Below are positions 1 to 58,414 of a stretch of 58,414 nt of DNA, piece after piece; position 1 is the first letter of the stretch, and every line of letters starts with the position of its first letter. The stretch is from a virus, in the IMG/VR virus record IMGVR_UViG_3300013094_000053, positions 1 through 58,414 of that record; one strand, 5' to 3'. Position numbers and translations under genes: made by a program. Under the pieces are notes generated by a model. The model was not told the origin of the DNA and made no database searches. It was given only the letters and a program-made list of their open reading frames with translations.

Positions 1-1
1 T

Positions 2-1252
2 TCTCCTTCAACAACTAGATATACTGTTCCTCTTTCTACAACAGGAAACTCTTTAATATTTACAACTTCAGGTGCTACAACTATTACTCTTCCGACCTCT
101 GGAACAATGATTACTTCATCATCTCCAACTATTACAACTCCAACTATTGATGTTATAAATGCTGCATCAGCAACAGGAACTACTGCTACATTATTCACAA
201 ATATATCTACAGGTTCTATTAATATTGGCGGATCTGCTTTAACTACAGGTACAATAAATATTGGTGTGGCGGGAACAGGCATAAACCCTATTGTAATTGG
301 AAAATCTACCTCAACCATCACTCTTGGAGCACTCCCTACAGCTGGATTTGTTAAAACCTCTGCAACTGGATTACTTTCAGTAGATACAAATACATATTTA
401 ACTACAACTGCAGCGGGAACAACATATTCTCCAATTGCAGGATCAGCCTCTATAACAACAGTCGGAACCGTAACTGCAGGATCAATTCCAGCAGCCAACC
501 TATCGGGTACAACATTAGCATCTGGAATTACTAGCTCATCTTTGACTTCTGTAGGAACTTTGAGTACTGTTAGCATGACTGGTGGTACGACAGGTTCATC
601 TGCTTTAACAATAAGCACAAATAACACATACGGAGGTGCAGGATATGCAGGATTCTTGACAGCGACAAATACAACTATCGGAGCTACAAACGCAAATAAA
701 TTTTTTAGAATAAACAGCACTGGTGGATTTGAAATAATAAATAGTGCCTACACTACAGTATTGTTTACTTTAACAGATGCAGGATTAGTGTCATCTTATG
801 GAGGATTTAGTGGAAGTGGAGCTTCTCTTACATCTCTAACAGCTGCAAATATAGCAGCAGGAACACTAGGATCAACAGTTCTGCCAGCAGCAGGAACAGT
901 TACAACTGCAGGACAAATTGGTTATATGGGGTTGCCACAAAATCTAAATCCAGGTGCTTATACAATTACAGCAGCAGATAATGGAAAACATTTGTATTAC
1001 ACTACAACTGGACAGACTGTTACAATTCCAGCTGCAGCTACTTTAGCATTACCTATTGGATTTACCTTTGTTGTAATAAATGCAGCAGCAGTTACAACAT
1101 CTATTGCTATTACAACAGATACAATGTATTTAGCTGGAACAGGAGCAACAGGAACAAGAACTTTGGCTGCATATGGTATGGCTACAGTAGTTAAGGTAGC
1201 AGGACCTACATCTGCTGGTGTCTGGATGATCAGCGGAAACGGTTTAACATAA
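2..1252 (+). CDS. Tail-fibre protein, 5' end outside window
   Basis: The reading frame is open from base 2 through an internal ATG at 107, so the gene starts before the window; about 417 codons are visible. The protein is Gly/Ser/Thr-rich and carries short beta-type repeats typical of marine and freshwater phage fibres (SLTSVGTL-like and ANLSGTTL-like units at about residues 145-190 of the visible part). A C-terminal domain of about 110 residues (after GYMGLPQN) resembles a terminal domain common on phage and prophage tail or spike proteins. It ends one base before the ATG of the next gene, so the two are probably co-translated. Role: a virion appendage that likely contacts the host surface. 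The family call is from low-complexity composition and position. Confidence 0.7.
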   Translation, partial: SPSTTRYTVPLSTTGNSLIFTTSGATTITLPTSGTMITSSSPTITTPTIDVINAASATGTTATLFTNISTGSINIGGSALTTGTINIGVAGTGINPIVIGKSTSTITLGALPTAGFVKTSATGLLSVDTNTYLTTTAAGTTYSPIAGSASITTVGTVTAGSIPAANLSGTTLASGITSSSLTSVGTLSTVSMTGGTTGSSALTISTNNTYGGAGYAGFLTATNTTIGATNANKFFRINSTGGFEIINSAYTTVLFTLTDAGLVSSYGGFSGSGASLTSLTAANIAAGTLGSTVLPAAGTVTTAGQIGYMGLPQNLNPGAYTITAADNGKHLYYTTTGQTVTIPAAATLALPIGFTFVVINAAAVTTSIAITTDTMYLAGTGATGTRTLAAYGMATVVKVAGPTSAGVWMISGNGLT

Positions 1253-1253
1253 T

Positions 1254-1955
1254 ATGTCTGGTATTACATCTAATTTGGCAGGTAATACATTAGGTGTACC
1301 ATCAGCACCAGCTACTGCTACTGCAACAGTAAACAGTACAACTCAAGTTACTATTACTTATGGCGTTATAAATAATAATGGTTCTACCCTCTTGCCCTTA
1401 GTTGGGTCGGGAACAGATACTGGAGATATAACAGATTCAACAGGAACTGCCGTAAATTTAACATATTCAGGAACATTATCCACTGCTGGTGGATCAATAC
1501 CAGTAACTGGTTCTTTTGTAATTGGAAATACTTATACTTTTAATATTAGAGCAAGAAATGCTGCAGGAGTAGGTCCATATAAAACTACTACTGGAGTTAT
1601 ACCAAACCCAACTCCACCTCCTGTATTGCCACCTCCTGTATTGCCACCTCCTGTATTGCCACCTCCTGTATTGCCACCACCAGTGGTTCCTCCAGTAGTT
1701 CCACCTGTGGTTCCACCTGTGGTTCCACCAGTATTACCACCACCAGTCGCTCCGCCTCCAAAATTGCCACCAAGCATCCCAGTTACTCCACCTCCACCTG
1801 TGCATCCACCAGTGGCACCACCACCAGTGGCACCACCACCAAAATTGCCACCAAGAGTCCCAGTTACTCCACCTACTGTACCAGCACTTCCTACAGTACC
1901 AGCAGTACCAACTGCTATACCTCAGCAGAAATCTCCAGATTGGTGGAAAGAATAG
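1254..1955 (+). CDS. Tail protein: FN3 domain plus polyproline tail ending in WWKE
   Basis: Product of 233 residues. Residues about 12-115 form a fibronectin type III-like domain (VPSAPATATA start, YTFNIRARNAAGVGPY near the end). From about residue 117 the chain is almost entirely proline with valine, leucine or lysine (PPPVLPPPV, PPPKLPP), then PTVPALPTVPAVPTAIPQQK and a terminal DWWKE. The same C-terminal module closes the large tail protein at 34342-37233. It follows the fibre gene after one base and is followed by a strong hairpin, so it ends that operon. Inference: an exposed spacer or anchoring arm on the tail. Four oxygenase-fold genes, two of them prolyl-4-hydroxylase-like, start 82 bases downstream, making this a candidate substrate. 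Confidence 0.7.
   Translation: MSGITSNLAGNTLGVPSAPATATATVNSTTQVTITYGVINNNGSTLLPLVGSGTDTGDITDSTGTAVNLTYSGTLSTAGGSIPVTGSFVIGNTYTFNIRARNAAGVGPYKTTTGVIPNPTPPPVLPPPVLPPPVLPPPVLPPPVVPPVVPPVVPPVVPPVLPPPVAPPPKLPPSIPVTPPPPVHPPVAPPPVAPPPKLPPRVPVTPPTVPALPTVPAVPTAIPQQKSPDWWKE
1614..1673 (+). repeat. 15-bp tandem repeat x4 (polyproline coding)
   Basis: Four identical copies of CCACCTCCTGTATTG, each coding PPPVL, followed by degenerate PPVVP units to about 1735. The array is in frame, so gain or loss of units changes arm length by five residues without breaking the gene. Confidence 0.9.
1713..1930 (+). repeat. Polyproline/WWKE module, copy 1 of a dispersed repeat
   Basis: Bases 1713-1773 are identical to 37066-37126 (61 bp) and bases 1859-1930 to 37131-37202 (72 bp). 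The copies lie about 35 kb apart at the 3' ends of two different tail genes. The extra segment in this copy (about 1794-1858) is a partial internal duplication of the same unit. Near-perfect DNA identity in a proline-coding region with free third positions points to recent duplication or continuing gene conversion. Confidence 0.85.
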
Positions 1956-1983
1956 TACTAAGAGTGCCTGCACTCTTAGTACT
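1954..1983 (+). terminator. Perfect 13-bp hairpin after tail operon
   Basis: AGTACTAAGAGTG pairs perfectly with CACTCTTAGTACT around a CCTG loop, starting inside the stop codon of the gene before. No clear U-tract follows on the + strand, so it may be a weak terminator or a 3' mRNA stabiliser rather than a classical Rho-independent terminator. Confidence 0.6.
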
Positions 1984-2005
1984 ACTAGATTAAATAATAA
2001 AAAAC

Positions 2006-2014
2006 TGATATAAT
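2006..2014 (+). promoter_or_regulatory. Extended -10 promoter for oxygenase operon
   Basis: TGATATAAT fits the TGnTATAAT extended -10 class that recurs before transcription units in this window. It sits just after the hairpin and 24 bases before the ATG at 2038; an AAAGGGG ribosome-binding site lies between. No good -35 is seen. Confidence 0.6.
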
Positions 2015-2037
2015 TGAAGAAAAGGGGTAATATTTAA

Positions 2038-2796
2038 ATGCCAACAAAAGCAGATGACAGTCCAAATATAAAATGGCACCTTCCAGCTGTAAAAGAGCCA
2101 AAGAAGGTAGACAATATGTTTTCTGATGATATTTTTAAAAGAATAAAAGACACAGTAACCAGTATCCCATGGGGACCAGGCGGGGAATATTTTTATCATA
2201 CATCCCTAGGTAGATGGGAAGCTAACATAGAATTTGATCCAGACATTGAAGAGATTATGCTGCAAAGAGCAAGAGAAATCTATCAAGATGATACTCTTGT
2301 AAAATCATTTCATTATACATCAAGATACCAAAAACAAAATGGCAATATTCCACATCTATGGAAGCATATGGATCAACATGCATGCCAACATTCAATTGAT
2401 ATGTGTATTGAAAAGAATAATGTTGACTGGGGCATTGAAGTTGATGGTACTCTTTTTTCAGAAGCAGAAAATTCAGCAATTTGTTTTTATGGGCAGCAGC
2501 AAGTTCACTCTAGACCAGAATATCCACAGAATACAACAGATGATGATTATTTAACATTGTTGTTTTTACATTTTGTAAAGCCAGACCATTGGTACAATCT
2601 CGCTATGGAAAGGGGCGGACTAGAATTGGTAGCAGAGACATTCAGACAATATGGAGCGGACGCAGATGTTAGATACTTTGAGGCAACGGGAACATACGCT
2701 CAGCCACAAGTTCCTGCGGGACAACAAAGATGTGAATGTCATAGTTATGCAGAAGTACCAGATGTAGTTCAATCTATAATACAGGGGAACAAGTAA
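2038..2796 (+). CDS. 2OG-Fe(II) oxygenase-fold protein (first of four)
   Basis: Product of 252 residues. A likely iron triad is visible: H110-x-D112 (KHMDQHACQHS) and distal H157, with R159 as possible 2-oxoglutarate contact (QVHSRPEY). The next gene has the same layout (HLD, then QVHWRDEF, then HFVEPDHWW against HFVKPDHWY here), so the two are divergent paralogues. Such enzymes couple 2-oxoglutarate decarboxylation to hydroxylation of proteins, nucleobases or small molecules; the substrate is not shown. A C-terminal extension of about 55 residues with a CEC pair is missing from the paralogue. The gene has its own promoter and a good ribosome-binding site. Cupin-like assignment without catalysis remains possible. 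Confidence 0.65.
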   Translation: MPTKADDSPNIKWHLPAVKEPKKVDNMFSDDIFKRIKDTVTSIPWGPGGEYFYHTSLGRWEANIEFDPDIEEIMLQRAREIYQDDTLVKSFHYTSRYQKQNGNIPHLWKHMDQHACQHSIDMCIEKNNVDWGIEVDGTLFSEAENSAICFYGQQQVHSRPEYPQNTTDDDYLTLLFLHFVKPDHWYNLAMERGGLELVAETFRQYGADADVRYFEATGTYAQPQVPAGQQRCECHSYAEVPDVVQSIIQGNK

Positions 2797-3414
2797 ATGT
2801 ACAATAGAGATTCATCTGAAATAGATAAAGAATTTGGGTTTGAAAGAAAGTATAAAGACGTAGAGCCAATCAAGATAAATGATTTGCTTCCACCAGACAA
2901 ATATCAATATTTACTAAATCATCTAAAAGAAAAAGTTGAAAATAAACAATACAACTATGAAGATGATATGTATAGAAAAGTTGCAAATTCATCAGTTCTA
3001 GATGAAATAACTGAGTATTTATTGCCAGTAGCACGAAAGGTATTTAATAGCGAGACACTTGTTCCAAGCTATACACTATGGTCTGAATATGATAACTCTA
3101 GGTCAAATTTATTGCACCATCTTGATTCAAATGCTTGTACATACACAATAGATATGTGTGTCTATCAAGATAATGAATGGCCATTATGGGTAGAAAACAA
3201 AGAGTACCACCTAGAACCTAATACCGCCCTAGCTTATTATGGAGAAGATCAGGTACACTGGAGAGATGAGTTCGGTAAAGATGGGGTGGTTGCTATGATA
3301 TTTTTCCACTTTGTAGAACCAGATCATTGGTGGTTTAATTATACTGAAGAGTGGTATAAAAATGAACATGCTAAAAGATGCTGGAACTACCAGAAAGCCC
3401 TGGGACTTTTTTAA
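2797..3414 (+). CDS. 2OG-Fe(II) oxygenase-fold protein (second)
   Basis: Product of 205 residues, starting directly after the stop of its paralogue with AGGGGAAC as ribosome-binding site. Putative iron ligands are H108-x-D110 (LLHHLDSNACTYTIDM) and H154 with R156 nearby (GEDQVHWRDEF), then a conserved FFHFVEPDHWW segment. It shares the ACxxxIDMC and HFVxPDHW blocks with the upstream protein. Adjacency and resemblance indicate tandem duplication, perhaps with different targets. Family assignment rests on motif spacing, not a database search. Confidence 0.65.
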   Translation: MYNRDSSEIDKEFGFERKYKDVEPIKINDLLPPDKYQYLLNHLKEKVENKQYNYEDDMYRKVANSSVLDEITEYLLPVARKVFNSETLVPSYTLWSEYDNSRSNLLHHLDSNACTYTIDMCVYQDNEWPLWVENKEYHLEPNTALAYYGEDQVHWRDEFGKDGVVAMIFFHFVEPDHWWFNYTEEWYKNEHAKRCWNYQKALGLF

Positions 3415-3431
3415 TATAGTAATTTAAAATT

Positions 3432-3440
3432 TGATATACT
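3432..3440 (+). promoter_or_regulatory. Extended -10 promoter upstream of third oxygenase gene
   Basis: TGATATACT ends 22 bases before the ATG at 3462, within the 47-base gap after the second oxygenase-fold gene. It suggests that the prolyl-hydroxylase-like pair can be transcribed separately. Confidence 0.5.
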
Positions 3441-3461
3441 AATTGTAAAGATAGGATTTAT

Positions 3462-4073
3462 ATGAATAGCAAAAGAGAAATAGCTCCAGGAATTATAGTT
3501 TATAATTTTGGCTCTATTGTTTCAAATTTAACAGTTGCTGAGATAGAAGAGGCAGTAGGAGAATTCCTTGCCCCAGCAGAAGTTGTAAATGTAGATAACG
3601 CCTTGGCGACGGAATTAATGAAACAATATAGGAGTTGTTATGACTATCTATTGCAGGATTATCTTCTTGATGAGCCAGATAGCCCAAAGAAGAACTTGCT
3701 TAAAAAGATTAAGTTGGTTGGGGACGAATCCCTTGAAGATTTTAGAAATCATTATGCTATAGAACCAGTTACTGGAAGTGGCTGGATCGTATTGAAGTAC
3801 GGGTACATGGACAAGTTTGACTGGCACACAGATACTGGAATGAGATATCCAAGAGCAGTTTCAATTACTGTTTATTTTAATGATGACTATGAAGGCGGAG
3901 AAATAGAATACAAACATTTTGGAATTTCTTATAAGCCAAAGGCTGGAGACGTTATTGTATTTTGTAGTGACTTTCCATATCTACATAGAGTTGTACCTGT
4001 TACAAAGGGTACTCGTTATGCAGCCGTAAATTGGTTCAGATATGCGACTAGGCCAGTAGAGTATAATGTTTAA
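3462..4073 (+). CDS. Prolyl-4-hydroxylase-like 2OG-Fe(II) dioxygenase
   Basis: Product of 203 residues with the clearest oxygenase signature of the group: H122-T-D124 (DWHTDTG), YFNDDYEGGEIEY, KPKAGDVIVF, distal H175 and R185 (YLHRVVPVTKGTRYAAVNWF). The H-x-D...H triad plus an arginine ten residues after the second histidine is the pattern of the P4H/PKHD superfamily, which hydroxylates peptidyl proline or other side chains. It overlaps the next gene by 8 bases. A phage protein substrate, such as the proline-rich tail proteins, is an inference from gene order. Confidence 0.85.
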   Translation: MNSKREIAPGIIVYNFGSIVSNLTVAEIEEAVGEFLAPAEVVNVDNALATELMKQYRSCYDYLLQDYLLDEPDSPKKNLLKKIKLVGDESLEDFRNHYAIEPVTGSGWIVLKYGYMDKFDWHTDTGMRYPRAVSITVYFNDDYEGGEIEYKHFGISYKPKAGDVIVFCSDFPYLHRVVPVTKGTRYAAVNWFRYATRPVEYNV

Positions 4074-4620
4074 TCCAGTTGTTGTAGAGGATATAATCAG
4101 CAAAGAAGAGAATGATCTTCTATTAAACTTTGCAAGAAGTACTGATCGCTGGGGTTCTGGCGGTGATGATTTTTGGGAGAGCCGTGTTGTTCACTTTGGA
4201 TCAGATCCACTTGACATGCCAGAGAAAGCCTTGCTTTCAGAAATAAGAAAAAGAATTCAAAAAGTAATTATTGATCATTATAATCTAGATCATATCTATT
4301 CAGACGGGATACATATGGTTAGATGGTTTGATGGAATGGAGCAACCTCCACATTGCGACAATATGGAGAATGATGACATTCATTTTGAAAATTATAAGCA
4401 TAGATTGTATGGCTCTATTCTATATTTAAATGATGATTTTGATGGTGGAGAAACATACTATCCAAAAAATGATTTTTATATTAAGCCAAAAGCTGGCAAA
4501 GTTGCAATCCATCCAGGCGATGCCGAGCATTGGCATGGGGTAACTAAAATTTCTGGCGGGACTAGATATACCTTAGCATCGTTCTGGACAGCAGAGGATA
4601 GGCATGCTAACGAGTGGTAA
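4066..4620 (+). CDS. Prolyl-4-hydroxylase-like 2OG-Fe(II) dioxygenase (fourth)
   Basis: Product of 184 residues. Iron and cosubstrate residues: H97-C-D99 (PPHCDNME), H157 (EHWHGVTKISGGTRY) and R167, with the typical LNDDFDGGETYY and KPKAGKVAIHPGDA strands. It overlaps the previous gene by 8 bases and the next by 17, suggesting coupled translation. It shares the DDFxGGExxY and KPKAG blocks with the gene before it, so these two form a second related pair in the block. Substrate unknown. Confidence 0.85.
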   Translation: MFNPVVVEDIISKEENDLLLNFARSTDRWGSGGDDFWESRVVHFGSDPLDMPEKALLSEIRKRIQKVIIDHYNLDHIYSDGIHMVRWFDGMEQPPHCDNMENDDIHFENYKHRLYGSILYLNDDFDGGETYYPKNDFYIKPKAGKVAIHPGDAEHWHGVTKISGGTRYTLASFWTAEDRHANEW

Positions 4621-5389
4621 TTATATTAATGAAGGCGATAATGTAATACCAGATGATAGAATTGTTGTTGTTCCACACGCACTAGATGGGGACGGAGCAT
4701 ATAAAGAAACAATCTGTGATTTAAGGGGAAACCCAAAGAGGGACTGGTTTAACGCACACTTTTATTACTGCTTGCCATTAAATATAGGCAATCAGTATGG
4801 ATTTGCAATCAGATCTATGTATGACATAACTGCTATCTGGCACGGTGGTCCAAATTATGAATCTCTAGAGTTTTCTGTGGATGGCCCACAAAATGGAAAT
4901 GTTCAATCCGTAGTATCTTCTTTTGGCTCTGGCATTATAACTATTCAAAATGGTTATACTCTAAGAACTCCTCCAGGAATTAATTTAATGACTATGCAAG
5001 TGCCAAATTATTTTATTCCAAATGTGATGGCTATGACAGGTGTTGTTGAAAGTGATAACTTAAGAAGAGACTTTACATTTAATCTTAAAATCACTGAGGT
5101 TGACAAAGAAATCCATATTAAAAAGGGAGATCTACTTGCAGCCTTCATGCCTATCCCAAGACATTTTATAGATAAGTTTAATATTGAATTGGCTAGTGAT
5201 ATGTTTAGTGAAGAAACTTTGATAAAAGAACATTCAGATAGATGCGAGTTTGATAAGCAAAGAAACGGAACTGATAAGGATAAGCCACATCAGTCTGGAA
5301 GAAAGTATTTTAATGGAGAGCATGCTCATGGGGATAAATACCCAGACCATCAAAAGCGGTTGGACTTCACATCTTCCCAAAGTGAATAA
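4604..5389 (+). CDS. Conserved phage protein of unknown function (DUF6065-like)
   Basis: Product of 261 residues, translated from an ATG inside the end of the fourth oxygenase gene. The core (HALDGDGAYKETICDLRGNP, YYCLPLNIGNQYGF, WHGG, TLRTPPGINLMTMQVPN, NLRRDFTFNLKIT) recalls, from memory, proteins of marine phages and bacteria grouped as DUF6065, often found near 2OG oxygenases. A beta-rich fold is likely. The last 60 residues are His/Asp/Lys-rich. Its 3' end overlaps the convergent sulfotransferase gene by 40 bases. No catalytic function can be assigned. Confidence 0.6.
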   Translation: MLTSGNYINEGDNVIPDDRIVVVPHALDGDGAYKETICDLRGNPKRDWFNAHFYYCLPLNIGNQYGFAIRSMYDITAIWHGGPNYESLEFSVDGPQNGNVQSVVSSFGSGIITIQNGYTLRTPPGINLMTMQVPNYFIPNVMAMTGVVESDNLRRDFTFNLKITEVDKEIHIKKGDLLAAFMPIPRHFIDKFNIELASDMFSEETLIKEHSDRCEFDKQRNGTDKDKPHQSGRKYFNGEHAHGDKYPDHQKRLDFTSSQSE

Positions 5390-6165
5390 TCTATTTGATT
5401 AAACTCTTCTATTCTTTTTAGATTTTGTTGACTGAGGTTACTAAAGAATTCTTTGGTAGCCTCATTTACATTATGCTTTTCTATATTTGGATTGATTACA
5501 TTTAAATCAAGATAATCATTTATAAATTCTATAATTTTATTCATATCATTATTAATTGTTTCTGTACGAGCAACTACAGCCATTTTTTCAAGCATAGATT
5601 CTGCTTGTTGTAATGTCACTTCTGTATTGTCTACGCCCCAACCTATTTTGTATACTTTTGCATGGTCTATTCTTGGACTTAATTCTTCAAGATCTCCACG
5701 ATAGATTGGGTAATTATTTTTAATAACATTTTGATCAAGTTTATTAACAAGAAACTTTGCTTGGAAGTTTGATTTAATATGCATATCTTCTTCATTATTA
5801 ATCCATATATCAAAAAACTTTAATCGGTCATCCATATCCTCTTTTTTGTATTTGTCAAAATACTTTTCATACTCAAGAAACCACCAAAAATGACTAACGA
5901 TTCTTCTGGCGGGATTTCTGATTACAGTTATCCCCAGAGTATTGGGGTTTATATAGTAAGGGTCAGCTGCATAGTGACCATTTATAAAAGATGCACGAGA
6001 TATCTCATCCTCATCTAGCAAGTTAATTATATGATTTCTATCTTGATGGTATATCAAGCCTTTTTTCTGTATCTGATCTTTCAAGCCACCATGATTTAAG
6101 CTTGTAAAGGTTAAGGCCCCAGCAGTTTTTGGTATGTGATGGAAATATAATGATTTTTCATTCAT
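5350..6165 (-). CDS. Sulfotransferase family protein
   Basis: Product of 271 residues and the only minus-strand gene in the window. The PAPS-binding 5'-phosphosulfate loop is seen at residues 9-16 (HHIPKTAG) and the 3'-phosphate-binding strand/helix at 81-93 (VIRNPARRIVSHF), as in Sulfotransfer_2 enzymes that sulfate carbohydrates. A promoter on the minus strand places the transcript start at the ATG, so the mRNA is probably leaderless. It is convergent with and overlaps the gene before it, and is divergent from the SGNH gene. Its own promoter and opposite orientation suggest a separately acquired module. An APS kinase-like gene at 8544 could supply PAPS. Confidence 0.8.
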   Translation of the reverse strand: MNEKSLYFHHIPKTAGALTFTSLNHGGLKDQIQKKGLIYHQDRNHIINLLDEDEISRASFINGHYAADPYYINPNTLGITVIRNPARRIVSHFWWFLEYEKYFDKYKKEDMDDRLKFFDIWINNEEDMHIKSNFQAKFLVNKLDQNVIKNNYPIYRGDLEELSPRIDHAKVYKIGWGVDNTEVTLQQAESMLEKMAVVARTETINNDMNKIIEFINDYLDLNVINPNIEKHNVNEATKEFFSNLSQQNLKRIEEFNQIDYSLWEDVKSNRF

Positions 6166-6171
6166 ACATAT

Positions 6172-6199
6172 ATTATATGATACAATTTGTATATCACAA
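6172..6199 (-). promoter_or_regulatory. Promoter for sulfotransferase gene (leaderless)
   Basis: Read on the minus strand: TTGTGA (6199-6194), 16-base spacer, TATAAT (6177-6172). The expected start of transcription, 7 bases on, is the A of the ATG at 6165, with no room for a ribosome-binding site. Confidence 0.6.
6178..6186 (+). promoter_or_regulatory. Extended -10 promoter for SGNH/carbamoyltransferase operon
   Basis: TGATACAAT on the + strand interleaves with the divergent minus-strand promoter. It lies 26 bases before the ATG at 6212; AAAGGTG serves as ribosome-binding site. Confidence 0.5.
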
Positions 6200-6211
6200 A
6201 GGTGCCAATAA

Positions 6212-7012
6212 ATGACGGAAGAATATGAAAGTTTTTATAGATTCCCAGACGAAAAGATTGTAGTAACTGGGCCAGAATTTGAGTATAAGCTAAACAAAGA
6301 TGGATTCCGAACAAAAAACTTTGAAAGACTAAATAGTAATACATATAATTTTTTGTATTCAGGATGCTCTTACACATTTGGAGAAGGAATTCCAGAAGAG
6401 TATATGTGGACAAATTTATTATCAAATAAATTAAAGGGTTCATTTGCTAAAGAAGTCAAAGACTATAATATATCTAAACGTGGTCTCTCAATCCATGCAA
6501 TAGTAAGAGGAGTATTTTCCTTTTGTGAGAAATACGGGGACCCAGATCTAATTGTACTATTCCTGCCAAATATAGCAAGGTCTATACATTATAATTCAGA
6601 AACTAAAGAGTATGAAGATTTGTGTATTCCAGATACTCTAGACGGAGTAAAGCCACATAGAAAAGATATTCAATATGTTAAATCATTTTGCTACGAAGAC
6701 CACAAGCTTTTGGCATTTGATATGCTTAAATTCCTAGAAAAATATTGTGAACTGAAGGGTATAAAATTAATATACTCATCTTGGTTGTATAGAGAAAGAT
6801 ACTTATATGAGGAATCAGATTTAAAAAATCATTATCAGGTCAATATTGGTCCCCATATTCCAGTTGATAAGGAATTAGCAGAATTAGAAAATACTAATAA
6901 CGATCCCTACTGGTCTGTAGCAAGAGATGGATTGCATCCAGGAACTTTTGCAAATAAGAAGGTTTCTGAAGAATTCTTTAAAATAATAATAAAAGAGATT
7001 GGTGAAAAGTAA
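6212..7012 (+). CDS. SGNH/GDSL hydrolase-like protein
   Basis: Product of 266 residues. The nucleophile block is GCSYTFGEG (residues 51-59, Ser53) and the catalytic Asp/His pair is D239-x-x-H242 (RDGLHPGTF), the block I and block V pattern of SGNH esterases/acyltransferases. A possible block III is weak. Such enzymes remove or add acyl groups on sugars and lipids. No signal peptide is visible, so it acts in the cytoplasm or on virions during assembly. The stop overlaps the ATG of the carbamoyltransferase gene (TAATG). Confidence 0.75.
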   Translation: MTEEYESFYRFPDEKIVVTGPEFEYKLNKDGFRTKNFERLNSNTYNFLYSGCSYTFGEGIPEEYMWTNLLSNKLKGSFAKEVKDYNISKRGLSIHAIVRGVFSFCEKYGDPDLIVLFLPNIARSIHYNSETKEYEDLCIPDTLDGVKPHRKDIQYVKSFCYEDHKLLAFDMLKFLEKYCELKGIKLIYSSWLYRERYLYEESDLKNHYQVNIGPHIPVDKELAELENTNNDPYWSVARDGLHPGTFANKKVSEEFFKIIIKEIGEK

Positions 7013-8445
7013 TGGTAATAATGGGAATCAGCGAGGGATTTCACGATGCATCAGTTTCTATCATAAGTGATGGAGAAATACTTTTTGCTGCACATGCGGA
7101 AAGATATAGTAAGTTAAAAAATGATCCGTCTCTAAACTATGATATATTAAAAGAGGCTGTAGAGTATGGGTATCCAGATCAAATTGCATACTATGAAAAA
7201 CCTTACTTGAAAAAAACCAGGTTGCTATTGCGTGGCGGGATAAAAGACACTGACCTGTATTATAAGAGAACAGCCTTATCAGAATTACCAGTAAAGCACA
7301 TAAGTCATCATAGATCACATGCAGCTGCTGGATACTATACTAGTAAATTTACTGATGCTACTATTGTGGTTTTAGATGCAATAGGAGAATTCAATACCTC
7401 AACCATATGGCAGGGTAAAGGAAATGATATAAAATTAATTTATAGGCAAAACTACCCAGTTTCATTTGGCCTGTTCTATTCAGCGTTTACAGATTTGCTA
7501 GGCTTAAAACCAAATCAAGAAGAATATATAATGATGGGTATGGCTGCGTATGGCAACCCAAACAAATACTTCAACAAGGTAAATGAATATTTTCCACACT
7601 ACTCTTCTCAAAAATATAATTTTCACAAAGGCATATTTGACTGGGGAAATATAATTGATGAGCAGGATAAATTTGATATAGCAGCAGCAGTGCAAATGGT
7701 TTATGAAAATAGATTAATGGAAATAATGCGTAAGGCTCAAATGACTGTAGGCTCTAAGAATCTTGTATTTATGGGTGGATGTGCGTTGAACTGTTCTGCC
7801 AATACAAAGTTGTGGGATATCTATAATGATATTTGGATTATGCCAAACCCAGGGGATGCGGGGAGTTCCCTAGGTGCTGCACTAGCATTATATGGAAAAC
7901 ATGTAAACTGGATAACTCCATATTTAGGCACAAATATTGGAAATGAATATCCAGTTCAAGATATAGTTGATAAATTGTTGGTTGATAAAATTGCTCCAGT
8001 CGCATCTGGAAGATCTGAATTTGGTCCGAGATCATTGGGGAATAGAAGTATTCTTGCTGACCCAAGAGATCCTAATATCAAAGACGTGGTAAATAAGATA
8101 AAACAAAGAGAATTGTTCAGGCCCTTCGCTCCTGTTGTTATGGAAGAGCATGCATCAGAATGGTTTGGTATGAGTTATGCCAGCCCATACATGCAATTTG
8201 CTCCATTATGCTTGAAGCCAGAATTAATCCCATCGGTAGTACATGCTGACGGGACATCTAGAGTTCAAACTGTAAATAAGGAACAGCACCCTGGCTTATA
8301 TCAAGTACTAGAGTCATGGTACAAGATAACTGGTGTGCCAGTATTGCTTAATACAAGTCTTAATATTAAAGGTCAACCCATACTTAATAATAAACGTGAT
8401 ATAATAAATTGGGAAAACGCTTATAAGGAAAAGATATTGAAATGA
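7012..8445 (+). CDS. Carbamoyltransferase, NodU/CmcH/TobZ family
   Basis: Product of 477 residues. Diagnostic blocks are the N-terminal GISEGFHDASVSI, the histidine cluster HISHHRSHAAAG (97-107) of the Kae1-like domain, GGCALNC, NPGDAGSSLGAAL and the C-terminal GRSEFGPRSLGNRS, FRPFAPVV and LNTSLNIKGQPI. The family transfers carbamoyl from carbamoyl phosphate through a carbamoyl-adenylate to hydroxyl groups of sugars or antibiotics. The extreme C-terminus is slightly shorter than usual after the GQPI block. It forms an operon with the SGNH gene (1-base overlap) and a 30-residue ORF (ATGA overlap). Acceptor unknown: virion glycan or host polymer are options. Confidence 0.9.
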   Translation: MVIMGISEGFHDASVSIISDGEILFAAHAERYSKLKNDPSLNYDILKEAVEYGYPDQIAYYEKPYLKKTRLLLRGGIKDTDLYYKRTALSELPVKHISHHRSHAAAGYYTSKFTDATIVVLDAIGEFNTSTIWQGKGNDIKLIYRQNYPVSFGLFYSAFTDLLGLKPNQEEYIMMGMAAYGNPNKYFNKVNEYFPHYSSQKYNFHKGIFDWGNIIDEQDKFDIAAAVQMVYENRLMEIMRKAQMTVGSKNLVFMGGCALNCSANTKLWDIYNDIWIMPNPGDAGSSLGAALALYGKHVNWITPYLGTNIGNEYPVQDIVDKLLVDKIAPVASGRSEFGPRSLGNRSILADPRDPNIKDVVNKIKQRELFRPFAPVVMEEHASEWFGMSYASPYMQFAPLCLKPELIPSVVHADGTSRVQTVNKEQHPGLYQVLESWYKITGVPVLLNTSLNIKGQPILNNKRDIINWENAYKEKILK

Positions 8446-8534
8446 TTGGCTTTTTTTACAAAATCTACCTTATGATATTTCGTCGTGATATATATAATAA
8501 AATTAAAAAACATGGCGGACCTTATATATACTAA
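8442..8534 (+). CDS. Small basic protein, 30 residues
   Basis: The ATG overlaps the carbamoyltransferase stop as ATGA. The peptide begins MIGFFYKIYLMIFRRDIYNK and ends KKHGGPYIY: a hydrophobic aromatic N-terminal half and a basic C-terminal half, possibly membrane-associated. Translational coupling and lack of any other use of this 90-base stretch support it as a gene. No family recognised. Confidence 0.45.
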   Translation: MIGFFYKIYLMIFRRDIYNKIKKHGGPYIY

Positions 8535-8543
8535 AGGATATTT

Positions 8544-9302
8544 ATGATTATTCAGATTATAGGATTGCCAGGAAGTGGCAAGACCACACTTGCTAAAGCT
8601 CTTGTAGATAGAATTAATGCAGTACATTTAAATGCAGACTATGTACGCTCAACTATAAATTCAGATCTTGGGTTTACAATTGAAGACCGAATTGAACATG
8701 CACGTCGCATGGGAGAAATGGCAAGAATATTGTCTGGGCAGGGGCTTGATGTCGTTGTTGATTTTATTTGCCCAACGCCAGAGACAAGAGAATCCTTTGG
8801 CAAACCAGATATTCTTATTTGGATGAATACGATTGAAGAAAGTCGTTTTGAAGATACAAATAAAATGTTTGTGAAGCCAGAAAACTTTGACAGCATGTTT
8901 GATTCGCATGACATGGATGCATATCAAAAATCAACTTATATAATTCAAAAATTTAAATTACACGACTGGTCAGCACCAACCACCCTGATGCTTGGACGCT
9001 ATCAACCATGGCACGAAGGTCATCACGCACTATATAAAGAGGCAGGGAAAAGAACAGATCAAGTAATGCTAGGTGTAAGAAATACTTACAATACCAGTGT
9101 AAAAGATCCATTGACATTTGATCAGGTAAAGGGCTATATTTCACAGGATGACTTTATGGATGGAGCAATGGTAATTAGAATGCCAAATATTACCAATATT
9201 GTTTATGGACGAGACGTAGGCTACAAGATTGAACAAGTTTCATTGGGTCAGGATATAGAGGCTATTTCCGCCACACAAAAAAGAAAAGAGTTGGGAATAT
9301 GA
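8544..9302 (+). CDS. APS kinase-like / nucleotidyltransferase fusion
   Basis: Product of 252 residues with two domains. Residues 1-135 are adenylylsulfate-kinase-like: Walker A GLPGSGKTT (7-15), LNADYVR, the diagnostic NSDLGFTIEDR (39-49), then VVVDFICPTPETR. Residues 148-252 are a HxGH-type nucleotidyltransferase: GRYQPWHEGH (151-160), YGRDVGY and ISATQKRKE (241-249). APS kinase makes PAPS, the donor of the sulfotransferase encoded 2.4 kb upstream. Whether the second domain makes APS (sulfurylase role) or another nucleotide is open, since its motif is closer to NMN adenylyl- and cytidylyl-transferases. TATACT 12 bases upstream of the ATG and AAAGGA suggest a separate start. Confidence 0.8.
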   Translation: MIIQIIGLPGSGKTTLAKALVDRINAVHLNADYVRSTINSDLGFTIEDRIEHARRMGEMARILSGQGLDVVVDFICPTPETRESFGKPDILIWMNTIEESRFEDTNKMFVKPENFDSMFDSHDMDAYQKSTYIIQKFKLHDWSAPTTLMLGRYQPWHEGHHALYKEAGKRTDQVMLGVRNTYNTSVKDPLTFDQVKGYISQDDFMDGAMVIRMPNITNIVYGRDVGYKIEQVSLGQDIEAISATQKRKELGI

Positions 9303-9595
9303 CAAAAATAAACTATATTTGGAAAATATTAAAGGATCGTTGGCTAAGACCATACGATGAAATTATATTAAGATTTAATACCAAGGCTGGCGAGAGCCCA
9401 CTAGTATGGCGAGTGTTTGTAAATGGAAACGAGCACTTGGCAGAATCATTTGAGTTGCATGGATATGCTTATGATGTGATAACCCATGAAGATGGTGTTA
9501 AAAAGTTAAATGTAGGCTGTAAAGGCAGAGTTCGCTGGGAAGGTAAGAAGGCAGTTATTTTGGCTGTAAAAAAGCAACCAGAGATTATAGAGTAG
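9299..9595 (+). CDS. Conserved phage hypothetical downstream of APS kinase-like gene
   Basis: Product of 98 residues, coupled to the gene before by an ATGA overlap. It has a basic N-terminus (WKILKDRW), a block PLVWRVFVNGNEHLAESFEL and a C-terminal beta-rich part (KLNVGCKGRVRWEGKKAVIL). Similar short proteins accompany kinase/nucleotidyltransferase genes in marine phages as far as I recall; no function known. The tight coupling suggests it acts with the kinase. Confidence 0.6.
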   Translation: MTKINYIWKILKDRWLRPYDEIILRFNTKAGESPLVWRVFVNGNEHLAESFELHGYAYDVITHEDGVKKLNVGCKGRVRWEGKKAVILAVKKQPEIIE

Positions 9596-9675
9596 TAGAT
9601 TCTGACAATAAACTAACTTTATAGACATAGAAATGGCATGTCCTAGTACAATTTATTTGCTTAAGTATAAGAAAA

Positions 9676-9684
9676 TGGTAAAAT
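9676..9684 (+). promoter_or_regulatory. Extended -10 promoter starting the head operon (leaderless)
   Basis: TGGTAAAAT ends 7 bases before the ATG at 9691, so the transcript should begin at the start codon. TTGCTT lies 16 bases upstream of the hexamer as a weak -35. No ribosome-binding site is present. The rest of the 95-base gap from 9596 shows nothing else. Confidence 0.6.
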
Positions 9685-9690
9685 TGCCTT

Positions 9691-10029
9691 ATGGGTAAGA
9701 TGAAGATTACGGAAGTCGAAGAAGTCAATTATGGCACATATGTTTGGCAAATGCCAGACGGAAGTCTTGTTATGGATGAAGATAATAACTATATGTGTAT
9801 ATATGCCATCAAAGGTGATGTGGCAAAAATTACTGAATTAAGAAAATTTGCTAAGTCTCATGGAATTGACGAAGGACACCCGCTATGGTTCTCTGGGCAC
9901 AGACCAGTTACTGATGATCAGTATGAATACCAAAAGCAAAGAATGGATCTGGGATTGGTCGCAGACGATTGGGATATTCCTGCATTAAAAGAAGATCTAA
10001 TTAATCAGAAAAAGATGGGAATTATCTAA
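9691..10029 (+). CDS. Hypothetical protein upstream of portal
   Basis: Product of 112 residues, probably from a leaderless mRNA. Sequence shows a beta-rich N-terminal half (YGTYVWQMPDGSLVMDEDNN) and a conserved-looking HPLWFSGHRPVTDDQYEYQK segment. The stop abuts the portal ATG directly. A role in head assembly or packaging is only suggested by position. Confidence 0.6.
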   Translation: MGKMKITEVEEVNYGTYVWQMPDGSLVMDEDNNYMCIYAIKGDVAKITELRKFAKSHGIDEGHPLWFSGHRPVTDDQYEYQKQRMDLGLVADDWDIPALKEDLINQKKMGII

Positions 10030-11622
10030 ATGGAACATAGAGTCAGCGTAGAACCAGAGGATTCATTTATTAAGAATGATGCGGGACAAGAGATTCAAGT
10101 AAGTCTTGGAACATCTAAGTATGTAACTCAAGAGTCTGAATTTGATGACCCATTTATGGCAAAGGCTGAAGATCTACTTAAGATTGAAAATCTTAATCCA
10201 AACTTTAAAAGAAATGTTTCTCGTAAGATAACAAAATCCTATACAGGATTAGATGATGCAAAGTCTAAAAAGCTTGACCCACTTGATTTAACTGGCTATT
10301 CTTTATTCCAAATTGTACAGCCACCATACAATGTTATGTATTTGGCACAACTGTTTGATATTAATCCATTTCACCACTCAGCAGTTAATGCAAAAGTTGC
10401 AAACGTTGTAGGACTTGGTTATAAGTTTGAAGAAACTCAAAAAATGCTTGATAAGCTTGAGGATGCAAGCGAAGATGAAGAGAAGTTAGATTTCCTTAGA
10501 AAAAAGATTTCAAGGTCTAAATCATTATTGCGTCAGAAGATGGAAAGTCTAAATTCAGATGACTCGTTTGAAGAAATTATTAAGAAGATCTATACAGATC
10601 TTGAAGTAACTGGAAACGGGTACTTAGAAATTGGTAGAACATCTTCTGGACAAATAGGATACATTGGACACATTCCTGCCATTACAATGCGTATACGCCG
10701 TCACAGAGACGGCTTCGTACAGGTTGTATACAACCGCTATACATATTTCAGAAACTTTGGCGATACGACCACACAGGACCAAATAGGAACAGATCCTCGT
10801 CCTAACGAAGTTATTCATTTTAAGAAGTATACTCCAACAAACACATACTATGGAGTTCCAGATATTCTTTCTGCAAAGAATGCAATTGCTGGAGATGAAT
10901 TTGCACAACGCTATAATCTAGATTATTTTGAGAACAAGGCTGTTCCACGCTACATTATTACACTCAAGGGTGGAAAACTTAATGCTGACTCTGAGCGTAA
11001 ACTACTTGAGTTTTTCCAGATAGGACTTCGTGGAAGAAACCACAGAACACTTTACATTCCTTTGCCTTCAGATGGAGAAAATGCTCGTGTTGAATTTGAC
11101 ATGAAGGCAATTGAAGCGGGAATTCAGGACTCATCCTTCCAAAATTACATGGTAGAGAACAGAGACAGAATCCTTCTAGCCAACCGTGTTCCAGTATCAA
11201 AGATTGGTACTCCACAAGGAATATCATTGGCAAATGCCCTAGATGCAGATAAAACATTTAAAGAGCAAGTTTGTCGTCCAGCACAGGACATGCTTGAGAT
11301 TCAAATCAATAAAATCGTCGGGGAATTTACAGATGCTTTTAACTTGAAGTTTGAGGAATTGACATTGACAGATGAGCTTTCACAGGCTCAAATTGATCAA
11401 ATTTACCTTACAACCAAGGTTATCGTACCAAACGAAGTAAGAATGCGTATTGGATTAAATCCACTAGATCATGGAGATGACCCATTTGACCCAGTATCAG
11501 ATGCAGCTGAAATCAAGGCACAAACAATGCAGTCTAGAACTCGGGATAAGACAAGAAATGCTGCTCCATCAGAAGGTGTTAGCGGAAGAAATCCAAAAGG
11601 TCAAGGAAGGAAAGTTAAATAG
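10030..11622 (+). CDS. Portal protein
   Basis: Product of 530 residues. It matches the Phage_portal (PBSX/HK97-like) family: the block around DLTGYSLFQIVQPPYNVMYL, HHSAVNAKVANVVGLGYKF, NEVIHFKKYTPTNTYYGVPD, QRYNLDYFENKAVPRYIITL, LANRVPVSKIG and TKVIVPNEVRMRIGLNPLD. The dodecameric portal forms the packaging channel and joins the head to the connector proteins. The C-terminal 40 residues are charged and low in complexity. It begins immediately after the preceding stop and is followed by the protease gene after 53 bases. Confidence 0.92.
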   Translation: MEHRVSVEPEDSFIKNDAGQEIQVSLGTSKYVTQESEFDDPFMAKAEDLLKIENLNPNFKRNVSRKITKSYTGLDDAKSKKLDPLDLTGYSLFQIVQPPYNVMYLAQLFDINPFHHSAVNAKVANVVGLGYKFEETQKMLDKLEDASEDEEKLDFLRKKISRSKSLLRQKMESLNSDDSFEEIIKKIYTDLEVTGNGYLEIGRTSSGQIGYIGHIPAITMRIRRHRDGFVQVVYNRYTYFRNFGDTTTQDQIGTDPRPNEVIHFKKYTPTNTYYGVPDILSAKNAIAGDEFAQRYNLDYFENKAVPRYIITLKGGKLNADSERKLLEFFQIGLRGRNHRTLYIPLPSDGENARVEFDMKAIEAGIQDSSFQNYMVENRDRILLANRVPVSKIGTPQGISLANALDADKTFKEQVCRPAQDMLEIQINKIVGEFTDAFNLKFEELTLTDELSQAQIDQIYLTTKVIVPNEVRMRIGLNPLDHGDDPFDPVSDAAEIKAQTMQSRTRDKTRNAAPSEGVSGRNPKGQGRKVK

Positions 11623-11656
11623 TATATCACAAATATTTTGCCTTTATTGCAAAGGT

Positions 11657-11665
11657 TGATATTAT
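11657..11665 (+). promoter_or_regulatory. Extended -10 element before protease gene
   Basis: TGATATTAT lies 10 bases before the ATG at 11676, which has no ribosome-binding site. The predicted 5' leader is only about 4 bases. Confidence 0.4.
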
Positions 11666-11675
11666 TTAACATAGA

Positions 11676-13085
11676 ATGAACATTCAAAAAGCACAATGGA
11701 CAAATAGTGAGAATAGAGTTAACCTCTCCTTCCCTATTACAAAGGTCAATAAAGAGAAAAGAACAGTATCGGGGTTTGCAACCTTAGATAATGTTGATCA
11801 TCATGGTGACATTGTTACCGCAGACGCATCAGAAAAAGCCTTCGCTCGTTTCCGTGGAAACCTAAGACAAATGCACCAGCCGATTGCTATTGGCAAGGTG
11901 CTTTCTTTTCATCCAGAAGATTTTGTTGACAAAGAAACTAATAAAACCTATAAAGGTATTTATGTTGATGCTTATATCTCCAAGGGTGCACAAGATGCAT
12001 GGGAGAAAATTCTTGATGGAACCTATACAGGTTTCTCCATTGGCGGTAATATTGTAACTGCTGGCTATGAGCCTGGTGATGACAATAATGATCGTCGTGT
12101 AATTAAAGAATATGATTTGATGGAACTTTCAGTTGTTGATTCCCCAGCCAATCAACTTGCAAATATTTTTTCTATTCAAAAGAATGCAGATGGATCTTCT
12201 TTTGTAAAAGGTATGGCAGCAGACACCCAGATTGAAAATGTTTATTGGTGCAAGCAAGATAACATTGCTTCATCTACTGTAGAAAAGTCAAAAGACTGTG
12301 TAGTTTGCGGAACTGCAATGGAAAACGTGGGCTGGATTGAAAGCTCAGAAACAGAAAAAGGTTTAGCTATAAGTAAAGTGATTGATCAGTATTTGCAGAA
12401 GGATGATGCACCAGGTCCTACTCATACTGCTACAACACAAGACGGAGATGCTGGTAATGTTGTAGATTCAACAACAACAATTAATTTACATCCAGATCAA
12501 AACAAAATGAAGAAGTCTGATTCTGAAAACGATTCAGATAATATACAAAAAGGAGGTATAAAAATGGCAGACGAAACAACAGAAGTTACAGCTATTGATG
12601 CCGTAACAGAAACAACAATTGAAAAGTCAGAGCAACCAGAAGACCTTACAAAGTCTGAAGAAGTAGCTCCAGCAGAAACTGCTCCAGTAGAAGAAGCCGT
12701 AGAGAAGTCCGTCACCAATGCAGAATCAGTAGATTCTTTTGCAAAGATGTTGACTGATATGCGTGACCTCTTTAGTGAAGCACTAGATAAGAATTCTGCA
12801 GAATCACAAGCAACAATCGCAAAGTCAGTTGAATCAGTTGAGGCAGCACGTGCCCAACATGAGTCAGCAGTTGGAGACATCAAGAAAGAACTTGATGGAC
12901 TTAACAACAACATTGCCGATTTCTTCAAGCGAGTAGAGGCTCTCGAAAAGAGACTCGCTTCATATGAGCAAGATACTGCAGTACAAAAGTCCGTAGGTGA
13001 CGTTGATAGCGCATCTCGGGATTCCAATAAGCTCCAAAAGGGCTTTACTTGGGATGGATCCTTCCTCGGAGTCCAAAATTTCTAA
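11676..13085 (+). CDS. Prohead protease fused to scaffold domain
   Basis: Product of 469 residues. The N-terminal 180 residues are an XkdF/HK97-type capsid maturation serine protease: FPITKVNKEKRTVSGFATLD, a conserved histidine in RQMHQPIAIG, the serine in YTGFSIGGN and MELSVVDSPANQ. A Cys-x-x-Cys zinc-knuckle-like insert follows (VYWCKQDN...CVVCGTAMENVGW, about 205-220). From about residue 285 the chain is acidic and coiled-coil-like, the profile of a scaffold, ending GFTWDGSFLGVQNF. Protease and scaffold in one polypeptide would place the enzyme inside the procapsid and allow self-removal. An internal AGGAGG-ATG at about 12553-12564 could also give a separate scaffold protein. Confidence 0.85.
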   Translation: MNIQKAQWTNSENRVNLSFPITKVNKEKRTVSGFATLDNVDHHGDIVTADASEKAFARFRGNLRQMHQPIAIGKVLSFHPEDFVDKETNKTYKGIYVDAYISKGAQDAWEKILDGTYTGFSIGGNIVTAGYEPGDDNNDRRVIKEYDLMELSVVDSPANQLANIFSIQKNADGSSFVKGMAADTQIENVYWCKQDNIASSTVEKSKDCVVCGTAMENVGWIESSETEKGLAISKVIDQYLQKDDAPGPTHTATTQDGDAGNVVDSTTTINLHPDQNKMKKSDSENDSDNIQKGGIKMADETTEVTAIDAVTETTIEKSEQPEDLTKSEEVAPAETAPVEEAVEKSVTNAESVDSFAKMLTDMRDLFSEALDKNSAESQATIAKSVESVEAARAQHESAVGDIKKELDGLNNNIADFFKRVEALEKRLASYEQDTAVQKSVGDVDSASRDSNKLQKGFTWDGSFLGVQNF

Positions 13086-13114
13086 AAAATGAAAGGTAGG
13101 TGAAAGAAAAAAAA

Positions 13115-14269
13115 ATGAGCAACGAACTATTACAAAAAGTAATTGATACAACAAATCTTGGTACAACACCAGCAAACAATCTCTCAGGAGATGGAGTTAC
13201 TAACTCTGGTACTGGTCTTCTATACCCAGATCAAGCTAACCGCTTCTTGGATTACATGTGGGATGCTACGATTCTTGCTAAGGCAGCTCGTACAATCCGT
13301 ATGCGTTCAAACACGACAGAAATTGATCGTGTATCAGTCGGTCAGCGCATTATGACAGTCGCAGCTGAGGATAATCCTCGTGATTACACAAACTCAACTG
13401 GTGCTGGTTTCACAACAGCTTCTGCAACATTCTCAAAGATTTCTTTGACAACTCGCAAGCTACGCCTAGACTGGGAACTCTCAGCCGAAGGTTTGGAAGA
13501 TAATATCGAAGGTCCTGATCTAGAAGATCACATTGCACGTCTTATGGCTACACAGGCTGGTAACGACGTTGAAGATCTCCTTATCAATGGTACAGGAACA
13601 GGTACAGGTCTTCTTTCAGCCTTCCCAGGATTCCGTTCTCTAGCTCTCAACAACGCTCACGTTGTTGACGGTAATGGTCAGGGTATTGATCGTGCATTGT
13701 TTAACCAAGCAATCAAGATCATGCCACGTAAGTATAAGCAACGCCGTAACCAACTCAGATTCTTCGTAGGATCTAACTTGGTACAGGATTACCTATACAA
13801 CTTGACCACACAGGCAGGCTCCGTCAATCCTTGGGATATCGCTTCTGGCGTTATTCGTGGTGACGTAGTTGCTAACGACGGCGGTCCAGGAAGCACAACA
13901 CCATTTGCGTTCGGTATTCCAGTTATCAACGTTCCACTGATGGATGAGACTCGTGATAGCACAGGTAAGTCTTACTCAGACTCTGGCTATAACAACTCAT
14001 CAGGTCTCTTTGGAGATGTCCACTTGACATTCCCACAGAACTTCATCGTTGGTATTAAGCGTGATGTTGTTGTATACCGTTTGTTCCAGCCAAAGAAAGA
14101 CACAATTGAATACACACTATTCATTCGTGTTGGCGCACAAATGGAAAACTATGATGCACACGTACTTGTTAAGAACGTAAAGGTTGCTGGATCTTCATTC
14201 GGCACATTCGGTTCTGTAACTAACGGAGCACTCATCTCTGACCAATCTGGTAACAGAGGCACATTCTAA
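13115..14269 (+). CDS. Major capsid protein, HK97 fold
   Basis: Product of 384 residues from the ATG at 13115, chosen over an in-frame GTG at 13100 because AGGTGAAAG lies at usable distance and the same AGGTGAAA leader precedes the tail-tube gene. HK97-type features are LYPDQANRFLDYMWDATILAK, the EDNPRDYTNS loop, LRLDWELSAEGLEDNIEG, EDLLINGTGTG, a long spine-type helix region and GIPVINVPLMDE. Codon use is richer in C-ending codons than the surrounding genes, as expected for the most abundant phage protein. A strong terminator follows. Confidence 0.93.
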   Translation: MSNELLQKVIDTTNLGTTPANNLSGDGVTNSGTGLLYPDQANRFLDYMWDATILAKAARTIRMRSNTTEIDRVSVGQRIMTVAAEDNPRDYTNSTGAGFTTASATFSKISLTTRKLRLDWELSAEGLEDNIEGPDLEDHIARLMATQAGNDVEDLLINGTGTGTGLLSAFPGFRSLALNNAHVVDGNGQGIDRALFNQAIKIMPRKYKQRRNQLRFFVGSNLVQDYLYNLTTQAGSVNPWDIASGVIRGDVVANDGGPGSTTPFAFGIPVINVPLMDETRDSTGKSYSDSGYNNSSGLFGDVHLTFPQNFIVGIKRDVVVYRLFQPKKDTIEYTLFIRVGAQMENYDAHVLVKNVKVAGSSFGTFGSVTNGALISDQSGNRGTF

Positions 14270-14290
14270 TCTAATTATTAGAATACAAAT

Positions 14291-14322
14291 AAGCGGGGAG
14301 GGCCTTGAAACCCTCCCCTCTT
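14291..14322 (+). terminator. Terminator after major capsid gene
   Basis: GGGGAGGG pairs with CCCTCCCC over an 8-base loop, extended outwards by AAG/CTT after one mismatch, and is followed by the T-rich run TTATACTTTTATTTAT. Confidence 0.85.
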
Positions 14323-14341
14323 ATACTTTTATTTATAAAAA

Positions 14342-14350
14342 TGGTATACT
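14342..14350 (+). promoter_or_regulatory. Extended -10 promoter for connector operon
   Basis: TGGTATACT follows the capsid terminator and precedes the ATG at 14373, with GAAAGGA as ribosome-binding site. It restarts transcription for the head-tail connector genes at a level independent of the capsid. Confidence 0.6.
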
Positions 14351-14372
14351 TTATCTGAGTGAAAGGAATAAA

Positions 14373-14762
14373 ATGTCATTTGACACACTTAAGATTGCAG
14401 AATTAAAGAAGGTTGCAGACTCATTTGGAGTAGACCTTCCAGAAAAAGTAAATAAGCAACAGGCTATTTCAGCCCTTGAAGAAGAAGGTATTACTTATGA
14501 AATGTATTCTAAGTTTGCTGATGCTGAAAAGGATGAGCCTGAAGTAGAAGAGCAGCCAAAAAAGAAGGCTGTACTAAAGAAAGAGAACACTATCTTGGTT
14601 AAGATGGATAAGGCAAACCCTTCATATACTATTTATGGATATTCATTTACACATGATCACCCATTTGTAGCAATGTCTGAATCAGATGCTCAAAAGATTT
14701 TTGATACAGAGCAGGGATTCCGTCCAGCAACTCCAAGAGAGGCACAAGAATTTTATAATTAA
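14373..14762 (+). CDS. Head-associated protein with SAP/HeH-like domain
   Basis: Product of 129 residues. The first 35 residues (LKIAELKKVADSFGVDLPEK, then ISALEEEGI) fit a short helix-extended-helix SAP/HeH/Rho-N-like domain, often found on small phage head proteins. An acidic-then-basic linker follows, then a C-terminal domain ending RPATPREAQEFYN that resembles small head-tail connector accessory proteins. Position between capsid and connector fits a role in head completion. Confidence 0.55.
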   Translation: MSFDTLKIAELKKVADSFGVDLPEKVNKQQAISALEEEGITYEMYSKFADAEKDEPEVEEQPKKKAVLKKENTILVKMDKANPSYTIYGYSFTHDHPFVAMSESDAQKIFDTEQGFRPATPREAQEFYN

Positions 14763-14778
14763 ATAATGGAGGTAGTAA

Positions 14779-15729
14779 ATGCATCAAATACTACGAGGAA
14801 CATCAGACATAGCTGAATTAGAGATATATTGGGATAATCAATTAATCAATGCAGATGGGAACGTTCTTGTCACTGTAACAGATGCAGACTACACAAGCGT
14901 TGTTTTAGTAACCAATGCGGTTGCCACAAATGATCCAGCAGTTGGTAAATATACATTTCAGTTGACACCAACTTATACATCTTTGAATAGAGTATTAAAA
15001 ATTGATTGGTCTTACTCCATTAATGGAGTAGCAACATTTCAAGAGGATTTTTACGAGGTTTATACACCTTACGCCTCTATCTCAGATATTGTTGAATACT
15101 ACAATTTTGGAGTAAGGCCATCAGATGTAAATTATAAATCTGAGCAAGAAATTGTGGCAGCCGAATTTTTGGCACGTATGCAAATTGAAAATTACACAGG
15201 TCAGACATTTGGTCGTGTTTATGGCGATCAAGAAATTTGGGGAAACGGTTCAGATGCACTTGAACTTAATGAAAGAGCCCTAACAATTGATCAGATATAT
15301 GAAAATGGACAACTTGTTATTGATAATACACAAGATCCAGTTTATAACACTTTCGGCTGGCCAGTTGAGATAACTACAACATATAGAGCCATTAGAATCG
15401 TTAATGCTGACTACGAAGGAATAATTTCATATGACAATGTTGTTGACCCAACAGTAGACCTATATGGTAGATTCAGAGCAGCAAATAGATACAGAGTTTA
15501 TGGACAAAAGGGTTGGAACTATGTTCCCCAAGATGTCAGACGTTGTACCGTGATTCTAGCTGGGGATCACTTGTCACAGGATGCAATGTGGAGACAAAAG
15601 TATTTGAAAAAAGTTGATCTCAGTGAAATTTCATTTGAATTGGCAGCAGGAGCATTTAACGGTACTGGTAACGCACTTGTAGATCAGATTCTTGATCAAT
15701 ACCGCAACGTTGGGATTGTGATTATTTAA
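14779..15729 (+). CDS. Head-tail connector (adaptor) protein
   Basis: Product of 316 residues. About 95 N-terminal residues form an Ig-like beta domain. The remainder is the helical connector domain seen in gp6/gp15-type adaptors: SDIVEYYNFGVRPSDVNY, AEFLARMQIENYTGQTFG, LELNERALTIDQIYENG, VPQDVRRCTVILAGDHLSQD. Adaptors bind beneath the portal. An N-terminal Ig extension is unusual and may decorate the neck. The stop overlaps the next ATG (TAATG). Confidence 0.7.
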   Translation: MHQILRGTSDIAELEIYWDNQLINADGNVLVTVTDADYTSVVLVTNAVATNDPAVGKYTFQLTPTYTSLNRVLKIDWSYSINGVATFQEDFYEVYTPYASISDIVEYYNFGVRPSDVNYKSEQEIVAAEFLARMQIENYTGQTFGRVYGDQEIWGNGSDALELNERALTIDQIYENGQLVIDNTQDPVYNTFGWPVEITTTYRAIRIVNADYEGIISYDNVVDPTVDLYGRFRAANRYRVYGQKGWNYVPQDVRRCTVILAGDHLSQDAMWRQKYLKKVDLSEISFELAAGAFNGTGNALVDQILDQYRNVGIVII

Positions 15730-16178
15730 TGAATAACTCCTTCATACAGACCATTATGAATATGAAGGCTGATATTTATATCCAGCAGGCTTCTCAGGCT
15801 CCAGGCAGCGGTAAGATTGTGCGGGAATGGGTTTATGACCATACAGTACAATGTAAAATAGAACCATTAAAGACAAAAGGCTCATCTAACAAAGCAGATA
15901 ATAAAAGTTTTGATAATGGTAAGTTTGATGAGTATGGAGAAAAGCTACAGTTAAAAATGAAAATGCTAGAGCAGGTTTCTAAGCGTTGGAGAGTTTCTGG
16001 CATTAGATCAAATGATAACAAGCAAGTGTATTATGAGTTTGATAAGATTGATCAGCCAGATACAATATTTGACGTTACAGCATCACACGCTGTATTAGAT
16101 CCATTTGGAAGAGTTGCTTATTATGAAGTTACTCTACAGAGAGTACAGGTTCAGAATGATAACACTCAAGTCCAATAG
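15729..16178 (+). CDS. Head-closure / head-tail joining protein
   Basis: Product of 149 residues with a beta-barrel-like pattern (MKADIYIQQASQAPGSGKIV, YDHTVQCKIEPLKTKG, KRWRVSGIRSNDNKQVYYEF) and a DPFGRVAYYEVTLQRV end, as in SPP1 gp16/HK97 gp7-type stoppers. It is the second gene after the adaptor, the usual place. It overlaps the following gene by 23 bases. Confidence 0.65.
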   Translation: MNNSFIQTIMNMKADIYIQQASQAPGSGKIVREWVYDHTVQCKIEPLKTKGSSNKADNKSFDNGKFDEYGEKLQLKMKMLEQVSKRWRVSGIRSNDNKQVYYEFDKIDQPDTIFDVTASHAVLDPFGRVAYYEVTLQRVQVQNDNTQVQ

Positions 16179-16884
16179 TGGAGAAGTCGAAAAATTTTTG
16201 CATGAAATAAACATTAAGGTTCAAGGTATGCAGGTTGCTATAGAGCCAAATGTATTAACAGAAATAAATAATGCTTTGTTTACAATCTCAACTAAAAGAT
16301 TTATTAGAGATTTAAGCCTGGCAGCAAAAATGGAACCAAAGAAATTCCATCACGTATACGAGTGGAATCAAACTGGAAATACATCTAAGAAGTTATTTAA
16401 AATGGCTAGAATTTATTCCAATGGATCTTCATTAAAGATTGGTGCAGATTTTATTAAATCTAAAACACCAGTCCCAATTCCACCAGAACTTCTTCAAGCA
16501 GGAAGAACTGGAAAATCTGTAGTATCTAGAAGTGTCTTTGCAGATAAAGCAGATGTAATGGAATCTGGAAGAGGAATTAGTTTTCAAGCCAGAAGAACTC
16601 TTGCATTCCTTGGTCGTTCTGGAGTAGTTTCATTTATACCCAATGGAACAATCGTTAATATTCTAAATCCTGGCGGAACTCAGGTTAAAGGATCTTTTGA
16701 GAAATTCTTTCATGGTTGGTTTGCAGCCAATACCGCATTAGTAATCCAATCATCTGGTATTTTAAGTAGTTTGCAAGAATCTATAGTTAATGCTTTAAAT
16801 GAACCAAATGCTGGTTCTGAAAAAGCGATGGAATCTGCAATATCTACATTAAGAAGTTATTCGGGAAATAAGGTGGTTCAATAA
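16156..16884 (+). CDS. Minor tail/neck protein (gp10-like position)
   Basis: Product of 242 residues from ATG 16156. A farther in-frame start at 16105 would overlap the upstream gene by 74 bases and lacks a ribosome-binding site. The sequence has a helical N-terminal half and a segment ARRTLAFLGRSGVVSFIPNG followed by FEKFFHGWFAANT. The position between head-closure and tail-terminator genes is that of HK97-gp10-type tail completion proteins; sequence support is modest. Confidence 0.5.
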   Translation: MITLKSNSGEVEKFLHEINIKVQGMQVAIEPNVLTEINNALFTISTKRFIRDLSLAAKMEPKKFHHVYEWNQTGNTSKKLFKMARIYSNGSSLKIGADFIKSKTPVPIPPELLQAGRTGKSVVSRSVFADKADVMESGRGISFQARRTLAFLGRSGVVSFIPNGTIVNILNPGGTQVKGSFEKFFHGWFAANTALVIQSSGILSSLQESIVNALNEPNAGSEKAMESAISTLRSYSGNKVVQ

Positions 16885-17393
16885 TGGCAGATTACACACA
16901 ATTAGCAGTTAATGACATGCGTCAGTATATATGGGCAAATCTACAGTCATCTGGAGTTTATAATCCATCTGATTATTATGCAGAGGGCTTTACAGAACCA
17001 CTAGTACCAATTATTCCAGCTCAAGAGCTTCCAGAGTTTAATAATCTTTTGCCAGGAAAACCATTCATTGTATATGACTGGGAAGTAAAGCCAATTACAC
17101 AAGACTGGTGGATGCAAGAAGAATTAATGCTGTTGACAATAACAAGCATAGATATTGATGAAGTTAATCGTGTTATTAACTTAATGCTTGATCTATTTAG
17201 AAGATTTGATGAATCAGCTAAAGATATAAATTCATTTAATTTAAATAGCACATTTCATTTTCATTATACTTCAATTGAAGCAATTCTATCTCCAGAGCCT
17301 TTTAAGAATGAGGGCGGGCATATTCAAGGACAAGTTCACATATTGTATAAATACAGTCGTAATACAGACCAATCTTCAAATGGAAGGTTCTAA
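16884..17393 (+). CDS. Tail terminator protein
   Basis: Product of 169 residues, alpha/beta in pattern: GKPFIVYDWEVKPITQDWWM, ELMLLTITSIDIDEVNRVIN, LMLDLFRRFDESAKDINSF, then FHYTSIEAILSPEPF and HIQGQVHILYKYS. This resembles the tail-terminator ring proteins (lambda gpU, SPP1 gp17) that cap the tail tube before joining to the head. It lies directly before the tail-tube gene. Confidence 0.6.
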   Translation: MADYTQLAVNDMRQYIWANLQSSGVYNPSDYYAEGFTEPLVPIIPAQELPEFNNLLPGKPFIVYDWEVKPITQDWWMQEELMLLTITSIDIDEVNRVINLMLDLFRRFDESAKDINSFNLNSTFHFHYTSIEAILSPEPFKNEGGHIQGQVHILYKYSRNTDQSSNGRF

Positions 17394-17493
17394 ACTTTGA
17401 ATTATTGGGTCAATCTGTTATTATTTATTTAGGTCTTGAGGAAGGCCCTTATCTATCAAATTTTAATAAAATGAAAGCAGGTGAAATAAAACT

Positions 17494-18261
17494 ATGGCAC
17501 AAAATGTAAAAAACGTACTTGTTGGTGCAGCGAATATTTTCGTAAGCACAGGTAATGGAGTTAACCGCCCAAACACAGCAGTAGCAGGCTCAGGCGATCT
17601 CGGTTGGGCATCAACTCAACCAGCAGCAGGATATCTAGACTCAAGCTCTAAGTGGAGAAACGTCGGATATACAAACACAGGTTTTGAAGTATCATACGAG
17701 CCAGGATATGGTGAAGTTATGGTTGATCAACTTCTTGATGCAGCTCGTCTATTCAAGCAGACTCTTAAGATCACGCTTAAGACAGAACTCTCAGAGGGTA
17801 CACTTGAAAATATCAACTTGGTATTTGGACAAGCAGATAGCTATGTAACTTACACAGCAACTGGCTCAACATCAAACATTGAGAACTCATTTACTCCAGC
17901 AACTGTCAACACTGCAAACGTTGCAAACGCAACACTGAACTTGGCAGCTGGATCTCTCGGAGATTATCCAGTAGAGCGTTCACTCGTGGCAATCGGTAAC
18001 GTTCCACAGAACATTGGTACAGAAGGTTCTAACTACACAGTTAACGGATCATCAGCCCCAGGGCTTATTGATACTTCTGGAACAATTAAGAAGGAGCGTA
18101 TTTATGTTGCACGTCGTATCGTTCAGATGCAGACAACCGCACACGCATTGAAGCGTGACGGAGCTACAGTGTTCCCAGTCCAATTCCGTTGCCTCCCAGA
18201 TGACTCAGACTCATATGATGGTGCAGAATATGGCGTAATTATTGACCGTGTATACGGATAA
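17494..18261 (+). CDS. Major tail (tube) protein
   Basis: Product of 255 residues with the leader AGGTGAAAT. The sequence (KNVLVGAANIFVSTGNG, WRNVGYTNTGFEVSYEPGYG, TLKITLKTELSEGTLENINL, then a closing RRIVQMQTTAHALKRDG and VQFRCLPDDS) fits siphovirus tail-tube proteins of actinophages. C-ending codons are frequent, as in the capsid gene. It is bounded by a 100-base leader and a strong terminator, consistent with a separately regulated high-level product. Confidence 0.85.
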   Translation: MAQNVKNVLVGAANIFVSTGNGVNRPNTAVAGSGDLGWASTQPAAGYLDSSSKWRNVGYTNTGFEVSYEPGYGEVMVDQLLDAARLFKQTLKITLKTELSEGTLENINLVFGQADSYVTYTATGSTSNIENSFTPATVNTANVANATLNLAAGSLGDYPVERSLVAIGNVPQNIGTEGSNYTVNGSSAPGLIDTSGTIKKERIYVARRIVQMQTTAHALKRDGATVFPVQFRCLPDDSDSYDGAEYGVIIDRVYG

Positions 18262-18293
18262 TAATACACCCTAAAACTTAATATCGTATAAAT

Positions 18294-18321
18294 AAATTCC
18301 CCTCAGAAATGAGGGGAGTTT
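18294..18321 (+). terminator. Terminator after tail-tube gene
   Basis: AAATTCCCCTCA pairs with TGAGGGGAGTTT (one G-T wobble) around a GAAA tetraloop and is followed by TATGTTTTAATT. Confidence 0.85.
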
Positions 18322-18340
18322 ATGTTTTAATTACACAACT

Positions 18341-18349
18341 TGATATAAT
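18341..18349 (+). promoter_or_regulatory. Extended -10 promoter for tail-assembly operon
   Basis: TGATATAAT lies directly after the terminator and 29 bases before the TTG start at 18379; AAAGGAG is the ribosome-binding site, six bases before the TTG. Confidence 0.65.
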
Positions 18350-18378
18350 TACCTAGACAGCAAAAAAAGGAGAATGTT

Positions 18379-18714
18379 TTGCCAACCACAATATATGATG
18401 TATTAGAAATTGAACTATCAGATGGAACCGTTATTAAGGTTAAGCCATTGACAATTTCTTATCTTAAGAAGTTTATGACAGTTATTGATAAGATGAAGGA
18501 TGAGTCTGTTAAAACAGAGTCCGACATCCTAGAAGTGTTTATTGAAGCTGGTATGGTGTGCATGGAAGTATTTTACCCACAGCTTTCTACAGACAAAGAT
18601 GCCTTTGAAAAGGTAGTTGAAGTCCCTACACTTATGAAGATTTTGGAAGTTGCAGGCGGTGTCAAAATGGACTCCCCAAACTCCCCACTGGCGAATCTAG
18701 CTGGGACGAACTAG
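18379..18714 (+). CDS. Tail assembly chaperone, short form (gpG-like)
   Basis: Product of 111 residues. The start is TTG, set by AAAGGAG at 18366-18372. The protein is mostly helical and acidic (IYDVLEIELSDGTVIKVKPL, FMTVIDKMKDESVKTESD) and ends SPLANLAGTN. Its place between tail-tube and tape-measure genes and the -1 frameshift near its 3' end identify it as the lambda gpG equivalent, which keeps the tape measure soluble during tail assembly. Confidence 0.85.
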   Translation: MPTTIYDVLEIELSDGTVIKVKPLTISYLKKFMTVIDKMKDESVKTESDILEVFIEAGMVCMEVFYPQLSTDKDAFEKVVEVPTLMKILEVAGGVKMDSPNSPLANLAGTN

Positions 18715-18998
18715 ATCTCGCCAGTTTAGAAGCAGAAGTTTTTCTTCTAGGACATTGGAAGAATTTTGAAGAGTTGGAAAACAACCTTTCAATGGAGGAG
18801 GTTCTGATCATACTGAAGACAATGCGGGACAGAGATTATTCTGATAAGAAATTCACTGCAGCATTGCAAGGTGTAGATCTAGAGACTGAAGAAGAAGAAG
18901 ACAATGACATTACCGTTTTGAAAGGTACTGTAGCAAAAGATGCAGGTTTCGGAATTGGTTTTGGACTTGGCTATGTGGAGGAAATAGGTGGCAATTAA
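18379..18998 (+). CDS. Tail assembly chaperone, frameshifted long form (gpGT-like)
   Basis: At C-CCA-AAC (18675-18681) a -1 slip moves ribosomes to the overlapping frame, which stays open to 18998. The product is about 206 residues and continues LPTGESSWDELDLASLEAEV after the slip; the added part has the helical T-domain pattern and ends GFGIGFGLGYVEEIGGN. A stem-loop lies five bases after the heptamer. The stop overlaps the tape-measure start by 11 bases. This is the conserved two-product arrangement of long-tailed phages. Confidence 0.85.
18675..18725 (+). promoter_or_regulatory. -1 frameshift signal: CCCAAAC plus stem-loop
   Basis: CCCAAAC (18675-18681) is in the correct phase for simultaneous slippage. 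After a 5-base spacer, ACTGGCGAATCTAG (18687-18700) pairs with CTAGAT-C-TCGCCAGT (18711-18725): 14 base pairs, one bulged C, 10-base loop. The short form's TAG stop lies inside the stem. Confidence 0.85.
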
Positions 18999-21900
18999 TT
19001 CAGTAGACATTCACTTAAATGCATTTGCTAATTTTAGCCCTGTGTTTGCAGAGGTTACAAAGCTCAAAGCAGCTATGGCAGACATGCAGAGTTCTTCCTT
19101 TGGAAACACTCTAAGTAGTGATTATGTCTCTGGACTTCAAAAAGCCCAACAGCAATTTACCAATCTAGTAAATTCAACACGAGCATTTAATGTTCAGTCT
19201 GTTCAAATGGCAGACAGCGTTTCTCAATTTAGTAAGCAACTAGAATCAGGCCAATTAAAACTCGGTCAGTACTACAATATCTGGAAGCAAAACGCACAAG
19301 GCGTATCAACCCAGCTAGACGATTTAGCTACACAGCAAGCAAGAGTAGCTCGTTCTGTTGTTGTGCCAGATGCACTTCACGCAGGCTATTCTCAAGTAAT
19401 TACAGACCTTAACGGTGTAGTTACTGATACAGAAAAAGCAGCTTTTTATCAAACAGCTTACAATACAACACTCCGTGATGGAGCAAATAAGCTTATTGAT
19501 TTTGGTAAAAATATGCAATGGGCGGGTCGTCAATTAACAGTAGGCTTAACAGTACCACTTGGACTATTTGCAAATCAAGCAGCACAGACATATCTATCAT
19601 TTGATAAGCAAATGACTGACATGTTGAAGGTTTATGGTTCTCAGGCAGTAGTTCAATCTCAGGCAACTTTGGACACTATTAAAAATGAAGTTACTAATCT
19701 AGCTGAAAATCTAGCCCATACAATTGGTATCACAATGACGGATACCGTAACAATTGCACAAACATTCTCTCAAATGGGCTTAACGGGACAAGATCTTCTT
19801 AAGACAACTGATGCTACTGCTAAATTGATGAAAATTGGTGGATTGACTGCAGCAGACTCTGCACAAGCAGCAATTGCTATGCAGAATGTATTTAAGTTGC
19901 AATCCAGCCAAATGACTGATGCTATTAACTTTTTAAATGCTGCTAAGCACTCAACATCTACATCAATGCAAGACCTTGTTGAAGCTATGCCAAAAGTTGG
20001 TCCAATCATTACTCAAATGGGCGGAAGCTATAAGGATTTTGCAACACTGTTAGTAGCATTGCGTGAAAATGGTGTGCCAGCATCACAAGCAGCTAACACA
20101 ATTAAATCAATGTTTGCTACCTTGATTAATCCTACAACAAAAGCTGTAAATGAATTTAATAATCTTGGCATAAGCCTAAAGGGTATTGTTGCACAAGATG
20201 CAAATAATCCATTGAAGATGTTGCAGGATCTACAAGCAGCACTAGATAAGCTTCCTAATGCTACTAGAACTCAAGCAATTGAACAATTGTTTGGAAAATT
20301 CCAGTTTGCTCGTGCAGACGCACTTATATCAAGTTTAGGCAAGGCTGGATCTCAAAATGAAAAAGTTATGCAGTTGTATGCAAGTAGTTCATCAGAACTT
20401 GCAGCAGTTGCACAACAAGAAGTAGACGTTGCAAGTAAGGGTACTCCTGCAGCCCAATATGCAAAGATGAAGGCAAGTCTACAGGCAGACTTGATTCCAG
20501 TCGGCAGAGAATTTCTTGTTGTTATGACAAATATCGGAAATGTCTTAGACGGAATTGTAAAGTGGTTTGATAAATTAGGTTCAATGAAGAGCGTTTTGAT
20601 TGGCGGATTAGCTGTGGTTGGCTTAATCGGTCCGCTTGTAATGTTTGCAGGTTTATTCTCTAACCTTGTCGGAACTATATTTAAAGGCTTCAACTACATG
20701 CGAATGTTTAAGGAAGGCTTTACTCAGGCTACTGACACAGGTCCTCTTCAAAGATTTGCAGCAGGACTCAAGAACATGTCAAACTTCTATCATGAAGTTG
20801 ATGTAAGTGCACTTGCAGCATCACATTCTACAGACTTAATGGAACTATCTGCACAAAATAGTGCAAAGGCTTTTGATGTTCTCGCAACAGCGATTAGAAA
20901 TCTAACAACTCAAATTTCTGCACTTAATGCAGTATCAGTCAATCCTGGAGCCTTGGCATCAGATCTAGATACAGTTATTACAGAAGCTGGAACTACCGCA
21001 AGAGAAGCTACAGGTGCTTTACAAATGGAACTACCAATGCTATTTGCATCTGGTGGAAATGTTCCAGGCACTGGAAGTGGCGATACTGTACCAGCTATGC
21101 TTACTCCAGGTGAATTTGTAGTTAATAAATCAGCAGCTGCAAAATACAGCACAGTTCTTTCAGCAATGAATAGAAATAATTTGCCAGGGTATATGACGGG
21201 CGGGCAGGTAGTATTTAATGGATCAAGCTATACGGGTACATCATCTGCTCAAAAAGTTATTGAAGAAATTCAAGCTAACTTCTCTGGAGTAGAATCAATC
21301 ATAACAGAAATGCTTGATAGACTTGCTCTAAATGGCAAGATTACTGCATCTGCACTAAAGTCAGATCCAGTATATTCAGAAATGCAAAGAGTAATGCATA
21401 TGAAGACTGCATCAAGCAATGCATATTTTGATACTGGCAGAGGTAATGCTGCTAATACAGGATTAGCCCGTGCACACACAACAGAACCAATCACTTTGAC
21501 TGCAGATCAAGTAAGAGCTATGTATGCATCAGGTGCAATTGATGAAACTACTCATGGAAATATGATGGGTACATTTGCTAAGAATGGATCTGTAAATGCT
21601 TACTCTGAATCAATAATGAATCTTCCAGCTGCAGCTAACAAGGGTTACATGTCTGGAAATGAATTAGCAGACTGGCTACAGGCAGAGGCAAGAAATCCAA
21701 ATAGCGAAGTTTATAAAAATTTTGCAAATGTTGATGAGCCATTTAAACAGGGTATGATTACAGCAATTAGAAGTCATGGCTCTAAGTTGGTTGGGGATGC
21801 AGAACTCAATTCTGCAGTTCAATCTACTATTGATGATGAGTTTAATGGTGTATCTCAAGTTGTAAGAGATTCTGTAATTAAAGAAAGAAATACATTTAAG

Positions 21901-24510
21901 ACTTATCAATATACAGATGCAAAGGGAACAAGATCTAGAACTGGTATGGGTGGCGGAGCTACTGAATACCCAGATCCATCTGGAATATCTTTGGGCGGTG
22001 CTGGATCTTATTATTCAAGACCTACTGCTTCCATAGAAGCGCAAAAGCAAGCTAATGCTTATGTTCAACAAATAGCAGAACAATCTGGTAAATCTTGGAG
22101 TGTTGGCGTAGCCAAGGGAATTAATGATTCTCAATCTATTATTAATGATGCAGAAGTTGAAAGCGTTAATGCCACATTAGAATCTGGAAGAGGTGCATCT
22201 GAAGCAGCCAGCCCATCTGGATTATTCAGAAGAATGCTGGGGCAACCAATTGGACAAGGCACTGCTGCTGGAATTACTGATACAATACCAGATGTTGAAG
22301 CTGCAGCAAAAGCAAGTGTAGAAGCTGCAAGTACTGCAACTCAAGAAGCTCTACAAATGGAGCTTCCATTTGCACAGCAAAGTATAAAAGAATTTAGTGC
22401 TCAACTATGGGTACCAGCAGAAGAAGAAGCTGTAGTCGCTGCTGAAGAAACTTCAGGCATATTTAGTAGAATGCTAGCATCAAAGATGGGTGCAGGCGGA
22501 GCTGGAATGGGACTTGCTATGGTAGCCCCAATGCTCACCAGCATGCTTCCAAAGGGTGGTGTATCTTCTGCTATAGGAAATGTTGCATCAATGTCTGGAA
22601 TGGGAATGATGGCTGGTATGGCTTTCGGCCCAGAAGGTGCTCCAATAGGAGCTGCAATAGGTGCTGCAGCAGGAGCAGTAAAATCATTATTTGATATGAT
22701 TTCTGCACGTTCCGCATCAGTTGCAGCAGAATGGAAAGCCAATACAACAAGTTCTGTGTCAGACCTTCAAATCTTCAAGAGTACTGCATTGAATACAGCA
22801 GTTCAAACTAAAAATCTCTCTTTACAAACAAGTAATCTTTCAACAAAGACAGTAACATTAAAGGGCAATATAGTTGATCTTGGAAACGGGATGTCAAGTG
22901 CAAGCACTCAAGTCCAAGCAATGGTTGCTGCAATCAAAAGTCTACCAAAGGGAGATCCCCTAGGAGATCTTGTAAAGGCTATATCAGACCCAAATTATAA
23001 AATAACTGGCGTTGTTGGCAACTTGAAGCAAAATGTTCAAAATGCTATATCAACAGGCGGACTAGATCCTTCACAAGCAAAAGCATATGTTTATTCAGCT
23101 TTGCAGGCAGCAGGCAGAACTACAGATTTTGAAACTGCATGGAAAGAAATTTCAAGATCTATTGGGTATAACGAAAAAACTGGCAAGGCAGATGCGTCAA
23201 AAGCAACAACATCATCTCTTAATGCTCTAGTTAATAGTCAAGATTTTGTTACAACTGGATTGGCTTATGGCGGAAGAGCTGGTTCAAAGATGTATCAATT
23301 AGATTATTCATCATTAACAGGAGCTGCTAAAGCATATGCAGATCAGCTAAATAATTTGTATGCAATTACATCAAATAGCTCTCTTGGTTTTAAAGATATG
23401 CAAGATAGAATTAATGCAGTTAAAGCAGCAAGTGGAGATACAAGTACAGCACTTGATTTACTTGAAAAGACTATCATTGGCACAGGAAGTAAAGATGATA
23501 TAGCAAGATTAACTCAGGTTGAAGGATATATCAAAGGCATGGGGCCTAATGCTAAATTATCTGCATCAGAAATTATGAAGATGAATGCTGTTTTGCAGGT
23601 CATGACTCCAGATCAATTGCAGGCCTGGGCAAAGGCAAATGGTACCAAGCTAGGTTTAACAGCTGCATCTAAAATGGGTGAAATTATTGATGCTTATGCA
23701 AAAAGTGGAGATTTTCAGAAAGCTGTAGACGCAGCTAACAAAGCGATTATGGCTGGTCTCAATGGAGCAGGAGGCGGTGCTGGCGGTGGTGGCGGTGGTG
23801 ACTCAACAACTTCTACTGGCCCAGATTATGCAAAGATATATGCTCCAGTTATTAAGCATTATACGGACCTAAAGAAATTGGTAGATGCTCAAGCAGCTGC
23901 TCAGCAAAAATATAATGATCAATTAAAGCTTACACAAGATTACCAAACTAAGCAAATGGATTATTTTAATCAGATGAAGCAAGCTACAATTAGTGGAGAT
24001 TATCTTGCAGCTGCACAAGCTCAACAATCCGCACAGAATGCACAAGCAACATATGCTGGACAATTGAAGGCTGGAAAACAAACAGATCTTGCAACTAGTC
24101 TGTCTAATATTATTAGTGCTTTACAGGACGCATCATCTAACTCTGTTGCACTTAAAAATCTAAGCAAGTATACTGGTATGAATATTCCTACTACATTTAG
24201 CTCTAAATATGATGCATCACTTTTGGGAGGAATCTCAACGGCATCTTATGAAAAGCAAACGGCAGGTGTAAATTCTCAAGTTCAAGCAGCTGTTGCAGCA
24301 GCTAGCAAACTTGCAAGTGGAGATGCTTTCCAGGGAGTTCAAGTTTATCAAACTATTAATACAAGTAATTCTGTAATTACTCCAAAGGAATATGAAGCGG
24401 CTATCACAGCAGCAACTCAAAAGGGAATTCAAGAGGGTCTTGCTAAAGCTAAGGCTAAGGCAAACACTACTCACAATGTCAAAACAGCAACGGTAAAGGT
24501 AAAACACTAA
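18988..24510 (+). CDS. Tape measure protein
   Basis: Product of 1840 residues, GTG start with GGAGGAAAT in front. The N-terminal 180 residues are helical. A TP901-type tape-measure core runs from about 190 to 520 (LTVGLTVPLGLFANQAAQTY, VEAMPKVGPIITQMGG). Hydrophobic segments near 530-560 (VLIGGLAVVGLIGPLVMFAG) and 1170-1240 may enter the host membrane. PGEFVVNKSAAAKYSTVLSA near 705-725 is a motif common in tape measures. A Gly-rich linker near 1600 precedes a Gln/Ala-rich coiled coil. At roughly 1.5 angstroms per residue the tail would be about 270 nm. No peptidase or lysozyme domain was seen. Confidence 0.93.
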   Translation: MAINSVDIHLNAFANFSPVFAEVTKLKAAMADMQSSSFGNTLSSDYVSGLQKAQQQFTNLVNSTRAFNVQSVQMADSVSQFSKQLESGQLKLGQYYNIWKQNAQGVSTQLDDLATQQARVARSVVVPDALHAGYSQVITDLNGVVTDTEKAAFYQTAYNTTLRDGANKLIDFGKNMQWAGRQLTVGLTVPLGLFANQAAQTYLSFDKQMTDMLKVYGSQAVVQSQATLDTIKNEVTNLAENLAHTIGITMTDTVTIAQTFSQMGLTGQDLLKTTDATAKLMKIGGLTAADSAQAAIAMQNVFKLQSSQMTDAINFLNAAKHSTSTSMQDLVEAMPKVGPIITQMGGSYKDFATLLVALRENGVPASQAANTIKSMFATLINPTTKAVNEFNNLGISLKGIVAQDANNPLKMLQDLQAALDKLPNATRTQAIEQLFGKFQFARADALISSLGKAGSQNEKVMQLYASSSSELAAVAQQEVDVASKGTPAAQYAKMKASLQADLIPVGREFLVVMTNIGNVLDGIVKWFDKLGSMKSVLIGGLAVVGLIGPLVMFAGLFSNLVGTIFKGFNYMRMFKEGFTQATDTGPLQRFAAGLKNMSNFYHEVDVSALAASHSTDLMELSAQNSAKAFDVLATAIRNLTTQISALNAVSVNPGALASDLDTVITEAGTTAREATGALQMELPMLFASGGNVPGTGSGDTVPAMLTPGEFVVNKSAAAKYSTVLSAMNRNNLPGYMTGGQVVFNGSSYTGTSSAQKVIEEIQANFSGVESIITEMLDRLALNGKITASALKSDPVYSEMQRVMHMKTASSNAYFDTGRGNAANTGLARAHTTEPITLTADQVRAMYASGAIDETTHGNMMGTFAKNGSVNAYSESIMNLPAAANKGYMSGNELADWLQAEARNPNSEVYKNFANVDEPFKQGMITAIRSHGSKLVGDAELNSAVQSTIDDEFNGVSQVVRDSVIKERNTFKTYQYTDAKGTRSRTGMGGGATEYPDPSGISLGGAGSYYSRPTASIEAQKQANAYVQQIAEQSGKSWSVGVAKGINDSQSIINDAEVESVNATLESGRGASEAASPSGLFRRMLGQPIGQGTAAGITDTIPDVEAAAKASVEAASTATQEALQMELPFAQQSIKEFSAQLWVPAEEEAVVAAEETSGIFSRMLASKMGAGGAGMGLAMVAPMLTSMLPKGGVSSAIGNVASMSGMGMMAGMAFGPEGAPIGAAIGAAAGAVKSLFDMISARSASVAAEWKANTTSSVSDLQIFKSTALNTAVQTKNLSLQTSNLSTKTVTLKGNIVDLGNGMSSASTQVQAMVAAIKSLPKGDPLGDLVKAISDPNYKITGVVGNLKQNVQNAISTGGLDPSQAKAYVYSALQAAGRTTDFETAWKEISRSIGYNEKTGKADASKATTSSLNALVNSQDFVTTGLAYGGRAGSKMYQLDYSSLTGAAKAYADQLNNLYAITSNSSLGFKDMQDRINAVKAASGDTSTALDLLEKTIIGTGSKDDIARLTQVEGYIKGMGPNAKLSASEIMKMNAVLQVMTPDQLQAWAKANGTKLGLTAASKMGEIIDAYAKSGDFQKAVDAANKAIMAGLNGAGGGAGGGGGGDSTTSTGPDYAKIYAPVIKHYTDLKKLVDAQAAAQQKYNDQLKLTQDYQTKQMDYFNQMKQATISGDYLAAAQAQQSAQNAQATYAGQLKAGKQTDLATSLSNIISALQDASSNSVALKNLSKYTGMNIPTTFSSKYDASLLGGISTASYEKQTAGVNSQVQAAVAAASKLASGDAFQGVQVYQTINTSNSVITPKEYEAAITAATQKGIQEGLAKAKAKANTTHNVKTATVKVKH

Positions 24511-24975
24511 ATGACAGTATATGCTATACAGGCGGGAATACAAGTTTCTACTGATAATACTACATGGTATCCATTAACAGATCATAACCGTGATCCTATT
24601 CAAGTTGAAAATAGCCTAATTGAAGAATCTTCCCGTATGGCAAATGGTAAAATGCGTAAATATGTAATTGCCTCAAAGAGAACATTTACCGTAACTTGGA
24701 AAACATTGACATCTAGCACAAATGATACAGTTGATGGAAATTATTCATCAGCCTGGCTAAATGCTTTTTATTCACAAAATGTATTTAGTCCAATCTATAT
24801 TAAGTTTGTACATTCAGCATCATCTACGCCTTCGGTTGGAGATACCTCATTTTTGAGTTCTAAATTCACATCAGAAACAACTCAAGTTTTCATTACTAAG
24901 TTTGATATAACTACATCAAAGAGAAATGAATTCAGAGACCTAGTTGATATGACCATAGAATTTACGGAGGTATAA
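24511..24975 (+). CDS. Minor tail protein, tube- or distal-tail-like
   Basis: Product of 154 residues, starting right after the tape-measure stop. It is beta-rich (YAIQAGIQVSTDNTTWYPLT, RKYVIASKRTFTVTWKTL, EFRDLVDMTIEFTEV) and resembles small tube-like or distal-tail proteins that start the tail tip. The stop and next ATG overlap. Function assigned from position and fold pattern only. Confidence 0.55.
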   Translation: MTVYAIQAGIQVSTDNTTWYPLTDHNRDPIQVENSLIEESSRMANGKMRKYVIASKRTFTVTWKTLTSSTNDTVDGNYSSAWLNAFYSQNVFSPIYIKFVHSASSTPSVGDTSFLSSKFTSETTQVFITKFDITTSKRNEFRDLVDMTIEFTEV

Positions 24976-27900
24976 TGCTACTAAATACTGATAATACGTA
25001 TAGAGACATTTTTCTAAATGCTAAATCCGTAAATATGCTACCAGTGATTTCTGCTGAGTGGAATCAAAACCTCTTTAATCCGCCATATCTTATGGTAACT
25101 GGAGATGGAACAAAGTTTACTCCAACTACAACAAGTACAATATCTTCAGTTACAGGTGCTGCTGCACATCCAGTCTTTACTACAAATTCATTTGCTACAA
25201 CTACTGGAACATCAACGGCATCAGGATCTGTTTTATATACATGCACCACAAATGGCTCAAGTCCAACTTACAAGATAGTTACCTATATGATGACCAGTCA
25301 GGCATTACCAGTGCTTGTATCATCTTATGCAAAAGACAGCACAAATGTTTACACTGGGTCAACTCAAACAGAAATTAATAACTACGGTTGGACTAAAATA
25401 GAGACCTATATTGGCGGGGCTCCAACATCTGGAAACCTTACAACATTTTCATACAATATAGTGGCGACAACTTTAGACTCTTCAAGCGGAACTCCAACTA
25501 TATACTTTACGGTTCCAGAAGTTTACGTTTGTTCTTATTTTGATTATCAATATCATACCCTGTGGGACCCATACAGCGTTGTAACTAATTTTAGACCAGG
25601 AGAATCATATGTAACCACTGGAGACTATAAATATTCTCTTCAAGCTGATTTTAGAAAGATTAGTTCTCCATTATTGAACGGTTATGCTGGGACTACATAT
25701 TCTCCAGTAAGCTCTATTGTTCAGAACCCAAACCATATTTTAGCAACACAGTATGTACCACTTATTAAAAATGTGGTTCCAACAGATATCAATCCATATA
25801 AATATTTTGTTTCTGATACATCAAACACATCACTTACTGCTTTATACCAGACAGCAGTAAATACAAATAAGCTTGTATTTAAATTTAATACAATGGTTAC
25901 AATCCCAACCGTTCAAATTAAAGTTAATGGAACTGCAATAACTGTTGATGGAACATCAAGCATCACTGTACCATCAAACGGAGTATTGGTAATCTACTGG
26001 AATGGTTCTCAGTGGACTCAGAAGAAGTGGGGAGATCCAACAGGAACACCAGTAACTACAATGCCATACCTAGACCAAACAACTGGAGCATTGTCACTAT
26101 ATACATCTTTAACTAAGTTAACAGTAACGCAGCTTTCAAAAACTATAAATTCTGCTTTTACTACATCAAATACAACATTCGCCTCAGATGCAAATAGAAT
26201 GCATTTAATTGAAATGTCTCCAAGACTAGAAATTGATTTAAGTAATTTTGTAGAGGATGTAACGATAACCAAAGCCCTTGACAGCAAGAGCACAGTTATC
26301 CCGCTATCAACAATTAATCCTGATGACCTATTGACTACTTTGTCTGGAATTCCAGCATTTAATGGCTCTTCCGTTATACCAGTATTATCAAATCAAAGTA
26401 ATAAATCAACAAGTATCCTGGCAAATATGTTGAGAAAAAATATTAAAATTTATTCAAGTTTTAATTTAATTTCATATACAACAACAACTACAACGACAGT
26501 TAACACTTATATTCCAGGCGGGATTTATTATGTTGACACCTGGGACGAAACAGATATTAAAGAAATTAAAGTTCAATGCTATGATATAACTAGATATCTA
26601 CAAACAGTTCCTGTTGCGGATTATGTAGCAAACCTAAAGGGTGTACTAGATATTGTCAGCAATATACTTGATCTTACTGGATTTACAGATTATGATTATG
26701 ATTCATTGTATAAAGTTTGCAACGATCCATTGATTCCAATGGAGTTATCTTACTTCTATTGCAACTCAAAAGACACCACTCTCGTAGCTGCGTTAAATTC
26801 AATATTCTTGGCGTACCAAATTGGTTGCTTTATTGATGAATACGGAGTCATGAGATTCTTAAGCTTATCTAATATCATTAATAATGCTAACTTAGTCAAT
26901 CTTGGTATAAACCAATCTGTTATGTCTATAGATGATAACAACATTGTGATGGAGGGATATGGTGTTACAAACTCATCTAAAGTTGGTATGATATCAATAA
27001 GATATCAAAGTCCAAAGATCCTACAATCCCTAGCCCTTCAAAATGCCACAGATCCAGCTATTAAAAATACAGCTTCATTTATTTATACCACATCTAATGA
27101 CGTAGTATGGCAACAAGGAAATACTGATTCTGTAGGATTTAACTATCTTGCTTCAAGCATGGCGGAAACAGATTCAAGCTTTCAGCTATACCAAAGAGAT
27201 CTATTAAATCAATTCCACACATACTCTCTAAATAATAATGGATATTCCGTGATAGAAGATGAGATAGTTTCATTCGAGTATAAGCAATATCTTATTTCAA
27301 ATTCAAGTGGATATGTTTATGCAAATGTTAAGAATGATATTGAATTGCAAGCAGAGATAAATAAATTTATTAAAAAATATCAGTCTTCGCTGACTACATC
27401 TGATGGAACAACTAAGGGTGACTACAATGTTACTATTGTACCTCAAAATAAAATCACAAATGTTCAAAGAGGTCTTTTTGGAACTACGCCAGTTGCACAC
27501 AACATCATAACTTCTCTAGCATCAAAGAACCTTTCTTCTGGAGGATCTGGAACAGCAAGTATCTCTACAATAGGTGCGGGTAGCCCAAATCAAATTGAAG
27601 TTGTTGGAATGATACCAAGCGGTTCATCTAAAGTAACGCTGTATCCTACATCTGCTAGGGATATTGGATACAAAACATATTCTATTAAATTTGGTTTGAA
27701 TACTCAAGATAGAAGTGCAGCTGGTCTGTTCTTTAATGCATCTGGTGGCAATGGATCTAGCGGGTATTTTGTTGAATTGGTTCAAGTAAATACTTATACT
27801 CCAGAAACAACTACTATGAGTAATAACTATAATTATTATATGATTATTTATAACTCATCTGGCGTGTTATATTGGGCAAACGTGACTGGTGAAGTCAATG

Positions 27901-29093
27901 CTGTATTAAATAATTTTGCAAAAGTTTTAGTTAAACAAACCAATAGTACTGGGGTGTATAGTTACACGGCATCTGTTGATGAGGCGTTCCACTTAAGAGT
28001 AAGCCATTACACAAGTGATGGAACTGACGGCGAGGCTGGAACAGCCTCTGTACCACAAGAAGTATTCTCAGTATTCTTGAACAATGTTGAGATAACTGGC
28101 TGGGAACAGCCAACTGCTAATTCAGTGGTGGGAATTCAGGGTTGGACAGCAATGAATATGAACACCGCCAGCCAAAGAAGACAACGCCCTTACATACCAA
28201 CATCTAATTTTTCAACTGGAACATATTTTGGTGGGTATATGTCTAATTCACCACAGACTATTACAAATATTTCATATGTAACTCCAGTCACTGTAAGTGC
28301 AACCACTGGTTCAATTAGAGAGATATATGCTACAGTAAGACCATTACTTGACAAGAGTGTAAATTATTGGTATCAAACTAAAGAATTCTTAAATGGAATG
28401 ATTCAGGGTCAGAACATATTTAAAAATTCTACAAGCTATATGATGCAAACAACACCATCAGTAACTGGAATTAATTCTTATGATATTCAATATACAACTC
28501 CAGCAGCTACATCAGTTGACATTCTCCCAGTAGAGTATAACTGGTACTACTACCCTGGAAATACTGCAACTGATCAACAATATTTACAACTTCAGGTTAT
28601 GGATGAATATTCAGCTTCATACTCAAGTGTAATCAATACTGGTTTTAGAGGTAAATTTGCCATTGCTAACAACTCTCCACAAATGGTATATTTGACTAAG
28701 CAATCTGATGACCTAAATCAATTTACAGTTACATTAAACGTATGGACACATGACATTGTTGCCGTCTCGGATGTTTCCCTTTTGGAACGTGTAATAGACC
28801 CAGGAAACACTACTGAGGTAGCACAGGTTGACACACAATGGATTCAATCTGAAACTGCTGCAAATAGAATGATGGGGGTCATCTCAAATGCTATTGATGG
28901 ATTCTCAAAAGACACCAGCCTCACAATATTTGGAAATCCTTTAATCCAGGTGGGGGATATAATAACCCTTACATACCACCTTGTAGGATTAAATGCTCAA
29001 CAATATGTAGTACAATCGGTAAAGCATTCCTTCCAGAATGGCCTTCAAACTGACCTAGTGCTAAATATGGTGGGCAACGGAACATCCTATTAA
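24975..29093 (+). CDS. Large minor tail protein (tail hub/tip)
   Basis: Product of 1372 residues. The first 230 residues contain a carbohydrate-binding-like insertion rich in Thr/Ser. The region PRLEIDLSNFVEDVTITKAL to about residue 780 (including VQCYDITRYLQTVPVADYVA and LNSIFLAYQIGCFIDEYGVM) resembles the hub fold of actinophage minor tail proteins. A concanavalin-like insert follows (SIKFGLNTQDRSAAGLFFNA). The C-terminal segment LTIFGNPLIQVGDIITLTYH recurs in hub proteins. Position two genes after the tape measure fits the central tail-tip protein. No catalytic motif seen. Confidence 0.7.
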   Translation: MLLNTDNTYRDIFLNAKSVNMLPVISAEWNQNLFNPPYLMVTGDGTKFTPTTTSTISSVTGAAAHPVFTTNSFATTTGTSTASGSVLYTCTTNGSSPTYKIVTYMMTSQALPVLVSSYAKDSTNVYTGSTQTEINNYGWTKIETYIGGAPTSGNLTTFSYNIVATTLDSSSGTPTIYFTVPEVYVCSYFDYQYHTLWDPYSVVTNFRPGESYVTTGDYKYSLQADFRKISSPLLNGYAGTTYSPVSSIVQNPNHILATQYVPLIKNVVPTDINPYKYFVSDTSNTSLTALYQTAVNTNKLVFKFNTMVTIPTVQIKVNGTAITVDGTSSITVPSNGVLVIYWNGSQWTQKKWGDPTGTPVTTMPYLDQTTGALSLYTSLTKLTVTQLSKTINSAFTTSNTTFASDANRMHLIEMSPRLEIDLSNFVEDVTITKALDSKSTVIPLSTINPDDLLTTLSGIPAFNGSSVIPVLSNQSNKSTSILANMLRKNIKIYSSFNLISYTTTTTTTVNTYIPGGIYYVDTWDETDIKEIKVQCYDITRYLQTVPVADYVANLKGVLDIVSNILDLTGFTDYDYDSLYKVCNDPLIPMELSYFYCNSKDTTLVAALNSIFLAYQIGCFIDEYGVMRFLSLSNIINNANLVNLGINQSVMSIDDNNIVMEGYGVTNSSKVGMISIRYQSPKILQSLALQNATDPAIKNTASFIYTTSNDVVWQQGNTDSVGFNYLASSMAETDSSFQLYQRDLLNQFHTYSLNNNGYSVIEDEIVSFEYKQYLISNSSGYVYANVKNDIELQAEINKFIKKYQSSLTTSDGTTKGDYNVTIVPQNKITNVQRGLFGTTPVAHNIITSLASKNLSSGGSGTASISTIGAGSPNQIEVVGMIPSGSSKVTLYPTSARDIGYKTYSIKFGLNTQDRSAAGLFFNASGGNGSSGYFVELVQVNTYTPETTTMSNNYNYYMIIYNSSGVLYWANVTGEVNAVLNNFAKVLVKQTNSTGVYSYTASVDEAFHLRVSHYTSDGTDGEAGTASVPQEVFSVFLNNVEITGWEQPTANSVVGIQGWTAMNMNTASQRRQRPYIPTSNFSTGTYFGGYMSNSPQTITNISYVTPVTVSATTGSIREIYATVRPLLDKSVNYWYQTKEFLNGMIQGQNIFKNSTSYMMQTTPSVTGINSYDIQYTTPAATSVDILPVEYNWYYYPGNTATDQQYLQLQVMDEYSASYSSVINTGFRGKFAIANNSPQMVYLTKQSDDLNQFTVTLNVWTHDIVAVSDVSLLERVIDPGNTTEVAQVDTQWIQSETAANRMMGVISNAIDGFSKDTSLTIFGNPLIQVGDIITLTYHLVGLNAQQYVVQSVKHSFQNGLQTDLVLNMVGNGTSY

Positions 29094-29103
29094 AATACAA
29101 TAA

Positions 29104-29112
29104 TGGTATAAT
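29104..29112 (+). promoter_or_regulatory. Extended -10 promoter for fibre operon
   Basis: TGGTATAAT in the 48-base gap after the hub gene; the ATG at 29142 follows with AAGGAG as ribosome-binding site. Confidence 0.6.
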
Positions 29113-29141
29113 TATCTATAGCTGCATAAATAAGGAGAAAA

Positions 29142-29726
29142 ATGGGATATATTAAGATATCGGATCCAAATATTATAGATTTGGCTGCATGGCACCAGGT
29201 TATCAATGTTGTAAATCAACATTCAGATAGCCTAAATTCATTGACAAATAATTTTGGACTCGCTAATGCTACCCCAAGCTTCTCTGGAGAAAACACATCA
29301 GTCGTGTATGACTTGTCATCACAGCAAATTGTATATGGTAGAGCAAAGGCCTACTATACAAGTGGAGGATCAACTAATACACCAAACACTATCGGTGGTG
29401 GCGGAGCCACTACAGCAGCTTCAATTCAATATTTTTATAACAGCGTAACATTTGCTAATAGTAGCAATTCAATCCCATCATTTACAACTACACCATTTAT
29501 ATTTGCAACACTGCACACTGGAGACACTTCTGGTGCAGTTTCTACATCAAACTCTGATGCCATAGTTACTATTTATAATCCTACTCAAACAGGATTTAAC
29601 TACAGAATTGTTAGAGCAGCAGCCTATACAATAGGACTTGCAGCAACAACATCTACAAATAAGAACACTGCAAATATAAGTGGAGCGATTTATATCAACT
29701 GGGTAGCAATAGGCCCAAGAGGATAA
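29142..29726 (+). CDS. Minor tail protein with beta-sandwich end
   Basis: Product of 194 residues. The helical start (IIDLAAWHQVINVVNQHSDS) is typical of a trimeric attachment helix on tail proteins. After a Gly-rich linker, the C-terminal domain (FYNSVTFANSS, FIFATLHTGDTSG, AIYINWVAIGPRG) is beta-rich and similar in layout to short lectin-like domains at phage fibre ends. Followed closely by the next tail gene. Confidence 0.6.
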   Translation: MGYIKISDPNIIDLAAWHQVINVVNQHSDSLNSLTNNFGLANATPSFSGENTSVVYDLSSQQIVYGRAKAYYTSGGSTNTPNTIGGGGATTAASIQYFYNSVTFANSSNSIPSFTTTPFIFATLHTGDTSGAVSTSNSDAIVTIYNPTQTGFNYRIVRAAAYTIGLAATTSTNKNTANISGAIYINWVAIGPRG

Positions 29727-29741
29727 ATTAGGGGGTAGTTA

Positions 29742-32700
29742 ATGATAGATGGTGGTCAAGAAGCCATATACATCTCTTCAAATAGGGTCGCAAAGCGACA
29801 GACTATTCCTATTGACTCTTCTGATTTAAGATTAAGAAAAAATAAAAAGGGTATAACAAGAGCTAGAATTGGTGCAGACATTGAAGTCATTGGAAGCACA
29901 ACTAACGCATTGGCATTTGGTCCAGGCGGATTGGCTGTTACGGCTGGTGGAACTATTCCAGATCAAGGTTCTACAACGCCAGCTCCAACAGATACATTTA
30001 TTCCACCATGGGATTTTTTCACAGATCCAAATTCACCATCTGGAATTCCTAAGTTTGTCAACCTTGGAAGTGTAGAGAATATCGTCTTTACTTGGGGAAC
30101 ATATTCAGGTGGAACATTTACCCCAGGTTCTGGTGACGATTTAAAATTTGAATTTGATTTTGATTTCAGTGCTGGATATAATTCGACTGCAACAAATGCT
30201 GCAGTTCATGCTACATCAAGTTCTACAACAGGCAGTGTTGTTGGGTATAGCCCCCAGGGAGTATTCCCCTTAGTAACAGGCACTGGTGTTGTTCACCAAA
30301 CATTTTATTTTACAAAAGCAATTAATACCCAGACAATGGGATTCTTTTGTACATCATTCACAAGCTTTTGTGTTTATGTAACAGATAATACGAATGTGAA
30401 TCTAGGCACAGAATTATGTGCGGTGCCACCAGGGTATACCATTGATCTATTGCCACCAACATTTTCATTAAATCCAATTCCTGGAGGTTATTCTGTCACC
30501 TGGAATATAAATACAAAAAGTGGTGCAACAGTATCAAATCAGCTCACAGCAATTGATATCTGGGAAGAAGAATCAAATACTCTTCCAACAGATCCAAATA
30601 CAAATTTGACGGGATGGAATAGAGTTTATTTGGGTACAGTAAGCCCAATATCAATTATAGTTACCGATACCGCAAAGAGATATGTAAACGCAAGACTGTC
30701 TTCAACATCAGGAGTATATACTGATTTTGCAACACCATCTCAGCCAATTGTTCCAGGAACAGTAACAAACGTAAACGTAACCCCACCAAGCAACCTATCA
30801 ACTGCTACTGCAGTTTGGTCGGGAGATTCCATTGTAGTTTCTTATGCCCCTCCACTTGAAACTGTTAATATAACTAATGCTGTAACATCTTCTGATCCAT
30901 CAGGTAAAACTAGAATTACGTATACCACAGATCAAACAGCACTTGATTTTGTTGTTGGAGAAGGTGTAATAGTTTCAGGAATAACGCCATCAGGTCTAAA
31001 TGCACAAGCATTAATTGATACTGTAAGTGCAACACAATTTTCAGTATTGGTAGCTTCAGCAACTGGAACATATTCAACTGGTGGAACAGCTCAGTCAACA
31101 AAAAATGCGGGAAAGAAATTTACAGTAGTTTTAGCTGAAACTGTAACTGGAAATAATCATACAGGATCATTTAATTTATTCCCAACATATTTAAATACTT
31201 CAACAAATACTGTTACATTTTCTCAAACAGGAACAGTTTCATCTGCAGACTTATATTCTCAATTTGGAGCATATTATTCTTCATTTAGCGGTGTAGTTTA
31301 TAGCGTTGACGCACAGGGAAATCAGAGCAGTGGAAAGAGTTTCACCTTAGCAACAAGAGGCAATCCTTTATCTGGAACTACTCCAAGCCCAACTGTTACC
31401 AATATTTCTGACGGATATCAAATTAACCTTGCTGGTGTACCAGTATCAGTTGACCACATTGAAGTTTATGAGTTTTTTATAAATCCAAGTTCTTTGCCAA
31501 CAAGCCTACCAGATTACATAAATGCAACATATGTTTCTGGCGGAGCAGCGGGCACAAATACAGTTACACTAAGTACATTTGTTGATCCATCTGGAGCATC
31601 TGTAGTTCCAACAGCATGTATTGGATATGCTTTTACTGGAACAAATGTGCCAGTAAATACATTTGTTTCTAATATTACTACATCAGGAGCTAACTATGTG
31701 CTAACACTATCAACATATAATACCTCTGGAACTTTAGTTGCATCAAACTTTTTAACAGGCGGAGCTTCTGGTTCGTACATAATGAATGGCCTTGTGGCAT
31801 CTGGTACATCTCCATTGGTAGTATTGTCAACAAACTTTGTTGCAAGATGGATCGTAACTTATTATTATGATAAGTTTGGCAATAGATCTCTTCCTTCTGC
31901 AGCTACTCCAGTACAACCTCAAAACCCAACGACATCTCAAATTTCTAGTGCAATATCTGTTACTTCAACAGGTTCTATTTATCTAGGATCAAGTAACACT
32001 TCTGTTCCCAATATTATCTTGGGTACAAATGGCGGAAACGCAGGATTATTTATTTGGGGTAATGGAGATGGAGCAACAACTGCATCTACACCATCAACAC
32101 AAATTTTAGGTAATACCACAAGTGGTGGACCAACATTTATAACAAAAAATGCAAATATTGCAGACTGGGTTATTAGCCCTAATAAAATTGAAAATACTTT
32201 AAATGGATTAAGTGGCAATACATATACTGGATTATCTGGAACTGGTACATATGCATTTTGGGCTGGAGCAAGTGCTACAAGTTCAACTGGCCCTACTGCA
32301 GACAGTCAAGCATTATTCTGGGTTAAAAAAGATGGTACTGTAAAGTCAAATCAGATAAGTATATCTGGTTCAAGTAGCCTTGATATTGGTTCTGCTGCCC
32401 CAATTGTAGCAACTACATATGGATCAGTTATTGCATCTGGCTCTACAACTATAACTTTATCTGCAGCCAATGCTAATATAATTAATGGAATGTATGTTGT
32501 ATATGCTGGTATTCCTGGCGGGACAACAATAACAAGTGGTGGCGGAACAGCAACATTAACAATATCAAATCCTACATTTGCTGCAATTCCTGCGGGAACT
32601 TCAATAACATTTGTATCTGCTACATCAGGAGCACATATACTCACAGATGGCTCTGTGTATGCCTCTAATGCATATATTAGAGGTCAGGTAAATGCTACAT

Positions 32701-34340
32701 CAGGTTCATTTACAGGTAATTTGCAAATTGGTTCTGGTGGTTCAATATATTCTGGTACATTGACTACTGGCGGAGCTTTAAGTGGTGCGGGATTCATATT
32801 AAACTCAACAGCACTTTTATTTAATAGTGCTATTGGTACTGTAACATCTATAAGTGGATCAACTGGACAATTGACAACTACATCTGCAAGTATTGGTGGA
32901 TGGTCAGTAAATTCAACTCAAATTTCTAAAACTTCCACAGGTGGAGGTGTGTACCTAGACTCTGGGACAATCTATGGAACATATACGACTCCAACATCAC
33001 AATATGTATTGTCTGGAGATGGAAACTATTCTTCTGGGCATCTTGTGCCACCAACAACATTGAATTCTACAAATGCTAAAACAACACCACTTTTATGGTC
33101 AGGTAACGTAACCCAGCAAAATATAAGTGCAACTGGAATTACTACATATGCAAACTTCTACGTAACTGCAGATGGAACAATGAATGCTAAAAATGCAGTA
33201 ATAAATGGTGGAACAATTAAATCGGTAGGCACATTAGGAACTGTAACCCTTGATGGTGTTCATGATCTTATAACTTTGAAATCAGCAAGCGGTAGCAGAA
33301 CAGCATATATATTCCCAAGAGCAGTTACAAGCGGAACTACAACAACAGATACTGGTTTTTATTTAACTGTTGATAGTGGTGGAATAGTTCCATTAAATTC
33401 AGACTATACGGTAAACTTATCCTCTACTAGCGGAATTAATGCAATCCCATTCCTAGGTATTGGTCCAACGATAAATGCTTATGGGACTGTCATGGATGGA
33501 ATTGGTCTTTATGCTAAGAATTCGTGGCTTAACGTTACAACATCAAATGGAATTGGCCTGTGGACTGGAGATGGTACTAACCTAAAGACAGGTATGGTTT
33601 TAAATAATCATATCATTGCTCTAGGTTATAATGGCGGAACTGCTGCAATTAACCCATCTTCATATTTAACTGGAACGTCAAATACTACAATTCCAGCATC
33701 TGCTCCTATTAATACTATCCAAGCAGATGCAAGCAAAATTCTTATAACTGCTGCAAATGGAGCTACGCCAGTACAGCTACAAGTTGTTGGTACAGGTGAA
33801 AGCAATGGAACATTTACTACCACTGCAGGAATCCATATGCTGGCAGGTGCTTCTCGTGGAGATTTTACTACAACTGGTATAAGTTTATATTCAGGTTCAT
33901 CTACTACAAATGGAATTATAACTTTGAGTAGCACTGGTGTTGTATTGCAATCAGGACCTCAGAGATCTGCAGGTGGTGATCAAGGAACCGTAATTGGTTA
34001 TACAGCTCCAGCAAACATATCTTTGTCTAATACCGAAAACACTGTTGTTATAACAGGTATAAAAAGTTTAGTGGGATATTCATATAGTATGGCAACCCCA
34101 TCTTCCCCTGCACCTGTGTCTGTATTGACTGGAAGCAATGGAGCGGGACCAACAAACTACATGAGTGTGCCCCCACTTGGATCATATCCAAGACAAAGAA
34201 TGGTTATAGAAGACCCAGGAACTGGTCAATTAGTACTAGGATTAGCTATTTATTATAGCGATAACTCTGCAGGTGGAGCTGCAGCACCTTCATCTGGCAG
34301 TTCAAACGGTGCAACTGGAGATTTGTGGGTAGTATACTAA
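29742..34340 (+). CDS. Large tail fibre/receptor-binding protein
   Basis: Product of 1532 residues, preceded by GGGGGTAGTT. The N-terminal 70 residues (KRQTIPIDSSDLRLRKNKKG) look like a virion-attachment part. Several beta domains of FN3 type follow (near 240-340, 345-540 and 550-720). The second half is a long Ser/Thr/Gly beta-repeat shaft with the module NANIADWVISPNKIENT, found in tail fibres, repeated in weaker form near 1050 (SIGGWSVNSTQIS). The last 100 residues are a Ser/Gly-rich tip. It is probably a host-contacting fibre; no hydrolase motif seen. Confidence 0.75.
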   Translation: MIDGGQEAIYISSNRVAKRQTIPIDSSDLRLRKNKKGITRARIGADIEVIGSTTNALAFGPGGLAVTAGGTIPDQGSTTPAPTDTFIPPWDFFTDPNSPSGIPKFVNLGSVENIVFTWGTYSGGTFTPGSGDDLKFEFDFDFSAGYNSTATNAAVHATSSSTTGSVVGYSPQGVFPLVTGTGVVHQTFYFTKAINTQTMGFFCTSFTSFCVYVTDNTNVNLGTELCAVPPGYTIDLLPPTFSLNPIPGGYSVTWNINTKSGATVSNQLTAIDIWEEESNTLPTDPNTNLTGWNRVYLGTVSPISIIVTDTAKRYVNARLSSTSGVYTDFATPSQPIVPGTVTNVNVTPPSNLSTATAVWSGDSIVVSYAPPLETVNITNAVTSSDPSGKTRITYTTDQTALDFVVGEGVIVSGITPSGLNAQALIDTVSATQFSVLVASATGTYSTGGTAQSTKNAGKKFTVVLAETVTGNNHTGSFNLFPTYLNTSTNTVTFSQTGTVSSADLYSQFGAYYSSFSGVVYSVDAQGNQSSGKSFTLATRGNPLSGTTPSPTVTNISDGYQINLAGVPVSVDHIEVYEFFINPSSLPTSLPDYINATYVSGGAAGTNTVTLSTFVDPSGASVVPTACIGYAFTGTNVPVNTFVSNITTSGANYVLTLSTYNTSGTLVASNFLTGGASGSYIMNGLVASGTSPLVVLSTNFVARWIVTYYYDKFGNRSLPSAATPVQPQNPTTSQISSAISVTSTGSIYLGSSNTSVPNIILGTNGGNAGLFIWGNGDGATTASTPSTQILGNTTSGGPTFITKNANIADWVISPNKIENTLNGLSGNTYTGLSGTGTYAFWAGASATSSTGPTADSQALFWVKKDGTVKSNQISISGSSSLDIGSAAPIVATTYGSVIASGSTTITLSAANANIINGMYVVYAGIPGGTTITSGGGTATLTISNPTFAAIPAGTSITFVSATSGAHILTDGSVYASNAYIRGQVNATSGSFTGNLQIGSGGSIYSGTLTTGGALSGAGFILNSTALLFNSAIGTVTSISGSTGQLTTTSASIGGWSVNSTQISKTSTGGGVYLDSGTIYGTYTTPTSQYVLSGDGNYSSGHLVPPTTLNSTNAKTTPLLWSGNVTQQNISATGITTYANFYVTADGTMNAKNAVINGGTIKSVGTLGTVTLDGVHDLITLKSASGSRTAYIFPRAVTSGTTTTDTGFYLTVDSGGIVPLNSDYTVNLSSTSGINAIPFLGIGPTINAYGTVMDGIGLYAKNSWLNVTTSNGIGLWTGDGTNLKTGMVLNNHIIALGYNGGTAAINPSSYLTGTSNTTIPASAPINTIQADASKILITAANGATPVQLQVVGTGESNGTFTTTAGIHMLAGASRGDFTTTGISLYSGSSTTNGIITLSSTGVVLQSGPQRSAGGDQGTVIGYTAPANISLSNTENTVVITGIKSLVGYSYSMATPSSPAPVSVLTGSNGAGPTNYMSVPPLGSYPRQRMVIEDPGTGQLVLGLAIYYSDNSAGGAAAPSSGSSNGATGDLWVVY

Positions 34341-34341
34341 A

Positions 34342-37233
34342 ATGGGTTTGTTCATCAATAAAGGTACCAACACAGTATCAAATTGGGTTCCAGTAAAAAA
34401 AGTATTTGTTAATAAAGGAACTAACACTGTTTCAAATTGGGTTCAAGTTAAAAAAATATTTATTAATAAGGGAACCAATTTAATTTCAGCATGGACTCAG
34501 TTTTGGCCAAAACTTGGACCACATACAGATTTGCCACCAGCTATAACATCAGACTCAGCTGGTACAACTTTTCCAACTTATGTATATGTGGGAACAATGC
34601 CAACTCCATCAGCAGTAGCAAATGGCACGACAAATAAATATACAGCTCATACGCTGTACCTACAACCTGGAATATGGAACCCAAACGGATATAGTCCAAA
34701 CGGAATATCATATTCAGTAGATGGTTATACTACTTTGGCGGGAACTTCAGGATCAATTAATTTTACTTCTGGAACATTAACTTTAACATCATCATCAGCA
34801 ATACCTGGAGATTACACTGCTGCAACTACATCAATGGGACTGATAGGGTCATATGATGGAAGATACCCAGTATTAACAGTTACTGTAAGTACTACATCTA
34901 GCGGAGTTAATGGTATTGATACAAGCGATAGTTATAATAATGGAAGAATTGCCGTTATTAAAAATACCCCAACATTAATAACTTCTACCTTGTCTTCCTC
35001 CACTGGATCTCCAGCAAATGCTGGGTCAATATTGTCTTATAGTTCAACTTGGCAGTCTGCAGATGGATACATTCCAGACCCCACAAGAACATTCATGGCT
35101 TGGTATGGATCAAATGTTGGTACTTATACTACATTGGCACAACTTCAAGCATCTGCAACAGCATTGGGCGGGTCTTTGGCAAGTGTCAGCGGTGCCTATA
35201 ATCATACAATTACTACAACAGAAGCAAACTCATACACATATATCTATGGAGTGGAGTCTGCTTATAGTGGATATACAGATTATTTTGGATACACTAGCGG
35301 AATTAGTAATGTTAAAGTAATGTCAGTTACTAAGCCACTTCAACCACCTAATACGCCAACATTCAATTCAAAATCTTCTACTGTAAATGGTGTCACTATA
35401 GTATTTAACCAATCTGTTGTTGATTCTACTCATGATGCACCGAGTGTGTATTATTGGGCAGTTTCTCCAAGTGGACCATGGACATCAATACCTGCAACAT
35501 CTGCCAGTACCTATTCATTCACCTATAATACTTTGGCTAGTGCAACTCCAGCCACGTACACCTTTTATATATATGCAAGCAACTATGTGAGTGCATCAAG
35601 TGGAGGATCATCTGGACAATTGACTACAACAGGTACTCCTACAGCTGTACTTCCCCCAAGTTCTTTTACAATATCTTCTGTAACAAAAGGCTTGCCATTA
35701 CAATTGGCCCCATATACAAGAAACTTGCAAATTACATGGAATAGAGCAACGCAATCACAAGGAGCAGCATTTGGCTATGGATATCAAGTGGAGGGAAGCT
35801 CTGATAACGTTTCGTGGGCTATGCTACAGACTTACGCTGCCAGCCCGTATATAGCTGATACTGGAGCAGGAACTTATACAACAACCTATACTGCACTTCA
35901 GTATACTTTTTACAGGGTATCAGTATTTGCATCTGTGGACGGAACAACTCCCCCTTCTGCTGGGTCTACTGCTGCTTCTAATAATCCATTTCAAGTAACA
36001 GGAACTGCACCAAGTGTGCCTTCAATTACAAGTGTTTCACCATCATACTTTACGGCAGCCCTATCTTGGCTTGCAGGTGGATCCAGCGGAAGCAATTCTA
36101 TATCTGGTATACAATATTCAACTGACGGTGGTTCAACTTGGTCTGCAACTACAGTTTCTAATCCAGCAACAATTTCAAATTTAAGCCCAAATACACTTTA
36201 TGCATTTTACATAAGAGAAGTAAATGGTGATCAATTAGTTTCTGGAATATCTTCTCCATATAATGCGTACACTCTACCTTTAGCAGCACCATCAACCCAG
36301 CTAGTAGCTGGATCAAGTAACGGATCTGGGCATGGACAATTAGTTGGCTCATATTCATTGCCATCAGGATACACATCTTATTATCCAAATGTGTCTTTAT
36401 ATTATGAAATTTGGAGAACTGGAACTCCAGCATCAGGTCACAGTGGTGTAAATGGATGGGGAAATCCAGGAACCTATGTACTATATTCAAGTGGTACTAT
36501 ACCAGCTGTAAGTTCTGGTGTTGCGGTTGAGTTGTATGTTCCATCTCCAAATGGATACTACTTTATGCTTGCAGAAACTTTATATAATGGTGTCTTGCAA
36601 GGTGCAACATATTCCAATAATGGAGCGGGAAACACTTCAACAGGTGTAGTTGCTGACTGGATTTATGGATCTGGAACAGCAATTGGATTGACTCTATCTC
36701 CATCAATTAATGCTGGAACTATTACAAGTTCAGGATTTAGTGGAACTGTTTCATGGTCAAACACTGATTTGACATCATATACAGTATCGCTAAGTACAAC
36801 TTTTGGTGCAATCAGTCCTACATCATTTACTGCAACTGCACAAACCTCAGCCAGCACACCATTTACAGTCTCTGGTGCTCCTTCAAGCACACTTGTGACT
36901 GTCACTGCATCTTCTGGCGGAGTCAGTGGTTCTGCAAGTGCAACAACATCAGGCTCAGTAACCCCACCACCTGTAACCCCACCACCTGTAACCCCACCAC
37001 CTGTAACCCCACCACCTGTTACGCCACCACCAAAATTGCCACCAAACCTCCCAGTTACACCGCCTCCACCTGTGGTTCCACCAGTATTACCACCACCAGT
37101 CGCTCCGCCTCCAAAATTGCCACCAAACATCCCAGTTACTCCACCTACTGTACCAGCACTTCCTACAGTACCAGCAGTACCAACTGCTATACCTCAGCAG
37201 AAGTCTACGGATTGGTGGAAGGAGCAAAATTGA
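34342..37233 (+). CDS. Tail fibre protein with FN3 domains and polyproline/WWKE tail
   Basis: Product of 963 residues, one base after the previous stop. Residues 4-57 are three 18-residue repeats (FINKGTNTVSNWVPVKKV type), a motif seen at the ends of many virion proteins. FN3-like domains fill about 330-440, 445-555 and 560-650. From about 874 comes a polyproline arm (TPPPVTPPPV, PPPKLPPNLP) and the terminal TAIPQQKSTDWWKEQN shared with the protein at 1254-1955. A hairpin follows. Likely a structural fibre whose arm length can change by repeat slippage; the arm is a potential target of the oxygenases encoded near 3.5 kb. Confidence 0.75.
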   Translation: MGLFINKGTNTVSNWVPVKKVFVNKGTNTVSNWVQVKKIFINKGTNLISAWTQFWPKLGPHTDLPPAITSDSAGTTFPTYVYVGTMPTPSAVANGTTNKYTAHTLYLQPGIWNPNGYSPNGISYSVDGYTTLAGTSGSINFTSGTLTLTSSSAIPGDYTAATTSMGLIGSYDGRYPVLTVTVSTTSSGVNGIDTSDSYNNGRIAVIKNTPTLITSTLSSSTGSPANAGSILSYSSTWQSADGYIPDPTRTFMAWYGSNVGTYTTLAQLQASATALGGSLASVSGAYNHTITTTEANSYTYIYGVESAYSGYTDYFGYTSGISNVKVMSVTKPLQPPNTPTFNSKSSTVNGVTIVFNQSVVDSTHDAPSVYYWAVSPSGPWTSIPATSASTYSFTYNTLASATPATYTFYIYASNYVSASSGGSSGQLTTTGTPTAVLPPSSFTISSVTKGLPLQLAPYTRNLQITWNRATQSQGAAFGYGYQVEGSSDNVSWAMLQTYAASPYIADTGAGTYTTTYTALQYTFYRVSVFASVDGTTPPSAGSTAASNNPFQVTGTAPSVPSITSVSPSYFTAALSWLAGGSSGSNSISGIQYSTDGGSTWSATTVSNPATISNLSPNTLYAFYIREVNGDQLVSGISSPYNAYTLPLAAPSTQLVAGSSNGSGHGQLVGSYSLPSGYTSYYPNVSLYYEIWRTGTPASGHSGVNGWGNPGTYVLYSSGTIPAVSSGVAVELYVPSPNGYYFMLAETLYNGVLQGATYSNNGAGNTSTGVVADWIYGSGTAIGLTLSPSINAGTITSSGFSGTVSWSNTDLTSYTVSLSTTFGAISPTSFTATAQTSASTPFTVSGAPSSTLVTVTASSGGVSGSASATTSGSVTPPPVTPPPVTPPPVTPPPVTPPPKLPPNLPVTPPPPVVPPVLPPPVAPPPKLPPNIPVTPPTVPALPTVPAVPTAIPQQKSTDWWKEQN
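34351..34512 (+). repeat. 54-bp (18-residue) in-frame repeat x3
   Basis: Three degenerate units at 34351-34404, 34405-34458 and 34459-34512 encode FINKGTNTVSNWVPVKKV and relatives. Protein similarity is higher than DNA similarity, so selection keeps the repeat. Confidence 0.85.
36964..37023 (+). repeat. 15-bp tandem repeat x4 (polyproline coding)
   Basis: Three exact copies and one variant of CCACCACCTGTAACC, coding PPPVT. The unit has the same length as the array at 1614-1673 but a different sequence, so each array expanded on its own. Confidence 0.85.
37066..37202 (+). repeat. Polyproline/WWKE module, copy 2 of dispersed repeat
   Basis: Identical to 1713-1773 over 37066-37126 and to 1859-1930 over 37131-37202. 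See copy 1. Confidence 0.85.
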
Positions 37234-37234
37234 T

Positions 37235-37260
37235 AGCATTGGGGCGGGAGTCCCAATGCT
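37235..37260 (+). terminator. Hairpin after fibre operon
   Basis: AGCATTGGG pairs with CCCAATGCT over an 8-base loop, followed by GTTAATATTAATTATG. The U-tract is poor, as for the hairpin at 1954. Confidence 0.7.
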
Positions 37261-37274
37261 GTTAATATTAATTA

Positions 37275-37283
37275 TGTTATACT
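37275..37283 (+). promoter_or_regulatory. Extended -10 promoter for early/middle gene block
   Basis: TGTTATACT after the fibre hairpin; the ATG at 37300 has a near-perfect ribosome-binding site (AAAGGAGG). Confidence 0.6.
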
Positions 37284-37299
37284 ATGAAAGGAGGAAACA

Positions 37300-37524
37300 A
37301 TGGAACTAACTAATGATGAAAAAATAACTATTATTGAACAACATTTAAGAAGCATGTTATTTAGTCAATATAATCTTAATTTGCAGCTGTCTGAGCTACG
37401 AGCTGTAAGCACTCCAAATCAAGAAACAATAGATGCTGTTACCAAGCAGATGTCAGACGTTCAGGCACAAATTGACTATTTGAATGCGGAAGCTGCAAAG
37501 CTACAACCAACAACAACTAACTAA
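37300..37524 (+). CDS. Small coiled-coil hypothetical protein
   Basis: Product of 74 residues, predicted helical throughout (IIEQHLRSMLFSQYNLNLQL, VTKQMSDVQAQIDYLNAEAA). Strong ribosome-binding site, so probably well expressed. Together with the following 66-residue helical protein it could form a small oligomer. No function recognised. Confidence 0.6.
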   Translation: MELTNDEKITIIEQHLRSMLFSQYNLNLQLSELRAVSTPNQETIDAVTKQMSDVQAQIDYLNAEAAKLQPTTTN

Positions 37525-37533
37525 AGGATATAA

Positions 37534-37734
37534 ATGGATCAAAATCAAAAAGCAGAATTAATTATTTCTGCCCTACAACAACGTATTGGCGAAATGGCAG
37601 CAGCCTACGAACTAGAGAAAGCTTTATTAAGAGCTGAATATACTCAAGTTTCAAATGAACTTACCGCTTTGAGAGAAGAAGTTGCAAAAGCTGAGTATTC
37701 ACAGGAAGTGCTGGATTCAATAAAGAATGTCTAA
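37534..37734 (+). CDS. Small coiled-coil hypothetical protein
   Basis: Product of 66 residues, helical (ALQQRIGEMAAAYELEKALL, SNELTALREEVAKAEYS). AAAGGATAT lies before the ATG, and its 3' end overlaps the phosphoesterase gene by 8 bases. No function recognised. Confidence 0.6.
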   Translation: MDQNQKAELIISALQQRIGEMAAAYELEKALLRAEYTQVSNELTALREEVAKAEYSQEVLDSIKNV

Positions 37735-38539
37735 TGATTTAAAATGGATGATATCGTCAGATCAGCAATTTCCCTATGCTGACCCCAAAGCCATAGAGCT
37801 TTGGTTTAAAGTCATGTCTTGGTTTAAACCAAATGTGGTAGATTATGCGGGAGATACGGATGATCAAGCTTGTTATAGTAAATATACTGATGATCGTCCG
37901 TCTGAATTTTTAAAAATGCATAAAGACTCTAATGGAGATGCCATTATTCCATTGATTCAACATGAAGCAAAAGAAGCTCGTGACTTTTATGCAAAGACAA
38001 GAAAGGTAGCTGGCAAAGATGCACAGCTATTCACAGCTTTAGGTAATCATGATATAAGAATCTTTGATTATCTAGAAAAGAAGATCCCAGATTATATAGA
38101 TGCGGTAACTCCAGAAACAATGTGGGGCCTGGATTCTTTGGGATACGAATATATATATTATAGCGATTTGCCAAAACATCGTTTTGGCGATATTCACATT
38201 CATCACGGCAATGCTATATCTCAAAATGCTGGTGAGTCTGTGCGTAAAGACGTAGAAAATTGGGGGATATCTCTTATCCGAGGACACTCACACAGAGCGG
38301 GAACTTTCTATCAAACATGGGAGTTACGTAATGGTGGGAGAGGAGAGACCTTGAGAGGCTACGAACTTGGTCACATGAGTGATGAAAAAAGTACAGGTAT
38401 GGGCTACACCAATGTTCACAATTGGCAAAAAGCTTTTGCAGTAGCACATATCGAAAACGGAGTATACCCTCATATTCAAATTATTGAGATTACTCCAGAT
38501 TATACTTGCTACGTAGATGGCAAGAAATTTAGTGTCTAA
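37727..38539 (+). CDS. Calcineurin-like metallophosphoesterase
   Basis: Product of 270 residues. Metal-binding motifs appear in order: SSDQQFP (D12-x-Q14 replacing the usual D-x-H), YAGDTDDQ (GD at 42-43), TALGNHD (106-109), HIHHGN (159-161) and RGHSHRAG (186-189). The Gln in motif I recurs in phage members of this family as far as I know. Such enzymes cut phosphodiesters; the substrate could be DNA ends, cyclic nucleotides or RNA. It sits in an operon with small coiled-coil proteins, outside the replication genes proper. Confidence 0.8.
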   Translation: MSNDLKWMISSDQQFPYADPKAIELWFKVMSWFKPNVVDYAGDTDDQACYSKYTDDRPSEFLKMHKDSNGDAIIPLIQHEAKEARDFYAKTRKVAGKDAQLFTALGNHDIRIFDYLEKKIPDYIDAVTPETMWGLDSLGYEYIYYSDLPKHRFGDIHIHHGNAISQNAGESVRKDVENWGISLIRGHSHRAGTFYQTWELRNGGRGETLRGYELGHMSDEKSTGMGYTNVHNWQKAFAVAHIENGVYPHIQIIEITPDYTCYVDGKKFSV

Positions 38540-38556
38540 AGGAGACAAAAATAAAA

Positions 38557-38853
38557 ATGCGTATTACAAATTCTGAAAAGGCCTTGGTAGAACATTATTT
38601 CTATGCAACGGCTACCGCTGCAGTAATTCTTTGGCAGCGTGGTGGAGCAGCTAATCATAACCTAAAGCATGTTGCGTTTGCAGCAATCTATGGTGTTATT
38701 GGCCCTGTACTTGCCCGTGTTAATCCAAAGAGTATTGTGTCTAAGCTTGCTAAGCAAGAGCATCTTGATGCAGCTACAACGGCTGCACTTACAGCTGTAG
38801 CTACTACTGCACAGTCTGATGTTGAAAAAACACTTGCAAAAGCAGCGAAGTAG
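38557..38853 (+). CDS. Small membrane-associated protein
   Basis: Product of 98 residues with two hydrophobic stretches (HYFYATATAAVILWQRGG and HVAFAAIYGVIGPVLARV) and an Ala-rich, helical, charged C-terminus. AAAGGAG precedes the ATG. The two-segment form with a charged tail could be a holin, but the lysis genes are 16 kb away, so this stays open. Confidence 0.5.
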   Translation: MRITNSEKALVEHYFYATATAAVILWQRGGAANHNLKHVAFAAIYGVIGPVLARVNPKSIVSKLAKQEHLDAATTAALTAVATTAQSDVEKTLAKAAK

Positions 38854-38872
38854 GTTGTAGGCAAATCAAACA

Positions 38873-39061
38873 ATGATGACCTGCAAAAAGTGTCAAGGCA
38901 GGGTTTTCATAGATAGAGTCTTTTCTCAAAAATTAAGAATTGAATTATTCTGTATGATGTGCGGGAAAAGGTGGATTATCAAGAAAGATGGAAACACATT
39001 AGGGCTATGGCTAGAGGAAATAGAAAAGGCACTAAACAGAGAATATTGTATTTTTACCTAA
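38873..39061 (+). CDS. Small zinc-ribbon protein
   Basis: Product of 62 residues. Two CxxC pairs (TCKKCQG and LFCMMCGKRW, 20 residues apart) form a plausible zinc ribbon. The next gene begins inside it. Possible nucleic-acid-binding or transcription-modulating role; no closer assignment. Confidence 0.55.
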   Translation: MMTCKKCQGRVFIDRVFSQKLRIELFCMMCGKRWIIKKDGNTLGLWLEEIEKALNREYCIFT

Positions 39062-39522
39062 ACGGTGAATTACATAAATCACTTCATATCACTAGATCTG
39101 AAGACCTAATGATTGCTTGGAACTATCCAATGGGTAAGCGTGTTGCGTATAATTTATCAGATGTGCGTAAAAATAAACAACACGCTTATACCATTTCTTA
39201 TGTTGCCAAGATGCTAAATAGACATATTGATACAATTAAAAGACATTTAAAAGCGGGAGATTTTACAACCCCGCAAAGATCTTATTCCCTAAAGGATCAT
39301 TCTAGGGAGGGTAGATATTATTTTTCTGATGATAATATTAGAGAAATACGAGATTTTTTCAAAACAGTACACATAGGTAGACCTAGAAAAGATGGTATGG
39401 TAAACTCTACTAGTATACCAAGCAGAGCCGAATTAGAAGCCTTATTAAGAAATGAGAAAGTATTATATGCTAAACAAGATGACGGAACATTTATTCCAGT
39501 TTGGAAACAGCCAGAATGGTAG
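39007..39522 (+). CDS. Putative MerR-like HTH DNA-binding protein
   Basis: Product of 171 residues from ATG 39007 (MARGNRKGTKQRI); an in-frame GTG at 38959 is an alternative. The centre contains a helix-turn-helix of the excisionase/MerR type: YTISYVAKMLNRHIDTIKRH, then a wing-like YYFSDDNIREIRDFF. The segment HIGRPRKDG is an AT-hook-like basic patch. It may be a regulator or replication accessory. It overlaps the zinc-ribbon gene by 55 bases and the next gene by 7. Confidence 0.6.
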   Translation: MARGNRKGTKQRILYFYLNGELHKSLHITRSEDLMIAWNYPMGKRVAYNLSDVRKNKQHAYTISYVAKMLNRHIDTIKRHLKAGDFTTPQRSYSLKDHSREGRYYFSDDNIREIRDFFKTVHIGRPRKDGMVNSTSIPSRAELEALLRNEKVLYAKQDDGTFIPVWKQPEW

Positions 39523-39758
39523 ATAATAAATTAAATAAAGAAGCTAAGCATGCCTTGGAAATGTCTTTAACTGTTTTAGAACACGCCATGGAATTGGCTT
39601 TACAAAAAGAAGACCTAGATGCTATAATTGCTATCTCAGACAGACTGATGATGCTATATCAACATCTTGCTGATAAGAATATTAAAAAGTTTAAGACTGG
39701 ATTTGGACTCACAAATCCTGCTACAACGAAGGAAGAGGAATATGACGAATCAGACTAA
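39516..39758 (+). CDS. Small helical hypothetical protein
   Basis: Product of 80 residues from the ATG overlapping the preceding stop (ATGGTAG). Helical, Leu/Met-rich (ALEMSLTVLEHAMELALQKE, IIAISDRLMMLYQHLADK) with an acidic end. No function recognised. Confidence 0.6.
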   Translation: MVDNKLNKEAKHALEMSLTVLEHAMELALQKEDLDAIIAISDRLMMLYQHLADKNIKKFKTGFGLTNPATTKEEEYDESD

Positions 39759-39951
39759 CGTCAAGGTAGAACTTCAGTACACCAGAAATTTGGGCAACTT
39801 TGAGAATATCAAGGTTTCTATAGGTGTTGAAGACTTTGTTCGTTCTGGAGAAAATACTGGTCAAGCAACTGATCGTGTATATAAATTCGTTGAAGATAAG
39901 CTTATTGAAAAAATGCAAGAAATTGAAAAAGATCTACAAAAGGGTAAATAA
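39742..39951 (+). CDS. Small conserved hypothetical protein
   Basis: Product of 69 residues. The start at 39742 is chosen because GGAAGAGGAA lies just before it. Sequence MTNQTNVKVELQYTRNLGNF followed by IGVEDFVRSGE and a charged helix. Comparable short proteins are frequent near actinophage replication genes. Function unknown. Confidence 0.6.
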   Translation: MTNQTNVKVELQYTRNLGNFENIKVSIGVEDFVRSGENTGQATDRVYKFVEDKLIEKMQEIEKDLQKGK

Positions 39952-40316
39952 TGGGTAAAGAAGAAAATCAACAAGCCTATATACTTATTGGGGTTTATCA
40001 ACAGCTGTGGAAAAGTAAATATGGAAAAGTTGTTGTAGTAAACAGATATAAGAGAAAATGGGATTTACTTGACGTAGTAGAAACAATCGGGTATGATAGA
40101 GCAAGAGAGGTAATGGAATATTACTTTACTTGTAATAAGCCAGGACACCCATTGGAATGGTTTTTATCTAATTTTGATAAATTAGACACCTCTATGAAGA
40201 AGATACAAGAAGACAAGGTTAAGAGAACTCTTGTCAGAGCCAAAACAAAGCAACTAGTAGAAGAGGAAGATATTGAATACGGAAGCAGCAGTGATAACGG
40301 CGGTCTGCAAGAATAA
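39951..40316 (+). CDS. Hypothetical protein before helicase, possible loader
   Basis: Product of 121 residues, 1-base overlap with the gene before and 44-base overlap with the helicase gene. A basic block (KYGKVVVVNRYKRKWDLLDV) is followed by YYFTCNKPGHPLEWFLSNFD, a pattern seen in phage replication accessory proteins. The long overlap with the helicase gene suggests translational coupling and perhaps a helicase-loading role; this is inference. Confidence 0.5.
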   Translation: MGKEENQQAYILIGVYQQLWKSKYGKVVVVNRYKRKWDLLDVVETIGYDRAREVMEYYFTCNKPGHPLEWFLSNFDKLDTSMKKIQEDKVKRTLVRAKTKQLVEEEDIEYGSSSDNGGLQE

Positions 40317-41496
40317 AGATATTGCAACTGTACTTGCAGAAAATGTTGATGATGTTTTTGTATTGCACCGTGATGTATGGGAAAGCTTAAAGAGCTATTA
40401 TTATAAATTCAGATCTGTCCCAGACATTTCAGTAATAACAGAGAGACACAAAGATTTTGAGCCAGAGTCTGTAAAAGGCGAGACTGGCTACTATTTAGAT
40501 GAATTAAAGAATGAATTTTTGGGCGGTAAGATTAGAGAGCTTCTTCTTACTAGCGGTTCAAATCTAAAGACAAATGCAGCGGTAAGAGTTTTGCAAGGTA
40601 TGCAAAATGAGCTTTCTTCGCTTTCAAGAATTGCCAATGTGGTACGAGATGTTGACCTGACAGACTACGCACTTGCAGAGAAGCACCTAGAGGCTGTAAA
40701 GAACAGATCTTTGGCTATGGGTGGAAGTCCAGGAATTATGACTGGGTTCAAGGCTATTGACCTAGCATACCCTACAGGAATGGCCCCAGGACATCTTATG
40801 GTGATGATTGGCTGGCCAGGTAGAGGTAAGACATGGTTCTCCTCTTATCTAGCCTGTAAAGCCTGGGAACAGGGTTTTAAGCCTATGATTGTATCCCTTG
40901 AAATGACTCCTGAGAATATGCGTGACCGTATTTATACCATGATGGGATCGGGATTATTTAAGGCATCTGATTTTGCTAAGGGTAATATTAACGTTGATGA
41001 TTTTAGAACATGGGCGGGGAATAAGTTTGATAATAAGCAGTCATTTGTACTAGTCTCCAATGAGGGTGCAGGCAATGTAACCCCTACAACAGTACAGGCT
41101 AAAATTGATCAACATAAGCCTGACATTGTTATCCTTGACTATCACCAGTTGTTTACAGATTCAAATAACTCAAAGAATCCAACTGAGCGTAATATGAATA
41201 TTTCTCGTGAGTTTAAGAATCTTGCTGTAAGAAATAATATTCCTATTATTGATATTACTGCTGCAACGATGGATGATGCCTCATCTCAAGATGAACCACC
41301 ATTGCTATCACAAGTTGCATGGTCAAAGGCAATCGAATATGATGCTGATATATCAATTGCTGTTCATAAGACAGCAGATACAAATGTAATGGAGATTGTA
41401 AGTCGCAAAAATCGTCATGGTACAGATTTTGATTTCTATCTAGACTGGGATTTGAATCGTGGTATCATCAAAGAGTTGTATGAGCCACCTGCATAA
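40273..41496 (+). CDS. Replicative DNA helicase, DnaB-like
   Basis: Product of 407 residues from a TTG at 40273, supported by AGAGGAAGA in front. The N-terminal helical domain (EAAVITAVCKNKDI) is followed by a RecA-type motor: Walker A GWPGRGKTW (180-188), IVSLEMTPENMRDR, Walker B PDIVILDYHQL, and a C-terminal ISRKN-like element (IVSRKNRHGTDFDFYLDWD). It unwinds DNA at the replication fork and should partner with the primase two genes downstream. Confidence 0.88.
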   Translation: MNTEAAVITAVCKNKDIATVLAENVDDVFVLHRDVWESLKSYYYKFRSVPDISVITERHKDFEPESVKGETGYYLDELKNEFLGGKIRELLLTSGSNLKTNAAVRVLQGMQNELSSLSRIANVVRDVDLTDYALAEKHLEAVKNRSLAMGGSPGIMTGFKAIDLAYPTGMAPGHLMVMIGWPGRGKTWFSSYLACKAWEQGFKPMIVSLEMTPENMRDRIYTMMGSGLFKASDFAKGNINVDDFRTWAGNKFDNKQSFVLVSNEGAGNVTPTTVQAKIDQHKPDIVILDYHQLFTDSNNSKNPTERNMNISREFKNLAVRNNIPIIDITAATMDDASSQDEPPLLSQVAWSKAIEYDADISIAVHKTADTNVMEIVSRKNRHGTDFDFYLDWDLNRGIIKELYEPPA

Positions 41497-41520
41497 AATT
41501 TAGGTGCTAACACTCATGCA

Positions 41521-41529
41521 TGATATAAT
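41521..41529 (+). promoter_or_regulatory. Extended -10 promoter for primase operon
   Basis: TGATATAAT in the 62-base gap after the helicase gene. The ATG at 41559 has GGAG as ribosome-binding site. Confidence 0.6.
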
Positions 41530-41558
41530 TTCTACGTATAACTAAATACGGAGACATT

Positions 41559-41837
41559 ATGCTTAAGAAAACTATACATCAGTTTATGACTGCGGGTCAG
41601 ATTAAAAGCGACAAGGATATAAGTCGCTTAAGAGAAATGCATGAGCGTCTTTTAGTACAAGATATGCAAGCCAGAGGATATGTTCCAGTTTTAGATATGG
41701 AAACTCAGTGGCAAATTAGTTATCAAGAAAAGAAAGACGCTTATGGGTTTACGCTAATTATGTTTGGTGTATACTTAGGTAAGAAGCAGGCTCTAGAGTA
41801 CATAGGGTTCTCTGGACAACAGTTTATAAAAAGGTAA
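41559..41837 (+). CDS. Hypothetical protein before primase
   Basis: Product of 92 residues, helical and charged at the start (LKKTIHQFMTAGQIKSDKDI), then YVPVLDMETQWQISYQEKKD. The stop is five bases before the primase ATG, so the two are co-translated. No function recognised. Confidence 0.55.
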   Translation: MLKKTIHQFMTAGQIKSDKDISRLREMHERLLVQDMQARGYVPVLDMETQWQISYQEKKDAYGFTLIMFGVYLGKKQALEYIGFSGQQFIKR

Positions 41838-41841
41838 ATCA

Positions 41842-42803
41842 ATGATACTTGAAACTTATAACCAACCGCAATTGCGGGAGGTTCTTCAGACTATTGGTGT
41901 GAAGATTGTTTCTGAAACATCTACAGATTTTTTATGCCTTTGCCCATTCCATTCAAACAGAAGATCTCCGTCATTTGCAGTCAGCTATTCCAAAGGCCTT
42001 TATATTTGTTATAACCCATCTTGTGATGCAAAGGGAAACCTAAGAGACCTTATTGAAAAGGTGGGTCAGGTAAATGGTTTAGAGGCTAACAAGATGATAC
42101 TTTCTATTGAAAGAAGTAGAATTGAGCATTTTGATGAAGAGCTTATTAAGCTTATGGACGAAGAAGTTGAATTTGAAGAGTTTCCAGAAGAAACACTTAT
42201 AAAACTATATAATGATTTACTTAAAAGTCAAGAAGCAAAAGACTATTTTGAATCAAGAGGGATTGACCTAGGATCAATTGCACACTTTTCTTTAGGGTAT
42301 TCAGAAAACTTGGGCATGGTTACTGTGCCAGTCCATAGTCCCACTGGCTTGCCAGTCGGGCTTGTTGGAAGATCAATAGAAGGAAAACGTTTTAAGAATA
42401 GCACTAACTTGCCACGTCAAAAAACAATGTTTAATCTGCATAGAGCAAAAAAATGGGCGGTAAAATTATTGTTGTTGAATCTTGTTTTGATGCGATTAGA
42501 ATTCATCAAGCTGGTTTTCCAAATGTAGTGGCAACACTAGGCGGTAGCATATCAAAGACTAACCTAGCTAATTTAAGCAAATATGCATCTTCTATAATTA
42601 TAGCAACAGACAATGACGAGGCTGGTAGAAAACTAGGAAGCCAAATAGCAAATGCTCTAAAGAACAAAGATGTTTCTTGGGCAGTGTATGATGATTCTGT
42701 AATATATCCACATAATGCAAAAGATATGGGTGATTTGACAGAAGAAGAAATAAAAAGATGTATAAAGAATGCGGAATCGCATTTTGAATATATTAATAGA
42801 TGA
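41842..42803 (+). CDS. dnaG: DNA primase, DnaG-like, in two frames joined at an A7 run
   Basis: The first frame (41842-42528) has a CHC2 zinc finger (CLCPFHSNRRSPSFAV, then YICYNPSCDAKGN) and the start of the polymerase core up to NLHRAKK. It then runs into unrelated residues and stops. The -1 frame from 42453 continues exactly where a DnaG should: GGKIIVVESCFDAIRIHQAG, then TOPRIM acidic residues in IIIATDNDEAGRKLG. Joined by a -1 slip on AAAAAAA (42447-42453) the enzyme has about 320 residues; unshifted, it lacks TOPRIM and should be inactive. A separate 116-residue protein could also start at ATG 42453. Programmed shift, translational restart or an assembly indel cannot be told apart here. 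Confidence 0.8.
42447..42453 (+). promoter_or_regulatory. A AAA AAA slippery heptamer in primase gene
   Basis: Seven As in the phase GCA-AAA-AAA-TGG of the first frame satisfy the X XXY YYZ rule for a -1 slip. No strong downstream stem was found within the usual 5-9 base spacing. Confidence 0.6.
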
Positions 42804-42809
42804 TATAAT
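42801..42809 (+). promoter_or_regulatory. Extended -10 promoter for SSB gene
   Basis: TGATATAAT begins at the stop codon of the primase gene. It gives a leader of about 43 bases before the ATG at 42859. Confidence 0.6.
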
Positions 42810-42819
42810 AGGATAACAA

Positions 42820-42838
42820 AGGGCACAAGTATCGCCCT
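42820..42838 (+). promoter_or_regulatory. Small hairpin in SSB mRNA leader
   Basis: AGGGC pairs with GCCCT over a 9-base loop, 11 bases before the AAGGAG ribosome-binding site. It could be a protein-binding operator; T4 gene 32 is autoregulated through its leader. Modest stability, so the call is tentative. Confidence 0.3.
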
Positions 42839-42858
42839 CTATACTAAGGAGAATATAT

Positions 42859-43530
42859 ATGGGTATCGTAACAGGTTTAAATGCAATTAATAAGGCAATT
42901 GAACAACCAAACTACACAAATGACGGTCCAAAGGGCCGTTGGCTTAAGGTAAATGACGGACAGAGTTTGAAGATCCGTTTTCTTCAGGAGATTGATCCTG
43001 ACTCACCAAACTACAACAACGAAGCTGATCTAGGCATCGTTGCAATTGAACATCAAAATCCAAAAGACTACAAGCGTAAGGCTGTCTGCACAATTGAAGA
43101 TGAAGGTCAATGCTATGGATGCGAAGAATATCGTCGTGATCCAAAGTCAGGCTGGAAGTCTAAGCCACGTTTCTACATTAACGTACTAGTTAATGATGGA
43201 AAGGAAGAGCCATATGTGGCAATCATGTCACAGGGTATTGGCCCTAAGAGTGCCACTGCAGAAATCAGCCAGTATGCAGCAGAGACTGCAAGCATCACCA
43301 ATCTTGATTGGAAGATTAAGCGTACAGGAACAGAGAAGGATACTAACTATAGCATAATTCCACTTCCAACTGCTGGTGCAACAGTACTTGACCTATCAAA
43401 GTATGAGTTGTATGATTTGAAGAATGTTGCAGTTCGCAACGTTCCATATTCAGATCAAGAGAACTTTTACAAGGGTATCGTCTCTGAGGAAGCAGTAGAG
43501 TCATCTACATCTTCTTCTGTTGAGTGGTAA
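42859..43530 (+). CDS. Single-stranded DNA-binding protein (gp32-like layout)
   Basis: Product of 223 residues. Features of phage SSBs are GRWLKVNDGQSLKIRFLQEI (start of OB fold), a cysteine cluster CTIEDEGQCYGCEEYRRDPK that can bind zinc as in gp32, and a Ser/Glu-rich acidic tip ending SSSVEW. Optimal AAGGAG ribosome-binding site and C-ending codons suggest high expression. Position between primase and polymerase supports the role. Confidence 0.75.
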   Translation: MGIVTGLNAINKAIEQPNYTNDGPKGRWLKVNDGQSLKIRFLQEIDPDSPNYNNEADLGIVAIEHQNPKDYKRKAVCTIEDEGQCYGCEEYRRDPKSGWKSKPRFYINVLVNDGKEEPYVAIMSQGIGPKSATAEISQYAAETASITNLDWKIKRTGTEKDTNYSIIPLPTAGATVLDLSKYELYDLKNVAVRNVPYSDQENFYKGIVSEEAVESSTSSSVEW

Positions 43531-43549
43531 TATAATTTAAGGGCGGGTA

Positions 43550-46500
43550 TTGGTGAATTTTACACATCTACATGTGCATAGTCATTATTCTTTGATGGAC
43601 GGGCTATGCTCTCCACATGAACTATTGACTGCAGCTAAAAATGCTGGACAGACCTCTATGGCTATAACAGATCATGGAACTCTGGCATCTCATAGAGATA
43701 TGCAGATTGCAGCAAAAGAGCTGGGAATGAAACCAATACTCGGTCTTGAAGCATACATTTCTTCTACAGATCGTTTTGACAAGCGTGATATTAAAGAGCG
43801 TGATGATAATACTCAGGTATTCAATCACATTATTCTACTTGCTAAAAACCAAAATGGTTTGAAGAATTTACAAAAGCTTTCCCAATTGGCATGGACAGAA
43901 GGATATTATCGCAAGCCTAGAATTGATTTAGAGATTCTTGATGAATATGGCGACGATATTATTGTTTTATCTGGATGCTTAAATGGTCTTATTTGCAAGG
44001 CTATTGAACGTGGAGATATGGATAAGGCAGTTGAATATGCCAACTGGTTTGCTAACCGTTTCGGAGATGACTTCTATTTAGAGGTTCAATCACACAATCC
44101 AAAAGAAATTAACGGTGCTTTGTTGGCCATTGGAGATACTCTCGGTATTAAATTGGTCGCAACGGGTGACTGTCACTATGCAACAAAAGAGCAGAAGGCA
44201 CTAGAAGAAGCACTTTTGATTCTATCAACTAAGCCTAATTTGGCTGACGGTGTTGACTATGAGTCTGGCAAGAAGTTCAAGGATATCTTTGAGCGATTTA
44301 ACCACTTGTATCCAAACCGCCCAATCTCTTTTGAAAGCATCAATGTTTACATTCAAAATATTGATGAGCTTAAGTCTGACTTTGGCAGTGAATGGCCAGA
44401 TGACATCTATACTAATTCACAGGCAATTGCAGACAAAATTGAAGATTATGAATTTTATGAAAATTTACAGTTGCTTCCAAAGCCTAAGTCTGATCCGCAT
44501 AAGCAACTGGTCAAGATGTGCAATGATTCCTTAAAAGAAAAAGGTTTAGAAGATGAGAAGTACAAAGAGAGGCTTGAAGAAGAGCTTTCCGTCATTCATG
44601 ACAAAGAGTTTAGTAGCTATTTTCTTGTTGTGGGCGATATGGTTCGCTGGGCGAAAGACAATGAAATCCTTGTTGGACCAGGACGTGGTTCTGCAGCAGG
44701 ATCTCTAGTCTGTTATTTATTGGGTATTACAGAAGTAGACCCAATTAAATATGACTTGCTGTTCTTCAGATTTATTAATCCAGAGCGTAATGACTTTCCA
44801 GATATTGATACAGACTTTATGGATCGTCGCCGTGGCGAGGTTAAAGATTATCTACGTAAGAAGTTTAAAAATGTTGCATCAATTTCCACTTATCAGTATT
44901 TTAAGGATAAGGGCGTAGTTAGAGATGCAGCGAGAGTTTTTGATGTCCCATTGGGAGAAGTTAATAAGGCTTTGAAGGGCATTGAGACTTTTGAAGAGTT
45001 TGAGACAAATCCAAACTCTGCATGGTTCCGTGACAAGTATCCAGAAGTAATCAAGTTTGGTTCTGATTTGCGTGGAAGAATCCGTTCAGTTGGAATGCAT
45101 GCTGCTGGTGTTGTGGTGGCGAATGAAGATATTTCTAAGTATGCCCCTATTGAAACACGTAAGGATGCTACTGATGAGGTTTCTGGACGAGTTCCAGTTG
45201 TTGCATATGACATGGATCAAGCAGCAGATATCGGATTGATTAAGTTTGACGTACTTGGCCTTAAGACATTATCTGTTATTAAAGATACTGTTGATATTAT
45301 CAAGGTAAGACATAAGAAGACAATTGATCTTAATGCGTTGCCATTGGACGATAAGAATATCTTTTATGACCTATCAAATGGTTTTACTAAGGGTGTATTC
45401 CAGGCAGAAGCGACTCCCTATACCAATCTTTTGATTAAGATGGGTGTAGATAATTTTGAGGATATGGTAGCATCAAATGCTCTAGTCCGTCCAGGTGCTA
45501 TGAACACTGTAGGTGCAGAGTATCTTGGTCGCAAGCGTGGAGAAAAGATGGTAACTTATGTCCATCCTATCATGAAGCCATTTACTGAAAGAACTTATGG
45601 AGTTATTATCTATCAGGAACAGGTTATGCAAGCCTGCGTACACTTAGGTGGTATGTCTTGGTCTGAAGCTGATAAGGTTAGAAAGATTATTGGAAAGAAG
45701 AAAGATGCAAGAGAGTTTGACACATTCCGTGACAAGTTCGTTAGCGGAGCACAAAATTACATCTCAAAGGAAGATGCTGAGCACTTGTGGCATGATTTTG
45801 AGGCGCATGCTGGGTATTCTTTTAACCGTTCCCACGCTGTTGCTTACAGCATGCTCGGTTATTGGACTGCTTGGCTTAAGCATTATTATCCGCTTGAATT
45901 CGTATTTGCTCTTCTCAAAAACGAAGGCGACAAGGATGCGAGAACAGAATATCTACTTGAAGCTAAAAGACTCGGGATTAAAATCCTACTCCCTCACGTC
46001 AATGAATCAGACCTTGATTTCAGTATCCAAGGTAACTCCATTAGATTTGGTCTTGCGAATGTTAAATTTATTTCAGAAAATATTGGAAAGAAGCTCATCG
46101 CTTCTAGACCATATAATTCATTTGCTCACCTACAAGAAATTGCGGGGACGAAAAAGTCAGGGATCAACTCAAGAGCTATAGCATCACTTAATCTTATTGG
46201 TGGGGCAACATTTGACGATAATCCAAGAACTGGAAATGAATCTCAGAACTATTATGAATATCTAAATATTCCTAAATTTGATACTCGTGGCATAACGCCA
46301 TACATCAAATCTCAGATTACACCATTGCAAGATTTTCTTGAAGAGGGTTGTTACATTCTTATGGCTATGGTTAAACAAATTAAGAAGGGCAAGGGATGGT
46401 CTCGTGTTGAGTTGGTAGATGATACTGGTTCCATTGGTATCTTCCATCAAGAAAATACACAAATTGAGACTGGTAACATGTACTTCTTCCTTGTAGGCGA

Positions 46501-46819
46501 CAATAGAATTCATAGATATGTTACAATAGAAGATGTAATTAATAAAAAGGGAGATCCATTTATTGATTACCTAAACTCTCAAGATTTAAATGTACCTGAA
46601 GATAAAAAGTTTGTGGTTGATTTCACACACTATAAAACAAAACAGGGTAAAATGATGGCACATATAATTTATTCTGATGAAGATAAAGAGTTATATCGTG
46701 CAATTGCTTTTCCAAAGGTCTACCCTTTGGCATTAGGAAAGATGAAGGCAGGGTCTTTCTGTTCACCAACCGTCGCACAATTAGATGACGGAACTAAATA
46801 TGTAAAGGATATAGCATGA
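43550..46819 (+). CDS. dnaE: DNA polymerase III alpha subunit (DnaE-like)
   Basis: Product of 1089 residues; start TTG 43550 or GTG 43553, with AAGGGCGGG in front. The PHP domain is at residues 3-270, with its metal ligands visible in THLHVHSHYSLMDG and ITDHGT. The family C catalytic core includes GPGRGSAAGSLVCYLLGIT and the catalytic aspartates in FPDIDTDFMDRRR near 417-422, then GIDxR-like SVGMHAAGVVVA, VRPGAMNTVGAEYLGRKRGE, YQEQVMQ, and SHAVAYSMLGYWTAWLKHYY. The C-terminal OB fold is LMAMVKQIKKGKGWSRVELV. It is the replicase of the phage. Confidence 0.95.
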   Translation: MVNFTHLHVHSHYSLMDGLCSPHELLTAAKNAGQTSMAITDHGTLASHRDMQIAAKELGMKPILGLEAYISSTDRFDKRDIKERDDNTQVFNHIILLAKNQNGLKNLQKLSQLAWTEGYYRKPRIDLEILDEYGDDIIVLSGCLNGLICKAIERGDMDKAVEYANWFANRFGDDFYLEVQSHNPKEINGALLAIGDTLGIKLVATGDCHYATKEQKALEEALLILSTKPNLADGVDYESGKKFKDIFERFNHLYPNRPISFESINVYIQNIDELKSDFGSEWPDDIYTNSQAIADKIEDYEFYENLQLLPKPKSDPHKQLVKMCNDSLKEKGLEDEKYKERLEEELSVIHDKEFSSYFLVVGDMVRWAKDNEILVGPGRGSAAGSLVCYLLGITEVDPIKYDLLFFRFINPERNDFPDIDTDFMDRRRGEVKDYLRKKFKNVASISTYQYFKDKGVVRDAARVFDVPLGEVNKALKGIETFEEFETNPNSAWFRDKYPEVIKFGSDLRGRIRSVGMHAAGVVVANEDISKYAPIETRKDATDEVSGRVPVVAYDMDQAADIGLIKFDVLGLKTLSVIKDTVDIIKVRHKKTIDLNALPLDDKNIFYDLSNGFTKGVFQAEATPYTNLLIKMGVDNFEDMVASNALVRPGAMNTVGAEYLGRKRGEKMVTYVHPIMKPFTERTYGVIIYQEQVMQACVHLGGMSWSEADKVRKIIGKKKDAREFDTFRDKFVSGAQNYISKEDAEHLWHDFEAHAGYSFNRSHAVAYSMLGYWTAWLKHYYPLEFVFALLKNEGDKDARTEYLLEAKRLGIKILLPHVNESDLDFSIQGNSIRFGLANVKFISENIGKKLIASRPYNSFAHLQEIAGTKKSGINSRAIASLNLIGGATFDDNPRTGNESQNYYEYLNIPKFDTRGITPYIKSQITPLQDFLEEGCYILMAMVKQIKKGKGWSRVELVDDTGSIGIFHQENTQIETGNMYFFLVGDNRIHRYVTIEDVINKKGDPFIDYLNSQDLNVPEDKKFVVDFTHYKTKQGKMMAHIIYSDEDKELYRAIAFPKVYPLALGKMKAGSFCSPTVAQLDDGTKYVKDIA

Positions 46820-47055
46820 CAGACGAAGTACAGAATACGGATGCAGCTCCAGAAGAGCAAAATATTAATATTAGTATTGAGCAGATTCTTGCAGCAACAT
46901 TGAAGCATCAGGGCAAGGTTACAATTCCATTGGAAGACTTGATCGCAAATTACGGTGGATACAGCATTGCTGTTACACAAAATGAAGATAAATCAGTAAC
47001 ATTTGAGTTGACTGAAGTCCCACAGCAACAAGCAGAAGTAGAATCAGAAGAATAG
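46816..47055 (+). CDS. Small acidic hypothetical protein
   Basis: Product of 79 residues, with an ATGA overlap with the polymerase gene. Acidic ends surround an IEQILAATLKHQGKVTIPLE core. Translational coupling suggests a polymerase or recombination accessory; nothing more is visible. Confidence 0.55.
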   Translation: MTDEVQNTDAAPEEQNINISIEQILAATLKHQGKVTIPLEDLIANYGGYSIAVTQNEDKSVTFELTEVPQQQAEVESEE

Positions 47056-47065
47056 TAAGGAATAA

Positions 47066-48064
47066 ATGACTAATCCATCAGAGGCAATATTATCAAAACT
47101 TGATCCGAAAACTAGACAACGCATTCAACTTGCGACAGATGTAAGTTCGGAAAGACAAAAGACCCCGAGCATAGGTTTGAACCTTGCACTTAAAGGCGGT
47201 CTAGGCTATGGAAGACAAATTTTGATTTGGGGCAATAAATCTGCTGGTAAGTCATCATTCTGTTTGCAAATGATCAGTCTAGCCCAGAAAGAGGGAAAGA
47301 CTTGTGCTTGGATTGATTCGGAAGCATCTTACGATGCTAAGTGGGCTGAAGGCTTGGGAGTAGATTCCTCTTCTCTTATTTACTCCTCAGCAAAGACCAT
47401 TAATGATATGGTAGATGTTGCTACACAATTAATGGAGGCGGGAGTTGATATTATCGTTGTTGATTCTATTTCAGCATTGCTTCCAGCAATCTATTTTGAA
47501 AAAGATAGTGATGAATTAAAGAAACTTGAAGACACCAAGCAGATTGGTGCAGAAGCAAAGGATATGACTCATGCAGTTAAAATGCTCAACTACGCCAATA
47601 AAAATACGTTACTAGTTCTTATTTCTCAGCAGAGAAATCAATTCGGTAGCATGCATGCAAGTCACATCCCAACAGGGGGGATGGCGGTTAAGTTTTTCTC
47701 CAGCACAGTCATCAAACTATGGGCATCCGAAGCTGATGCAAATGCTATTAAGTCTGGAGTCCAGGTTGGCGATAAGATTATTGAACAAAAGGTTGGAAGG
47801 CCAGTCAATTGGATTGTTGATTACAACAAATTAGGGCCTATGGGATTATCAGGACAATACGACTTCTATTTTCAAGGAGATCGTGTAGGAGTTGACTTCG
47901 TAGGAGAAGTACTTGATGCTGCCGAGATGATGGGTAAAATTCAAAAGGGCGGGGCATGGTATACTATAGGTGAGGAAAGATTCCAAGGAAGAAATAAGGC
48001 TTTGGATTATTTAAGAGATAATCCAGAAATTGTTAAAACACTACAGGAAAGTTTGTATGAGTAA
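47066..48064 (+). CDS. RecA-like recombinase
   Basis: Product of 332 residues. Walker A GNKSAGKSS (56-64), Walker B VDIIVVDSISALLP, the RecA-type LISQQRNQFGSM and TGGMAVKFFSSTVIKLW place it in the RecA/UvsX group. The N-terminal helix-strand oligomerisation part is present; the C-terminal domain is short. It likely promotes strand exchange for repair and recombination-dependent replication with the Cas4-like nuclease and RuvC-like enzyme encoded downstream. Confidence 0.9.
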   Translation: MTNPSEAILSKLDPKTRQRIQLATDVSSERQKTPSIGLNLALKGGLGYGRQILIWGNKSAGKSSFCLQMISLAQKEGKTCAWIDSEASYDAKWAEGLGVDSSSLIYSSAKTINDMVDVATQLMEAGVDIIVVDSISALLPAIYFEKDSDELKKLEDTKQIGAEAKDMTHAVKMLNYANKNTLLVLISQQRNQFGSMHASHIPTGGMAVKFFSSTVIKLWASEADANAIKSGVQVGDKIIEQKVGRPVNWIVDYNKLGPMGLSGQYDFYFQGDRVGVDFVGEVLDAAEMMGKIQKGGAWYTIGEERFQGRNKALDYLRDNPEIVKTLQESLYE

Positions 48065-48245
48065 GATTAATGATTTTGTAAGCAAGAAGTCTGGTAAGGA
48101 TATGACCAGATATGAAAAGATGTACGGTAATTATGGATGTAAGCATTGCAGGGAAGATGTAGAGTTTGCATATTGGGACGTTGATGAATTAAAGATAGTT
48201 TGGATATGTTCTCAAAATCATAGATCGGAACATCAACTTGTCTGA
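48057..48245 (+). CDS. Small zinc-binding hypothetical protein
   Basis: Product of 62 residues starting in the end of the recombinase gene (8-base overlap). YGCKHCREDVEFAYWDVDEL and IVWICSQNHRSEH provide CxxC plus C and H ligands for a zinc ribbon. Function unknown; probably nucleic-acid associated. Confidence 0.55.
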   Translation: MSKINDFVSKKSGKDMTRYEKMYGNYGCKHCREDVEFAYWDVDELKIVWICSQNHRSEHQLV

Positions 48246-48549
48246 AAGAGGAGAGATTAAACGTGACGGAGCCAAAGGACAAAAGAATTCAGGACGTGGT
48301 GATTACCAAAAGGGTGATGCTATATGGAATGATTTTGTCGTTGATTATAAAGAGTACTCTAAGTCAATCTCCATTAGTAAAGAAATTTGGGCAAAAATTT
48401 GCACGGACACTTTTAAAGTATCACGTGATAAATATCCAGTACTTAAACTTATATTGGGCGAAGAAGGCCAAAAGACACGACTAGCCGTAATTGAGTGGGC
48501 AATGTTTGAACAGATGGAGGAAGCATGGCGGAAACAACAGGAACAGTAG
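48238..48549 (+). CDS. Hypothetical protein, start codon uncertain
   Basis: Product of 103 residues from TTG 48238. The conserved-looking part is NSGRGDYQKGDAIWNDFVVD, then KSISISKEIWAKICTDTFKV and LGEEGQKTRLAVIEWAMFEQ. The best ribosome-binding site here (AGAGGAG) points instead to a GTG at 48263 in a different frame that begins MTEPKDKRIQ. Either the TTG is right or a frameshift joins the two near 48280. Function unknown. Confidence 0.5.
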   Translation: MSERGEIKRDGAKGQKNSGRGDYQKGDAIWNDFVVDYKEYSKSISISKEIWAKICTDTFKVSRDKYPVLKLILGEEGQKTRLAVIEWAMFEQMEEAWRKQQEQ

Positions 48550-48857
48550 TTGAACAAATCAGCTCTATAACAGAGTTTAATGATATGTGTGAATTTATGC
48601 AGGATAAAGATTTGGACACAGCTCTTGAATTGATTATTAAATTAATTACAAAACCAGATGTACCTTCAAATAAAGCACCTGATCTAATTGTAAAGTTACA
48701 AGCAATCAGTGCTAAATTTGCTATGCAGGCAAGATATTACACTACCTTTGAAAAGGGCGGGGATTCCTCAAAGAAAAAGAATACTTATTATACTGCAGCA
48801 GATACAATTGATAAGTTAGTAGATGCATTAAAGTATTCAGCAAGGTATGGTGTTTAA
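48525..48857 (+). CDS. Hypothetical helical protein
   Basis: Product of 110 residues with a GGAGGAAGC ribosome-binding site inside the upstream gene. Helical (FNDMCEFMQDKDLDTALELI, LIVKLQAISAKFAMQARYYT). It is followed directly by the nuclease gene. No family recognised. Confidence 0.6.
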   Translation: MAETTGTVVEQISSITEFNDMCEFMQDKDLDTALELIIKLITKPDVPSNKAPDLIVKLQAISAKFAMQARYYTTFEKGGDSSKKKNTYYTAADTIDKLVDALKYSARYGV

Positions 48858-49652
48858 TTGGGATCAATAGGTCAGCTTAAATATAAGCAGTATAAGCCTA
48901 AGTCTGGAACTTTTGATAAGGATAAATTCTTACAAGAGTTTAAGGATACATATGAGAGCAAGGCTGGGTTCACTCAAAAGAAAACATTTGCCCCTAGTAC
49001 AATTGGTTATGGTCATGGTAAGTGTGCTAGATATTGGTATTTAGCATTTAATGGTGCAGAGTTTGAAGATACTGCTGACTACAAGGGTAAAGCCAATATG
49101 GAAAATGGAACCTTTGTTCACGATAGACTTCAATCAAGATTAAGTAAAATGAATAAGAGCTATAAGGTCATTGACCATGAGGCAGAGATTCTTGTTGAAG
49201 ATCCACCAATTCGTGGCTTTAGAGATACACTTATTCTAGATGTTGAAAATAATATTGAAATTCCTTTTGAGATTAAATCAATGAAGGATGACAAATTTGT
49301 TTATAAGCAATCATCTCAGAAGCCAGAAGAAAACCACATGATTCAGCTTCTGATCTATATGTACACAAAGGGTCATGATACTGGTGTGTTCTTCTATGAG
49401 AATAAGAATGACCAAGAGCCATTACTTATTGTAATTGAAATGGACGAGCAGAATAAGAAATTAGTTGAATATGTTCTTGACTGGCTTCGTGGAGTATATA
49501 AGCTTTATGAAGAGAAAACTTTGCCAAGCAGAGCGGGTGAGAGCAAGACTAGAATGCCATGCTCATATTGCCCAGTAAAGAAAACTTGTTGGAAAGAGAT
49601 GAAGTTAGATATAGGCGATGTAGACTATCCAATGATGGAGACAACTATATGA
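48858..49652 (+). CDS. Cas4/RecB-like PD-(D/E)XK nuclease with Fe-S cysteines
   Basis: Product of 264 residues from a TTG directly after the previous stop. The nuclease core has D123 (GFRDTLIL) and E138-x-K140 (PFEIKSM), then a QLLIYMYT helix. Cysteines C56 (GKCARYW), C235, C238 and C244 (CSYCPVKKTC) match the four ligands of the 4Fe-4S cluster in Cas4 and AddB nucleases. No CRISPR array or cas genes are nearby, so recombination or end processing is the likely role. It sits between the RecA-like and RuvC-like genes. Confidence 0.8.
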   Translation: MGSIGQLKYKQYKPKSGTFDKDKFLQEFKDTYESKAGFTQKKTFAPSTIGYGHGKCARYWYLAFNGAEFEDTADYKGKANMENGTFVHDRLQSRLSKMNKSYKVIDHEAEILVEDPPIRGFRDTLILDVENNIEIPFEIKSMKDDKFVYKQSSQKPEENHMIQLLIYMYTKGHDTGVFFYENKNDQEPLLIVIEMDEQNKKLVEYVLDWLRGVYKLYEEKTLPSRAGESKTRMPCSYCPVKKTCWKEMKLDIGDVDYPMMETTI

Positions 49653-49933
49653 TTTGTGCCTATGAAGAATGCAACAACGAGTTTGAGGCAAAGACTCATA
49701 ATCAAAAATACTGTTCAGATGAATGTTGCAAGATAGCAACAAACTTAAAAATCAAAGAAAAGTATCAGAATACCAAAGCTCGTAGGGCTGGAGTTAAGTT
49801 TATATGCAAGAATCGTGGCTGCGATCAAATCTTGAATAGATATAGTAGCAGTGAAGAATGTGAATCTTGCAAGGCTAAAAAGGCTGCTGCTGAGCGTAAA
49901 TCTATATTGGAGATGCTAAATGGGGTTAGCTGA
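49649..49933 (+). CDS. Small multi-cysteine zinc-finger protein
   Basis: Product of 94 residues, ATGA-coupled to the nuclease gene. Cysteine pairs CAYEEC, KYCSDECC, CKNRGC and ECESC suggest two zinc-binding units; the HNQKYCSDECC part resembles zinc ribbons in phage and transposon proteins. The tail is basic (KAKKAAAERK). Likely DNA-binding; exact role unknown. Confidence 0.6.
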   Translation: MICAYEECNNEFEAKTHNQKYCSDECCKIATNLKIKEKYQNTKARRAGVKFICKNRGCDQILNRYSSSEECESCKAKKAAAERKSILEMLNGVS

Positions 49934-50474
49934 TCTTCGTAGAACGCCAAGCAAAGTGCTTGGTATAGATGCAAGTACAAATAGCATAGCATTTTGTTTG
50001 ATGGACAACCATAAAGTAAACAAATGGGGGGAAATCGAATTTACTGGAGAGACAGTATACGATAGAATACTTGATGCCAAGAACAAAGTAAAAGCAATTA
50101 AACAGATGCTTGAATATGATTTTATTGCAATTGAAGCAGCCGTTTCAGTAAAATCAGTCGCAACTGGGTTGAAAATGGCTTACGTTTTTGGTACAATTAT
50201 GGGTGAGCTTATGCATGATAATATCAAGGTGGTTGAAGTCCACCCTATTACATGGCAGTCTTATATTGGTAATAAGAATTTTACCAAGGTTGAAAAGGAA
50301 GCGGTACGCAAAGAGTTTCCTGGGAAATCGGAGAACTGGTATAAGGCTAAGATAAGAGAAATTAGAAAGGGCAAAACAATTAAGTTTGCACAAACAAAAG
50401 GCGTTGGCACAAATAGTGACAATGTTGCAGATGCAGTTGGAATTGCTTGGTATGCTGTAAATGAAATTGTATGA
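49920..50474 (+). CDS. RuvC-like Holliday junction resolvase
   Basis: Product of 184 residues. RNase H-fold acidic residues appear as LGIDAST (D17), DFIAIEAA and the C-terminal SDNVADAVGIAWYAV, with GLKMAYVFGTIMGEL between, as in RuvC. It should resolve junctions formed by recombination and replication before packaging. It overlaps the upstream zinc-finger gene by 14 bases and the next HTH gene by 14. Confidence 0.85.
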   Translation: MGLADLRRTPSKVLGIDASTNSIAFCLMDNHKVNKWGEIEFTGETVYDRILDAKNKVKAIKQMLEYDFIAIEAAVSVKSVATGLKMAYVFGTIMGELMHDNIKVVEVHPITWQSYIGNKNFTKVEKEAVRKEFPGKSENWYKAKIREIRKGKTIKFAQTKGVGTNSDNVADAVGIAWYAVNEIV

Positions 50475-50607
50475 AAGTAAAGAATGGCTATATAAGAGAT
50501 ATCTTGTACAAAAGAAAAGCCTTGATGAAATTGCAAAAGAGGCTGGTTGTAGCAGAATGACTATAATTAGATATTTAGAAAAGTATGGAATAGGAAAGAT
50601 CAAGTAA
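50461..50607 (+). CDS. 48-residue helix-turn-helix protein
   Basis: A short gene read from ATG 50461 inside the end of the resolvase gene. The peptide has KRYLVQKKSLDEIAKEAGCS followed by RMTIIRYLEKYGIGKIK, a clear helix-turn-helix of the homeodomain-like/sigma-region-4 class. It could regulate or help recognise packaging sites next to the terminase genes. The following gene starts on its stop codon (TAATG). Confidence 0.7.
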   Translation: MKLYESKEWLYKRYLVQKKSLDEIAKEAGCSRMTIIRYLEKYGIGKIK

Positions 50608-50783
50608 TGCCTACATATGAATATAATTGTGTCACATGTGATACAAAGACAGAAGTCAGACGAAGTTTTGATGAAGAAGAAAAAACCCCGCCGTGCCCTA
50701 AGTGTGGTTATAACATGACTAGGGTATTTAATACTTTTGGTATACATTTTAATGCCAAAGGGTTTTATTCAACAGGAGGATAA
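50607..50783 (+). CDS. FmdB-type zinc-ribbon protein
   Basis: Product of 58 residues. The start MPTYEYNCVTC, a second CxxC pair (PPCPKCGYN) and the end GIHFNAKGFYSTGG follow the FmdB/CxxC regulatory family closely. FmdB proteins are small zinc ribbons of unclear function, often called transcription regulators. It lies between the HTH gene and the putative small terminase gene. Confidence 0.8.
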   Translation: MPTYEYNCVTCDTKTEVRRSFDEEEKTPPCPKCGYNMTRVFNTFGIHFNAKGFYSTGG

Positions 50784-50784
50784 T

Positions 50785-51312
50785 ATGAGTGACAATGCCA
50801 TTGAACTAGCAGATAGTTTTGAGCAGATGAATAAAGTTGTTTCTGAATTTATTAAAGGAAACAATGTGAATGCTATCGCTAAGCAATTTGACTTAAAGCC
50901 AATACAAGTATCAAACATGCTTAATACTTGGCGTGAATTGATGCATGGTGATAATGGTATTCGTGAGAGAGCTAAGGAAGCCTTGGGAGCAGCTGATCAA
51001 CATTACTCTATGGTTATACAGGAAGCTTGGAAAACAGTAAAGCAAGCAGACGATCAGGATGCACTTAATATTAAATCTCAGGCTTTAAAGCTAATTGCTG
51101 ACGTTGAGTCAAAGAGAATTGACATGTTGCAAAAAGCTGGCGTTATTGAAAAGAATGAAATGTCAGATCAAATACTTGAGACTGAAAGAAAGCAAGAAGT
51201 TCTTGTTGGAATTCTTCGTGACGTTACCTCTACCTGCCCAAATTGCAAACAAGAAGTAGCCAGAAGATTATCTGCCGTAACTAATAAAGTTGAGGTAATA
51301 TCAGTTGACTGA
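50785..51312 (+). CDS. Putative terminase small subunit
   Basis: Product of 175 residues from ATG 50785 (ACAGGAGG in front). The N-terminal part holds a helix-turn-helix (VNAIAKQFDLKPIQVSNMLN). A long helical centre follows, and near the end a CPNCKQEVARR zinc-hook-like pair. An N-terminal DNA-binding domain plus helical oligomerisation region directly before the large terminase, with an 8-base overlap, fits TerS. Sequence similarity to known TerS was not checked. Confidence 0.6.
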   Translation: MSDNAIELADSFEQMNKVVSEFIKGNNVNAIAKQFDLKPIQVSNMLNTWRELMHGDNGIRERAKEALGAADQHYSMVIQEAWKTVKQADDQDALNIKSQALKLIADVESKRIDMLQKAGVIEKNEMSDQILETERKQEVLVGILRDVTSTCPNCKQEVARRLSAVTNKVEVISVD

Positions 51313-53140
51313 TTTTAGTGATTTTCTTGAAGCACTTGAAGAAGATGCTTTTGAAGAAATACCAGTTGAGATTGAAGAATTTGTAACGTCCAAAGACTAT
51401 TTAGGACTACCTCCGCTTTCTGATTATCAATATATGATGATTAAGGCTTCAACTCAAATTTATAAAAGAGAAACTCTTATAAAACTTTACGGTGAAATAG
51501 AAGGCGAAAAACGTTGGAAGCAGACCTGTAAGGAAGTTATCTTTCAACTAGGTAAGGGTTCTGGTAAAGACTACACATCAACAATTGCATGTTCTTATGT
51601 AGTTTACCTATTGCTGTGTCTTAAAGATCCAGCAAGATATTATGGCAAGCCTCCAGGAGACAGCATTGATATTATTAACGTTGCTGTTAACGCTGTTCAG
51701 GCACAACAAGTTTTCTTTAAAGGCTTTAAGAATAGAATAACCAGATGTCGCTGGTTTGATGGCAAATATAATGAAAAGGTAGGAAGCGTAGAGTTTTCTA
51801 AAAGCATTACGGTTCACTCTGGTCACTCCCAAAGAGAATCTTGGGAAGGATACAACCTTTTGTTTGCTGTACTTGATGAGATTTCAGGCTTTGATTTGGA
51901 ATCTACAAGCGGAAACGAGCAGGCAAAGACTGCTTCAGCCATCTACAACATGTTTAAAAACTCCGTAGACTCACGTTTTCCACAGTTTGGTAAAATCATT
52001 TTGCTGTCGTTCCCACGTTTCAAGAATGACTTTATACAACAAAGATACAATGAAGTGATTGCGGACAAGGAAGTTGTAACAAGAACCCATACCTTTAAGG
52101 TTGACGAAGATCTTCCAGATGGAACTGAGGGTAACGAATTTACAATTCAATGGGAAGAAGACCATATCTTAAACTATAGCGTTCCAAAAACATTTGCATT
52201 GAGAAGGCCAACATGGGAAATTAATCCAACTATTAAAATTTCAGATCTGGCAATGAACTTCTACACCAACCCAATTGATGCCTTGGCTAGATTTGCCTGC
52301 ATGCCACCAGAGGCTGTAGATGCTATGTTCTCATCCCGTGAAAAGGTAGAGCATGCATTTAGCAATTTGAATGTAGCCCTAGATGAAAATAATGCTTTCA
52401 GAGATTGGTTTAAACCAGACCCAGATAAATATTATTACATTCACGTTGACTTGGCTCAAAAGCATGACCATTGTGCAGTAACAATGGCTCACGTTGACAA
52501 ATGGGTTACTATGAAGATGGCGGGAGCCATGACTGATGCTGCTCCATATGTTGTAGTAGATGCAGTAAGATACTGGACACCAAGTAAAGAAAATGTAGTT
52601 GATTTTACTGAGGTTAAGAATTATATTATTTCTTTGAAGCAGCGTGGCTTTAATGTTCGCAGAGTAACATTTGACCGCTGGAATTCATACGATATGATGG
52701 AACAATTAAAAGCTCAGGGTATGAATTGTGAAATTCTATCTGTAGCCAAAAAGCATTATGAAGACATGCTTTTGACTGTCATGGAAGAGCGGGTAAATGG
52801 TCCAAGAATCCCACTGCTTATTGATGAATTACTACAACTTAGAATTATAAAGAAGGACAAAGTTGACCACCCACGAAAAGGTTCAAAAGACTTGGCGGAT
52901 GCGACTTGTGGTGCAATTTATAATGCGATATCATTAACACCTAAAGGCGATAATGAAGTTCATATTTATTCATATGATCAGTTTGATGAAGATGTTGAAG
53001 GGGATGAACCTGTGAAGTATGATGATAATGTAATCAGACAGCCGAAACAGAGACAAATGCCTTCTCATCTTAGAGAATATTTAGGTCTGGAAGATACTGA
53101 TCCAGAGCGTTCATTTGTAGACAATTTCACAATACTGTAG
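51305..53140 (+). CDS. Terminase large subunit
   Basis: Product of 611 residues from a TTG at 51305. The ATPase domain shows Walker A QLGKGSGKDYT (GKGSGKD at 83-89) and Walker B LLFAVLDEISGF; the nuclease domain has HVDLAQKHDHCAVTMAHVD, RRVTFDRWNSYDMMEQL and SKDLADATCGAIYNAI, the RNase H-like acidic residues. It packages DNA into the prohead and cuts the concatemer. The genes lie after the replication block, not beside the portal gene. Confidence 0.92.
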   Translation: MTDFSDFLEALEEDAFEEIPVEIEEFVTSKDYLGLPPLSDYQYMMIKASTQIYKRETLIKLYGEIEGEKRWKQTCKEVIFQLGKGSGKDYTSTIACSYVVYLLLCLKDPARYYGKPPGDSIDIINVAVNAVQAQQVFFKGFKNRITRCRWFDGKYNEKVGSVEFSKSITVHSGHSQRESWEGYNLLFAVLDEISGFDLESTSGNEQAKTASAIYNMFKNSVDSRFPQFGKIILLSFPRFKNDFIQQRYNEVIADKEVVTRTHTFKVDEDLPDGTEGNEFTIQWEEDHILNYSVPKTFALRRPTWEINPTIKISDLAMNFYTNPIDALARFACMPPEAVDAMFSSREKVEHAFSNLNVALDENNAFRDWFKPDPDKYYYIHVDLAQKHDHCAVTMAHVDKWVTMKMAGAMTDAAPYVVVDAVRYWTPSKENVVDFTEVKNYIISLKQRGFNVRRVTFDRWNSYDMMEQLKAQGMNCEILSVAKKHYEDMLLTVMEERVNGPRIPLLIDELLQLRIIKKDKVDHPRKGSKDLADATCGAIYNAISLTPKGDNEVHIYSYDQFDEDVEGDEPVKYDDNVIRQPKQRQMPSHLREYLGLEDTDPERSFVDNFTIL

Positions 53141-53148
53141 AGTAACTT

Positions 53149-53379
53149 ATGTTTAAGCGTAAAAAAGAAATTGATTATGAACAGTTGTATCACGATTCTC
53201 AGCAAAAATTAAGCTGGTACATTGATGCCTTAGAGACAAAACAAATGCAATGTGATACAATTGAGTCTATTGCGGAAAAGCTCCGTAAAGAAAATAAAAC
53301 TTTAAAAGAAGAACTTACAGCCCTAAAGCAAGGGCTATTAGATTTACCTAAACTATTGGGTAAAAACCTAGGAAAATAA
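53149..53379 (+). CDS. Small coiled-coil hypothetical protein
   Basis: Product of 76 residues, strongly helical and charged (YHDSQQKLSWYIDALETKQM, AEKLRKENKTLKEELTALKQ). It starts 8 bases after the terminase stop. A leucine-zipper-like dimer is likely; function unknown. Confidence 0.6.
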   Translation: MFKRKKEIDYEQLYHDSQQKLSWYIDALETKQMQCDTIESIAEKLRKENKTLKEELTALKQGLLDLPKLLGKNLGK

Positions 53380-53397
53380 CCAAACGAAAAGGAAAAA

Positions 53398-54510
53398 ATG
53401 AAAACAACAAAAAAGATCGCAATTGCTACTGCTGCAGCCCTAGCATTTGTAGGAATTTCAACATCAGCTCATGCTACACCGCTTTCGGTGACAGTGGCTG
53501 GAGTTGCTAACACAACAACATCTGCAGCTCCACAAGTAGTTGCAGTTCCAACATCAAACGTTATTGATGGATCGGATACCGTTGCTCTTACTGCTACTGC
53601 AGACACAGCAACAGCAGTATCATTTGTTGGCTCAGGCGTAAAGCTTGTTTCAGCACTTAATACATCAACTATCCCAGTATCATCTACCAGTGGAGTGTCA
53701 GCAATTTCTGCAACATCAACTGGTGCAGCAATTACAGTTTATGCATACACAACCAGCACAAACACTGGTTCAGTAACCATTACAAATGGTGCATATTCAA
53801 CGATTGTATACATCAAGGGAAGTGCTGGTCCTGCATCTAATGTAGTACTATCTGTACCTGCTACAGCAGCAGTTAATACTGCTCCAACATTCACAGTTTC
53901 AGCAACTGACGTATTTGGCAACCCAGTGGCATCAGAGCCAATCTCTGTAACACTAATCGGAGCATCGTTCTCTGATTCATCAATTACTAAGGTTATAACA
54001 ACTTCTTCAGTAACATCTGCAGCGGGCGTAACCCCAGTAACTGTACTTGGTTCAGCAACAGGCACATTGTCTCCACTTTCTGGTGGAACAGTTACAGTTG
54101 TTGCAACAGATACAGGAATCGGCTCAAACGCAGTTGGACTACCTGCACCTGTAAAGACTGCAATTGGAACATTTTCAGTAGCAGATCTTAATGCCCAGAT
54201 TGCAGTGCTTAATGCACAATTGGCAACTGTAAATGCAACGCTTACAAAGGCTCAGGCTGATCTTGCGACTGCACTTGCTGATCTTGCGACAGAAAAGGCA
54301 TCTCATGCATCTGACCTAACTGCTGCACAAAATGCACTTAATGCAGAGAAGACTGCACATGCAACAGATTTGGCAAATGCAACTGCAGCTCTTACCGCAG
54401 AACAGACAGCACATACATCTGATCTAGCAAAGGCTCAGGCAAAGTACAATGCACTTGTTAAGCTTTACAACGCTAAGGCTAAGAAGTACAAGTTCGCTAC
54501 GACTAAGTAG
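53398..54510 (+). CDS. Secreted Ig-like/coiled-coil protein with signal peptide
   Basis: Product of 370 residues. A Sec signal peptide is clear: MKTTKK, a hydrophobic core (IAIATAAALAFVGIS), and cleavage after STSAHA at about residue 26. Ser/Thr/Val-rich Ig-like beta domains follow (about 27-130 and 140-255; FTVSATDVFGNPVASEPISV in the second). Residues 265-350 are an Ala-rich coiled coil with three 18-residue repeats (EKTAHATDLANATAALTA type) and a Lys/Tyr-rich basic end. The protein is most likely exported by the infected cell and may bind the wall, block superinfection or aid lysis. Base composition is richer in GC than its neighbours, which hints at host origin. Confidence 0.75.
   Translation: MKTTKKIAIATAAALAFVGISTSAHATPLSVTVAGVANTTTSAAPQVVAVPTSNVIDGSDTVALTATADTATAVSFVGSGVKLVSALNTSTIPVSSTSGVSAISATSTGAAITVYAYTTSTNTGSVTITNGAYSTIVYIKGSAGPASNVVLSVPATAAVNTAPTFTVSATDVFGNPVASEPISVTLIGASFSDSSITKVITTSSVTSAAGVTPVTVLGSATGTLSPLSGGTVTVVATDTGIGSNAVGLPAPVKTAIGTFSVADLNAQIAVLNAQLATVNATLTKAQADLATALADLATEKASHASDLTAAQNALNAEKTAHATDLANATAALTAEQTAHTSDLAKAQAKYNALVKLYNAKAKKYKFATTK
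54292..54453 (+). repeat. 54-bp (18-residue) coiled-coil repeat x3
   Basis: Three units, residues 299-316, 317-334 and 335-352 of the secreted protein, share the pattern E-K/Q-x-x-H-x-x-D-L followed by an alanine-rich stretch. DNA copies are diverged. Confidence 0.8.
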
Positions 54511-54527
54511 CATTTAGTACAACTGGG

Positions 54528-54554
54528 TAGGGCGAGTTGAATAAACTCGCCCTA
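54528..54554 (+). terminator. Terminator after secreted-protein gene
   Basis: TAGGGCGAGTT pairs perfectly with AACTCGCCCTA over a GAATA loop, followed by TTTGG. The promoter of the next operon overlaps it. Confidence 0.8.
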
Positions 54555-54565
54555 TTTGGTATAAT
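54537..54565 (+). promoter_or_regulatory. Promoter of lysis operon, overlapping terminator
   Basis: TTGAAT (54537-54542), 17-base spacer, TATAAT (54560-54565) preceded by TGG as an extended -10. The -35 lies in the loop and stem of the terminator. The ATG at 54575 is 10 bases from the hexamer, so the transcript is nearly leaderless. Confidence 0.7.
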
Positions 54566-54574
54566 GGGGGTAAT

Positions 54575-54841
54575 ATGAATAATGAATTATGGTCTTGGGG
54601 ATTATCAATTATAGGTGTCATTGGCATCTATTTGACTGGTCGCAAGAATTGGCGGGGATATGCAGTAGGCATAGTAACTGAATGTGCTTGGGTTGCATAT
54701 AGCATAGTAACAAAGCAATGGGGATTTATATTTGGATCAACCATTTATATATCTGTATACCTGCTTAATATTAACAAATGGTTAACTGAAGCCAAATCAC
54801 TAAAGAGTCGTTTCCATATACATATCTTTAGAAAAAAATAG
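54575..54841 (+). CDS. Small membrane protein, PnuC-like segment, holin candidate
   Basis: Product of 88 residues with three hydrophobic stretches (WSWGLSIIGVIGIYLTG, YAVGIVTECAWVAYSIV, WGFIFGSTIYISVYLLN) and a basic C-terminus (KSRFHIHIFRKK). The layout resembles a shortened PnuC-type membrane protein known from actinophages. Three membrane segments, basic tail and position upstream of the endolysin also fit a holin. Confidence 0.55.
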   Translation: MNNELWSWGLSIIGVIGIYLTGRKNWRGYAVGIVTECAWVAYSIVTKQWGFIFGSTIYISVYLLNINKWLTEAKSLKSRFHIHIFRKK

Positions 54842-54858
54842 ATTTTATGGCTTATTTA

Positions 54859-54867
54859 TGGTAAAAT
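54859..54867 (+). promoter_or_regulatory. Extended -10 element before 54876 gene (leaderless)
   Basis: TGGTAAAAT ends 9 bases before the ATG at 54876, which has no ribosome-binding site. Confidence 0.5.
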
Positions 54868-54875
54868 AAGCATAT

Positions 54876-55166
54876 ATGAGCATACGTAAATATCATAGAG
54901 CATTAAGAAAATATGTAGCCAGAAACCCAGCCAGGGCATCTGGCTATTTTGCTACGTTCACCTTGATTATTAACAAGATGTATAATTTTAGAAGCCTAGG
55001 CCTAGTCATGTTTTTTGGTGCCTTGGTGATCGGTTTTGGAGAATCCGCTCAAAGAGCTGAAGACAAGAAGACTATCAGTGCTATTTATGTAGACAATGAG
55101 CCTAATACTCCAGATAGCATACTACTAGATGCAATTACTGATGTTTCAAATAAAAGGGGTAAATAA
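54876..55166 (+). CDS. Single-span membrane protein, holin candidate
   Basis: Product of 96 residues. A basic N-terminus (RKYHRALRKYVARNPAR) precedes one or two hydrophobic stretches (YFATFTLIINK weak; SLGLVMFFGALVIGFGES strong) and an acidic polar C-terminus. The stop overlaps the endolysin ATG (TAATG), typical for a holin-endolysin pair. Confidence 0.55.
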   Translation: MSIRKYHRALRKYVARNPARASGYFATFTLIINKMYNFRSLGLVMFFGALVIGFGESAQRAEDKKTISAIYVDNEPNTPDSILLDAITDVSNKRGK

Positions 55167-56017
55167 TGGCTACCGCATTAGATGTACTAAATGTCGCTAG
55201 AACTCAAATAGGTTTTCATGAAGGAGTCTCAAATGAGAACCCATACGGGGACTGGTACGGAATTCCGTCAGCTCCGTATTGTGCCATGGGATTGAGTTGG
55301 TGTTTTGCTCAAGTTGGACTATCACATTTAATTGCTGCACAAACTCCTAAAGGATTTTCATTTAATCCAGCAGCCTTACATTGGTTTCAAATGCAAGGGC
55401 TTGTTGTAAACAAAATGTCCATGCAACCAGGTGATCTGGTTATGTATGATTGGAACGGCGATGGGGTTACGGACCACGTAGAGCTGTGTGAAGCAGCAAG
55501 TCCAGGAGGATTCACCACAATTGCCTTCAATACTGGCAACCCAAATGATCCAACAAAAGAGGGATGTTGGAGAGTTCACAGAAACTATCTTTTTGTCATT
55601 GCAGTAATTAGACCAAGGTATCCAGTTCCATTAAAGCCAACTGCACCAGTATCAGCAAGCAAGAAAGCTGTGGCAGGAGTAACAGGTACCGCAACAGTAC
55701 TCACAGGCGGATTGCTCTACACTCACCCTGGAACAACAAATGGAACTACTGTAACTTCTCCATCACAAACTGTATTTATCGCACCACCATTTCCAAGTAC
55801 ACAGCAATCATTTGCATTAGGACAAACTAATGATGCTGTTATGACAGTTCAGAAAGCCTTATTTAAAAAGGGATTATTGGCATCTAAATACGTTACTGGA
55901 ACAATGAATACTCAAACTGAAGCAGCATTAAAGGTATTTGACAAAAAAGCTGGTATCATAGTTCAAGGTGGGGCAGTCCCACAAATAGTTTATGATACAT
56001 TGAAGGGGTCACTATGA
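55166..56017 (+). CDS. Endolysin: CHAP domain plus peptidoglycan-binding domain
   Basis: Product of 283 residues. The CHAP cysteine peptidase/amidase domain (1-155) has Cys in SAPYCAMGLSWCF, His in VTDHVELCE and Asn in TIAFNTGNP. A Ser/Thr/Pro linker follows, then a PG_binding_1-type domain (about 215-283: GQTNDAVMTVQKALFKKG, GTMNTQTEAALKVFDKKAG). It cuts peptide bonds of the cell wall at the end of infection. It has no signal peptide, so it needs a holin. The arrangement is common for phages of Gram-positive hosts. Confidence 0.9.
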   Translation: MATALDVLNVARTQIGFHEGVSNENPYGDWYGIPSAPYCAMGLSWCFAQVGLSHLIAAQTPKGFSFNPAALHWFQMQGLVVNKMSMQPGDLVMYDWNGDGVTDHVELCEAASPGGFTTIAFNTGNPNDPTKEGCWRVHRNYLFVIAVIRPRYPVPLKPTAPVSASKKAVAGVTGTATVLTGGLLYTHPGTTNGTTVTSPSQTVFIAPPFPSTQQSFALGQTNDAVMTVQKALFKKGLLASKYVTGTMNTQTEAALKVFDKKAGIIVQGGAVPQIVYDTLKGSL

Positions 56018-56352
56018 GCCTAAAACATCATTTCAAATTTCATATAGCAGATGCAAAACAATTGTCAATCGCTTTCATGGGAGCATTCAGCACATGGGCA
56101 GCGACGGGATTCCAAAGAGATTTACCACATCTAGGCTATGTATTAATTGGTTTTGTAACTGGAGGATTAGTTTCACACAATTCTTCTATGAGTCCAAATG
56201 TAATGCCAGACTCTCACATACAAACGCCTTATGTAAATAATATTGATGATAAAAGCAATGATGTCCCAAAGCCTATATCTACAGATACATATAAATCAGA
56301 AGGAGCCGATGTTAAAGAAGTTATAAAAATTAACAGCGGATTGATAAAATGA
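56014..56352 (+). CDS. Small membrane protein, possible second holin
   Basis: Product of 112 residues, ATGA overlap with the endolysin gene. One hydrophobic region runs through LSIAFMGAFSTWAATGF and GYVLIGFVTGGLVSHNS, the rest being polar and acidic. The layout (basic start, two short membrane segments, hydrophilic tail) fits a class II holin or antiholin. The stop overlaps the next ATG. Confidence 0.55.
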   Translation: MSLKHHFKFHIADAKQLSIAFMGAFSTWAATGFQRDLPHLGYVLIGFVTGGLVSHNSSMSPNVMPDSHIQTPYVNNIDDKSNDVPKPISTDTYKSEGADVKEVIKINSGLIK

Positions 56353-56807
56353 CAGACGCACATGATCAAAAAATAACACTAAACATTCTGGCTCACATTC
56401 CAGAACACGATCCTAGAGAAAAGGATCCAAATTATAAATATTTCAATGCTGCCAAAAGAAAAATTAAAAAGGCAGGACTTTGGAAATGTGTAATTAATGA
56501 TGATCTTTGTGGTGGACAGCCAGAACTGCATCATACTTACGTGGAATTCAGCCAAATTCCAAATGCTGATAAGACAAAGATTGAAGAGTATTTTGGTTTA
56601 CATTTTACAAATGACCAAGAATTTGCTGAATGGTTGGAAAGCCCAGGCAACCTTGAAGTACTTTGTACCAATCACCACAGAACCCACTATGGGATTCATT
56701 CATTACCACACGCACTGTGGGAATCTTTAAGATTTAGAAAAAACGGGACTGCCCCTGCAGCAGAAATAATAACAAAAGGAGATAATAAAAATGTACCAAC
56801 CACGTAA
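56349..56807 (+). CDS. HNH-type endonuclease-like protein
   Basis: Product of 152 residues. Zinc/metal and catalytic residues are suggested by CVINDDLCGGQPELHHTYVE and NLEVLCTNHHRTHYGIHSLP, the ELHH...NL..LC..HH pattern of HNH enzymes. It could be a packaging-associated nicking enzyme or a mobile nuclease; it is placed in the lysis block without a flanking intron or intein. Its end overlaps the next gene by 17 bases. Confidence 0.7.
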   Translation: MTDAHDQKITLNILAHIPEHDPREKDPNYKYFNAAKRKIKKAGLWKCVINDDLCGGQPELHHTYVEFSQIPNADKTKIEEYFGLHFTNDQEFAEWLESPGNLEVLCTNHHRTHYGIHSLPHALWESLRFRKNGTAPAAEIITKGDNKNVPTT

Positions 56808-57270
56808 AGGTGATTTTGGAGTAGTAAGAACAAATGGGGCAGCAGCTAGACTTATACAAGTCGGAAATCTGTCAAGATGGAACCATGTAGTAGTATATTT
56901 GGGGAATGGATTAATTGCTGAAGCAACCCCAGGCAAAGGTATTATAATCAGCCATGTAGACAAATATAAAAAAATTGCATGGAATCAACATCAAGATTTG
57001 ACAGATGAGCAAAGAGATATTATATTCAAGAAGGCTCAAAGCCTAATAGGAACAGTATATGGTTTCCTAGACATTGCTGTTCTAGCTCTCAGAATTTTGG
57101 GCTTGAAGTTGTTGAAGGGTAAGCTTGTTGAAAAGTTGGCTGTCAGACAAGGAATCATTTGTTCTGAATTTGCAGCAATCTGTTATGCAGCTGCTGGAAT
57201 TCAATTAGTTAATAAGCCAGAATATTTAGTGACTCCAGGCGATTTGGCTGAAGTTCTTATATATCAGTAA
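56791..57270 (+). CDS. Permuted papain-like (YiiX/NlpC-type) hydrolase
   Basis: Product of 159 residues, from an ATG preceded by AAAGGAG. The order of catalytic residues is His first (RWNHVVVYLGNGLIAEATPG) and Cys later (GIICSEFAAICYAAAG), the circularly permuted NlpC/P60 layout of the YaeF/YiiX family. A hydrophobic helix (FLDIAVLALRILGLKLLKG) lies between. Members cleave amide or ester bonds in cell-wall peptides or lipids. Next to the CHAP endolysin it may be a second wall or membrane enzyme. Confidence 0.8.
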   Translation: MYQPRKGDFGVVRTNGAAARLIQVGNLSRWNHVVVYLGNGLIAEATPGKGIIISHVDKYKKIAWNQHQDLTDEQRDIIFKKAQSLIGTVYGFLDIAVLALRILGLKLLKGKLVEKLAVRQGIICSEFAAICYAAAGIQLVNKPEYLVTPGDLAEVLIYQ

Positions 57271-57279
57271 TGGTATAAT
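57271..57279 (+). promoter_or_regulatory. Extended -10 promoter for 57286 gene (leaderless)
   Basis: TGGTATAAT lies in a 15-base gap, 7 bases before the ATG at 57286, with no ribosome-binding site. Confidence 0.65.
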
Positions 57280-57285
57280 TAGAGT

Positions 57286-58029
57286 ATGCCATATCATATA
57301 GCTAGATCAGGATCAAAATACAACGTAGTGGTAGATGCCACTGGTAAAGTTGTTGGTTCCCACCCAAATAAAGCAGAAGCACAAGCTCAGTTAGGAGCTT
57401 TGTATTCTAATGTTCCAGAGGCAAGTTCAAAAACATTAAAGTGTTTGTCTTGCTTGCAAAAGGGGCAGGGGCCTTGCTGGGATGGGTATGAGTATGCTGG
57501 TACAAAAGAACAAGATGGTAAGACTGTCCCAAATTGCATTCCAGCTAAAAAAGCTATGGAAAAATTATTATTAACTGGCGGGGATGGTTGGTATATAGAA
57601 TTTAATACCCCTGATTGTCAACACGGATGGGCAGTCATGAAAAGCGGAACAGCCCAATCATCGGGTTGTTACTTAACAAAAGAAGAAGCTGAAAAAGCCC
57701 TTGAAGGATTAAATAACCCACAGGTTAACCTACTGGGTGATGAAACAAGAACCGCACAATCTCCATCAGAATATGCAGATTCAAATGTGCACAAATGCAT
57801 GACATGCGGATGCGGTGATCTTGGAAATGATCATGATGTAATTCCAGATACAAATAAATCAATTTGGGATGGAGTATTCTCACCCGCTAGCCATGGTATA
57901 TTTGATCCAGGATTCCATTCACAAAATCAAGACGATAGATATTACTTCCCATCAAAAGCCACATATGAAAATGATGGTAAGCCAAGTGCTGGATACGGCA
58001 ATCGCTCCTCAAATAACACAACTCCTTGA
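57286..58029 (+). CDS. Cysteine-rich hypothetical phage protein
   Basis: Product of 247 residues from a predicted leaderless mRNA. The N-terminal 45 residues (YHIARSGSKYNVVVDATGKV, then NKAEAQAQLGALYSNV) occur widely at the start of phage proteins. A segment CWDGYEYAGTKEQDGKTVPN resembles a short motif found on phage structural and protease proteins. Several Cys pairs (CLSCLQKG, CMTCGCGD) may bind metal. The role is unknown; an internal head protein or post-infection regulator are possibilities. Confidence 0.6.
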   Translation: MPYHIARSGSKYNVVVDATGKVVGSHPNKAEAQAQLGALYSNVPEASSKTLKCLSCLQKGQGPCWDGYEYAGTKEQDGKTVPNCIPAKKAMEKLLLTGGDGWYIEFNTPDCQHGWAVMKSGTAQSSGCYLTKEEAEKALEGLNNPQVNLLGDETRTAQSPSEYADSNVHKCMTCGCGDLGNDHDVIPDTNKSIWDGVFSPASHGIFDPGFHSQNQDDRYYFPSKATYENDGKPSAGYGNRSSNNTTP

Positions 58030-58055
58030 CAAATAATCAAATTATTTGATATAAT
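58026..58055 (+). promoter_or_regulatory. Near-consensus sigma-70 promoter for hsp20
   Basis: TTGACA (58026-58031), 18-base spacer, TATAAT (58050-58055) with TGA as extended -10. It is the best match to the vegetative consensus in the window, overlapping the stop of the gene before. Confidence 0.85.
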
Positions 58056-58062
58056 ATATATA

Positions 58063-58083
58063 CGGAATGCCTTCGGGATTCCG
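58063..58083 (+). promoter_or_regulatory. 5' leader hairpin with UUCG tetraloop
   Basis: CGGAAT and CC pair with GG and ATTCCG around a C(UUCG)G loop, with one bulged G (58069). It starts at about the predicted first transcribed base, so it would cap the mRNA 5' end. The GAAAGGGG ribosome-binding site is 18 bases downstream and not in the stem. Confidence 0.65.
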
Positions 58084-58114
58084 AAACTAAACTAACTCGC
58101 TGAAAGGGGTTAAA

Positions 58115-58414
58115 ATGACACAACTAAACGGCAACTCTGCCTTCGCAATGTATACAGCAGGAACAAATAGCACTTTGAATGCATTTGGCACATCAATCAC
58201 AACAACAGCAACTGCATCTCCAGCAGTATACACAGTATATAATGGCTCAAACATCTCCAGTAATTTTATTGGATGGGATGAGCAAGTAAAGAATCTAGAA
58301 AAAATTGGGGAAAAAATTGTCAAAAATTCTGGCAATTACCCACCATACAATGTAGTCAAAGAGGATGAAGATACATTCCTTATTGAATTTGCAGTGGCGG
58401 GATTCTCCAAGAAA
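58115..58414 (+). CDS. Hsp20/alpha-crystallin small chaperone, 3' end outside window
   Basis: The first 100 codons are present. Residues 1-65 are a Ser/Thr-rich then helical N-terminal arm (GWDEQVKNLEKIGEKIVKNS). From about 70 the alpha-crystallin domain starts with NYPPYNVVKEDEDTFLIEFA and VAGFSKK, matching the IbpA-type opening. Small heat-shock proteins hold unfolded proteins; T4-like marine phages also carry them, probably for virion protein folding. The strong promoter, stabilising leader hairpin and GAAAGGGG site predict high expression. Confidence 0.85.
   Translation, partial: MTQLNGNSAFAMYTAGTNSTLNAFGTSITTTATASPAVYTVYNGSNISSNFIGWDEQVKNLEKIGEKIVKNSGNYPPYNVVKEDEDTFLIEFAVAGFSKK

Follow-up and report, generated by a model that had tools for sequence, protein, structure and literature searches.

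Gene content of the locus

The DNA analysed here is a viral sequence of 58,414 nt, IMG/VR virus record IMGVR_UViG_3300013094_000053, whose whole length we call the window. It encodes two tail proteins with similar proline-rich C-terminal arms, and the gene of the first is followed by four genes for predicted 2OG/Fe(II) oxygenases and one for a DUF6065 protein. The features are as follows.

107-1252, plus strand: ORF 5' of arm protein 1, fibre-like in our judgement of its composition and place
1254-1955, plus strand: arm protein 1 (233 aa), with a minor-tail-protein-like N-terminal domain and a C-terminal proline arm
1599-1925 (approximate ends), plus strand: stretch coding for the proline-rich arm of arm protein 1 (PPPVL / PPVV / PPPKLPP repeats)
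1953-1984, plus strand: hairpin downstream of the arm gene and ahead of the oxygenase genes, an inverted match of 14 pairs with a loop of 4
2038-2796, plus strand: putative oxygenase 1 (P3), of a family absent from Pfam, with HxD...HxR and a C-terminal CxCH motif
2797-3414, plus strand: putative oxygenase 2 (P4), of the same family as P3, with a predicted 2OG oxygenase fold
3462-4073, plus strand: putative oxygenase 3 (P5), PF13640 (E 1.8e-14), with H122, D124, H175 and R185
4066-4620, plus strand: putative oxygenase 4 (P6), PF13640 (E 1e-9)
4604-5389, plus strand: DUF6065 protein, dUTPase-like predicted fold, a recurrent neighbour of oxygenases
5350-6165, minus strand (opposite to the oxygenases): sulfotransferase, PF03567
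7012-8445, plus strand: carbamoyltransferase, PF02543/PF16861
8544-9302, plus strand: APS kinase-like domain (PF01583, E 1.4e-15) and nucleotidyltransferase-like domain (PF01467, E 6e-4, narrowly short of its cut-off)
34342-37233, plus strand: arm protein 2 (963 aa), sharing the proline arm and ending of arm protein 1 and weakly matching fn3
36997-37223, plus strand: stretch of arm 2 resembling arm 1 (1725-1951) over 227 bp at 87% DNA identity

A sequence-only reading of this DNA had described a tail protein ending in about 100 mostly proline residues. The arm is real, and "mostly" has to be read as about half, because proline accounts for 56 of 109 C-terminal residues in arm protein 1 and for 40 of 89 in arm protein 2. 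The same reading had seen this arm again in the protein at 34342, which is borne out by the 227-bp DNA match and by the ending PQQKSxDWWKE common to both proteins. With 24 and 23 prolines in their densest 40-residue windows, these two proteins have the highest proline density among 1563 ORFs from 36 records, and the next-densest ORF of the same phage has 8. The arm of arm protein 1 contains no glycine at all, and is thus not collagen-like in the Gly-X-Y sense. The N-terminal domain of this protein resembles the minor tail protein family phrog_6977 (E 1.2e-4); arm protein 2 has an fn3 match below the cut-off (E 3.8e-4) and no PHROG match, and ORF 107-1252 has neither Pfam nor PHROG matches at E<=1. 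Arm 1 occurs at 100% identity on two contigs from other datasets, one of them partial, and arm 2 on a third. The part of the window between 10030 and 34340 has no close DNA relatives among named phages.

The hairpin that the sequence-only reading had seen after the arm gene is borne out (-19.9 kcal/mol, z -5.3). The promoter that it placed after the hairpin is not supported: we counted 20 promoter-like sites against 19.2 in shuffled sequences, and found none on the plus strand from the hairpin to 2038. A promoter ahead of the oxygenases was rejected, since the site count is at the level of shuffles.

Four putative oxygenases and their partner

Pfam assigns P5 and P6 to the 2OG/Fe(II) oxygenases, and both contain the arginine and the GGE and KPKAG strands that had been noticed in the third and fourth genes. 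The HxD...H pattern plus R/K occupies the aligned columns in both. Of 343 HMM matches, 328 have all three iron-ligand columns filled, and 323 of these show the pattern as well. Among solved structures, P5 is most similar in sequence to PiuC, with a prolyl 4-hydroxylase second, and P6 to a bacterial prolyl 4-hydroxylase and to prolyl 3-hydroxylase 1. P6 aligns over residues 5-147 of its 184 with PDB 3itq and 5hv0 (E 3.8e-7), the enzyme of Bacillus anthracis. Named phage records with a match to P5 number 317, and 306 of them are cyanophages by name.

P3 and P4 match no Pfam family, and their best PHROG family bears the label "ferrochelatase". Their own family has an invariant HxD...HxR in all 14 aligned sequences, both phage genes included. 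The P4 model, folded with 13 relatives, is confident (pLDDT 89.6), and the best 50 PDB matches listed for it are 2OG oxygenases or relatives of this fold. It matches protein prolyl hydroxylases (Z 14.8 and 14.5) about as well as it matches SnoN (Z 15.2), which amounts to a tie. P4 is thus predicted to be a 2OG/Fe(II) oxygenase by fold, and P3 probably is one as its aligned relative. Fold search alone was informative for this family, as a PDB sequence search yielded no credible hit (E 0.0096 at best, with chains that are unrelated). In cellular genomes, none of 30 pattern matches was confirmed as a relative. The claim that the four consecutive H-x-D...H genes at 2038-4620 are oxygenases is thus upheld, by Pfam for P5 and P6, by fold for P4 and by alignment for P3.

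The next protein matches DUF6065 (PF19541) with 137.9 bits against a curated cut-off of 26.6. Its model resembles dUTPase (Foldseek E 3.1e-5), with Z 10.7 over 119 residues at 4.1 A and 13% identity.

Association of proline arms with oxygenases across viral contigs

We scanned viral contigs with the DNA pattern for PPFFPPFFPP, ignoring oxygenases, and used PTPT linkers as controls. Each of the PPFF, PPV and PTPT sets consists of 120 loci among the matches listed, which are not random samples. ORFs of at least 80 aa were called mechanically, and the motif fell inside a called ORF in 95, 56 and 99 of these loci, respectively. Among the matches listed, 2OG oxygenases are present in 86/120 PPFF loci and in 7/120 PTPT loci (Fisher p 5.6e-28, assuming independence), with 318 oxygenase genes (29.5 per 100 kb) in the former and 9 (0.8 per 100 kb) in the latter. 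When the 34 PPFF records lacking an oxygenase in the locus were searched whole, PF13640 was found elsewhere in 20, including all 13 of those of at least 40 kb; it was found in 4 of 50 whole PTPT records. This leaves 14 of the 120 PPFF records among the matches listed without any oxygenase, all on contigs of 6.9-38.4 kb.

The association also depends on the length of the arm and on the side of its gene. Among the matches listed, oxygenases accompany 46 of 60 PPFF arms of at least 60 residues, 18 of 30 with 40-59 and 2 of 5 shorter ones, and 5 of the 24 PTPT arms of at least 60 residues. In the same loci, a single oxygenase was counted in the 262 slots on the upstream side of the arm gene, and slots +1 to +12 are occupied by one in 27-55% of cases. 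A single locus may have up to 11 divergent oxygenases among the matches listed. The arm proteins fall into 14 N-terminal classes without detectable mutual similarity, 8 of which have oxygenases in the locus (among the matches listed). Much of the PPFF count nonetheless reflects shared descent, because the largest class holds 64 of the 91 proteins among these matches. A GGFF control (20 loci, motif in an ORF in 2, no oxygenases) is too small to weigh. In cellular genomes, 7 of 26 PPFF loci have the arm in a called ORF, and 2 of these 7, each on a MAG contig, are accompanied by oxygenases within the locus; the MAG carrying loci L581 and L590 also has PF13640. Arms are thus strongly and directionally associated with oxygenase genes across many viral contigs.

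Arm type, related cassettes and lineage

The type of enzyme varies with the type of arm: P3/P4-type enzymes accompany 9 of 34 long PPV arms and 2 of 77 long PPFF arms among the matches listed. In the same listed matches, 24 of the 34 long PPV arms have no oxygenase in the locus, and a whole-record search of PPV records of this kind found PF13640 elsewhere in 2 of 20. Most of the cassette recurs at L350, which has a PPVV arm and homologues of P3 (56% identical), P5 (44%), P6 (49%) and DUF6065 (51%), with other genes interspersed and P4 missing. In L357, L411 and L428 a PPVV arm is followed by P5, P4 and P3, and in L376, L377, L401 and L410 a P3-P5 fusion lies downstream of such an arm. We found no case of all four oxygenase genes without a proline arm among the loci examined, a combination that would speak against the arms as substrates; a second phage with all four genes was not found among these loci either, identical contigs aside.

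In relatives of the phage, the pairing also occurs with other tail genes. Those of G028/G029 have no blastp match to those of the phage, and G000, G011, G016 and G007 each have two arms that are alike within a phage and different between phages, G007 having only a weaker FTPFG arm. The near copies G020 and G021 have an oxygenase and DUF6065 at the same place and no proline arm, and in G025 an oxygenase adjoins an arm-less homologue of arm protein 2. The combined arm-plus-oxygenase state occurs in 7 of the 18 records of the lineage tree and requires at least 3 changes, one of which (the phage versus G007) may be a change of arm alone. The tree omits near copies or strains (G011 of G009, G021 of G020, and G005 of this phage), records with the tail off the contig (G010, G013, G030), records with an arm and the hotspot off the contig (G019, G032), and other, mostly short, records in which the hotspot is unseen. 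G006 was scored as arm-positive on arm 2 only. Records scored "none" lack an oxygenase in the hotspot and show no arm in the sequence available, which is incomplete for G023 and G031; among them, a single oxygenase is located elsewhere in G025 and likewise in G017, and G033 has a weak proline-rich stretch (12/40) in another protein.

Interpretation and alternatives

The recurrence of similar arm-oxygenase pairs in many viral sequences suggests that these viruses modify, and probably hydroxylate, their own tail arms. The anatomy of the locus, the enzyme families or folds, their catalytic residues and the association with arms are observations. Beyond them, we infer that the enzymes act on the arm and target its proline, and the modification may serve to make the arm stiffer or more resistant, or to alter its adhesion. 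The two tail proteins are predicted to have the same repetitive proline-rich arm, and the four oxygenases would hydroxylate residues of both arms inside the host cell, as the tail is assembled or earlier. Each enzyme may take its own site or step, and the product would most likely be hydroxyproline. We give a probability of about 0.7 to this reading, in which arm, oxygenases and DUF6065 form one module. Against it count the relatives with an oxygenase and no arm, the long PPV arms that have no oxygenase nearby, the PTPT arms that do have one, the cyanophages in which such enzymes have other surroundings, and the PBCV-1 virions in which hydroxyproline was not found. The sequence-only reading had also proposed that the oxygenases act on the arms, which now has strong, if indirect, support in the contrast between PPFF and PTPT loci, from a scan whose outcome might have spoken against it.

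A broader version is more tentative, and we lean slightly against it: a widespread tail-finishing system, in which each phage would have repetitive arms, alike on its two tail proteins, and matched sets of 1-11 divergent oxygenases, often with the dUTPase-fold partner, would write a position-specific hydroxylation pattern on the arms, and arms and enzymes would be exchanged together. Its targets would be proline and perhaps also phenylalanine or tyrosine, with fibres resembling extensin or mussel adhesives. Arm chemistry, beyond arm sequence, might then set the grip on the host.

The oxygenases could also modify the arms at other amino acids (Phe, Tyr, Val, Lys) in place of proline or at a mixture of residues, and hydroxyproline would then be a wrong or incomplete description of the product. 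This is a rather unlikely alternative that overlaps with the main explanation. PPFF arms are 37.7% proline and 34.2% phenylalanine. Several specificities would fit the oxygenases of one locus or record because these are so different: none of 843 pairs reaches 60% identity, and 547 have no blastp hit. In addition, Asp/Asn-hydroxylase, TauD and PhyH matches occur among the genes of the oxygenase blocks (73 of the 76 accessory proteins listed were scanned). Yet, proline is the residue common to PPFF, PPVV, PPPV, PPTP, PPSG and PPNF arms, and P6 is nearest by sequence to prolyl hydroxylases.

Hydroxylation may instead be only a first step, after which sulfotransferase, carbamoyltransferase or glycosyltransferases decorate the arms, as the sequence-only reading had suggested for the first two. 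This idea also overlaps with the main one, and we regard the added step as improbable. The genes are encoded next in the phage, where the sulfotransferase might receive its PAPS from the APS kinase-like protein; the L350 cassette contains or adjoins two genes for glycosyltransferases and one for a radical SAM/SPASM protein, and a PF11397 GlcNAc-transferase follows the arm genes in G007 and, after one small ORF, in G016. Skp1 is glycosylated on hydroxyproline by an enzyme of the PF11397 family, and the link looked striking. However, in searches of 50 PPFF records (from the 86 loci with an oxygenase) and 50 PTPT records (from the 120 loci), PF11397 was in 3/50 and 5/50, respectively, and it was in 10/46 lineage and PPV records, mostly ones without a proline arm; we made no use of the link because the family is not enriched. 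Sulfotransferase (PF03567) was found in 3/50 PPFF records, one match above and two below the curated cut-off, and in 0/50 controls, a set in which the search gave no signal at all, so that we rejected it as a general arm partner, and the phage's own gene lies on the opposite strand. Decoration is thus not general, and there is little to suggest that the arms are sulfated or carbamoylated.

We give least credence to oxygenases that act elsewhere (on a host surface glycan, small molecules or nucleotides) and owe their place beside the arm gene only to a cargo hotspot in the tail-to-portal gap. The gap does carry other cargo in relatives, G020/G021 have an oxygenase and DUF6065 without the arm, a match of P4 lies among glycosyltransferases, cyanophage S-SCSM2R has oxygenases among glycosyltransferases and an amidinotransferase, and the fold matches of P4 take in small-molecule and antibiotic-tailoring enzymes such as SnoN. 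However, the association emerged from a search that used neither oxygenases nor the hotspot, goes with the type of arm across several scaffolds among which no similarity was detected, and is seldom seen with PTPT, and the combined state needs at least three changes within one lineage.

Comparison with known systems

Collagen and plant extensin are repetitive proline-rich rods hydroxylated by P4H-type enzymes. The phage arm differs from them in having no glycine repeat and no secretory pathway. The best solved match of P6, the prolyl 4-hydroxylase of Bacillus anthracis, is a cellular enzyme.

T4-like cyanophages (ACG-2014f, S-SCSM1) encode 2OG-Fe(II) oxygenases of the same superfamily, some of them adjacent to genes for tail fibres or collagen repeats. 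Four of these regions were examined, and a long proline arm like that of the phage is absent from all of them. Cyanophage 2OG oxygenases are classed as auxiliary metabolic genes in the available part of PMC10436341. Phages often carry 2OG oxygenases, and if the arms are the substrate, some of these "metabolic" genes make virion parts. The available text of PMC9301287 links viral P4HA in marine viral metagenomes with collagen in viral tail fibres and terms its use cryptic; as far as that text goes, the study rests on annotation counts, without a proline arm, an oxygenase block or a pairing of genes. We found no publication on the arm-oxygenase pairing in the open PMC literature.

If our interpretation is right, phages have a hydroxyproline chemistry of their own, and arm-enzyme pairs can provide small prolyl hydroxylases whose repetitive substrates are defined. 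The function of viral prolyl hydroxylases then becomes directly testable, with two genes and one mass spectrometer. The nearest viral precedent is the prolyl 4-hydroxylase of PBCV-1, for which Eriksson et al. 1999 is reportedly the reference. According to the portion of PMC7019647 available, this virus-encoded enzyme acts on proline-containing peptides and is listed among the virion proteins, and hydroxyproline was not found in the virions. The likeness is a prolyl hydroxylase encoded by a virus; the difference is that PBCV-1 infects a eukaryotic alga, whereas here up to 11 divergent oxygenases per locus, among the matches listed, lie beside the gene of a proline arm.

Oxygenases behind a proline-rich tail arm

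The genes of the window that concern us here are:
1254-1955, arm protein 1, a tail protein with a C-terminal proline-rich stretch (arm)
2038-2796, 2797-3414, 3462-4073 and 4066-4620, oxygenases P3, P4, P5 and P6
4604-5389, DUF6065 protein, after the oxygenases
5350-6165, sulfotransferase, on the strand opposite to the oxygenases
after the sulfotransferase, carbamoyltransferase
8544-9302, APS kinase-like protein, downstream of the carbamoyltransferase
34342-37233, arm protein 2

The sequence-only reading of this 58,414-base virus record had proposed two tail proteins with proline arms, and both were recovered: 56 of the 109 residues in the terminal stretch of arm protein 1 are prolines, as are 40 of 89 in arm protein 2, with near-identical last residues and 87% DNA identity between the arms over 227 bp. 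The hairpin placed 3' of the first arm is also there, with 14 pairs, but no promoter stands out between this gene and the oxygenases.

The third and fourth genes after the arm, P5 and P6, are PF13640 oxygenases. P5 has H122, D124, H175 and R185, and P6 has the same residues in the aligned columns. The nearest PDB sequences of P6 are a bacterial prolyl 4-hydroxylase and prolyl 3-hydroxylase 1; those of P5 are PiuC and, second, the same bacterial enzyme. The family of P3 and P4 had no counterpart in a Pfam search, and its top PHROG is named 'ferrochelatase'. The predicted model of P4 (pLDDT 89.6) has a 2OG oxygenase fold, and HxD...HxR is invariant in 14 family members, both window genes included. 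The claim of four consecutive oxygenase genes thus stands for P5 and P6 by domain assignment, and is carried for P4 by predicted fold and for P3 by the shared HxD...HxR alignment.

Several observations concern individual proteins. PHROGs 2954 and 3531 bear the name 'ferrochelatase', probably a wrong label; the proteins that they match have a 2OG oxygenase fold or domain (window 2038-3414). P3-type oxygenases (2038-2796 and relatives) have a C-terminal CxC[HC]xY motif, possibly a metal site. The same phage encodes an APS kinase-like protein (8544-9302) and a sulfotransferase (5350-6165), a possible phage-encoded supply and use of PAPS. The product of 53398-54510 has, by eye, a signal-peptide-like N-terminus and a coiled-coil-like C-terminus, and no convincing family match.

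Proline arms and oxygenases co-occur

Viral contigs were scanned for DNA able to encode PPFFPPFFPP, ignoring oxygenases, with PTPTPTPTPT and GGFFGGFFGG as controls, and the resulting loci were searched with HMMs made from the phage's own lineage. The scan gave a clear association: oxygenases were found in 86 of the 120 PPFF loci listed, against 7 of the 120 PTPT loci listed (318 genes in 1078 kb versus 9 in 1146 kb), and the HMM search found them in none of 20 GGFF loci. An oxygenase lay at most three genes downstream of the arm ORF in 62 of 83 listed PPFF cases and 3 of 80 PTPT ones. Upstream of the arm gene, oxygenases occupied 1 of 262 gene slots, against 27-55% of downstream slots +1 to +12. 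DUF6065 followed the same trend (63 of 120 versus 1 of 120 listed loci). Whole-record searches found PF13640 elsewhere in 20 of the 34 PPFF records lacking a locus oxygenase, including all 13 of at least 40 kb, and in 4 of 50 PTPT records.

Shared descent inflates the p-values of the PPFF/PTPT comparison, because the largest of the 14 N-terminal classes among the 91 arm proteins with at least 60 residues preceding the arm has 64 proteins. Yet 8 of the 14 classes have an oxygenase in a locus, so the pairing occurs on more than one scaffold. Clustering the 120 listed PPFF loci at 90% DNA identity gave 111 groups, of which 80 contain oxygenases. From long to short arms, oxygenases were present in 46/60, 18/30 and 2/5 PPFF loci, and in 5/24, 2/21 and 0/54 PTPT loci; since the control shows the trend too, long proline arms in general may be somewhat linked to oxygenases.

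The pairing is looser for window-type arms. The pattern PPVxPPVxPP, many matches of which are not long arms, gave 120 listed loci, with PF13640-type oxygenases in 12 and P3/P4-type genes in 10. Among the 34 with at least three units in an ORF, 10 had an oxygenase, 9 of these with a P3/P4-type gene, against P3/P4-type genes at 2 of 77 long PPFF arms; the other 24 had no locus oxygenase, and whole-record search found PF13640 in 2 of 20 PPV records lacking a locus oxygenase. The following loci have PPVV arms, the percentages being identity to the window protein:
L350: arm, P3 (56%), radical SAM/SPASM protein, GT61 glycosyltransferase, P5 (44%), P6 (49%), DUF6065 (51%)
L357, L411, L428: arm, P5, P4, P3, in this order
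L376, L377, L401, L410: fused P3-P5 protein behind the arm (the L401 fusion ends at the contig edge)

Variation within the phage's own lineage

A capsid protein scan gave at least 598 relatives; the 80 best matches were taken as loci. Of 35 longer records, 15 matched PF13640 (E<=0.01), up to nine times per record. Gene maps place the oxygenase genes in a hotspot that lies after the last tail gene and before the portal gene; where both are visible, the product of this tail gene frequently carries a proline arm. The arm repeat varies between phages: PPPV/PPVV in the window, PPFF in G009/G011 and G012, PPGFF in G016, PPSG in G029, and PTPT plus TNPGVT in G028; tail genes of the last two had no blastp match to those of the window. 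In G006, arm protein 2 carries the visible arm (PPTPPTPPVG), with an oxygenase next downstream. The combined arm and oxygenase state, found in 7 of 18 records, implies at least three changes on the capsid and portal protein tree, one of which (window versus G007) may concern the arm alone. There are exceptions: G007 has a P3/P4-type gene with a thinner FTPFG arm, G020/G021 have an oxygenase and DUF6065 without a proline arm, and in G025 an oxygenase adjoins an arm-less homologue of arm protein 2. G019 and G032 have arms, their hotspot lying beyond the contig end.

The arms differ from phage to phage in G000, G011, G016 and G007, and within each the arm of the hotspot protein resembles that of arm protein 2 in repeat or ending. 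This likeness fits one enzyme set acting on both arms; functionless gene conversion would also give it.

Several arms are followed by a Hint/intein-like C-terminal stretch, recognized by eye (e.g. ...LLAGSLVVHNK), in L263, L219, L232, L196, G019 (24674-28051), G029 (26775-28616) and G007 (3222-4733, 33552-35861). L220 matched PF14890 (Intein_splicing) at E 2.2e-5, under the family cut-off. These ends suggest putative self-cleavage or splicing behind the arm.

A possible modification of the arms

We infer that the oxygenases hydroxylate the arms and that their main target is proline, which every arm type has in common (PPFF-locus arms are 37.7% Pro and 34.2% Phe). Nearly all of the enzymes should be active, since 324 of 328 scorable relatives keep the iron ligands, and 323 the basic residue too. 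The high divergence within loci makes a separate site or step for each enzyme probable: among 843 pairs from one locus or record, 547 had no blastp hit and none reached 60% identity. DUF6065, a frequent oxygenase neighbour in pattern-scan loci, has a predicted dUTPase-like fold (window 4604-5389 and 98 pattern-scan proteins of 200-290 aa); one guess is that it may be a trimeric holder of trimeric arms. Matches among 73 other proteins between arm and last oxygenase were to glutathione peroxidase (12), sulfotransferase (3), TauD (2) and Asp/Asn hydroxylase (2), and one each to PhyH, 2OG-FeII_Oxy_5, carbamoyltransferase and radical SAM/SPASM. In PPFF loci (alignment A3), the oxygenase blocks repeatedly contain a protein of the glutathione peroxidase family.

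Comparison with known systems

We found no description of arm-oxygenase pairing in phages in open PMC text. One source reports that PBCV-1 has a known prolyl hydroxylase, yet hydroxyproline was not found in its virions (PMC7019647), and another ties viral P4HA to the collagen of tail fibres, terming its use cryptic (PMC9301287). Cyanophages, too, commonly carry oxygenases of these families, partly among glycosyltransferases and partly beside tail fibre genes; of the 317 named phage records that P5 matches, 306 bear a cyanophage name. ACG-2014f has one 2OG oxygenase near a collagen-repeat gene. The annotated short tail fibre of S-SCSM1 (MK867354, 213879-215144) has a long Arg/Pro/Phe-rich insert with RQPR and APFNFR repeats. 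Seven annotated 2OG oxygenases surround the fibre gene of this phage, three of them detected by our lineage HMMs.
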